Below are positions 1 through 35,166 of a DNA stretch of 35,166 nt, piece by piece. The position numbers and the translations under genes were made by a program. Source of the DNA: Bacteroidaceae bacterium (lineage in GTDB: Bacteria; Bacteroidota; Bacteroidia; Bacteroidales; Bacteroidaceae); assembly GCA_017469685.1 (NCBI GenBank), contig JAFUFW010000054.1:1-35166 (forward strand). Reading direction: 5' to 3'. Under the pieces are notes generated by a model, which had not been told where the DNA came from, made no database searches, and saw only the letters and a program-made list of their open reading frames with translations. Numbering within the stretch: position 1 is the stretch's first letter; every line of letters starts with the position of its first letter.

Positions 1-92
1 CCCATCACATTGCCGTGAACGAGGGACTGGAAAATGCCTACGTGCCTCTGACCGAACAGGACATCAAGGAGATACTGGTGGCCAGTCTGTAG
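1..92 (+). CDS. C-terminal end of an unidentified protein (partial)
   Basis: An open frame runs from the window edge (first whole codon at base 3) to a TAG at 90-92, giving 29 residues that begin HHIAVNEGLENAYVPLTEQD and end EILVASL. The tail is mixed hydrophilic and helical, with no membrane segment. The next gene has an ATG directly after this stop (base 93) and another at 105, so the two are probably cotranscribed. The family cannot be named from so short a piece. An oxidoreductase would fit the company of a carboxymuconolactone-decarboxylase/cupin gene, but that is only a guess. Confidence 0.6.
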   Translation, partial: HHIAVNEGLENAYVPLTEQDIKEILVASL

Positions 93-104
93 ATGCAAAT
101 TGAT

Positions 105-1115
105 ATGAGAACACTCATAGCGCTTTTGATTGGCTTATTTACGATGGCAACAGTAAATGCACAGACGCTCACAGAGCGTCAAAAAGGATTGGCAGCATGT
201 GCCTGCCTGATGGCACAGGGAGATTTGGAGCGGTTGGAACCTGCGGTAAAGACGGCTCTTGACAACGGAGTAACTATCAACGAACTGAAGGAGGCTTTCT
301 CGCAGCTCTATGCCTACACGGGATTCCCACGCTCGCAGAATGCACTGGGAGTATTGAACAAGGTGTTGGAAAACAGACTGCCATCTTGGCAGGAAGGCAA
401 GCCTTGGACACGGCCCAAGGAATGGGACGATGCAAAGGCTGCCTACGAGCTTGGCGTTAAAAACCAGACGCAGTTGTCAGGCCGTCCGTTTAACTACGAC
501 TTCTGTCCGCAGGACGATTACTACCTGAAGTCGCACCTCTTCGGTGACATCTTCGCTGGCGACCAGCTTACGGCTGCCGACCGTGAGATTGTGACTGTGG
601 CCGCACTGAGTGGTCTCGAAGGCGTTGCCCCACAGTTGGCGGCCCACAAGAAGGGAGCCGTGAACATGGACAACTCGCAGGAAACAGTCGATGAGCTCTG
701 TGCCTGGCTCTGTCAGGAGGGCTACACCCTAAGAAGCAAGTGGCCGAAAGGCGAGCCCAACACCGCCTTTGCTCAGTACTTCATCGGCAACAGTTATCTG
801 GCTATCCTCAACGACAAGGGACTTTGTAACGTAACATTCGAGCCTGGCTGTCGCAATAACTGGCATGTGCATCATGGCGCAGTACAGGTACTTATCTGCG
901 TGAGCGGCCGCGGTTGGTATCAGGAGTTGGGAAAAGAACCTGTTGAACTGAAGCCAGGTGTGACAATTGCCGTGCCAGAGGGCGTGAAGCACTGGCACGG
1001 AGCCGCCCGCGACAGTTGGATGCAGCACCTGACTTACCACACCAATGTACAGCCCGGCAACAGCAATGAGTGGCTCGAAGCTGTAAGCGACGAGGTGTAC
1101 AACAAGTTGGAATAA
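105..1115 (+). CDS. Secreted carboxymuconolactone decarboxylase-like/cupin fusion protein
   Basis: Two domain types are joined. After a short signal peptide (MRTLIALLIG...VNAQ) come two AhpD/carboxymuconolactone-decarboxylase-like helical segments, at about residues 30-95 and 155-190 counted from the ATG at 93 (key stretch EAFSQLYAYTGFPRSQNAL, then TVAALSGLEGVAPQLAAH). A cupin barrel follows at about 245-320. The cupin has candidate metal ligands in the HVHH stretch (258-261) and in HWH (300-302). Family members are decarboxylases or peroxidase-type enzymes, and the substrate here is unknown. I prefer the ATG at 105 because it gives a compact signal peptide; the ATG at 93, abutting the previous stop, would add four residues. 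It is probably cotranscribed with the upstream gene. Confidence 0.85.
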   Translation: MRTLIALLIGLFTMATVNAQTLTERQKGLAACACLMAQGDLERLEPAVKTALDNGVTINELKEAFSQLYAYTGFPRSQNALGVLNKVLENRLPSWQEGKPWTRPKEWDDAKAAYELGVKNQTQLSGRPFNYDFCPQDDYYLKSHLFGDIFAGDQLTAADREIVTVAALSGLEGVAPQLAAHKKGAVNMDNSQETVDELCAWLCQEGYTLRSKWPKGEPNTAFAQYFIGNSYLAILNDKGLCNVTFEPGCRNNWHVHHGAVQVLICVSGRGWYQELGKEPVELKPGVTIAVPEGVKHWHGAARDSWMQHLTYHTNVQPGNSNEWLEAVSDEVYNKLE

Positions 1116-1136
1116 GAATCTTTTGTAGATTAGCTT

Positions 1137-2039
1137 CTACTGAAATCCCCAGGCGTTACGAACAACTTGCGATTCAACTTGGTTTTCGATTTGGTCGGGT
1201 AGGTTGCAGAAGAAGTCAATGCCGGTGAGGCGCTCGAGCTCGTCGATGCTGACGATGTAGGGCGACAAGTTTTTCTCGTCTTCGTAGAACGAGCGGTGTT
1301 CCATCCAGAATCCGATGGCTTTGTAGCCGTTGTTGACGCTGCTGTTGTTCTTGCAAAGTACGGCCATGAAGAAATATTTGGGCACGAGCAGCTGCAAGGC
1401 TGTGCCTTTGCGCGCATATTCGAGAATCTGATCATCCCTGTCGATGGTGCCGCCCTTGCAGACGTATAGGGTGTCGCGGAAGTCGGCGGTGTTCCATGAG
1501 CGAACTTTCATCTCGAGGTTTGCCCAAATGCCGCCGTTGAAGCTGTAGAGTTGCGGCTGCATGTTGGAGTAGAGGAACGTCTGTCGGTTTGCCTCAAGTG
1601 AGTTCCAACGATCAGCCGAAGCTATGATGTGGCCTCGAGTGTAACCAGAGCCGCTGTAGTGGCTGCTTGTAGTGCGGTAAACTTCGGGAATGTCGTAGTC
1701 CTCAACGAAATTGTCCTCACGCTTGACGTAGCCTCCACTGTTTGAAGCGTCCCACCGGAACGCTGTCCATCGTTGCGCCTTCTTAGCTAAGCTCCATTCT
1801 ATGCAGTAGTTTACCTCACCTGAGGTCAGGCGCTTGACGAGTAACATATTCGCTACGCCCTCCGCCAGCCTCGGCATCTCAAGGCGTGAAGCCTCAGGAT
1901 ATTTACCATTCTTATTTGCATTTGTATTGATGGTGAGCGGGTCGCGCTCGTCGTCATCTGAAGAGCAGCTCCAGAATAGTGGAGCTGCTATACAGATGAG
2001 GGTAAGGGCAATAGCCCATTGGAAAGAGTGTCGTGTCAT
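1137..2039 (-). CDS. DNA/RNA non-specific endonuclease, lipoprotein
   Basis: The 300-residue protein has a lipoprotein signal (cysteine at residue 25 in LFWSC, followed by SSDDDE, typical of surface-exposed Bacteroidota lipoproteins). The body matches the beta-beta-alpha metal (NucA/NUC1) nuclease family: YTRGHIIASADR at 133-144 carries the catalytic His137 of the DRGH motif (Asp replaced by Thr, a variation I associate with Bacteroidales members), and SNMQPQ at 158-163 supplies the metal-binding Asn159. The family cuts single- and double-stranded DNA and RNA without sequence preference. It is the last gene of a minus-strand run with OB-fold, DUF5689 and TonB-receptor genes, which suggests it acts on the cell surface on captured nucleic acid. 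A pair of hairpins separates it from the gene upstream. Confidence 0.88.
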   Translation of the reverse strand: MTRHSFQWAIALTLICIAAPLFWSCSSDDDERDPLTINTNANKNGKYPEASRLEMPRLAEGVANMLLVKRLTSGEVNYCIEWSLAKKAQRWTAFRWDASNSGGYVKREDNFVEDYDIPEVYRTTSSHYSGSGYTRGHIIASADRWNSLEANRQTFLYSNMQPQLYSFNGGIWANLEMKVRSWNTADFRDTLYVCKGGTIDRDDQILEYARKGTALQLLVPKYFFMAVLCKNNSSVNNGYKAIGFWMEHRSFYEDEKNLSPYIVSIDELERLTGIDFFCNLPDQIENQVESQVVRNAWGFQ

Positions 2040-2055
2040 GAAGGGGGAGATAAGC

Positions 2056-2113
2056 CGGCGGGTGAACCGCCGAAGGCGGCACGCCTCTTTGTTGACTTGG
2101 AGGCCGTGCCGCC
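2056..2113 (-). other. Tandem hairpins in the spacer before the endonuclease gene
   Basis: Two GC-rich dyads lie between the OB-fold lipoprotein stop and the nuclease start. Arms 2056-2061 and 2067-2072 (cggcgg/ccgccg) enclose a 5-base loop. Arms 2075-2083 and 2105-2113 (ggcggcacg/cgtgccgcc) enclose 21 bases. Neither is followed by a T run on the minus strand, so a simple intrinsic terminator is unlikely. RNA processing, mRNA stabilisation or partial attenuation of the last gene are possible. Confidence 0.5.
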
Positions 2114-2126
2114 TATGTGGTATGGG

Positions 2127-3848
2127 TTATTTCTTTGTGATGGTGTAGTCGTCGATGAGGAAGCTCTTGCCAGGGGTCTTGGGATTCATCAGAACGAGGT
2201 TGAGGTTGGTCGAAGCGTCGAGGCTGAAAGTGTAGGTGACCTTGCTCCACCGGCCTGCGGGGATGTCGTTGGTGTAGTCACCATAGACGTAGCTGCCCAC
2301 GCTGCCGTCGTCCTTGATTGGCACGTAGCCGGGGCGTACGCTACCGCCGTCGGCTTCTGGCTTAATGTAGAACTCAACGGTGTAGTCACCAGCGGCAAGG
2401 GTGAGCTCTGTAGAGGCGAGGCGCTGGTTGCCGCTGGTTTTGCCCTCAACCTTCACGGAATAGCTGCCTCCGTGGGCGTCAGTACTCTGCGATAGGGCGC
2501 CTTTTGTGCTGGCAGTGTTGGCCGACATCCACTGTGCAGGTACGCCGTCAGCCCAGGTCTCGAAGCCACCATTGTTGAAGTCTGCGAGGGTGGTGTAGCC
2601 TCCGCTGGGGGTGGGTTCTTCGCCCGAGTTGCCGCCGTCGTCCTTTGTTGCCCCGTTGAGGCTGTAGATATAGGCTTTCTTGGAAGCCGTTTCGGGGGTG
2701 CCCTGATAGTTGGTTATCTGCCCGTAGATGATGACATCGTCACCGACGGCTATCTGTTTGTTGCCAGATTGCCAACTCTTGTTCTCGAGATAGTTGGCGC
2801 TATAGACTTGGAACTGATTTTGCGTTGAACCATCGTCAGAGATGAAGAATGTTGCCGTACCATGCTCTACGTCGAACTTATATTTTATTTCGGAAATCTT
2901 ACCTTTGATATAATACTTCTCGGCGCTGGTATTACCTGTCCCCAAATCGGTAGCTACTTTGTTGGCCGCAACGGCATTGTATGGGTCTGCAAGTGTGCCG
3001 CTGCCCTTGGCTTCGCCTGTAGGAGTGGGCGTTTCACCGCCTCCGTTCTCGAGGATTTCTACGGTAGCATTCTTAATTTCGGGCGTCACCTGTCCGCTGG
3101 AAGCGTTAACATACTTCATGAGCTGTCCAGTAATCTTGACCTTGCTGCCGACTTTGAATTCTGTCACGCCTTCGGGCAGGTTGGCGTAGTAGGCTTCGAA
3201 GACCTTACCGCCATCTTTGGTATCAGCCATCCAGAAAGTCTGCTGGTTGCGGCTTACGTTGCCAACAACTTCCGTTATGTAGCCTGTGACGGTGTAGGTG
3301 TCAGCTGATGTGCCTCCATCGGCGAGCGCTTTGGTGAGTTCAGCGGCTTCAGCGCAAGTCACTTCAATGCCGGTGGGCGTTTCTCCGCTACCGCCTCCTT
3401 CAAGTATTTCAACTGTGGCGTTCTTTATTTCAGCCGTCATGTTGCCAGTGTTGTTGTTTACGTACTTGGTGAGCTTGCCTGTGATTCTTACCTTGCTACC
3501 GGCCTTGAAGGCGGTGACGCCTTCGGGCAGGTTGGCCCAGTAGGCTTCGAAGACGCGACCACCGTTCTGTGTGTCGGCCATCCAGAAGGTTTGCTGGTTC
3601 TTGCTCACGTCACCGACAACCTCAGTGATGTAGCCTGTGATGGTGTATGTCTCGTTTGAGGATGCTCCGTCGGCAAGTGCTCGGGTGAGTTCTACAGCTT
3701 CGGCGCAAGTCACTTCGATGCCGGTGGGTGTAGGCGTTGTGCCGCCTTGATCAGTTGGGATGTTGTAGGGCTCGGGCACGTCCTCGCATGCTGTGAAGGT
3801 TCCGATGCCTAAAGCTGCGCAGAGCAGCAGTTTAAGATACTTTTTCAT
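2127..3848 (-). CDS. Surface lipoprotein with three OB-fold-like modules and a C-terminal carbohydrate-binding-like domain
   Basis: Starting at the MKKYLKLLLC methionine (the frame is open eight codons further upstream), the protein is 573 residues with a lipoprotein-type signal and cysteine at residue 21 (TFTAC-EDVPEPYN). Two near-identical modules of about 107 residues (about 44-150 and 158-264) follow, each starting IEVTCAEA-ELT-ALADG, with YTITGYITEVVG and RITGKLTKYV strands. They resemble the OB-fold-like DUF6359 type. A diverged third module is at about 282-400 (YYIKGKISEIKYKF...), and a jelly-roll-like domain ends in LIDDYTITKK. OB-folds commonly bind nucleic acid or sugars. No catalytic motif is seen. 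It is preceded by the DUF5689 lipoprotein gene and followed by an endonuclease gene, so nucleic-acid capture at the surface is a reasonable inference, not a demonstrated one. Confidence 0.8.
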   Translation of the reverse strand: MKKYLKLLLCAALGIGTFTACEDVPEPYNIPTDQGGTTPTPTGIEVTCAEAVELTRALADGASSNETYTITGYITEVVGDVSKNQQTFWMADTQNGGRVFEAYWANLPEGVTAFKAGSKVRITGKLTKYVNNNTGNMTAEIKNATVEILEGGGSGETPTGIEVTCAEAAELTKALADGGTSADTYTVTGYITEVVGNVSRNQQTFWMADTKDGGKVFEAYYANLPEGVTEFKVGSKVKITGQLMKYVNASSGQVTPEIKNATVEILENGGGETPTPTGEAKGSGTLADPYNAVAANKVATDLGTGNTSAEKYYIKGKISEIKYKFDVEHGTATFFISDDGSTQNQFQVYSANYLENKSWQSGNKQIAVGDDVIIYGQITNYQGTPETASKKAYIYSLNGATKDDGGNSGEEPTPSGGYTTLADFNNGGFETWADGVPAQWMSANTASTKGALSQSTDAHGGSYSVKVEGKTSGNQRLASTELTLAAGDYTVEFYIKPEADGGSVRPGYVPIKDDGSVGSYVYGDYTNDIPAGRWSKVTYTFSLDASTNLNLVLMNPKTPGKSFLIDDYTITKK

Positions 3849-3891
3849 TGTATATAGTGTTTTAAAATTCAATAATAGTTATATTAATTTT

Positions 3892-4749
3892 TCAATTCAC
3901 CTTAATGTCCTCTTCAGCACGGATGAGTATCTGCCACGTGTCGCGATAGCGTGTGGCGATGCCGTAGAGGGTTACGGGCGTGGAGGGGATTACCCACGAA
4001 GCGAAGTCAGCATAAGTGCTGGTGCGCAGCAGCAGCTTGTTCATCGACTGATTGTTGATAGAGTGGTGGACATAGCCGTTGGAGCTGCCGTTGTAGGTGA
4101 GGGTAGTGCCAGCCTTATACTCGGGGGCGATGGGGCTTCCGGCATCACCGATGACGACGTTCTTAAGGCATACGAGATGTCCGCAGTAGCGGGTCATGTC
4201 GTTCTGTGCAACGGAGAAGAAGTCAATGGTGTCAATCTGGCTCATGTCATGTGTGGGCAGTATTTTCACGTGCTCTTCCCATTTCTCGGTTGACATACGC
4301 CCAATGCTTCCATTGTACTCGTCGCCGAGCTGTGTCTGCTGGCCGTAGCCTCCGATGCAGAGATCCTTGAGGTCGATAAGCAGCTGCTGTCCAACGCTAA
4401 GGAAAGGGAAGAGACCAGTGCCGTTGATGCCAACGATCATGGCTCCGGTTGGGTCTTGCACAACGATTTGCTTATAAATGTTTCCGCCAATGTCGTTGCC
4501 GATGACGGTGCATACAAGCTGGCAGTCGTCAGCAATGCGCTGGAAGCTGCTGCCAGAGATGGCCGAGGCGTACTTGGTCTTGAGGTCGGCGATGGTCACC
4601 TGCTTCGATGCCTCATTAGTGATGCTGTTGTTGCCGTAAGGCGGATTGGTCATGTCAGGCGTGTCCCAGTCACCGTCGAAGCAAGAGGCTGTCATCATCG
4701 CCACGGCGATGATGAATGTAAAATGTAGGATATATGATATTTTACGCAT
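3892..4749 (-). CDS. DUF5689-type lipoprotein
   Basis: This 285-residue protein has a signal ending at a lipobox cysteine (MMTASC-FDGDWDTP, cysteine about residue 23), followed by acidic residues typical of export to the cell surface. The body (TIADLKTKYASA..., LVCTVIGNDIGGNIYKQIVVQDPTGAMIV split over residues about 50-105) matches the pattern of DUF5689 proteins of Bacteroidota, which have an OB-fold-like beta structure. No enzymatic motif is visible. It lies 42 bases ahead of the OB-fold lipoprotein and 65 bases after the TonB-dependent receptor on the same strand, so it probably forms part of the receptor's surface complex. Its partner role could be analogous to SusD, although it has no SusD-like sequence. 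Confidence 0.8.
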   Translation of the reverse strand: MRKISYILHFTFIIAVAMMTASCFDGDWDTPDMTNPPYGNNSITNEASKQVTIADLKTKYASAISGSSFQRIADDCQLVCTVIGNDIGGNIYKQIVVQDPTGAMIVGINGTGLFPFLSVGQQLLIDLKDLCIGGYGQQTQLGDEYNGSIGRMSTEKWEEHVKILPTHDMSQIDTIDFFSVAQNDMTRYCGHLVCLKNVVIGDAGSPIAPEYKAGTTLTYNGSSNGYVHHSINNQSMNKLLLRTSTYADFASWVIPSTPVTLYGIATRYRDTWQILIRAEEDIKVN

Positions 4750-4768
4750 GATAGCTAAAGTATTTGCA

Positions 4769-4796
4769 TTAAACTTTAAACCTTAAACTTTAAACT
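4769..4796 (+). repeat. Four tandem heptamers (TTAAACY)
   Basis: The spacer between the TonB-receptor gene and the DUF5689 gene contains ttaaact, ttaaacc, ttaaact, ttaaact in direct tandem. It is microsatellite-like and lies upstream of the DUF5689 start on the minus strand. Confidence 0.85.
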
Positions 4797-4814
4797 TCGC
4801 ACGAATGGCGAGCC

Positions 4815-7379
4815 TTAGAACCGGTAGTTGAGGTTGAGCATGAAGTTGAAGCCCTGCACGTAGTACTTCATTGGGTTCTTCTGGAAGTTGTAGGTGCGGA
4901 TGGTTGTCTTCTCGCCCGTAGTCTGGTCGGTGGTGTAGCTCGAACGGCTCTGTTCGTAACCGCCGCTGACGAGCTTGCGGTTGTTGAGGATGTTGGTGAG
5001 CATGAGGTTCACGCTGAGCGGGTGGTGGGCTATGCGGAACTGATGGCCTATGGAGCCGTCGAGCATGAAGCCTCCGTGTCCCTTTGTCTGTTCGGGTACG
5101 ATGAGCGACCCATCGTTGTCAACAGCTCCTGAACGGATGAGTGTGCTCTGGTAGCGCAGCGATGGCGAATAGCTGAGGTAGATGCGGTCGTAGTAGTTGC
5201 CCTTGAGGTTGAGATACCAACCCTTGATGTTGTAGTTCAGGCCAATGCTCCCGACTGTGAGCGGTGTGCTGGCTTCGCGCATACCTTTATTATATAATAT
5301 GTCTGTCGTGACGGTGCCTTGTGTTGATAGCAGGTAGCTGACGTCGGTGTTCTTCATGTACTTGGCATCAGCCATAGAACCGATGAGGTCTAGGGTAAGG
5401 CCTGAGATTATGTTGAAGCGCATGCCGAGCTCTACGCCGTAGTAGTTCTTCTCGATGCCTGTCATGCTGACGTAGGTGAAGGAGTTGACATCGTCGTAGT
5501 AGTAGTTCTGCCACTCGTTCATGCGTGTGCCGTGATTGAAGTAGGCAGTGAGGTTTGCGCGCATGAAGCTTGTAGTGAAGGCGTAGCCCAGTTCGGCGCT
5601 TACCATGTGCTCCACCTTGAGACCGTCGATGAAGTTGTTGTTCATCTCTGCTGCCTGGAAGGCGGAGCCTCCGTAGCTGCTGTAGGCCGTGGGCGCGTAC
5701 GTCATATATCCTACACCCAGACCGATGACGTGCCCCTTTCCGAGGTTGAGGTTAGAACCCATCTTAAAGCCCCCGTCGAGGAAGCGTGCCGTGCCGCTCT
5801 TGCCATAGGAGTTGTCGGCAAAAAGGCCGTTGCGCATCTTGCCGTCGCGCCACATCTGTGTGCCGCCGATCTTGGCGCTTACGAAGTTGTGGCTGATGCC
5901 GTAGTCGCGTGTGTACTGTGCCCAGGCGGTAGCTTTCTGCACGACGATGTTGAAGTCGTAGCCGAAGCGGTCGCCCTTAGTGACGGTGCCATTCGGGTTG
6001 TTGAGGTCATACTGCACACGGGGGTCGCTGCCAGCGTAGGTGCCGATGGCGTAGTTGTTGACGTTGTGCAGGTAGTTGGAGCCCATCATGTCGGAGATGG
6101 TCTGATAGTGCATACCTGTGTTTGATGCCAACTGCACGCCTGCCTGCAGGCGAGAGTCATTGTCGATAGACCAGTTGAGTGTCGAACCGAGGCTGATGGC
6201 GAGATGGTCGTTGTGGCGGGCGAGCATGTAGTAGGCTGCATCACCGCCGACTGCATTCATCTGTGAGTTAGCATAGTAGAGTTTGTCCCACTGAATCTGC
6301 CGGTTAGCCTGTGCTGCCGTCCAGTACTCGTAGCTCTCCTGCCAGGCGTTGATGTCGTTGTTTGAACCGTCGGTTAGACCCCATACATCGTAGTTGTATG
6401 ACGGGAAGTTCTTCCAGTAGTCGGGCTTCGGGTTCTGCGAGTTGTTGTACTGTAGGCGCGTGCCGCTGTACATGGCGTACTTTCCGTAGAGAGATGTCGT
6501 TAGCTTAAGGCGGTCGTTAATGTCAAAGTCCCATGTTAGCAGTGCCGAGGGCTCGTAGTTGTTCACAACGCGCGAATTACGTTTCTCGCCGTTCTGGTAG
6601 CCCCAGTAGGGGTTGTACAGGTAGTTGTTTGCGAGCCAGTAGGCCTCGTCGGTTGATGCTCCTTGCTGAGCGCGCTCAGTGGGGTTGCCCCATGTGGCAA
6701 GGTTGATGCTGTGGCGGTCGCCTATCAGCTTCTGGAGCGAGAGGAAATAGGCGAGAGAGTTGTAGAAGGTGCCCTCAACGGCTGCCGTCTCCATGTTTGC
6801 CCAGCGGTAGCCCACAGTGCCGAAGAAAGCCCAGCCGCTTTCCTTCAATCCAGTGCCGTAGGTGTACATGGCACGTGCCGTGTAGTTGCGGTTGAGCGCA
6901 GAGAGTGTAACCTTGTGGCCTGCGGCGTAGCTGCTGGCGCGGAAGTTATAGTTGTTTGACCCTCCGAGGGCAGCCATGCCGAAGCCGTTCGACTCGAAAG
7001 TCGCAGCGTAGTCGATGTGGTTGTTGGTAGCATCATTCATGCCGCCTACGGTGGAGTAGCTGAAGCGCCCGTTCTCGGCGCTGTTCACTTGCACACCGTT
7101 CATGTAGATGTCGTTGTACTTCTGGTCCAGAGCGCGGAACTTGAAGCGCATCGGGCTGAAGAGGTAACCAACATTGCTGGTGTACATGTTTGTGCTTGAA
7201 TTGATCTGAATGACGTCTGTCGTCACGTCAGCATCCTCGTCGAGCTGCGACTCGGTGAAGATAAACGAGGATGCCTCGTCCTTCAGAGCCTTCTCGGTTT
7301 CGCTCGTGGCCGGTTCTTGTGCCCATGTCGGCAGTGCCAGACATAGCAGCGCGGCCGCTGTTAGAAAGTCTTTTCTCAT
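4815..7379 (-). CDS. TonB-dependent receptor-like outer membrane protein
   Basis: Using the MRKDFLTAAALLCLALPTWA start gives a clear signal peptide and an 854-residue protein; an in-frame ATG 75 bases upstream would add an unlikely leader. There is no N-terminal carboxypeptidase-like domain, unlike SusC. A short plug-like region (ALDQKYNDIYMNGVQVN) leads into a long barrel rich in alternating aromatic strands and ends NFMLNLNYRF, with the terminal Phe usual for outer membrane barrels. It should import a ligand using TonB energy. The run of genes after it on the same strand encodes surface lipoproteins and a nuclease, and a secreted phosphodiesterase-family enzyme is divergent, so oligonucleotides, nucleosides or another phosphorylated product are plausible cargo. 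The ligand cannot be read from the sequence. Confidence 0.82.
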   Translation of the reverse strand: MRKDFLTAAALLCLALPTWAQEPATSETEKALKDEASSFIFTESQLDEDADVTTDVIQINSSTNMYTSNVGYLFSPMRFKFRALDQKYNDIYMNGVQVNSAENGRFSYSTVGGMNDATNNHIDYAATFESNGFGMAALGGSNNYNFRASSYAAGHKVTLSALNRNYTARAMYTYGTGLKESGWAFFGTVGYRWANMETAAVEGTFYNSLAYFLSLQKLIGDRHSINLATWGNPTERAQQGASTDEAYWLANNYLYNPYWGYQNGEKRNSRVVNNYEPSALLTWDFDINDRLKLTTSLYGKYAMYSGTRLQYNNSQNPKPDYWKNFPSYNYDVWGLTDGSNNDINAWQESYEYWTAAQANRQIQWDKLYYANSQMNAVGGDAAYYMLARHNDHLAISLGSTLNWSIDNDSRLQAGVQLASNTGMHYQTISDMMGSNYLHNVNNYAIGTYAGSDPRVQYDLNNPNGTVTKGDRFGYDFNIVVQKATAWAQYTRDYGISHNFVSAKIGGTQMWRDGKMRNGLFADNSYGKSGTARFLDGGFKMGSNLNLGKGHVIGLGVGYMTYAPTAYSSYGGSAFQAAEMNNNFIDGLKVEHMVSAELGYAFTTSFMRANLTAYFNHGTRMNEWQNYYYDDVNSFTYVSMTGIEKNYYGVELGMRFNIISGLTLDLIGSMADAKYMKNTDVSYLLSTQGTVTTDILYNKGMREASTPLTVGSIGLNYNIKGWYLNLKGNYYDRIYLSYSPSLRYQSTLIRSGAVDNDGSLIVPEQTKGHGGFMLDGSIGHQFRIAHHPLSVNLMLTNILNNRKLVSGGYEQSRSSYTTDQTTGEKTTIRTYNFQKNPMKYYVQGFNFMLNLNYRF

Positions 7380-7511
7380 TGGTAAAGTAACAAATTGTGG
7401 TATTTGGCTACAAAGAAAATAAAATATTCTTAAACAAAGAAAGGAAATCAACATTATTTTTAAAAGATGAAAAAAAAGCGAATTTTATGCTTATTCTTCT
7501 GCAAAAAGAAT

Positions 7512-7519
7512 TATCTTTG
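7512..7519 (+). promoter_or_regulatory. Bacteroidota -7 box upstream of the EEP-family gene
   Basis: The sequence tatctttg matches TAnnTTTG and lies 41 bases before the ATG at 7561, in the 181-base divergent gap with the TonB-receptor gene. The -33 element is weak (tatg near 7486). No equally good minus-strand box for the receptor was found in the gap. Confidence 0.6.
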
Positions 7520-7560
7520 CATCCCAAACAAAGAATGTATTTTTATTTACCAGAAAGAAT

Positions 7561-8604
7561 ATGATTAAACGACTCTCATTAATTGTCTGTTGCGCGCTGC
7601 TGAGCCTCACGTCGACGGCTCAAGAAGGGCGCGTAGCCATGTACAGTATTGGCTTTTACAACCTTGAGAACTTGTTCGACACGCAACACGACGAGGGCAA
7701 GAACGACTATGAATTCCTGCCCGACGGTGCGAACAAATGGTCTGATATGAAGTATCAGCATAAATTAAAGAATCTCGCGCGCGTGCTGTCTGAGATGGGT
7801 ACCGACCGTATCCCCTCCGGATGTGCAGCCATCGGCGTCAGCGAGGTTGAGAATGCCCACTGCCTGAGCGACCTCTGCGCACAGGAGCCTCTCGCCGCTC
7901 GTGGCTTCAAGTTCTGCCACATCGAAGGCCCCGACCAGCGTGGCGTTGACTGCGGCCTGCTCTACAATCCGAGTTTCTTCCATCCCGCCAAGGTGTGGCT
8001 GCAGCCTTACGTGCTGAAAAACCGTGATGCCCGCCCCACCCGTGGCTTCCTCACCGTTCAGGGGACGCTTGCCGGCGACAGTGTCACCATCATCGTGTGC
8101 CACTGGCCGAGCCGTTTCACTGGCAAGCAGGCTCGCGTATGGGCCGGCCAGCAGGTAAAGGCAGAGAAGGACAGCATCGTGCGTGCCAACCCGCAGATGA
8201 AGATTCTCATCATGGGTGACATGAATGATGATCCCTTCGACGAGTCGATGGCTAAGGGGCTCGGCGCGCGTCGTAAGCTCGCTGACGTGAAGACGCCCAT
8301 GGATCTGTTTAATCCATGGTGGCAGATTCTTCTCGATGGCAAAGGCACACTCAAGTACGACGGCAAATGGAATCTCTTCGATCAGATAGTGATGAGCCAC
8401 AGTCTCACTCGTGGCACAAAGGTTAAAGACTACACATCGCTCACCTTCTACAAGGCTGAGATTTTCCGCCGCGACTATCTATTCCAGGACAGCGGCCGTT
8501 ATAAAGGTAGTCCTCTTCGCACTCATGCCTCGGGTGTATGGCTCGACGGCTACAGCGATCACCTGCCAGTAGTAACCTATCATGTGAAGAGGGTTGGGAT
8601 TTGA
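7561..8604 (+). CDS. Secreted endonuclease/exonuclease/phosphatase family protein
   Basis: The 347-residue protein has a signal peptide (cleavage near STAQ-EG, about residue 21). It shows the full EEP metal site: Asn34 in FYNLENLF, Glu95 in GVSEVEN, His181 in CHWPSR, Asp220 and Asn222 in MGDMNDDP, and Asp333-His334 in YSDHLPV. The family hydrolyses phosphodiester or phosphomonoester bonds in DNA, RNA, sphingomyelin or inositol phosphates. The HWPSR and GDMNDDP forms are those of extracellular nuclease-like Bacteroidota members. It is divergent from the TonB-receptor/nuclease run, which supports a joint role in breaking down external nucleic acid. A phosphatase of another organic phosphate remains possible. 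Confidence 0.88.
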   Translation: MIKRLSLIVCCALLSLTSTAQEGRVAMYSIGFYNLENLFDTQHDEGKNDYEFLPDGANKWSDMKYQHKLKNLARVLSEMGTDRIPSGCAAIGVSEVENAHCLSDLCAQEPLAARGFKFCHIEGPDQRGVDCGLLYNPSFFHPAKVWLQPYVLKNRDARPTRGFLTVQGTLAGDSVTIIVCHWPSRFTGKQARVWAGQQVKAEKDSIVRANPQMKILIMGDMNDDPFDESMAKGLGARRKLADVKTPMDLFNPWWQILLDGKGTLKYDGKWNLFDQIVMSHSLTRGTKVKDYTSLTFYKAEIFRRDYLFQDSGRYKGSPLRTHASGVWLDGYSDHLPVVTYHVKRVGI

Positions 8605-8707
8605 ATCCGGCTGCTGGATATATTGGCGACGATGCGTTGAAAATCAGAAGATAATCAATAATAGTTAAACTGAAACTATAACATTAATCATTAAACTTAA
8701 ACAAACA

Positions 8708-9706
8708 ATGACAAGCTACAAAGAACTGGGTCTTGTTAACACCCGCGAAATGTTCAAGAAGGCTGTCGCCGGTGGCTACGCCATCCCCGCCTTCAACTTC
8801 AACACTCTGGAACAGATGCAGGCTATCGTTCAGGCAGCTGTAGAGACTAACTCTCCCGTCATCATGCAGGTCAGCAAGGGCGCTCGCAACTACGCCAACG
8901 GTACCATCCTGCGCTATATGGCTCAGGGTGCTGTTGAATATGCCAAGGAACTTGGCTGCCCCAATCCTCAGATTGCTCTTCACCTCGACCATGGTGACAG
9001 CTTCGAGCTCTGCAAGGATTGTATAGACAATGGCTTCTCCAGCGTTATGTTCGATGGCTCCTCTCTTCCCTATGAGGAGAACATCCGCATCACCAAGCAG
9101 GTGGTAGAGTATGCTCATGCTCACGACGTAACTGTCGAGGCAGAGCTCGGCGTGCTCGCTGGCGTTGAGGACGAAGTTGCCTCCGAGGTCAGCCACTATA
9201 CCAAGCCCGAAGAGGTTATCGACTTCTCCACCCGTAGCGGTTGTGACAGCCTCGCCATTTCCATTGGCACCAGCCATGGCGCTTACAAGTTCACTCCCGA
9301 ACAGTGCACACGCGACCCGAAGACTGGCAAGCTCGTGCCTCCTCCCCTTGCTTTCGATATCCTCCACGCTATCGAGGAGAAGCTCCCTGGTTTCCCCATC
9401 GTGCTCCACGGTTCCAGCTCCGTGCCTCAGGATGAGGTTGATACCATCAACGCTTACGGAGGCAAACTGCCCGATGCAGTAGGTATCCCCGAGGAACAAC
9501 TGCGCGAAGCTTCCAAGAGCGCTGTTTGCAAGATCAACATTGACAGCGACAGCCGACTCGCCATGACCGCTGCTATCCGCAAGTATCTTGCTGAGAATCC
9601 CGGTCATTTCGATCCTCGCCAGGATCTGAAACCCGCTCGCGAGAACATGAAGAAGATGTACGTTCATAAGATTGTGGACGTGCTCGGCAGCAACGACAAG
9701 CTCTAA
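8708..9706 (+). CDS. fba: Class II fructose-bisphosphate aldolase
   Basis: This 332-residue cytoplasmic zinc enzyme reversibly cleaves fructose 1,6-bisphosphate to dihydroxyacetone phosphate and glyceraldehyde 3-phosphate. Seen in sequence: AFNFNTLEQ near residues 29-36, LHLDHGDS at 91-98 with the catalytic Asp94 and zinc-ligand His95, VEAELG around 143-148, GTSHG with His190, and VLHGSSSV with a further zinc His. The length and motif order fit the class IIB-type long form found in Bacteroidota. It lies 103 bases after the EEP gene but has no functional tie to it and is followed by a terminator, so it is probably a separate unit. No TAnnTTTG box was seen in the preceding gap. Confidence 0.96.
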   Translation: MTSYKELGLVNTREMFKKAVAGGYAIPAFNFNTLEQMQAIVQAAVETNSPVIMQVSKGARNYANGTILRYMAQGAVEYAKELGCPNPQIALHLDHGDSFELCKDCIDNGFSSVMFDGSSLPYEENIRITKQVVEYAHAHDVTVEAELGVLAGVEDEVASEVSHYTKPEEVIDFSTRSGCDSLAISIGTSHGAYKFTPEQCTRDPKTGKLVPPPLAFDILHAIEEKLPGFPIVLHGSSSVPQDEVDTINAYGGKLPDAVGIPEEQLREASKSAVCKINIDSDSRLAMTAAIRKYLAENPGHFDPRQDLKPARENMKKMYVHKIVDVLGSNDKL

Positions 9707-9782
9707 TTGAGTTGACCGTTAGCAGTTCAGCCAAGCGCGCCAGCTCGAGCTGACAGTTGATTGTAACTGCTAACACGATAAT

Positions 9783-9816
9783 AATCCCCGTTTTGCTTCG
9801 GCAGGGCGGGGATTTT
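9783..9816 (+). terminator. Intrinsic terminator after fba
   Basis: The arms aatccccg (9783-9790) and cggggatt (9807-9814) form a perfect 8-base stem followed by a T run. It lies about 75 bases after the aldolase stop. Upstream of it, gttagcagtt (9718-9727) and aactgctaac (9765-9774) form a further 10-base inverted repeat around the palindrome cagctcgagctg (9741-9752), so the whole trailer is structured. Confidence 0.75.
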
Positions 9817-9862
9817 TCGTGCAGACACATTGACTCAGTTGCACGCGAGGGCGGCTTAATGA

Positions 9863-9886
9863 GGTGTCCCACCATGGTGGGACACC
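9863..9886. repeat. Perfect 24-base palindrome
   Basis: The sequence from 9863 to 9886 equals its own reverse complement (half-site ggtgtcccacca, centre ccatgg). It directly abuts and overlaps the 22-base tandem repeats at 9883. It could be a protein-binding site or a cruciform/hairpin element. Confidence 0.85.
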
Positions 9887-9948
9887 CGATTTGCTTGGGC
9901 TTATCACCCGATTTGCTTGGGCTTATCACCCAATTTGCTTGGGCTAAT
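9883..9948 (+). repeat. Three tandem 22-base repeats in the fba-GH125 gap
   Basis: Units occupy 9883-9904, 9905-9926 and 9927-9948. The first two are identical (begin cacccgatttgctt, then gggcttat) and the third differs at two positions. A partial fourth unit (caccca) starts at 9949. A further hairpin, arms tcagcact and agtgctga, lies at 10004-10020. The 505-base gap from 9707 to 10211 holds only the terminator, these repeats and the promoter at 10093; no convincing gene was seen in it. Confidence 0.85.
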
Positions 9949-10092
9949 CACCCATTTTTGCCATGGAGTTTGGGGGGCGAGCAGCTCCATGAGGGGCGAC
10001 GAATCAGCACTAAGTGCTGAATTCTGTTAACCGTGTTCGTTTTTCGAATTGCAGTTCATAATTCATAGTTTAAGATTGCTTAACACTATTTC

Positions 10093-10124
10093 TTTGCCTT
10101 TCTCGTAAAATATGGATAATTTTG
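10093..10124 (+). promoter_or_regulatory. Bacteroidota promoter for the GH125 gene
   Basis: The sequence tttg at 10093-10096, a 20-base spacer, then taattttg at 10117-10124 fits the TTTG/TAnnTTTG consensus well. Transcription would start about 80 bases before the ATG at 10212. Confidence 0.7.
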
Positions 10125-10211
10125 TGCCGAATGTAGAATGGTTCGTGCCCGTATATTGTTCTCTTCACCTTTCTATTTGAAACAACTTGTTTATAAATTA
10201 ATATCAGCATT

Positions 10212-11696
10212 ATGAAAATTACTCGCCTGTTTGCGGCCTCAATGGCTTTGATGTGTGCAGTGGGTTCTTATGCCGCTGCCGACGACGCTAATGATCGTCA
10301 CCAACTATCGTTCGCTCAGGCCATAGCCGAGCCTGCTGACAATATCAGCGTCACCCGTCGTCCTGCTCCCGAAGAGCGCCTGTTCCGCTCCAACACTATC
10401 GAGAAGAAGATTGCTGAAGTGAAGAAGCAATTGAAGAAAGCTCCCTATCTGGCATGGATGTTCGAGAACTGCTTTCCCAACACCCTCGACACTACTGTTC
10501 ACTACAGCACAACCGACGATGGCGATGACGACACTTTTGTCTACACAGGTGACATCCACGCCATGTGGCTCCGCGACTCGGGCGCACAGGTGTGGCCTTA
10601 CGTACAGTTTGCCAAGACGGATGAGGGCATCCGCAAGATGGTGCGCGGCACGATCCTGCGCCAGCTCAAGCTAATCTGCATCGATCCTTACGCCAATGCC
10701 TTCAACGCAGGCCCCACGGGCAGCGAGTGGGAGAGCGACCTCACGCAGATGAATCCTTACCTGCACGAGCGTAAGTACGAGATTGATTCGCTCTGCTATC
10801 CGTTGCGCCTGGCCTACGAGTATTGGCTCGTCACGGGCGACGACTCGATCTTCGGCGACGTGTGGAAGGAAGCCGTGACGAAGATCCTACGCACTTTCCG
10901 CGAGCAACAGCGCAAGGATGGCCATGGACCCTATCGCTTCCAGCGCAAGACCGCTGCTCAGTACGACACAATGAGCCACAGCGGCTACGGCAACCCAGTG
11001 AAGCCCTGCGGCCTCATCTGTTCGGCTTTCCGCCCGAGCGACGACTGCACGGTGCTTCTTTACCTCATCCCCTCCAACTTCATGGCCGTTTCTAACCTCC
11101 GCAAGGCTGCCGACGTGCTCACGCGCGTGAACCATAATACTACTCTTGCAGCCGAGTGCACATCGCTTGCAGACGAGGTAGAGGCAGCCCTGAAGCAGTA
11201 TGCCGTCAAGGATCATCCCAAGTATGGCAAGATCTATGCTTTCGAGGTCGACGGCTTCGGCAACCAGCTCTGCATGGACGATGCCAATGTTCCCTCGCTG
11301 CTGGCCATGGCTTATCTCGGCGACGTGCCCGCTGACGACCCCATCTATCAGAACACCCGCCGCTTCGTTTGGAGTGAGGATAATCCTTATTTCTATAAGG
11401 GCAAGGCTGGCGAAGGCATTGGTGGTCCTCACATTGGCTATGACATGGTGTGGCCGATGTCCATCATGATGCGCGCTTTCACCTCGACCGATGATGCCGA
11501 AATCCGCGACTGTCTGCAAATGCTTGTTGACACTGATGCTGGCACGGGCTTCATCCACGAGTCGTTCAACAAGGACAATGCCTCGCAGTACACCCGCTCG
11601 TGGTTTGCCTGGCAAAACACTCTCTTTGGTGAGCTGATCATCAAACTGCTGGCCGACGGCAAGAAGGACCTGCTGAATTCAATACAGAAGAATTAG
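10212..11696 (+). CDS. GH125 exo-alpha-1,6-mannosidase
   Basis: The 494-residue protein has a signal peptide (MKITRLFAASMALMCAVGSYA). The family signature DIHAMWLRDSGAQVWPY is at 114-130. The best candidates for the catalytic acid and base are Asp192 in KYEIDSLCYP and Glu450 in FIHESFN, by analogy with the Asp/Glu pair known for GH125. The family removes non-reducing-end alpha-1,6-linked mannose by inversion, acting on yeast-type mannan or N-glycan-derived chains, probably in the periplasm. It is followed after 96 bases by a GH97 gene with no terminator seen between them, so they are probably cotranscribed from the promoter at 10093. It complements the GH76 endo-mannanase at 18396-19736. Confidence 0.93.
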   Translation: MKITRLFAASMALMCAVGSYAAADDANDRHQLSFAQAIAEPADNISVTRRPAPEERLFRSNTIEKKIAEVKKQLKKAPYLAWMFENCFPNTLDTTVHYSTTDDGDDDTFVYTGDIHAMWLRDSGAQVWPYVQFAKTDEGIRKMVRGTILRQLKLICIDPYANAFNAGPTGSEWESDLTQMNPYLHERKYEIDSLCYPLRLAYEYWLVTGDDSIFGDVWKEAVTKILRTFREQQRKDGHGPYRFQRKTAAQYDTMSHSGYGNPVKPCGLICSAFRPSDDCTVLLYLIPSNFMAVSNLRKAADVLTRVNHNTTLAAECTSLADEVEAALKQYAVKDHPKYGKIYAFEVDGFGNQLCMDDANVPSLLAMAYLGDVPADDPIYQNTRRFVWSEDNPYFYKGKAGEGIGGPHIGYDMVWPMSIMMRAFTSTDDAEIRDCLQMLVDTDAGTGFIHESFNKDNASQYTRSWFAWQNTLFGELIIKLLADGKKDLLNSIQKN

Positions 11697-11731
11697 ACTT
11701 CTTTGACTTCTTTAATTTCTTTAACTTCCCT
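11696..11731 (+). repeat. Period-9 repeat at the GH125 stop codon
   Basis: The units gacttcttt, gacttcttt, aatttcttt, aacttccct start on the last base of the GH125 TAG stop and run into the spacer before GH97. Nothing else is evident in the 96-base gap. Confidence 0.75.
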
Positions 11732-11792
11732 GATAACCACTTACCCCATCTTAACTTACCAAATGCAGTTTTAATTAATCCTAAATTTCTCT

Positions 11793-13736
11793 ATGAAAAC
11801 TTCAAGAATTCTCCTTGCCCTGACACTGTCGCTGTTTGCCTTCAGCGCCAAGGCCGCATCAAAGATTACTTCGCCCGACGGGCACATCTCCGTTGAAGTG
11901 AACACTACGACGGGGCATCTTGGCTACACCGTCAGCCGCGATGGCCGCGTCGTCTATTCCTTCCGCGACATTGCCCTCTCGCTCAATAAAACGAGCTTCC
12001 CCGTAGGGAAGATTAAGGTCGGAAAGACCGTCCACGTCAAAAACAGCTTCAAGCCTGCCGTCCCCCTGAAGTTCTCGACTGTCAATGAGGACTACAAAGA
12101 AGCCACTATCAGTATAGGTTCAGGGGCTTCGTTCTTGCTTCGCGTTATGAACAATGGCGTTGCTCACCGCTTCGTGCTTGCACAGAAAGGTGACGTTGAG
12201 GTCTACGACGAGCCCTTCCGCTTCGTGCCTGCTGAGGGTTTCAAGGCTCATCGCCAGACGGCCCCCAACAATTTCAATACCTCCTTCGAGGAAGCTTACC
12301 GCCACGAGACGCTGGCCGAATGGAACGCTTCCGACCGTAAGATGACCACCCTGCCGCTGCTTCTCTCAGCTGACGACGACACACAGCTGCTCGTGGGCCA
12401 AAGCGATGTTGACGACTATCCGCACCAGTTCCTCTACACCGACGGTGAGGCCATCGTGCCAATGTACCCGAAGGCTCCGCTGAAGTGGGAACCTCGCGGC
12501 GACCGCAGCGAGACCATCACCGAAGAGGCTAAGTACATCGCCAAGACTTCCGGGCGCCGCGCCCTGCCATGGCGTTGGGTGGCAGTGACCGACTCCAAGG
12601 GCATCATCGAGCAGACGCTGCCAGTGCAGCTTGCCCGTCGCAGCGTGCTGAAGGATGAGAGCTGGATACATCCCGGACAGTTCTCATGGGAATGGTGGAA
12701 CGGAGCAGCACCCTTCGGCCCAGACGTTGACTTCCGCTCGGGCTGCAACTACGAGACATATTGCTACTTTGCCGACTTCGCTGCGAAGTTTGGCATCGAC
12801 TATATCCTTCTCGACGAGGGCTGGGCCAAGTCGACCCGCGACCCCTTCCATGGCAATGACAACCTGCGCCTGCCCGACCTCATCAAGTATTGCAATGCCA
12901 AGGGCGTGAAGATTGTGCTGTGGCTGCCATGGCTGACAGTGGAGCAGAACTTCGACCAGCTCTTCAAAACTTATGCTGAATGGGGCATTCCGGCCGTGAA
13001 GATTGATTTCATGGACCATGCAGACCAGTGGATGGTCAACTTCTTTAAGCGCGTCGTGCAGGAAGCTGCCAAGTACAAGATTATCGTCGATTTCCATGGA
13101 GCCTTCACTCCTGCCGGTCTGGAGTATGAATATCCCAACCTCGTCAGCTACGAAGGCGTGCGTGGCCTTGAGCAGATGAGCGGCTGTCGGCCTGAGAATA
13201 CTACATACATTCCATTTATCCGCAACGCCGTGGGCGCTGCCGACTTCACGCCTGGCGGCATGAACAATATGCAGCCTGACCAGTATCGTGCCAGTCGTCC
13301 CAACAGCGGAGCCATGGGTACGCGCTGCTTCCAGATGGCTCTCTATGTAGTGCTCGAGAGCGGTGTGCAGATGCTGGCTGACAACCCGACCCGTTACTAC
13401 CAGAACGAGGACTGCACCCGCTACATCGCCAGCGTGCCTACCACTTGGGATGAGACTCGTGCCCTCGAGGCTAAAGCCGGAGAATACGTCGTCGTGGCTA
13501 AGCGCAAAGGTTCGAAATGGTTCGTCGGTGGCATTACCAATGGCGAAGAACGCGACTTCCGCCTGAAGCTCGACTTCCTCGGTGCCGGCCAGCACAAGCT
13601 GACTGCCTTCAAGGATGGACTCAACGCCGGTTATCAGGCTATGCATTACAACAAACTGGAGAGGGATGTCAACAACTCGACAGAGATTGACGTTCACATG
13701 GCTAAGAACGGCGGCTGGGCTGCCGTGATTGAGTAA
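11793..13736 (+). CDS. GH97 glycoside hydrolase (alpha-galactosidase/alpha-glucosidase family)
   Basis: The 647-residue protein has a signal peptide (MKTSRILLALTLSLFAFSAKA). An N-terminal beta-sandwich is followed by a TIM barrel (WNGAAPFGPDVD... to about 520) and a small C-terminal beta domain. VKIDFMDHADQW at 402-413 places Asp405 where retaining GH97 members have their nucleophile, and SYEGVRG with Glu454 is the likely acid/base. SusB-type inverting alpha-glucosidases lack that Asp, so the retaining, alpha-galactosidase-like subgroup is the better guess, though substrate is not fixed by sequence. It lies in tandem with GH125 and ends at a strong terminator facing the convergent GH78 gene. 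Confidence 0.92.
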   Translation: MKTSRILLALTLSLFAFSAKAASKITSPDGHISVEVNTTTGHLGYTVSRDGRVVYSFRDIALSLNKTSFPVGKIKVGKTVHVKNSFKPAVPLKFSTVNEDYKEATISIGSGASFLLRVMNNGVAHRFVLAQKGDVEVYDEPFRFVPAEGFKAHRQTAPNNFNTSFEEAYRHETLAEWNASDRKMTTLPLLLSADDDTQLLVGQSDVDDYPHQFLYTDGEAIVPMYPKAPLKWEPRGDRSETITEEAKYIAKTSGRRALPWRWVAVTDSKGIIEQTLPVQLARRSVLKDESWIHPGQFSWEWWNGAAPFGPDVDFRSGCNYETYCYFADFAAKFGIDYILLDEGWAKSTRDPFHGNDNLRLPDLIKYCNAKGVKIVLWLPWLTVEQNFDQLFKTYAEWGIPAVKIDFMDHADQWMVNFFKRVVQEAAKYKIIVDFHGAFTPAGLEYEYPNLVSYEGVRGLEQMSGCRPENTTYIPFIRNAVGAADFTPGGMNNMQPDQYRASRPNSGAMGTRCFQMALYVVLESGVQMLADNPTRYYQNEDCTRYIASVPTTWDETRALEAKAGEYVVVAKRKGSKWFVGGITNGEERDFRLKLDFLGAGQHKLTAFKDGLNAGYQAMHYNKLERDVNNSTEIDVHMAKNGGWAAVIE

Positions 13737-13760
13737 GCCACCAGAAGTTGAATCATAAAT

Positions 13761-13801
13761 AATCCCACCATCGAGAGATTGCTCGGTGGCGGGATTCTTT
13801 T
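13761..13801 (+). terminator. Intrinsic terminator after GH97
   Basis: The sequence aatcccaccatcgag, a short loop, then ctcggtggcgggatt forms a long, slightly mismatched stem followed by ctttt. It lies 25 bases after the GH97 stop. The stem is near-symmetric and could also serve the convergent GH78 gene. Confidence 0.8.
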
Positions 13802-13828
13802 GTGTAAATGCCTTATAGCCAGTGAGGA

Positions 13829-16450
13829 TTATTTCAATGTCAGCACTCGCTTGTACGTTCCTGCGCTGTATTCGTAAGCTGTAGTCTCACCTGGCAGCGT
13901 GACAGAAGCTGTTGCTCCCTTCGGGATGGTGAAGCGCCATGTCCAGCGGTCGCCGTCGAAGTTCCATGAACTCTTGATGAGGCCGGCGGCTGAACGGTAT
14001 TCGGCTTTAAGACCGCCAAGGCGCTTGTCGGGAATCGGGCGCATGATGATGTGTCGGAAACCAGGCTTTGAGGGGTCGGAGGCAATGCCTGCCGCCGTCT
14101 GCCAAAGCCATTGTCCGACGCAACCGTATGCGTAGTGGTTGAATGAGTTCATGCCACGTGGCCCCATTCCTTTGTCGCGCATATAGCTGTTCCATCGTTC
14201 CCAGATGGTTGTAGCTCCCTGGTCTACGCTATAGAGCCAGCTTGGGTTCTTGCGTTGGAAGAGTAGGGTATAGGCAATGTCCGCCATGCCGTTGTCTGTG
14301 AGTGTAGGCATGAGGATGCTCGTACCGAGGAAACCAGTCTGCAGGCAGTTGTCGTGCTGACGGAAATTCTCTCTCAAGCGTGCAATCATATTGTCGCGGG
14401 CCTGTCCGTCCACGAGTCTGTTGCGCAAGGCGAAGAGAGCCGGCGTCTGCATAGTGTTGAGGATCTCGCATTTGAAGGTACCGTCGGTATTGAGGAAACG
14501 CTGGCGCAGGTAAGCCCGTGCGTTGGCTGCCATCTGGCGGTATGGCTGGGCTTCGCGCCCAGTAGCAGCTGCCATGTCGGCCATCATAGCGGCGTCAATT
14601 GCCCAGTAGCTTGCGCCGAGGTAGCTCCAATAGGTTATGGCTTCGGGCTTGGGGCCATTGCTGAATGCTCCTCCTCCGCAGCTCTCGAGGGGCTCGTAGC
14701 TGAGCCAGTCGGCCCACTGGTAGTTGCCGTTCTCGCCGCTCAGTGCTTCGTGGTCGTAACAATTCTCGTTGACGTGTTGCATGAAGCGGTCCATTGCTTC
14801 CCAGTTCTGGTTGATGATGTCGATGTCAGCAAACTGTTTCCATACGGTCCACGGCACAATGATGCCGGCATCAGACCATCCGAGACGCATCCGCCCGGCA
14901 TCGCCGTACTGGCCGAAAGGAGCAACGCCGGTGAAGGCTCCTGTCTCGGTCTGCGTGTCGCCGAGGTCGCGCATCCATTTGTGGAAGAAGTTGCGAGTGT
15001 CGGCAAAGAAGGTTCCTGTCTCGGTGAAGACCTGCGTGTCGGCCGTCCAGCCCTGCCGCTCGTTGCGCTGTGGGCAGTCGGTGGGCACAGAGAGATAGTT
15101 GGAACGCATGCCCCAGACGATGTTTGAGATGAGCTGGTTGATGTCCTTGTTGCCCGTCGTGATTGAGCCTGTCTCTGTCTCCAGCGATATTGATGTCACG
15201 GGAATGGAGTATAGGCGCTTGATGTGCACCTCGGCGGTGGCGGTGATGCTGGCGTAGCGGTAGCCGAAGAAGGTGTGCGTGGGGACGAAAGTCTCGTAGC
15301 CCTCGCTGCCTGCGAAGGTGTAGACGGCGCGCATGTGAACCTCGTGGGTGCGAAGGTTCAAGCGGTGGACACTGCCCTCGGGGCCATCCATGCCCCGGCT
15401 CTTAGCGCCGTTGCCGTCGTTGAGCAGTTCGCCCGGCAGGCAGGTCAGCACGGTGCCTTGCGGAGCCTTGAAAACGAAGGCTGGCACGGCTGCAGCGTTT
15501 TGCCCGAAATCCACGACGAGTGTCTCGCCTGGGCGGACTACCATCTCTTGTCCGGCACCGAAATGGCTGACGACGTTCACTTGCCCGAAAGCCTCCTTGC
15601 TGTCGTTGCTTACGCCCTGCCATGTGTAGGCTTCAACGGGAGTGAGAGCCAAGTCGTGGCGGAGGTAGACTTCTGCGCCTTCCGACGGCAGAATCTCGCC
15701 TTTGAATTCAGTATTGACCTCAGGCTTGGCAAAAGCCTCGGTAGCGTCGAATGGCTTAGCCACACGTGCATCAAAGGCCTCGCCCTCTTGAATACCGGTG
15801 AGCTTGACGGGGCCTGCTATGGCGGCACGCCAGTCATCAGGATATGTGCCTATGACGGTGATGCCGTGTTTGTAAACAAGCATCAGCACGCCTCGGAAGG
15901 CACATTTGTGACCCAGCATTCCGTCGTGGCCAGCAGGCGTCGTGATTTTGTCGGCCCACCAGCCCGGCGACACCTGCACAGCGAGCTGGTTCTCAGCTCC
16001 AGCCTTGCAGTTGAAGGCGTCGGTAATGTCGTAGGTGAATGAGCGTTTCGTGTGTTCGGGGTGTGTGAAGCCGGGGCGCAGCACCTCGTCGCCTACTGGC
16101 AGCCCATTGACATAGAGGTCGTAGACGCCAAGGCCTGTCGTCATCCAAAGAGCTTGCTGCACTTTGTCGGTGTTCTTTACAGTAGAGACGAACCAGCTGG
16201 CTCCCTCGGCAGCGCAGGCGTTGTCGCTCTCATTCACCTTTCCATTTATTACGGGCGCATCGGCGACGGAAAGCCAGTAGGAGGTTTGCCAGGCGCCGTT
16301 GTTCAAGGCCGTAATGCGTTTGCCTACGGAAGCAGGCAGCAGCTGTCTGGTTGACTTGTCTCCTGCAAAGGAGCCCGAGGCCAATACTAAGGCAGCTGTC
16401 AAAGCAGTGGCGCGGGGGTTAAAGTGCGCGAAATCTTTCATCCTTGACAT
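13829..16450 (-). CDS. GH78 alpha-L-rhamnosidase
   Basis: This 873-residue secreted protein (signal-like start ATALTAALVLASGSFAG; a second ATG three codons in is also possible) has N-terminal beta-sandwich regions, with VYDLYVNGLPVGDEVLRPGFT typical of the rhamnosidase N domain split over about 105-130. The (alpha/alpha)6 barrel follows. The signature DCPQRNERQGWTAD at 458-471 contains the conserved acidic residues used by GH78 enzymes, and the C-terminal domain ends SAGTYKRVLTLK. The enzyme removes terminal alpha-L-rhamnose from plant or microbial polysaccharides by inversion. It is convergent with GH97 and divergent from the AICAR formyltransferase, with its own -7 box at 16488. There is no adjacent SusCD pair. 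Confidence 0.93.
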   Translation of the reverse strand: MSRMKDFAHFNPRATALTAALVLASGSFAGDKSTRQLLPASVGKRITALNNGAWQTSYWLSVADAPVINGKVNESDNACAAEGASWFVSTVKNTDKVQQALWMTTGLGVYDLYVNGLPVGDEVLRPGFTHPEHTKRSFTYDITDAFNCKAGAENQLAVQVSPGWWADKITTPAGHDGMLGHKCAFRGVLMLVYKHGITVIGTYPDDWRAAIAGPVKLTGIQEGEAFDARVAKPFDATEAFAKPEVNTEFKGEILPSEGAEVYLRHDLALTPVEAYTWQGVSNDSKEAFGQVNVVSHFGAGQEMVVRPGETLVVDFGQNAAAVPAFVFKAPQGTVLTCLPGELLNDGNGAKSRGMDGPEGSVHRLNLRTHEVHMRAVYTFAGSEGYETFVPTHTFFGYRYASITATAEVHIKRLYSIPVTSISLETETGSITTGNKDINQLISNIVWGMRSNYLSVPTDCPQRNERQGWTADTQVFTETGTFFADTRNFFHKWMRDLGDTQTETGAFTGVAPFGQYGDAGRMRLGWSDAGIIVPWTVWKQFADIDIINQNWEAMDRFMQHVNENCYDHEALSGENGNYQWADWLSYEPLESCGGGAFSNGPKPEAITYWSYLGASYWAIDAAMMADMAAATGREAQPYRQMAANARAYLRQRFLNTDGTFKCEILNTMQTPALFALRNRLVDGQARDNMIARLRENFRQHDNCLQTGFLGTSILMPTLTDNGMADIAYTLLFQRKNPSWLYSVDQGATTIWERWNSYMRDKGMGPRGMNSFNHYAYGCVGQWLWQTAAGIASDPSKPGFRHIIMRPIPDKRLGGLKAEYRSAAGLIKSSWNFDGDRWTWRFTIPKGATASVTLPGETTAYEYSAGTYKRVLTLK

Positions 16451-16487
16451 AATTGTAAGTTTTGAGTAGTTGGTATGTTTATGGCTT

Positions 16488-16495
16488 CAAAGATA
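16488..16495 (-). promoter_or_regulatory. Bacteroidota -7 box for GH78
   Basis: The plus-strand sequence caaagata reads TATCTTTG on the minus strand, 37 bases upstream of the GH78 start. A clear -33 partner was not found. Confidence 0.55.
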
Positions 16496-16500
16496 AGAAA

Positions 16501-16535
16501 AGATTAGAGATTAGGGATAAGAGAATAGAGATTAT
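16501..16535 (+). repeat. Imperfect heptamers (AGATTAG) between GH78 and AICARFT
   Basis: Five heptamer-like units in register: agattag, agattag, ggataag, agaatag, agattat. The reverse complement of the first 12 bases (aatctctaatct) recurs at 16674-16685 just before the AICARFT start. The two thus flank the TTCAAT-rich stretch as inverted arms. Confidence 0.7.
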
Positions 16536-16541
16536 TTCCCT

Positions 16542-16640
16542 TTTCAATGTTCAATTTCTTAATTTTCAATAATCAATTATCAATATTACTTATTTCATTA
16601 TTCAATATTTCAATGTTTCAATTTTTAATATTCAATATTT
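16542..16640 (+). repeat. Degenerate TTCAAT-type heptamer tract
   Basis: AT-rich DNA is built from variants of tttcaat, aatcaat, tatcaat and attcaat, partly in 7-base register. It is a degraded version of the cleaner array at 28026-28110. It occupies the upstream promoter region of the AICARFT gene. Confidence 0.65.
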
Positions 16641-16644
16641 TGCA

Positions 16645-16652
16645 TACCTTTG
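16645..16652 (+). promoter_or_regulatory. Bacteroidota -7 box for AICARFT
   Basis: The sequence tacctttg matches TAnnTTTG and lies 47 bases before the ATG at 16700. This supports that start over in-frame upstream codons, which would lie ahead of the promoter. Confidence 0.65.
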
Positions 16653-16699
16653 CCCACGAAAGAACAAAGCCCAAATCTCTAATCTCTACTCTTAGAAAT

Positions 16700-17884
16700 A
16701 TGAACGAACTACAGCTCAAGTATGGTTGCAACCCCAACCAGAAGCCGTCGCGCATCTTCATGGCCGATGGTAGCGAACTGCCTATTCAGGTGCTCAGTGG
16801 CCGCCCGGGCTACATCAATTTCCTCGACGCTTTCAATGCCTGGCAGCTTGTGAGCGAACTGAAGGCTGCCACGGGGCTGCCAGCTGCCACGTCATTCAAG
16901 CACGTCTCGCCGGCAGGTGCCGCCGTAGGTCTGCCCCTTAGCGATACCCTGCGTAAGATCTATTGGGTTGATGATGTCCCCTTCGAACTCACACCCATCG
17001 CTTCTGCCTACGCCCGTGCCCGTGGTGCTGACCGCATGAGCTCCTACGGCGACTTCATTGCGCTTTCCGATACTTGCGACAGCGCCACTGCCTTGCTTAT
17101 CAAGCGCGAGGTGAGTGATGGCGTCATCGCCCCTGCCTACACCGACGAGGCACTCCAGATATTAAGAGAGAAGCGCAAGGGAACCTACAATGTCATTCAG
17201 ATTGACCACGATTACCACCCTGCCCCCGTTGAGCGCAAGCAGGTGTTCGGCGTCACCTTCGAGCAGGGGCGCAATGAGGTGAACCTCAACGACCCGGCCC
17301 TCTTCGAGAATATCCCTACGCAGAACAAGGACTTTCCCGCAGCCGCTCGCCGCGATCTCGTCATCGCCCTCATCACGCTCAAGTACACTCAGAGCAACAG
17401 CGTCTGCTACGTCAAGGATGGGCAGGCTATAGGCATAGGAGCTGGCCAGCAGAGCCGAATCCATTGCACACGCTTGGCTGGGCAGAAAGCTGACATCTGG
17501 TGGCTGCGCCAGCACCCGAAGGTGATGAGCCTGCCCTTCGTGCCTGGCATCCGCCGTGCCGACCGCGACAATACAATAGATATTTATATAGGCGACGAGT
17601 GCGACGACGTCCTGCGCGAAGGCGCGTGGCAGCAGTTCTTCACCGAACGGCCCGAACCACTCACCCGCGAGGAAAAAGCTGCATGGATAGCACAGAACAC
17701 AGGTGTCTGTCTCGGCTCCGACGCATTCTTCCCCTTCGGCGACAACATCGAGCGCGCCCACAAGAGCGGCGTGCAGTATGTGGCTCAGGCTGGCGGCAGC
17801 GTCCGCGACGACCACGTCATCCAGACCTGCGACCGCAACGGCATTGCCATGGCATTCACGGGCGTAAGATTGTTCCATCACTGA
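16700..17884 (+). CDS. Monofunctional AICAR formyltransferase (PurH C-terminal type)
   Basis: The 394-residue cytoplasmic enzyme of purine synthesis transfers formyl from 10-formyltetrahydrofolate to AICAR, giving FAICAR. Only the transformylase part of PurH is present; the IMP cyclohydrolase domain is absent. The Lys67-His68 pair in SFKHVSPAG is the catalytic motif. Other conserved blocks are ARARGADRMSSYGDF, KYTQSNSVCYVKDGQ, IGIGAGQQSRIHCTRLAG and SDAFFPFGDN, and it ends VRLFHH. These blocks closely resemble animal ATIC, from memory more than typical bacterial PurH. Start chosen at MNELQLKYG: the frame stays open 51 codons upstream, but through promoter and repeat DNA. A bifunctional PurH is presumably elsewhere; this may be an additional copy. 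Confidence 0.92.
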   Translation: MNELQLKYGCNPNQKPSRIFMADGSELPIQVLSGRPGYINFLDAFNAWQLVSELKAATGLPAATSFKHVSPAGAAVGLPLSDTLRKIYWVDDVPFELTPIASAYARARGADRMSSYGDFIALSDTCDSATALLIKREVSDGVIAPAYTDEALQILREKRKGTYNVIQIDHDYHPAPVERKQVFGVTFEQGRNEVNLNDPALFENIPTQNKDFPAAARRDLVIALITLKYTQSNSVCYVKDGQAIGIGAGQQSRIHCTRLAGQKADIWWLRQHPKVMSLPFVPGIRRADRDNTIDIYIGDECDDVLREGAWQQFFTERPEPLTREEKAAWIAQNTGVCLGSDAFFPFGDNIERAHKSGVQYVAQAGGSVRDDHVIQTCDRNGIAMAFTGVRLFHH

Positions 17885-17888
17885 TGGA

Positions 17889-17920
17889 CATATTAACATA
17901 TTAACATATAAGCACATTAA
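17889..17920 (+). repeat. Period-8 repeat after the AICARFT stop
   Basis: The units catattaa, catattaa, catataag, cacattaa follow the TGA at 17882-17884 and fill the spacer to the next gene at 17928. Confidence 0.75.
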
Positions 17921-17927
17921 CCGTTAT

Positions 17928-18137
17928 ATGGGCAATCAATACGGCGGCGATGACATAGACAGCGTCATCCTCAACGGGGTAACCTTCAAGAGCGGTCCTA
18001 AGGGACCGAAGAAGGAAGTGGCTGGCAAGGTGAAGACCAAGGCTAAGAAGAAAAGCTACATCACCGGAGCCCACGGATCTGCGTCGGCAAAGAAGAAGGC
18101 CGACATTCGCCGTGCGCGGGCCAACAGGCATAAGTGA
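17928..18137 (+). CDS. Small basic protein of unknown function
   Basis: The 69-residue product starts MGNQYGGDDIDSVILNGV and becomes very lysine/arginine-rich (KTKAKKKSYITG, then AKKKADIRRARANRHK at the end). There is no signal peptide or membrane segment. The basic tail suggests nucleic-acid or ribosome association, which is an inference from composition only. The gene starts 43 bases after the AICARFT stop, on the same strand, and is followed 13 bases later by a strong terminator, so it is probably the last gene of that transcript. The clean start, stop and terminator placement argue that it is real. I do not recognise the family. Confidence 0.7.
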   Translation: MGNQYGGDDIDSVILNGVTFKSGPKGPKKEVAGKVKTKAKKKSYITGAHGSASAKKKADIRRARANRHK

Positions 18138-18150
18138 TAAACGGACTAAT

Positions 18151-18194
18151 AAAAGCGACCAGATATATCGTTTGATATGTCCGGTCGCTTTTTT
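18151..18194 (+). terminator. Strong intrinsic terminator after the small basic protein
   Basis: The arms aaaagcgacc (18151-18160) and ggtcgctttt pair, with an inner atatatc/gatatgt helix and a gttt loop, ending in a T run. The A-rich 5' side makes it potentially bidirectional, so it may also end minus-strand transcription from the GH76 side. Confidence 0.85.
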
Positions 18195-18232
18195 GTGCTT
18201 CATTCAGCCTCGGATGCTGCCTGTCATCAGTA

Positions 18233-18384
18233 TTACCAATCCCATCGGTGCTCCTTGACGCGGCCGTCGGAAGTGTCGCCATAGCCTTCGTCAGTGGTGA
18301 GGCCGGGTGTGTCAGAGCCTGTGGACAAACTAACGAGCAGGGATGAATCTGTATTGTTTTTTGGCGTAGGTATTACTTATTCAT
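18233..18384 (-). pseudogene. Frameshifted small-peptide gene downstream of GH76
   Basis: On the minus strand an ATG at 18384 begins M-N-K and meets TAA at once. Reading continues in another frame as VIPTPKNNTDSSLLVSLS, then TTDEGYGDTSDGR and a final VKEHRWDW before TAA at 18233. The layout (MNK, VIPTP, LLVSLS, acidic-Trp end) parallels the 62-residue peptide at 19751-19939 (MKKIYTAP..., ending DDDWSD). The start and body are out of frame, so either a small deletion has broken the gene or translation begins at a non-ATG codon (a TTG lies in frame at 18328). It begins 11 bases after the GH76 stop on the same strand. Confidence 0.5.
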
Positions 18385-18395
18385 GGCATACAACG

Positions 18396-19736
18396 TTATT
18401 TGATAAGAACTTTGCCCCCTCCAACAATATAGAATCCTCGCTGTAGTTGGTGTTCTGTAGCGGTGGTTACGTGACGACCAGAGAGGTCGTAGATGTCAGT
18501 ATCGTTAATACTGCTTCCATTCTCTATCAGCGTCGCATCAATCGCATCTTCTTCACCAGGTTCAGTAAGCGCCAACGCCATGCGTGCCACGTTCTCCATG
18601 AGCGATGCTCCGCTGACCATGGCGCCCATCGACGGCACCTGGGTGTCATCTACTGGTTCGCCCCAATAGTAGTTGCAGTACATCCTTGGATACTTATCAT
18701 GCTTGAGGTTATCCCAAAGCGTGTCCGCATTCTTCTGTAGGAATGTCACCATACGCTTGCGGTAAGTCGCTGTGGCTTCATCGTCAAGCACGTAGTTTAC
18801 GAGATAAGGGATAAGCACGGCTTTGAATATACTCTGATCCATGCTCGACCCCTCGTCGCGCAGTAGCCCGTTGTGAATGCAGCGGCCGTTGGTCACGGCG
18901 TAGTTGAGCACTCTGCTTGCCATCGTCATATATGCCCGTTCGCCTGTGAGATGATATAGCCTACGGGTAGCCTCGCCAAACGTGCCTTGGGTGTAGGTCA
19001 ACGGCGGTTCCTCCACGCGCCCGTCGTTGTTGAGTTTAGTCCGCATTATGTTGTCCAGATAGTCGTACAAGTCCTTGGCCGTCTGTAGGTAGGACTCGTC
19101 GCTGTAGCGTTCATATAGCTTAGCAGCCACGAGGCATCCTGGAGCGTTCGTGCAGGCGTTGGGTCCCGAGCCGTCGTCCTTCCAAGGCAGCGAGAAGAAG
19201 CCGTCGCTGCCGCGGCTGCCTCGAGGCAGGATATAGCGGTCGAACACCGTGCGCGCCATGTCGGCGTAAGTCTCCACCTCCAGAGCCTCGCTCATGTGTA
19301 GCAGCGTGAGGCATATCCAGCACATATCGTCGGTGAACTCGTTGTAGAAGCCAGTGTCATCGCCGCTTTTGTGGTACCAATTGTTGGCATGGTTGCGGAA
19401 CCATCGCTCCATAGTGGTCTTATAACTGCTTAAGCGGCTGTCGTCGCTGCCCTTCAGACGTTCGTATGCATAAATGATGACATCCAAAGCGTGCGCTTGC
19501 TGCCAATAGATGGTGCTGGACGCGCTGGAGGCATTTGCATAGGTGCGTGGTATAGCGTAGAATGTGCCCTTGGATGTGTTGAGAAACAGATTCGTCAGCA
19601 CATATTCCAGCGAATCGGCCCGCCCCGAGTAGTCGCGCTCGATAAGCGTAGCCAAAGGGTTGGATTGAGCACGTAGCGGCATCGATGATGCTGCTACGGT
19701 TACAGCGAGGCAGAGGAAATAAAGAATTCTTTTCAT
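18396..19736 (-). CDS. GH76 endo-alpha-1,6-mannanase with C-terminal sorting-like tail
   Basis: The 446-residue secreted enzyme has a signal peptide (MKRILYFLCLAVTVAASSMPLRAQ). The (alpha/alpha)6 barrel carries the paired aspartates of GH76, Asp136-Asp137 in NEFTDDMCW, plus aromatic residues such as WQQAHALD and NYYWGEP expected along the cleft. GH76 cleaves internal alpha-1,6-mannosidic bonds of yeast-type mannan backbones by retention. The end (DIYDLSGRHV...GFYIVGGGKVLIK) resembles the C-terminal sorting domains of Bacteroidota secreted proteins, so the enzyme may be displayed or secreted. It is 14 bases downstream of the 62-residue peptide gene and behind a large binding protein on the same strand, so a three-gene transcript is likely. 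Confidence 0.9.
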   Translation of the reverse strand: MKRILYFLCLAVTVAASSMPLRAQSNPLATLIERDYSGRADSLEYVLTNLFLNTSKGTFYAIPRTYANASSASSTIYWQQAHALDVIIYAYERLKGSDDSRLSSYKTTMERWFRNHANNWYHKSGDDTGFYNEFTDDMCWICLTLLHMSEALEVETYADMARTVFDRYILPRGSRGSDGFFSLPWKDDGSGPNACTNAPGCLVAAKLYERYSDESYLQTAKDLYDYLDNIMRTKLNNDGRVEEPPLTYTQGTFGEATRRLYHLTGERAYMTMASRVLNYAVTNGRCIHNGLLRDEGSSMDQSIFKAVLIPYLVNYVLDDEATATYRKRMVTFLQKNADTLWDNLKHDKYPRMYCNYYWGEPVDDTQVPSMGAMVSGASLMENVARMALALTEPGEEDAIDATLIENGSSINDTDIYDLSGRHVTTATEHQLQRGFYIVGGGKVLIK

Positions 19737-19750
19737 CTGATTAAGTATTC

Positions 19751-19939
19751 TTAGTCGCTCCAGTCGTCATCCCAAATGGAGTGGCTGTTCGTGAAGTTGT
19801 CTCCCCAAAAGTCAACGCGATTCTCTTTAACGAGTCCATCGCTTTCGTCGGCATTGCCGTTTTGGATAGACAAAGCTATTATTTGTTGCGTCTCGATGCT
19901 TTGCAACGTTAGGATTGGGGCTGTGTATATCTTTTTCAT
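19751..19939 (-). CDS. Small 62-residue peptide of a Prevotella-type family
   Basis: The product begins MKKIYTAPILTLQSIETQQI and ends with an acidic aromatic tail (SIWDDDWSD). There is no hydrophobic segment long enough for a membrane helix. Short proteins with an MKK-x-Y-x-x-P start, a conserved Leu/Ser middle and an acidic Trp-rich end are, as I recall them, frequent in Prevotella genomes beside secreted enzymes, with no assigned role. It lies 37 bases after the large binding protein and 14 bases before GH76. A second, frameshifted copy follows GH76. Its function is unknown. Confidence 0.75.
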   Translation of the reverse strand: MKKIYTAPILTLQSIETQQIIALSIQNGNADESDGLVKENRVDFWGDNFTNSHSIWDDDWSD

Positions 19940-19976
19940 AATCTTTGAATTAGAATGTTTGAGGTGTAGTAACCCT

Positions 19977-22900
19977 TTATCTTATTACGACTTTCTTGCC
20001 GTTCACGATGTAGACTCCCTTGCTCGCATCATTGACGCGTTGACCGGCGATGTTGAAGATGACAGCGTCACCTGCTTCGACATTCACGTTCTGTATGCCA
20101 TCAGCGTTATTGCCGAAAATGTAAGCCTTAACACTACCTGAATTGTCGGGCGCTACGAGGTAAGCGCGGTTGGCTCTGATAAAGGGCGAGGCTACGTTGG
20201 TATCTACGAGATAGAAACCAACTTTGCCATCTTGGTTCTGCAGCACGTAGCTGCCATCGGGAGCAGAGATATCTTCGTACGTGCCGACAAGTGCACCTGC
20301 GGTAAGTTCGGCAGGGGCAGTGGTGGGGTAGCCGCTGATCTGGAAGTTGGTGGCTGCATCTGCACTCAGGATGACAGGCGTGTGGGCAGGTACGGCACCA
20401 TCAACAGGAGTCAGAACTATTGTTGTTCCGTCGACTGTTGCGGTGGAAGCCGTCACGCCTTCGGGCATCGTGGCTTCAAACGGAGCTACGAGCGTTGCAT
20501 ACTTGGCATCGGTAATGGCGACATCAATGGTTTGCTTAGAGCCGAGAGACGTGAGGCGGAAGTTGCCGACGACTACCCATGTGCCGTCCTTTGCTCCGTC
20601 GTAGGTCATTTCAACGCCAATTGTAAGTTCGCCGTCTTCACCAACCTCAACAATGGGGGTTACGGCCTTGTATAATCCAGTCTGGAAGTACTGGTTGGCT
20701 TGCCAAGGCCAGCATGCGAACTCGCCGTCTACGCCGTCACGTGTCTCGCCAATGCCAGGCATGTTTCCTGCTTCGCTGGTGACGTTAGGCAGAAGCACTT
20801 CCTGGCGCTCCCCGCTTCCGTTTGTTGCATAAGCCTTTGCCAGCTGGCGCAGTGTCTCGCCGTTTTTAACTTTGGCGGCTTCATTGTCGCTGTTGCCGTC
20901 GCGGAAGAAGCCATAGCAGGTAAGCTGATACTTGCCTGGCGCGAGACCAGTGATTGTCTGGCTCATATTGGCATTAGCCTCAAACCACTCTATAACCATC
21001 CATGGTTCGCGATTGTCGCCTCGTACCTGAGCTCCGATGCCTGTCCATCCACGGTCCCAGTTGTCGTTGCCATCAACTTTTGCCTTGGTGAAGTTTGGAT
21101 TGTTTATCAGGTAGGTGACATCCAGAGGCTTCGTCTCCGATGCCTTCTGCATAGCAGCATTATAGGCCTCGGGCGAAACGAGCATCCACTGAGCGTATGG
21201 GTTGTCCTTATAGTCATTGACATTCCAGTTGCGCTTCTGAATTGCATTCCAGTAGTGAGTATTCTGGTCGCAAACATCTTCGGCGGGATCATAGACGAAG
21301 TGCCAGTTGTAGTTGTCCCACTCGCACATATTGTAAACCTTTTCCTTGCCTTCGACGGGAACGAAAGCGAGCTTGTTCTCGCCATTCTTGTCCCAGTACT
21401 CTTCCTCCCAGTTCATACCATCCCAACCATTGCCGCTGAGGTGGAATACGGGACGGCCTGCGGCACCACTCCATTCTCCGTCAGGACGGAAGTGGATAAG
21501 CATACCCGGGTTGTCGATAGCGATGTGAGTGCCCCAGTCGGCTGTCGTGCTGAAGAAGATTTGAGCACCTACATTATATAAATAGTAGTCGGCCTCTTCG
21601 TTGGCAGGCTCAGAACATTCAATCAAGCTGATGTCAACCTTCTCGATTGCGTTGAGCTTGCGCAGGTTACGAACCAGACGGAGATGAGTTTCGATATCAT
21701 TGTTAATTCCATTTGCGAGGAAGTCTGTCACTGTGGCCGGGATAGCTATGTTCTCCGACTCAGCCAAAGAGATTGTGGCATTCAGAACGGTGACATCAAC
21801 ATCCTTTGCCTTATTCAGTGCAGCCTCAAGCGCATTGGTGGCGTTTGTCATTGCATCAGCATCAGTGCGGCTGACGTTCCTGGCATTAGCAATTTCTGCT
21901 GCTAAGGCCGCAGCAATAGCGCCTGTTGTCTGGCCGTTGAAGTTTTCGGCCTCAGAAATCATATTATCGAGGGCTTCGATGTAGGATGCCAGGTCTTCAA
22001 TGACAACCTCGCCAGCATAAGTCAGTGTGAAGTTGTCTATGAGCATCCAGGCGTTGTTGCCTCCTTCTACCTTGGCACCGACACGAAGCTTACCGTTGGT
22101 CACTTCCACTGTTACTTCGTCTGTCCAGCCTTTGCCTTCGAAGATGTTGGTGGAGAACTCGTTGGTGCCGTTGTAGGCCCATACACCAGATGTAATCTCC
22201 TTGGTGTTTCTGTCGTTAACCCTTTCGGACGTTACAAGTGAATAGACATTAATCATTGGGGTGGCAGCGTCGTTAGCATAGACAACGCCCTTAGTGTTGC
22301 CTGTGGGGTCAGCCAAATATTCGTTGTAGCGGTCGACGTTCATGTCGCCACCGCCTGTCGAAACATAGATAGCCTGAGCCTTGAACTTGTAAACGCCATT
22401 GGGAACATTGATGTCCTGATAGATATCGCGGTTGGAGATGTTCCAAAGTTCCCAAACCTTGTTGCAGTGGTAGAAGCCGTCGCCACCACAGGCATTGCTA
22501 CCATAGTCTCCCATCCAGGTCCTATATGATGTCTCATCTCTGTGGCTGTCGGCCGTGGGGAACGTACCTCCGAGCACGAGCCATGAGCAGTCGTCGCCTT
22601 CTTGCATTGCTGCCAGACGCTGTTCACGACTTACAAGCTGCCAAATATTTCCGTTCTCTGCGATGTCGCCAGGCTCGCTCGTAGCCCAGCCGTTGGCATT
22701 AGCTCCCATAGCTCTGCCGCCAGGCGTGGACAGCGCATAGCAATTGGTTACACCTTCAACATTCACGGGGGTGAATATCCAGTTTGTCACGCCATCGTTT
22801 GTGTCCATATAGAGGTTGCTGCCATTAATGGAGTGATTGTTGCCAAGCTTGGGATTTAGAATAAAGCGACCGCTCTCGTTGCCGGCAAGTAGTTCGATAT

Positions 22901-23546
22901 CACGACCGCGCGGGCCGAGCTCGCCGTGAGAAGTCCAAGAGCCATCTGTGTTTACGTGGTTGTCACCAATCCATTTGCCAGTCTTCACGTTGTAGAGATA
23001 GTACTCTGGGCCAACAGCAGGCGTCACGCCAGCATAAGGTGATGTGAGGCCTGTAATGACAGTAACTTCAGCGATCTTCCAAAACGAATTGGGGCGACCG
23101 CCCAACATGGCGCTGAATCCCTGAACATAGTCAGCATTGTAGTTGGCGCCATAAGTATTGTCGTTTGCAAAATCGTGAGGGTCGCGGTCTGTAGAAGCCA
23201 AACCATAGACATTCTCGCCCTTGGCGGGATCATTGGCGATGTAGATTTCAACAGGATTATCTCCTGTCTTGACGGATACTTCATATTCGCTGGTTTTCTG
23301 CATATACTTGCCAGTAGCTACATTTTTCACGTAATAGCAGCCAACGTTGGCAGTAGCTTCGAACTTCCAGAAGGAATTGTTATTGATGGTTGCCGGTACA
23401 ATATAGCCGTCGCCATTATCCTGCATGAACTTACCAGCGTTGTTGTTGCTTTCAATCGTGTAAGTCTTGCTCGCATCAAATTGCGCGAACATCTGTATCC
23501 CTAAGCAAAGGGATACAATAGAGGTTAAGATTCTTGTTTTTCTCAT
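19977..23546 (-). CDS. Large multidomain secreted binding protein (RICIN-like, jelly-roll and sorting domains)
   Basis: The 1189-residue protein has a signal peptide ending near QMFAQ. Residues about 22-320 hold beta-trefoil-like repeats (YYVKNVATGKYMQ, YYLYNVKTGKWIGD). About 325-515 is a jelly-roll module (IYQDINVPNGVYKFKAQAIY...MLIDNFTLTYAG), and about 520-600 is an alanine-rich, FIVAR-like helical segment. A second trefoil-like part and a second jelly-roll (ANMSQTITGLAPGKYQLTCYG) follow, then a beta-rich region. The C-terminus FNIAGQRVNDASKGVYIVNG resembles a Bacteroidota sorting signal. No catalytic signature was found, so polysaccharide binding or adhesion is the likely job, probably mannan given the GH76 downstream. 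Confidence 0.75.
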   Translation of the reverse strand: MRKTRILTSIVSLCLGIQMFAQFDASKTYTIESNNNAGKFMQDNGDGYIVPATINNNSFWKFEATANVGCYYVKNVATGKYMQKTSEYEVSVKTGDNPVEIYIANDPAKGENVYGLASTDRDPHDFANDNTYGANYNADYVQGFSAMLGGRPNSFWKIAEVTVITGLTSPYAGVTPAVGPEYYLYNVKTGKWIGDNHVNTDGSWTSHGELGPRGRDIELLAGNESGRFILNPKLGNNHSINGSNLYMDTNDGVTNWIFTPVNVEGVTNCYALSTPGGRAMGANANGWATSEPGDIAENGNIWQLVSREQRLAAMQEGDDCSWLVLGGTFPTADSHRDETSYRTWMGDYGSNACGGDGFYHCNKVWELWNISNRDIYQDINVPNGVYKFKAQAIYVSTGGGDMNVDRYNEYLADPTGNTKGVVYANDAATPMINVYSLVTSERVNDRNTKEITSGVWAYNGTNEFSTNIFEGKGWTDEVTVEVTNGKLRVGAKVEGGNNAWMLIDNFTLTYAGEVVIEDLASYIEALDNMISEAENFNGQTTGAIAAALAAEIANARNVSRTDADAMTNATNALEAALNKAKDVDVTVLNATISLAESENIAIPATVTDFLANGINNDIETHLRLVRNLRKLNAIEKVDISLIECSEPANEEADYYLYNVGAQIFFSTTADWGTHIAIDNPGMLIHFRPDGEWSGAAGRPVFHLSGNGWDGMNWEEEYWDKNGENKLAFVPVEGKEKVYNMCEWDNYNWHFVYDPAEDVCDQNTHYWNAIQKRNWNVNDYKDNPYAQWMLVSPEAYNAAMQKASETKPLDVTYLINNPNFTKAKVDGNDNWDRGWTGIGAQVRGDNREPWMVIEWFEANANMSQTITGLAPGKYQLTCYGFFRDGNSDNEAAKVKNGETLRQLAKAYATNGSGERQEVLLPNVTSEAGNMPGIGETRDGVDGEFACWPWQANQYFQTGLYKAVTPIVEVGEDGELTIGVEMTYDGAKDGTWVVVGNFRLTSLGSKQTIDVAITDAKYATLVAPFEATMPEGVTASTATVDGTTIVLTPVDGAVPAHTPVILSADAATNFQISGYPTTAPAELTAGALVGTYEDISAPDGSYVLQNQDGKVGFYLVDTNVASPFIRANRAYLVAPDNSGSVKAYIFGNNADGIQNVNVEAGDAVIFNIAGQRVNDASKGVYIVNGKKVVIR

Positions 23547-23606
23547 TTTTTGTTAGAGTTAATATTCAGTGTCTTATTTTTGACGTAAAATACTCTGTTC
23601 TCGCAA

Positions 23607-23614
23607 CAAAGTTA
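23607..23614 (-). promoter_or_regulatory. Bacteroidota -7 box for the large binding-protein transcript
   Basis: The plus-strand sequence caaagtta reads TAACTTTG on the minus strand, 60 bases upstream of the ATG at 23546. No convincing -33 element was found. Confidence 0.5.
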
Positions 23615-23712
23615 TATAGAAAGGCTGAAGGCTACACTACATTAATTATAAAATATATGCGGACGATGTTCTTTGAACAGTTATTACTCTTTTGTGAATA
23701 ATTTGTTTTATG

Positions 23713-23750
23713 AAAAAGCCCCGCCGACTAAGGATTTGTCGGCGGGGCTT
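23713..23750 (-). terminator. Terminator of the corrinoid operon
   Basis: The perfect 13-base arms aagccccgccgac (23716-23728) and gtcggcggggctt (23738-23750) enclose a 9-base loop. On the minus strand the stem is followed by a T run. It lies 12 bases past the cobyrinate a,c-diamide synthase stop. Confidence 0.9.
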
Positions 23751-23761
23751 GAGTAATGAAA

Positions 23762-25015
23762 TTATATACGGTATAGGTGTGTGTAACTTGCAAGTATGTT
23801 TTTATGCTGAATTATGGGCGTGGCAACGGGCTCGCCCATGGCGTTAAAGACCTGTGCAGCAGAAGGAGGTGCTGCGCCAAGGAATTGCGTGTAATGAAAT
23901 TCATGCCCTCGGTATTCGCGTCCATTTAGTTGGAAACGCCGATAGCCGAGCGAGAGCTTGCGGTCGGCTTTGCGGGCCGTGATGGAGTAGGGTAGTGCTC
24001 CGCACATGGGAAAAGAGCCTTCGTCAGTGACAATCTCCTTGCACAAGTACATCATTCCGCCACACTCTGCCACGATGCGTCCACCTTTTTCTGCAAAGTC
24101 GTGTATAGCTTCGCGGCAGGCACGGTTGGCCACAAGTGCTTCCAAATGTTTCTCTGGGTAGCCGCCAGGAAGGTAGAGTAAATCGGCATCGGCGAGGTCG
24201 GGAATGTCCTGTTCTGGGTCGAAGAATATGGGGGTGGCCCATAAGTCTATGTTTTCCTGATAGATGAAGGAGAATGATTCGGCATTGTGTGCCACGAAGA
24301 CCTTGTCGTTACTGCTTGGTTTTGTCGGCACCATGGGATAGGATTCTTGACAGATGTCTGCACTGGAGAGTAAAGCATCAAGGTCTATATTGTCAGTAGC
24401 CAGCGCTGCCAGGGCCGAAGTATCTGATGTCTCAGAAAAGTCGAGTCCAAGATAGCGCGACCCTTGTTCGAGGGGGCTGGTCTTAGGGATGAAGCCGAAG
24501 CAGGGCACATCTATATCAGCGCACACCTGCTGTAGCATCTGACGGTGGCGTGCTGACCCGACCTTGTTGAAGATGACGCCTGTGACGCGAAGCTGGTTGC
24601 TGAAGTGGATGAACCCTTGAAGGAGCGCAGCCATAGAGTAAGCTGCTGAACGGGCATCAACCACAAGCACCACGGGAATGTTGAGCAACTGCGCGATTTC
24701 AGCCGATGAGCCGTGAGCGCGGTCGTAGCCGTCGAACAACCCCATCATGCCTTCGACTACGCAAACGTCTGCATCGTTGCAATAGCTTACAAACAGCTCG
24801 CGAACGTGCTCCGGCGTGGACATGAAGGTATCGAGATTAATGCTCGGGAGGCCACACACGCGTTGGTGGAACTTGGTGTCGATATAGTCGGGGCCGCATT
24901 TGAACGGCTGTACGCGCAGACCCTTTTGGCGCAAGGCGCTCATCACAGCCATCGTTATGGTTGTCTTGCCGCTGCCTGATGAAGTGGCTGCTATGAGAAA
25001 ACGTTGTTGTGGCAT
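23762..25015 (-). CDS. cbiA: Cobyrinate a,c-diamide synthase (CbiA/CobB)
   Basis: The 417-residue cytoplasmic enzyme amidates the a and c side chains of cobyrinate using glutamine and ATP. Seen: P-loop ATSSGSGKTT at 10-19, FKCGPDYIDTKFH near 38-50, VEGMMGLFDG near 89-98, and a C-terminal class I glutamine amidotransferase domain with the nucleophile Cys318 in AECGGMMYL and a histidine in GHEFHYT. It is the last gene of the minus-strand corrinoid operon, 81 bases after cbiJ-cbiD, and is followed at once by a strong terminator. The symbol cobB is also used for this enzyme. Confidence 0.95.
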   Translation of the reverse strand: MPQQRFLIAATSSGSGKTTITMAVMSALRQKGLRVQPFKCGPDYIDTKFHQRVCGLPSINLDTFMSTPEHVRELFVSYCNDADVCVVEGMMGLFDGYDRAHGSSAEIAQLLNIPVVLVVDARSAAYSMAALLQGFIHFSNQLRVTGVIFNKVGSARHRQMLQQVCADIDVPCFGFIPKTSPLEQGSRYLGLDFSETSDTSALAALATDNIDLDALLSSADICQESYPMVPTKPSSNDKVFVAHNAESFSFIYQENIDLWATPIFFDPEQDIPDLADADLLYLPGGYPEKHLEALVANRACREAIHDFAEKGGRIVAECGGMMYLCKEIVTDEGSFPMCGALPYSITARKADRKLSLGYRRFQLNGREYRGHEFHYTQFLGAAPPSAAQVFNAMGEPVATPIIQHKNILASYTHLYRI

Positions 25016-25096
25016 ACGAGGTTCTTAGTTATCTTGCTCTGCAGGAAATCAGCTGAAGGCTGGAGGCAGAACGAGGTTTCGAGGTTGTGGGTTTTG

Positions 25097-26821
25097 TTAC
25101 CTGATTATATGTATCTCGAGCTCGCCCGTGGGGAAAGATGTGCGGCAGTGCTTAAGGCATAGCTCGCGAAGGCGGTCGAAGAAGGCCGGGGGCATTATCT
25201 GCCACAGTTCGCGGGCCATGCTTATACCTTCGAGAAGCGAGGCGGCATCGGCTACGCCTACCTCCGAGGCTACGTCGGCGAGGAACGCCTTGTTCATGAG
25301 CACCTTGCGGGAATGGGTGTCGAGGTGCCCCTCGGCCAGTTTTACGGCTTTGCCTATCATGATGCCCAGCACCGCACGGCGGAAACCGAGGGCCTGGGTT
25401 CGCTGCAGCGAGGCTCCGATGAAGTTGCCGTAATGGACTACTCTTAGCAAGGGCTCGGCCGCGTGCAGGGCTTCCTCGCCGCGCTTGCCCGAGGCCAGCC
25501 CTATGCTGTCGCAGCCTAAGGCACGTGCCACGTGCAGCTCGCGCCCTATACTCTCCACGAAAGCTTCGTTGGACAGGGGGCGCACTATGCCCGATGTGCC
25601 TATGATGCTTATGCCGTCGACGACACCCACGCGCTCGTTGAAGGTGCGCTTAGCCAGTTCGCGACCGCCCTCCACGCTGATGGTCACGTCCACGGCCGCG
25701 TCGGTCAGCGCCCGCACTTCGGCCTCTATCATCTGGCGCGGCACAGGATTTATGGCGGGTTCGCCCAAGGGGATGCCAAGGCCTGGCAGGGTCACGCGCC
25801 CCACACCTTCGCCCTGAAGAAAGTGGATTGTAGCCTCACCGCCCCTCATGGCCACGCTTGCCGATATTTTGCAGCCGCGCGTCACGTCGGGGTCGTCGCT
25901 AAAGTCCTTGACGACCGTGGCACATCCGGGGGCTACGCTGTCTATGTCCACAAGCACACTCTCGCCATCGGGCAGCTGCACCCACACGGCTTCCTCGTCG
26001 GCACCCATTAACGAAAGAAGAGCGGCCTTCACGGCGGCTGTGGCACAGGTGCCCGTCGTGAGGCCACTCTTCAGTGGGAAATAGTCGGTAAGGAAATGTT
26101 CAACCATGCGGCGCAGGCCAAATTTGCCGTTGACCACATGAAAGATGTCGGGAGTCGCAGGCCTGCGGATTGCTATGATGCGTATGCCAAGAGCCTTGGC
26201 GGCAGCCACCTTTTCGGCGTAACCGCCCGTGAGTCCGCTCTCCTTCAGCAGTATAACGTCGGGACGGAGGCGTTGCAACTCTGCCACCTCGTCTGCTCCC
26301 TCGGTGTAGAAGCACAGTTCGTCGTCTGCGGCTCCCTGCGCGTGGGCAAGCCTGATGGAACTCTCGCGGTTTAGGATGCGGTAGATAATGCGGCAGTCGC
26401 CAGCCTGTAATGCCTTGAGACGACCAATGCTCTGCACGCCGAGGGTCGACAGAGCCTTGCGTTCGCCGCTATGGAAATTGATGTCCTCTATCTTGTCTAC
26501 CCATGTGATGCTGTCGTCGCGCTCAGGGTAGATGCGTTCGTAGCGTATGGCTGGCAGCTGCAAGGTCTTAGCCACCGAGGCTACGGTATCATGCAACCGT
26601 GCTGCGAAGGGATGGGCGGCATCAATGAGCAGGCGGACGTCATGCTCCTGACAGAACAGCTGCATAGCCTCCTCATCCATAGTGCCATCCACGCGCACGC
26701 CATGCCTAAGGGTGAGTTCCTGCTCGCCCGTCTTCGTGGAGTAGTAGAACCTTTTGCCTGCTTCCTCCAGCACCTGTGCTGTCATGCGACCTTCTGTTGT
26801 GCCGCCAAAAACCAATATCAT
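25097..26821 (-). CDS. cbiJ-cbiD: Fused precorrin-6A reductase (CbiJ) and cobalt-precorrin-5B C1-methyltransferase (CbiD)
   Basis: Two corrin-ring enzymes are joined in 574 residues. Residues 1 to about 247 are CbiJ/CobK: nucleotide-binding start ILVFGGTTEGR, LLIDAAHPFA, ILLKESGLTGG. From about 252 the sequence is CbiD: LKSGLTTGTCATAAVKAAL, then GTSGIVRPLSNEAF and later YGNFIGASLQ. CbiD adds the C1 methyl to cobalt-precorrin-5B and CbiJ reduces cobalt-precorrin-6A, consecutive steps of the anaerobic cobalamin pathway, so the fusion joins neighbouring reactions. Its ATG shares one base with the stop of the upstream BtuF-like gene (TAATG), a sign of coupled translation. Confidence 0.94.
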   Translation of the reverse strand: MILVFGGTTEGRMTAQVLEEAGKRFYYSTKTGEQELTLRHGVRVDGTMDEEAMQLFCQEHDVRLLIDAAHPFAARLHDTVASVAKTLQLPAIRYERIYPERDDSITWVDKIEDINFHSGERKALSTLGVQSIGRLKALQAGDCRIIYRILNRESSIRLAHAQGAADDELCFYTEGADEVAELQRLRPDVILLKESGLTGGYAEKVAAAKALGIRIIAIRRPATPDIFHVVNGKFGLRRMVEHFLTDYFPLKSGLTTGTCATAAVKAALLSLMGADEEAVWVQLPDGESVLVDIDSVAPGCATVVKDFSDDPDVTRGCKISASVAMRGGEATIHFLQGEGVGRVTLPGLGIPLGEPAINPVPRQMIEAEVRALTDAAVDVTISVEGGRELAKRTFNERVGVVDGISIIGTSGIVRPLSNEAFVESIGRELHVARALGCDSIGLASGKRGEEALHAAEPLLRVVHYGNFIGASLQRTQALGFRRAVLGIMIGKAVKLAEGHLDTHSRKVLMNKAFLADVASEVGVADAASLLEGISMARELWQIMPPAFFDRLRELCLKHCRTSFPTGELEIHIIR

Positions 26822-28023
26822 TATTTCAGCAAACGGTAGAATGTAGGTTCGTAGTCCTCGGACATCAGCTCTGGATGGAAGATGGCTATGAGGTCGGCGA
26901 GGAGCACGTCGGGCTGCATGGGCGAGAGCTCATAATAAGGAGTCTGTTTCATATTGCAGTAGATCACTTTTTTCTCGCGGAAGGCGCGGAAGAGCTCGTT
27001 GCGAGGCTCTGAGGCTTTCAGAGCTTCATAGGAGAAGTCGCTGGGGAAACTGTTGAGGATGCGCCAGTAGTTGGCATCGGCCGCCATGGCATAGAGTTGC
27101 TCGAACTCGATGTTCACGCCGCCCGTATTGTCATCATTAATAATATACTCTGCTCCTGCATCGCGGAACAACTGTGCAAGTGAGTTGCGACCACCAACAG
27201 CATACCAGTTGCCGCCGTGCATCTCGCCCGAGAAAACGGTTGGCAGAGTCTTTATGTTTTCACTGTTCACCTTTAATTTTAAACTCTCGTACCTATCCTC
27301 TATTCCCCTGAAGATGCTATCGGCCTCAGCTTCCTTGCCGAGGAACAGGCCAACGAACTTCACCCACTCGGCCTGCCCGAGAGGCGTAAGTTCTTTGTAA
27401 CCGAGATGTGGGATGAGAGTGATACCCGTCTCCTTGATGGCTTCGTAACCACCGCGCTTGAAGGGAGAGATGAAGATGACTTCAGGCTGGGCTGCCAGAA
27501 TAAGCTCGGTGTCGAAATTGCCCTCCATGCCTATCTTCACGATGCGCCCGTCCTTCACGCGTGCGCGCACTTCCTTATTAAATAAGTTCTTCGTGCCCGT
27601 GATGCCGCGCACCACGTCCAACGCATCCAGCGCAGTGAAGTTCGACAGCTGCAGCATAGTCATTACCAATGTGCGCGATACTGGCACATGCACAGGAGTG
27701 TAGCCCGCCGAAAGCAAGGGCTGGGCGGCTATTTGTTCGTCTGCCAGCGTCCGTGGCACCAGCGCAAAGTGATAACTCACTGGCATACGGTCCTCATCTG
27801 TCTGCGGATCGGCTATATCCACAAGCCTTATGCCATTCTCCAGCGTCCGCACCTGAAAGCCCTTCGCATATTTTATCTGACAAAGGCTGTCTTCCACAAT
27901 AGCCGTCGTATCAACATCTCCCGCCTGCCTGCCTGTCTGACCGCAGGAGAAGAGGAGGAGGGAGAGGATTATTAATGAAGAATGAAGAATGAAGAATGAA
28001 GAATAAAATTTAGCTTTTATCAT
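26821..28023 (-). CDS. btuF: BtuF-like ABC transporter substrate-binding lipoprotein
   Basis: From the ATG at 28023 the protein is 400 residues with a lipoprotein signal (IILSLLLFSC-GQTG). The body is the periplasmic helical-backbone (BtuF/FepB) type: DALDVVRGITGTKN, LAAQPEVIFISPF, GITLIPHLGYKELTPLGQAEW, then DNTGGVNIEFEQLYA. Such proteins deliver corrinoids or iron chelates to FecCD-type permeases; the permease gene precedes it and corrin-synthesis genes follow, so a corrinoid is the most likely ligand. Codons 8-16 of the signal peptide are written by four exact heptamers, so unit loss or gain would shift the frame. Its stop overlaps the cbiJ-cbiD start by one base. Confidence 0.88.
   Translation of the reverse strand: MIKAKFYSSFFILHSSLIILSLLLFSCGQTGRQAGDVDTTAIVEDSLCQIKYAKGFQVRTLENGIRLVDIADPQTDEDRMPVSYHFALVPRTLADEQIAAQPLLSAGYTPVHVPVSRTLVMTMLQLSNFTALDALDVVRGITGTKNLFNKEVRARVKDGRIVKIGMEGNFDTELILAAQPEVIFISPFKRGGYEAIKETGITLIPHLGYKELTPLGQAEWVKFVGLFLGKEAEADSIFRGIEDRYESLKLKVNSENIKTLPTVFSGEMHGGNWYAVGGRNSLAQLFRDAGAEYIINDDNTGGVNIEFEQLYAMAADANYWRILNSFPSDFSYEALKASEPRNELFRAFREKKVIYCNMKQTPYYELSPMQPDVLLADLIAIFHPELMSEDYEPTFYRLLK
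27975..28002 (+). repeat. Four exact heptamers inside the btuF signal-peptide codons
   Basis: Four copies of atgaaga in direct tandem read as (TCTTCAT)x4 on the coding minus strand and encode SSFFILHSS in the signal peptide. The unit is not a multiple of three bases, so copy-number change would alter the reading frame. Confidence 0.9.
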
Positions 28024-28025
28024 TG

Positions 28026-28110
28026 TTTCAATTATCAATATTTCAATGTTCAATTTTCAATATTCAATATTCAATATTCAATGTTCAATTTTCAACTTTC
28101 AACTTTCAAC
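28026..28110 (+). repeat. Heptamer array (NTTCAAY) spanning the btuC-btuF junction
   Basis: Ten heptamers in perfect register from 28041 to 28110: tttcaat, gttcaat, tttcaat, attcaat three times, gttcaat, tttcaac three times. Two more (tttcaat, tatcaat) lie at 28026-28039 offset by one base. The btuC TGA stop (28106-28108) lies inside the last unit, and the btuF ATG is two bases beyond the other end. Confidence 0.92.
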
Positions 28111-29122
28111 TTTTCCTAAACAGTACCGCTGCAATCACTGGTGCCCCAACGAGCGCCGTGACGCTGTTCACAGGCAACGCCCCTTCAAAGCCTGGCATAC
28201 GGGCTATGAGGTTGCAGAGGAGGGCCAAGCCGCCTCCGGCAAGCATCGTGGCAGGCATGAGGATGCGGTGGTCGCTGGTGCGGAACAAGGCACGGGCCAG
28301 ATGCGGTACGGCCAGACCTATGAACATAATCGGGCCGCAATAGGCAGTCACAATAGCCACCAGCACGCCCGACGAGAGGATGACCAACGAGCGCGATCGC
28401 TGGATGTTCAAGCCCAGGTTCTTCGCGTAGGCATCGCCCAGCAGCAGAAGGTTCATAGTCTTCACGAGCAACATACTCAGCGGCAGGAGGATGGCCATAA
28501 GTACTACGAAGAGCACCATCTGGTCGCCTGACACGCGGGCAAAGGAACCGAGGCCCCAGACGACGTAGGCCTTGATGTCCTCTTCGTTGGAGAAGAACTT
28601 CAGCACACCGATGATAGCGTTTGCCAGATAACCTATCATCACACCGATAATCAGCAGCGTCACATTCCCCTCAATGCGCTGCGCCACCCATACAATCAGG
28701 CCCATTACTGCCAAAGCTCCAACGATGGCGGCCACGCTCATGGCTACATCGCCAAGATAACCGAGCCTGCTCAGCGCCACGCCTCCCAGCGAGCCGGACA
28801 TCAGCACAACAAGCGCTACGCCCAGCGACGCGCCGTTCGAGATGCCGAGCACCGAAGGACCTGCCAGCGGATTCCGAAAAACAGTTTGCATCTGCAGACC
28901 GCTCACAGCCAAGCCTGCACCGGCCATCAGTGCCGTAAGAGCCTGCGGCACACGAGAGCTCCAGATTATATTGGAGAATACAGAAGAATAACTCTCGCTA
29001 CCTCCCGAGATAAGAATGCCCAGTACGTCAGTCACAGGTATCTTCACTGTGCCCAACAGAAGGTTCAACACGAAGAGCACTACTATCAGTGCAATGAGCA
29101 AGAGAAACCAACCTTTCTTCAT
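28106..29122 (-). CDS. btuC: FecCD-family ABC permease (BtuC-like)
   Basis: The 338-residue inner membrane protein has about ten hydrophobic helices. Characteristic stretches are SRVPQALTALMAGAGLAVSG, VFRNPLAGPSVLGISNGAS, the coupling region DAYAKNLGLNIQRSR, and GPIMFIGLAVPHLARAL. Members import corrinoids, haem or iron chelates with a periplasmic binding protein and an ATPase. It is the first gene of the operon and uses the promoter at 29169. A corrinoid role is inferred from the binding protein and cbi genes after it. No ATPase (BtuD) gene is in this window, so it must be supplied from elsewhere. Confidence 0.9.
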   Translation of the reverse strand: MKKGWFLLLIALIVVLFVLNLLLGTVKIPVTDVLGILISGGSESYSSVFSNIIWSSRVPQALTALMAGAGLAVSGLQMQTVFRNPLAGPSVLGISNGASLGVALVVLMSGSLGGVALSRLGYLGDVAMSVAAIVGALAVMGLIVWVAQRIEGNVTLLIIGVMIGYLANAIIGVLKFFSNEEDIKAYVVWGLGSFARVSGDQMVLFVVLMAILLPLSMLLVKTMNLLLLGDAYAKNLGLNIQRSRSLVILSSGVLVAIVTAYCGPIMFIGLAVPHLARALFRTSDHRILMPATMLAGGGLALLCNLIARMPGFEGALPVNSVTALVGAPVIAAVLFRKS

Positions 29123-29168
29123 TCGTTAGATTACGAGCCGTTTTTGTCAATTCATATTAAATCCAGGA

Positions 29169-29200
29169 CAAAGGTACGCACTTTCCTCGAGCAGAGCAAA
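29169..29200 (-). promoter_or_regulatory. Bacteroidota promoter of the corrinoid operon
   Basis: On the minus strand TTTG (29200-29197), a 20-base spacer, then TACCTTTG (29176-29169) match the consensus exactly. It lies 47 bases upstream of the btuC ATG. No B12-box or other cobalamin riboswitch sequence was found between this box and the start, and the short leader leaves little room for one. Confidence 0.8.
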
Positions 29201-29294
29201 CTTTTGGCATGAACAAGTGTAAGGAGTGTCTAATTTTTAGACGTTTTTCGGTGCGGTAAGCAGAAAGTGGGAGGGAAGGCTTGGAGAGAACAGG

Positions 29295-29312
29295 GGAAAG
29301 TGCGTACCTTTG
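29295..29312 (+). promoter_or_regulatory. -7 box of the FtsX-like gene in an 18-base inverted repeat
   Basis: The -7 box tacctttg is at 29305-29312, with cttg at 29280 as a weak -33 element, 38 bases before the ATG at 29350. The 18 bases ggaaagtgcgtacctttg (29295-29312) are the exact reverse complement of 29169-29186, which contains the btuC -7 box. Confidence 0.75.
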
Positions 29313-29349
29313 CAGCGCAATTCACTTTTCAAACTTCACTCTCAACCGC

Positions 29350-31707
29350 ATGGATTTCCTTCAATCTCTCAACAAACGCGGGCAGCACAACTGGACGAAG
29401 ATTGTGTGTCTGGCCACAGGGCTGGCAGTGGGCGTGGTGCTCATCGGCAAGGTGGGCTTTGAGCAGTCCTTCGACGATTTCTTCCCCACGAGCCCGCGCA
29501 CCTATGCCGTCTGCGAGGACATCGTCCGCGACGGCGAGTTCAAGCACTTTCCGCAGACGGCGGGTGCCGTGGCACCGGGCCTGCAGAGCTACTGCCCGCA
29601 GGTGGAGGCCGCCACGCGCTTCACCACATTTGCCATGCAGACGCTCATCCTGACGGACGACGGCCGGCGCGTACGCGGCAACTATGCGCTGGTCGATAGT
29701 TGCTTCTTCGACGTCTTCCCCTTCCGCGTCCTGGCGGGTGACGCCCGGAGCGTGCTCAGCCGTCCCGACTACTGCATGATTTCCCGCTCGCTGGCCGAGA
29801 AGCTGGGCGGCGGCGAGGACGTGGTGGGCACCACCATCTACGACTCCAAGCCCGGGGCACTGCCGCTGACCATCGGGGGCATCTACGAGGACATCCCCCT
29901 GAACTCCACCCTGCACGGGCTGGAGGTGATGGTCTCCATGCCCACCATCACGAAGGTGATGTGGGACGGGCGCGACAACTGGGTGGGCAACGACCGCTAC
30001 CGCAGCTTCGTGCGCCTGGCCGAGGGCTGCTCCCCCGACGACCTGGCGCCGCAGATCGACCAGATGAAGCACGAGCGCCTGCCCCAGGAGGAGCTGCAGA
30101 AGGCGGGCGTGGAACTGGGCTTCTCGCTGCACCGGCTTTCTGACCAGCACACGCAGGACGAGGACACACGCCGCATGACGTGGGTGCTGACACTGCTGGC
30201 CGCCGTGCTCATCGGCTGCGCCGTGCTGAACTACCTCCTGTTCGTGGTGGCAGGCATCAGCCGCCGTGCCCGCGAGATGGCGGTGATGAAATGCTACGGC
30301 GCCACCGAGGCGGCCATCTACGCCAAGGTGATGGGCGAGAGTGCGCTGCACCTGCTGCTGTCGCTGCTGCTGGCCGCGGCCCTGCTGTATGCGGGTCGGG
30401 ACGTGGTGGAGGAGGTCACCGCCGTGCCGCTCGGGGTGCTGCTCACGGCGGGGCGCAACGTCTGGATGATACTCGGCGTGTGCGCGTTGGTGCTCGTCAT
30501 CACGGGCCTCGTCCCCAGCTGGCTCTATGCCCGCATCCCCGTGGCATCGGCGTTCCGCACCTACGGCCAGAGCCACCGCCTGTGGAAGCAGGCGCTGCTG
30601 GGCTTGCAGCTGGCATCAGCGGCCTTCCTCGTCATCCTGCTCGTGGTCACCGCCCGCCAGTACCGCCTGATGGTCACGAACGACCCGGGCTACGACTATT
30701 CCACCCTGGGCATGATACAGGCGGACGAAATTGACACCGGACAGCGGGAAGTCGTCGTGGAGGAGCTGCGCAAGCTCTCGCGGGTGAAGGGCGTCACCGC
30801 CGCCACCGTCATGCTCACCGGCAGTCAGAACGGCGACAACATCTACCTGCCCGACGACGAACGCGAGTACATGAACGTGGCCGACCTCTTCGATGTGGGC
30901 GACGGCTACTTCGACGTGATGGGGCTGCACGTAGCCGCAGGACGCACCTTCACCGAGGGCACCGACACGCTGCGCGAGTGCATGGTGAGCCGCCGTTTCG
31001 AGGAGAAGATGCGCGAGCTGGCAGGGTGGGACACCGCCGTGGGCAAGGAGATCTTCTGCACCTCCTACCAGGGACTGCACACCATCGTCGGCGTCTATGA
31101 CGACCCGCAGATCGGCAGTCTCTCCATGCCCGAGCGCCGCCCCAGCATCTGCTTCTACAGCCGCCAGATGCGCTACATGCCCATCATCCTCATCCGCTTC
31201 CACACGATGGAGGCCCTCAATGACGCCAACGCCGTACTGCGCCGCCTCGTGCCCGACAATCCCGACCTGGCCGTCTATCCCTATTCGCAGATCATCACCC
31301 AACTGTACACCGACGCCCAGCGCTTCCGTTCCACAGTACTCATCGGCAGCATCATCGCCCTGCTCATCGCCCTCATCGGCCTCATCGGCTACTTGGCCGG
31401 AGAGGTGTCCCGGCGGCAGCGGGAGATTGCTGTGCGCAAGGTCAACGGAGCCTACATCACCGACGTCCTGCGCCTGTTCCAGCGCGACATCCTGCGCATG
31501 GCCCTGCCCGCCGTGGTCGTGGGCAGCGCAGCCGCGTACTTTGTGGCACGCCTCTGGCTGCAGCAGTTCAGCCGCCAGACGCCCCTCACCCTCTGGCTCT
31601 TCACCCTCTGTGCCGCCGCCGTCCTCGCCGTGGTCATCGCCATCGTGGCCGCCCGCAGCTGGAGGATAGCCGCCGGGAATCCCGTGAACTACCTGAAGAC
31701 GGAATAG
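29350..31707 (+). CDS. FtsX/MacB-type ABC transporter permease, orphan
   Basis: Starting at MDFLQSLNKRG, just after the promoter, the protein has 785 residues. An N-terminal membrane helix (KIVCLATGLAVGVVLI) is followed by a MacB-like periplasmic domain, then a first FtsX block with the RRAREMAVMKCYGATEAAI loop. A second periplasmic domain and a C-terminal FtsX block (RRQREIAVRKVNGAYITDVL) end near NPVNYLKTE. This duplicated layout is that of Bacteroidota MacB-like permeases, which act mechanically with a separate ATPase in export or envelope stress. No ATPase lies nearby. Base use is strikingly GC-rich: 45 of 60 bases at 30001-30060, against 32 of 60 at 12001-12060 in the GH97 gene. Confidence 0.9.
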   Translation: MDFLQSLNKRGQHNWTKIVCLATGLAVGVVLIGKVGFEQSFDDFFPTSPRTYAVCEDIVRDGEFKHFPQTAGAVAPGLQSYCPQVEAATRFTTFAMQTLILTDDGRRVRGNYALVDSCFFDVFPFRVLAGDARSVLSRPDYCMISRSLAEKLGGGEDVVGTTIYDSKPGALPLTIGGIYEDIPLNSTLHGLEVMVSMPTITKVMWDGRDNWVGNDRYRSFVRLAEGCSPDDLAPQIDQMKHERLPQEELQKAGVELGFSLHRLSDQHTQDEDTRRMTWVLTLLAAVLIGCAVLNYLLFVVAGISRRAREMAVMKCYGATEAAIYAKVMGESALHLLLSLLLAAALLYAGRDVVEEVTAVPLGVLLTAGRNVWMILGVCALVLVITGLVPSWLYARIPVASAFRTYGQSHRLWKQALLGLQLASAAFLVILLVVTARQYRLMVTNDPGYDYSTLGMIQADEIDTGQREVVVEELRKLSRVKGVTAATVMLTGSQNGDNIYLPDDEREYMNVADLFDVGDGYFDVMGLHVAAGRTFTEGTDTLRECMVSRRFEEKMRELAGWDTAVGKEIFCTSYQGLHTIVGVYDDPQIGSLSMPERRPSICFYSRQMRYMPIILIRFHTMEALNDANAVLRRLVPDNPDLAVYPYSQIITQLYTDAQRFRSTVLIGSIIALLIALIGLIGYLAGEVSRRQREIAVRKVNGAYITDVLRLFQRDILRMALPAVVVGSAAAYFVARLWLQQFSRQTPLTLWLFTLCAAAVLAVVIAIVAARSWRIAAGNPVNYLKTE

Positions 31708-31846
31708 GACCTCTTCTCCCGCCCACTCTGGTCACGAAGGCACAAGCGCCTCTCCGCCCCCGAGCGGGGGAGCGGTTACCTTGAATCTTACAACGTAGTT
31801 AATAACAGTAAATAAAGCAGTTAGTAAACGCAACCGCTGTACAGCC

Positions 31847-31880
31847 CGCCAGCCCCCAGTTGTGAAACCGGAGGCTGGCG
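31847..31880 (+). terminator. Hairpin downstream of the FtsX-like gene, possible terminator
   Basis: The arms cgccagcc (31847-31854) and ggctggcg (31873-31880) are followed by only three T residues, about 140 bases past the stop. It also abuts the first GTTTCCC unit, so it may belong to that repeat element rather than serve as a terminator. Confidence 0.4.
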
Positions 31881-31960
31881 TTTCCCTGTTTCTGCGTTTC
31901 CCGACGCGGAATGTGTGTTTCCCAACCATGAGATGTTAGTTTCCCGACGGGAAGCATAGA
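31880..31960 (+). repeat. Degenerate 22-base repeats with GTTTCCC core
   Basis: The heptamer gtttccc starts at 31880, 31896, 31917 and 31939, the last three spaced 21 and 22 bases. Several units carry a CCC...GGG-type dyad (cccgacgcgg, cccgacggg). The 608-base gap from 31708 to 32315 holds the hairpin, these repeats and the 33-base repeats. No convincing gene was seen in it. Confidence 0.7.
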
Positions 31961-32208
31961 TTCCACGGCCAAGAATTGCTTATGCACCTAAGCCCACTTA
32001 ACTTGGCCCCCGTAAGAGAACGGTTATACTCCCATATCCATCGCCTTTTATGCCTTTTGTACTACTTTTTGCCACCTGCCTCCCCTTTCTGCCTCATTTA
32101 TACGTATATTGCTCGTTTATTTGCTCAGGAATGTATCTTCTCACGCTTTCAGATGCAAAAGTACAGCTTTATCCTTTGGAAAGCAATGGATTTTGTCAAC
32201 TATTTGAT

Positions 32209-32307
32209 AAAACCGAGACGAATAAACTCACTTTTGGCTACAAAACCAAGATGAATACACATTTCAATTGTGACAAAACCGAGAGGAAAGTTGATTCTTC
32301 GACTATC
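32209..32307 (+). repeat. Three degenerate 33-base tandem repeats
   Basis: The cores aaaaccgagacgaata, aaaaccaagatgaata and aaaaccgagaggaaag start at 32209, 32242 and 32275, exactly 33 bases apart. Only the first 14-16 bases of each unit are well conserved. In one plus-strand frame each core reads KTE or KTK, spaced 11 residues. Confidence 0.65.
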
Positions 32308-32315
32308 TTTTATTA

Positions 32316-32930
32316 TTACTCGTCTGTATAAATCCTTGTATGTCCACGGCCTTCGTATCTGAAAATGATGGGTTTGAAACCTTCCACATACTCCCGGTTG
32401 ATGAGTATGCCCGCAATGCAGATATTGAATGACAGGGCTTCGAGCGGCTTCTGGTACTCGCCCGTGTAGTTCTGATTGAACAGGAGCGTCAGGCCACCGT
32501 ACTGCACGGGTTGGGTACGGGTGATGGGCTCTGCAAAGCGTTCGTCGGGATACATCTCCGTGCGAAGCCGGAAACTGTAATATTCATCCTCGACACTGAT
32601 GAACTCGTAGCGGGCAAAGACATCGGCTGTCTGCCACTCGCGGAGTTTCTGTGCAATGGCTGCGTCCTTGACCTGTGCGGCAATGGGTTCGAGCGGAATG
32701 GTGAGTCTGATTCCCTCGGCTGATTGCGCCACGACGCCTTCTTCGGTTTTGCGAGACCCTTCATCTTTCTGGCCGTACTGCAATTCACCCCTATATTCCT
32801 TCTTCATTTCAAAAAGGGCGCGGTTGATGTCGGCATCTGATACCTTGCCGTCATCGTCGCTGCTGCAAGAGGCGAGGGAGAAGGCAGCAAGCATCGCAAA
32901 GGCGAGTCTCCAAATCTTCATTGTTTTCAT
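32316..32930 (-). CDS. Bacteroidales lipoprotein of unknown function
   Basis: The 204-residue protein has a lipoprotein signal (MLAAFSLASC-SSDDDGK) and an acidic +2 region typical of surface export. The rest is mostly beta-rich, including GIRLTIPLEPIAAQVKD, then FARYEFISVEDEYYSFRLR and a C-terminal FRYEGRGHTRIYTDE. It resembles, in size and layout, the DUF48xx-type lipoproteins of Bacteroides and Prevotella, but I cannot assign a specific family. No catalytic motif is seen. It stands alone: the nearest minus-strand gene ends 184 bases upstream. Confidence 0.8.
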   Translation of the reverse strand: MKTMKIWRLAFAMLAAFSLASCSSDDDGKVSDADINRALFEMKKEYRGELQYGQKDEGSRKTEEGVVAQSAEGIRLTIPLEPIAAQVKDAAIAQKLREWQTADVFARYEFISVEDEYYSFRLRTEMYPDERFAEPITRTQPVQYGGLTLLFNQNYTGEYQKPLEALSFNICIAGILINREYVEGFKPIIFRYEGRGHTRIYTDE

Positions 32931-33058
32931 TTGAGTTTTATATGAAATGATACTGTTTCTATTTCTATATACACACGAATCGGCTATTATATTACACCTG
33001 ACGTGTCCTTTTCTGTTATCTTTGCCATATCTCTGCCGGATTATGCAGCTTTGTAGTG

Positions 33059-33066
33059 CAAAGTTA
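33059..33066 (-). promoter_or_regulatory. Possible -7 box for the 204-residue lipoprotein
   Basis: The plus-strand sequence caaagtta reads TAACTTTG on the minus strand, 128 bases upstream of the ATG at 32930. A -33 partner is not clear and the leader would be long. Confidence 0.35.
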
Positions 33067-33114
33067 ACTCTTTTCTGCCAACGATAGGCTTCCGGCCACC
33101 CTAAAAATTGTTAA

Positions 33115-34158
33115 CTATTCCTCTCGAACCAACTGTTCCCTTATTCTCCCGGGGATTGGGAACATGTCAGAATACTTCCTATAATCTTCCTGCAACAATT
33201 CTGAGGAAGATGATTCTTTTGTGTCTGTATATTCATATTCGACAACGTAGAATTCATCTTCAACGTCAATGTCCCTTACTATGTTTTCCTTTTTGTGGGT
33301 CAGTGTCAGATGCCGGTAGCTGTTGGAAGATTTCAGGTTGAAGACGGAAGGGGCGTTAAAATCATCATACCGGTACAGTTCTGTTTGGTTGTGTTTCGAC
33401 AATACCTGTGTGTACCCAAACAGGTTTGTCACCAGAGCGTTCTTGGGCCACAAGGCATCTATGGACAAAAGCATCTCGCCCTTGTCAGGAAACATCTCGC
33501 AACTGCCTATCGCTATAGAATCCGCATAGACCACTCCCGCCTTGATATTTCTCTTTTTATTGCGCATGGTTTCTTCATATAAGGTGCTCTTGCCAAGAAA
33601 CGGAAGCGCCATGTACCTGTCGCCAATCATCATGCTGCGCTTCTCCTGCGCAATGTCCTGCCTCTTTGACATGAAGTGATTCGTTACGGCATTTCCGCAA
33701 TGCACCTTCCTGCTTTTGGTGTCGATATAGAATTCCCGTATGCCGTCCATATAATACTTCAGGCATGAATCCACGTGTTCTATGCTCCTGAAATATACCT
33801 TGCAATGATAGTACTTCTTTCTCTTTGCCGTAACATTGACTTCTGACATTTGATAAGAAGAGGAAGACAGGAAGATGATGCTGTCCTCATCATAAACGAT
33901 ACTCTTGGGCTCATAGCTTATATGGGAAATGTGGTATTCCTGACCTTTCTGCAGCCGGATATATCCTCCCACGTCCGAGCGCCCTATCACCGTTCCATTG
34001 GCATCATAAACAGTAGCATAGCTGACAGGATTCCAAGTGATACTGTCTGCCAGCATCACTTGCTGGGCAGATGCCGCCAATCCCGTAAGGAATAGTATTT
34101 GGGCTAAGACGAATGACCGCCCAGAGCGGGAGAAAAATATTTCTTTTATGATTGCCAT
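33115..34158 (-). CDS. Secreted protein with an N-terminal carboxypeptidase-like regulatory domain
   Basis: The 347-residue protein has a signal peptide (FVLAQILFLTGLAASAQQ). Residues about 34-110 form a CarbopepD_reg-like beta-sandwich (ADSITWNPVSYATVYDANGT, then GRSDVGGYIRL, ending SEVNVTAKR), the module that usually precedes TonB receptors in this phylum. Here no barrel follows. The C-terminal 235 residues are hydrophilic, with repeated Tyr/Asp patches (YYHCKVYFRSIEHVDSCLKY, FYVVEYEYTDTKESSSSE), and are unassigned. Such stand-alone proteins are usually periplasmic or surface-attached. A good promoter precedes it, so it is probably its own transcript. Confidence 0.75.
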   Translation of the reverse strand: MAIIKEIFFSRSGRSFVLAQILFLTGLAASAQQVMLADSITWNPVSYATVYDANGTVIGRSDVGGYIRLQKGQEYHISHISYEPKSIVYDEDSIIFLSSSSYQMSEVNVTAKRKKYYHCKVYFRSIEHVDSCLKYYMDGIREFYIDTKSRKVHCGNAVTNHFMSKRQDIAQEKRSMMIGDRYMALPFLGKSTLYEETMRNKKRNIKAGVVYADSIAIGSCEMFPDKGEMLLSIDALWPKNALVTNLFGYTQVLSKHNQTELYRYDDFNAPSVFNLKSSNSYRHLTLTHKKENIVRDIDVEDEFYVVEYEYTDTKESSSSELLQEDYRKYSDMFPIPGRIREQLVREE

Positions 34159-34175
34159 ATTTTGCCTTTTTGTGG

Positions 34176-34208
34176 CAAAGTTACCAGTTTCTATTCAACA
34201 CGGCCAAA
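34176..34208 (-). promoter_or_regulatory. Bacteroidota promoter for the 347-residue secreted protein
   Basis: On the minus strand TTTG (34208-34205), a 21-base spacer and TAACTTTG (34183-34176) match the consensus. It ends 17 bases before the ATG at 34158, giving a very short leader. Confidence 0.7.
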
Positions 34209-34233
34209 TAAAAACAGGCATTTTTATTCATTT

Positions 34234-34899
34234 TTACCAAACAAAGTGAGCTTTTTCACAAATCATCTCATACGTGACCCTCGTATCATTGAAACTGGTG
34301 GTAATATGATTACCGTGGTCTTCAACGGCATTGACGAAATGGGTGATTTCATTGAAGTAACCTTGTGAGTATATTTGATTGTTCGTCAGAATAGGCGTGA
34401 AGTTGTTCCGCTGGTAGAGGATTTCCTTCGTCTCGCGACGCGGACGTAGTTTCTCCATGGGGATACCGAAAACGGTGGAGGAAGTGGGCGTAAAGGTTAG
34501 CTCTTCCATTTGCGAGAGATGGTAGATGCCAGAGTGAGTACCGACTTTCAACGTTTCTTCAGCGGCTGTCCATGAGTAGGCGGTGGAGAGTTCAAGAGTG
34601 CCGACAATGTGCGGGTGCTGGAGCATGAGGATGTAAGAGTCGTTGGCGACCCGACGGCAAGCGAGGATTTCAGGTCTCCCAAATAGGAAGCAGACGAGGT
34701 CGAGGGGATGGATATAGAGATCGAACAAGGTATCACCCTCTGGATAGGCACCTGTGAGGTAATGCAAATACTCCCCTCTCTTTGGAAGAGGGGCCGTGGT
34801 CGAGTAAATCATCAGTTGCGACAGCCGCTTATTCTTCGGCCTCTCCATGTTGTTCAGATAGAGCAGCCCGTTATAGGCGTAATCATAAATGCTATACAT
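34234..34899 (-). pseudogene. Gfo/Idh/MocA oxidoreductase lacking its NAD-binding domain
   Basis: The 221 residues match only the C-terminal alpha/beta domain of Gfo/Idh/MocA oxidoreductases: FDLYIHPLDLVCFLFGRPEI carries the family's IHxxD-type motif, and SQGYFNEITHFVNAVEDHGN with the following DTRVTYEMICEKAH is the usual end. The N-terminal Rossmann fold of about 120 residues with its GxGxxG motif is missing. Upstream, the frame closes at a TAA after ten more codons, and no Rossmann sequence appears in the other minus-strand frames up to the next gene. It is probably a 5'-truncated remnant, less likely a stand-alone domain. Substrate cannot be inferred. Confidence 0.6.
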
Positions 34900-35071
34900 A
34901 CCATTCGTCGCAATCTTGTCCTCTACTTATAAAGTCCAAAATTGCAACGAAAGACTGCACGGGGCGGGGGAGATTACAGATGCCCTCCAGTACTTTCTGT
35001 ACGCCAGTAAGGGGGCGGCATCGACCTCACGCCGACAACTGCCCCCTAACGAGAGAGAGTTTCTATGGTTG

Positions 35072-35166
35072 CTATTCAAATTCTTTCAGTTCGGCAAGGC
35101 TCTTTTCTATCTCTTGCATCGTGTACTGATGCTTCTTCCAGCCCATCCAACCACATACGCCTCCAG
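35072..35166 (-). CDS. C-terminal end of an unidentified protein (partial)
   Basis: A minus-strand frame enters from the window edge and ends at TAG (35074-35072), giving about 31 residues: GGVCGWMGWKKHQYTMQEIE, then KSLAELKEFE. The helical, charged tail looks like a real protein end, but I do not recognise the family. The 142 bases between it and the truncated oxidoreductase frame include a GC-rich dyad (gggggcgg near 35010, ctgccccc near 35040) that may act as its terminator. Confidence 0.5.
   Translation of the reverse strand, partial: GGVCGWMGWKKHQYTMQEIEKSLAELKEFE

Follow-up and report, generated by a model that had tools for sequence, protein, structure and literature searches.

A surface locus of a rumen Bacteroidaceae bacterium, probably for gripping, cutting and importing DNA, with a core resembling two transformation genes of Riemerella

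In Riemerella anatipestifer, natural transformation depends on an outer-membrane pair formed by the receptor-like barrel RA0C_RS04915 and the DUF5689 protein RA0C_RS04920; markerless deletion of either gene brought transformation below detection, against 5.4e-5 in the wild type (PMC8459023). The same text assigns the pair to the genus Flavobacterium as well (PMC8459023). Of this genus, F. johnsoniae proved non-competent in the assay used. In R. columbina, leaving out phosphate raised transformation two-fold and leaving out peptone raised it five-fold. A comparable layout is known from the SusC/SusD polysaccharide utilisation loci, in which a TonB-dependent receptor, a lipoprotein and secreted hydrolases are encoded together. 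Candidatus Izemoplasmataceae, members of another phylum, have no outer membrane. Their DNA-degradation clusters also co-locate extracellular nuclease and transport genes and were proposed to serve DNA eating, with no receptor or OB lipoprotein pair described in the accessible part of that report (PMC8289736). Among gut Bacteroidales, B. thetaiotaomicron secretes the DNase BT3563, needed for bile-dependent biofilm (PMC11078008); the likeness drawn here is that of a secreted DNase.

The locus described here lies in a window of 35,166 nucleotides, the whole stretch of DNA that was analysed, from a rumen gut Bacteroidaceae bacterium whose genome is 87% complete. All five genes of the original prediction were found where it had placed them (Table 1). 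The arrangement resembles the SusC/SusD loci, but its lipoproteins are of the OB and DUF5689 types; neither has a SusD match in Pfam, in keeping with the prediction that they stand in for SusD. Another difference from those loci is that neither the five genes nor the two that flank them include a glycoside hydrolase or a regulator. CMD/cupin genes and aldolase genes flank the locus, and GH125, GH97 and rhamnosidase genes lie past the aldolase. Alignment of homologues placed the likely start of the receptor at a conserved Met near 7379 rather than at 7454, and the OB lipoprotein likely starts at an ATG near 3848 rather than at 3872.

Table 1. Coordinates of the locus within the window
Feature	Position	Strand	Evidence
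Secreted endonuclease/exonuclease/phosphatase (EEP)	7561..8604	+	Exo_endo_phos_3, PF19580 E 2.8e-92; signal peptide; divergent from receptor
Divergent intergenic region	7380..7560	.	TATCTTTGC, a promoter word of Bacteroidales type, oriented towards EEP
TonB-dependent-receptor-like outer-membrane barrel	4815..7454	-	Predicted orthologue of the RA0C_RS04915 type
DUF5689 lipoprotein	3892..4749	-	PF18942 E 5e-55
Lipoprotein with three OB-fold modules and C-terminal beta-sandwich-like region	2127..3872	-	PF01336 E 3.4e-10
Non-specific DNA/RNA endonuclease (NUC) lipoprotein	1137..2039	-	Endonuclease_NS, PF01223 E 4.5e-46

For the orthology test, genomes of the same class from other orders served as stand-ins for R. 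anatipestifer, and two of them carry the NF052645 lipoprotein family over its cut-off. The best match of the window receptor adjoined an NF052645-matching gene in 10/10 other-order genomes (28-31% identity), with one small gene, also matching NF052645, between receptor and lipoprotein in two of the ten. A second receptor match was present in six of these genomes with a far lower score, and a reciprocal search with the receptor of locus L103 found the window gene alone in the host genome. Judged by these searches, the window receptor is an orthologue of the NF052645-adjacent barrel, and on the same footing the receptor and DUF5689 core corresponds to the RA0C_RS04915/RA0C_RS04920 pair. As in that pair, the DUF5689 lipoprotein lies directly downstream of the barrel; unlike it, the window has a receptor without the N-terminal CarboxypepD_reg domain, a DUF5689 protein with a single domain instead of DUF5689+DUF5017 (choice-of-anchor), and an added triple-OB lipoprotein and NUC nuclease.

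The DUF5689 lipoprotein (285 aa, one Pfam domain) is similar to members of the lipo_M949_1556 (RA0C_RS04920-type) family in their N-terminal part. It matched NF052645 with E 1e-22 over model positions 5-275 of 457, at 80.6 bits, far under the model cut-off of 475. Its Cys23 was invariant in a 44-sequence alignment, no PDB relative was found for it, and when profiles of DUF5689 and of the OB lipoproteins were compared, the signal peptides alone aligned. A C-terminal domain common to the OB lipoprotein and the other-order DUF5689 proteins was considered and dropped, there being no match in the ten loci examined. A second DUF5689 match in the host genome (G000:C72) was likewise set aside as a second copy of the locus; none of the five families was found at E 1e-3 in the surrounding 19 kb.

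Across 16 aligned receptors, the window copy included, the TonB Plug domain was found in seven and a CarboxypepD_reg-like domain in ten; the window copy itself lacks the latter and had no Pfam match. Whereas RS04915 homologues were reported in Flavobacteriaceae only (PMC8459023), a receptor match of more than about 445 bits was present in 70/149 sampled genomes of the window's order. In a tree of 45 receptors, the other-order sequences formed two groups instead of one clade, with one group among Bacteroidales sequences, and the tree therefore does not simply follow taxonomy; because its root was placed on two paralogues, it tests their separation weakly.

We then counted gene neighbourhoods using only loci with enough contig room, whether or not the gene was found. 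Among the best 80 of at least 588 confirmed receptor matches, a set of named genomes biased to close relatives, a DUF5689/OB lipoprotein lay within 500 bases downstream of the receptor in 77/77 testable loci, EEP was divergent from the receptor in 61 of 70 with room upstream, NUC was near the receptor in 46 of 65 testable loci, and EEP, lipoprotein and NUC occurred together in 35/57 loci with room. Cultured species of Prevotella, Segatella, Hoylesella and Paraprevotella belong to these best 80; B. thetaiotaomicron, P. gingivalis and Riemerella are absent from the set. When loci were picked by DUF5689, receptor and lipoprotein were no more than 500 bases apart in 65/66 loci with room in the order and 23/23 in other orders, a set that leaves out L121, a locus from the window's own family; EEP was divergent in 21 of the 23 loci from other orders. 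On this gene order, the clustering of the five genes is not a matter of chance, and the co-occurrence search that the original prediction had proposed found the set conserved together, as it had expected of a five-gene locus. We recognised no description of this locus in the literature covered, the scope of which stops short of bioRxiv preprints and most subscription journals.

Both nucleases appear intact. EEP had been predicted to carry a complete metal site, and its positions N34, E36, E95, H181, D220, N222, D333 and H334, which we take to be metal or catalytic residues, were all kept, with a conservation of 1.00 (rounded) in 137 aligned sequences. In NUC, G136-H137, N168 and E176 had a conservation of 1.00 in 58 aligned sequences, H137, N168 and E176 presumably being catalytic; the nearest solved chains were a nuclease (2o3b, 1zm8) and EXOG. 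The lipobox of NUC is followed by the acidic stretch CSSDDDE, read here as a presumed surface-export signal. NUC was near the receptor in at least 33/50 genomes of the window's family, in 7/68 order loci and in 0/23 loci from other orders, and 9/68 order loci had Endonuclease I homologues no more than 8 kb away from it. By this distribution, the nucleases look like lineage-specific additions to a receptor and DUF5689 core. In the window's family, a multi-OB lipoprotein is a common addition as well. The three OB-fold modules predicted for the other lipoprotein proved real: modules 1 and 2 are identical at 85/110 positions, and module 3, which is the Pfam match (residues 322-393), aligns to both. 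Of 15 closely aligned homologues, the window copy included, 12 carry the OB nucleic-acid-binding domain PF01336, and three have a CBM_4_9 match.

Taken together, the five genes probably encode a surface system for gripping, cutting and importing DNA, and we consider it rather likely that the locus is an outer-membrane gate that captures, trims and imports DNA. In such a gate, the OB lipoprotein, and perhaps the DUF5689 lipoprotein too, would cover the receptor from the cell surface as a nucleic-acid-binding lid; long DNA or RNA would be cleaved, and perhaps stripped of phosphate, by NUC and EEP; and the barrel would provide entry into the periplasm, energised by TonB. The response of R. columbina to a lack of phosphate or peptone speaks for this reading. 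Against it stand the low identity to other-order receptors (about 29%), the missing CarboxypepD_reg domain, the NF052645 match far under its cut-off, the order-wide ComEC counts given below and the non-competence of F. johnsoniae. We know of no precedent for TonB-driven import of DNA, and, to our knowledge, the passage of DNA across the Bacteroidota outer membrane has no settled explanation. The locus may show how this step is made, because its core resembles two transformation genes of a distant relative. It connects the Riemerella pair, published yet unexplained, with a locus that extends through the order, as judged by its receptor, at the frequency given above. It also offers a concrete, testable proposal for the way in which gut commensals take up or consume extracellular DNA, and bears on gut gene exchange and on the phosphate and nucleotide economy of the rumen. 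More broadly, and with confidence a little short of even, we propose that DNA enters Bacteroidota by way of a TonB-dependent, SusCD-like gate, made up of the receptor and a DUF5689/OB lid, and not by a type IV pilus. One and the same gate would then serve transformation in Riemerella and relatives and, where further OB modules and NUC or Endonuclease I have joined it, as in gut Prevotella and relatives, the use of DNA as food.

For this rumen host, imported DNA would most likely supply nucleotide, phosphate and nitrogen, with recombination possible but secondary. We lean this way because the host ComEC is reduced (the channel domain alone in Pfam, the N-terminal region unaligned and the C-terminal part weak) and because EEP has a nearby uridine-kinase-family gene in the same orientation in 28/61 testable loci among the best 80 of at least 588 receptor matches, a neighbour that would fit nucleotide feeding. 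A purely nutritional locus, which binds nucleic acid, cuts it outside and imports the fragments with no tie to transformation, is a serious possibility, though we would sooner bet against it. The intact active sites of NUC and EEP speak for it together with these two observations, as does the host genus: of its five other sampled genomes, four had a ComEC of 401, 408, 359 and 436 aa and one had no match (contig ends unchecked), and three of the six genus genomes keep the locus, all three with NUC. Against it, Riemerella cannot be transformed without the counterparts of the core pair, and full-length ComEC is commoner with the locus in the family, in 30/50 locus-bearing against 14/51 locus-free genomes (p 0.0013, kinship ignored and contig ends unchecked). 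The original prediction had read the locus as bind-cut-import nutrition; the conserved gene set, kept active sites and uridine-kinase neighbours sustain the general scheme, but the purely nutritional use was tied to nothing named, and the core corresponds to the Riemerella pair. With that correspondence, recombination by way of long-DNA import is no less well founded as a use of the gate.

The ComEC comparison used a full-length cut-off of 640 aa that was chosen after the lengths were seen. Across the order, with seven genomes carrying ComEC at contig ends dropped, full-length ComEC was present in 55/68 locus-bearing and 56/74 locus-free genomes (p 0.54 with absent counted as short; p 0.097 leaving absent out). 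A cut-off of 600 aa gave p 0.0006 in the family and 0.83 in the order (0.19 leaving absent out), and 680 aa gave 0.18 in the order (0.029 leaving absent out). Full-length ComEC thus tracks the locus in the family, not in the order. When order loci without NUC were compared with locus-free genomes, the counts were 52/60 versus 56/74 (p 0.13), or 52/53 versus 56/71 with absent left out (p 0.002). Within the order, full-length ComEC accompanied 3/8 loci with NUC versus 52/53 without (p 5e-5, absent or contig-end ComEC left out); the rule that NUC marks ComEC loss, and hence nutrition, fails in the window's family (20/32 versus 10/16, p 1.0).

A dedicated transformation machine, in which the receptor and lipoproteins take in long DNA for ComEC and the nucleases make ends or single strands, seems rather unlikely to us. 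In its favour, the host has a ComEC, though a reduced one, and short ComEC works in Helicobacter. DprA is encoded in 142/149 order genomes, the host among them, a frequency at which its presence is uninformative. The deletion phenotypes in Riemerella favour transformation (PMC8459023), and the loss seen there could be indirect. On the other side, donor DNA would not survive a non-specific nuclease at the gate, the host ComEC retains the channel domain alone in Pfam, and no ComEC was detected in seven locus-bearing order genomes.

Clearance of extracellular DNA or control of biofilm, with matrix DNA or neutrophil traps remodelled by the nucleases and import incidental, finds a precedent in the biofilm role of BT3563 (PMC11078008). 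It would suit a NUC predicted to be a lipoprotein with a surface-export-like signal, but leaves the near-invariant receptor-lipoprotein pair unexplained, a pair that outside the window's family mostly lacks NUC, and we regard it as improbable. EEP enzymes act on many substrates. Import of some other phosphoester or glycan ligand, with EEP acting on inositol phosphates or lipids, is very improbable: the CBM_4_9-like C-termini noted above would suit it, but unrelated nucleases, NUC and Endonuclease I, were recruited beside the receptor, and the Riemerella deletions have a transformation phenotype (PMC8459023).

Two smaller observations concern the surroundings of the putative DNA gate. Although locus-tag spacing had led us to expect comEC beside the locus in Riemerella relatives, the neighbours, read by eye at three loci, were superoxide dismutase and Rho. 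In the divergent region between receptor and EEP, the word TATCTTTGC is one that we take to be a -7 promoter motif, and words such as CAAAGATA were enriched in 66 homologous intergenic regions.

All five genes of the original prediction, which proposed a locus for binding, cutting and importing nucleic acid, were found between positions 1137 and 8604 of the window. The four minus-strand genes, encoding the NUC endonuclease lipoprotein, the triple-OB lipoprotein, the DUF5689 lipoprotein and the receptor, are separated by 19 to 87 bases, and the secreted EEP enzyme is divergent from them. The EEP metal site is complete, in line with the original description, and the catalytic residues of both NUC and EEP are kept. 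OB modules 1 and 2 are a close duplication (85/110 identical), and module 3 is the one with a Pfam OB match. The window's receptor gave no Pfam match; among 16 aligned members, Plug was found in 7 and a CarboxypepD_reg-like domain in 10. PDB profile searches with the receptor yielded nothing beyond CarboxypepD-like N-terminal domains and weak matches to OprC (E about 0.3); DUF5689 had no match, and the hits of the OB lipoprotein (a colicin, two single-stranded DNA-binding proteins and a galactanase) fell short of significance at E 0.38-0.69.

Coordinates of the five-gene locus and of other features in the window
Feature	Position	Strand
NUC endonuclease lipoprotein	1137-2039	-
Triple-OB lipoprotein	2127-3872	-
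DUF5689 lipoprotein	3892-4749	-
Receptor	4815-7454	-
EEP enzyme	7561-8604	+
GH125 alpha-mannosidase, GH97 and alpha-L-rhamnosidase, grouped beyond the aldolase gene	10212-16450	
GH76 match	18396-19736	
Cobalamin-related cluster: CobB/CobQ-like glutamine amidotransferase, fused CbiJ-CbiD, periplasmic binding protein, FecCD permease	23762-29122	

The five-gene set is real and conserved, and the predicted co-occurrence of its families was recovered in relatives. Loci were centred on matches to DUF5689 or NF052645, and a receptor homologue occurred in 68/70 of those from the window's order and in 24/25 of those from a phylum sample. Neighbours were counted where the contig left room, after one same-family locus was dropped from the phylum-sample set: a lipoprotein lay <500 bases from the receptor in 65/66 order loci and 23/23 other-order loci, and a divergent EEP was found in 37/55 (plus three on the same strand) and 21/23, respectively. 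Among the best 80 of at least 588 named-genome loci, picked by receptor, a lipoprotein lay <500 bases away in 77/77, a second within 7 kb in 44/65, a divergent EEP in 61/70 and a downstream NUC in 46/65, with EEP, lipoprotein and NUC all present in 35/57. Carriers among these 80 included Prevotella denticola, P. veroralis, P. amnii, Segatella baroniae, Hoylesella timonensis and Paraprevotella clara. The closest receptors among them came from rumen Bacteroidaceae genomes (best-segment identity 85%, water buffalo; 80%, goat), suggesting that the host is an uncultured rumen member of the Bacteroidaceae/Prevotellaceae. Of 149 genomes sampled from the order, 70 carried the receptor; 68 of these matches exceeded 800 bits, and the other two were a partial match at 631 and one of 445 bits.

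The original prediction overlooked a link to natural transformation. The window's DUF5689 protein matches NCBIfam lipo_M949_1556, with a score far under the model cut-off, and M949_1556 is a locus tag of Riemerella anatipestifer. In this species, markerless deletions made after a transposon screen showed RA0C_RS04920 (DUF5689 plus DUF5017) and RA0C_RS04915 (a barrel with CarboxypepD_reg) each to be essential for natural transformation, and the same study reported RS04915 homologues from Flavobacteriaceae only (PMC8459023). In 10/10 genomes from other orders within the class, the top match of the window's receptor was the barrel adjoining the NF052645-matching gene; six also held a second-ranking match with far lower scores. 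In the reverse search, the receptor of one such locus found the window's receptor as its sole match in the host genome. NF052645 exceeded its cut-off in two of these other-order genomes, which suggests that these lie close to Riemerella. In a tree of 45 receptors rooted on two paralogues, other-order receptors split into two groups with no simple fit to taxonomy. Reached through these stand-in genomes, the core of the locus appears to belong with the Riemerella pair; two domain features of the pair, CarboxypepD_reg on the receptor and DUF5017 fused to DUF5689, were absent from the window's copies.

The nucleases beside the receptor vary. NUC lay within 10 kb of it in at least 33/50 genomes of the window's family, within 8 kb in 7/68 order loci and near it in 0/23 other-order loci. 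It is typically downstream of the receptor in the window's clade, with EEP divergent; in four loci (L052, L121, L066, L059) both lie upstream on the receptor's strand. Endonuclease I homologues, Pfam-checked in L053 only, occurred within 8 kb in 9/68 order loci and 1/23 other-order loci, once together with NUC (L049, an order locus) and once about 7 kb off on the opposite strand (L048). This recruitment of unrelated nucleases argues that the substrate would be nucleic acid. The locus is probably one for nucleic-acid import, and we hold with moderate confidence that it would serve as a DNA gate. Its mode of action would resemble that of a SusCD system, yet it is not one: neither lipoprotein has a SusD match, and no glycoside hydrolase or regulator lies among or beside the five genes. 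The searchable papers yielded no account of the locus in its five-gene form.

ComEC bears on whether the import would serve feeding or transformation. In the host assembly (2.83 Mb, 87% complete), whose contig 91 holds the window, ComEC matches the Competence domain alone in Pfam; its channel is kept, its first 171 model positions are unaligned and its C-terminal part is weak. In five of six sampled genomes of the genus the ComEC frames measure 618, 401, 408, 359 and 436 aa, and the sixth gave no match; the locus is retained in three of these genomes, each time with NUC. Taking 640 aa or more as full length and absent ComEC as short, full-length ComEC was commoner with the locus in the family (30/50 versus 14/51; Fisher p 0.0013, ignoring relatedness) and not in the order (55/68 versus 56/74; p 0.54). 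Short ComEC proteins are functional in Helicobacter, so length alone is no proof of loss. Transformation of R. columbina goes up without phosphate or without peptone, which ties feeding use to transformation use. F. johnsoniae reportedly showed no competence in that assay, although the genus Flavobacterium has the pair (PMC8459023); either the pair is insufficient by itself for competence or the assay conditions were unsuitable. Seven order genomes (G034 and G148, of one genus, with G002, G050, G114, G124 and G141) carry the receptor with no ComEC detected, and are natural test cases for non-transformation use.

Other neighbours and related loci were also observed. A uridine-kinase-family gene lies 3′ of EEP on the same strand in 28/61 of the best 80 of at least 588 named loci; in 16 of these 28 a small gene, whose representative had no Pfam match, stands between them, most gaps being <80 bases. 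The window has an aldolase gene in that place. The GH125/GH97/alpha-L-rhamnosidase group, with GH76, is possibly a separate glycan-degrading set. One contig labelled Eggerthellaceae bacterium UBA5906 (L219) bears Prevotella-type receptor, EEP and DUF5689 genes, and its genome is probably mis-binned or mis-named. The host's second DUF5689 match (G000:C72:21184-21678) is weak and lies in a frame of about 664-669 aa; the 19 kb examined around it held no member of the five locus families. A candidate second SusCD-like system was seen at another locus (L040:14120-19001), where the gene after a paralogous receptor encodes 687 aa and matches DUF5689 weakly, and in no fewer than five genomes of the order (G051, G073, G096, G103 and G131), where weak receptor matches adjoin DUF5689 matches whose frames span about 725-873 aa.
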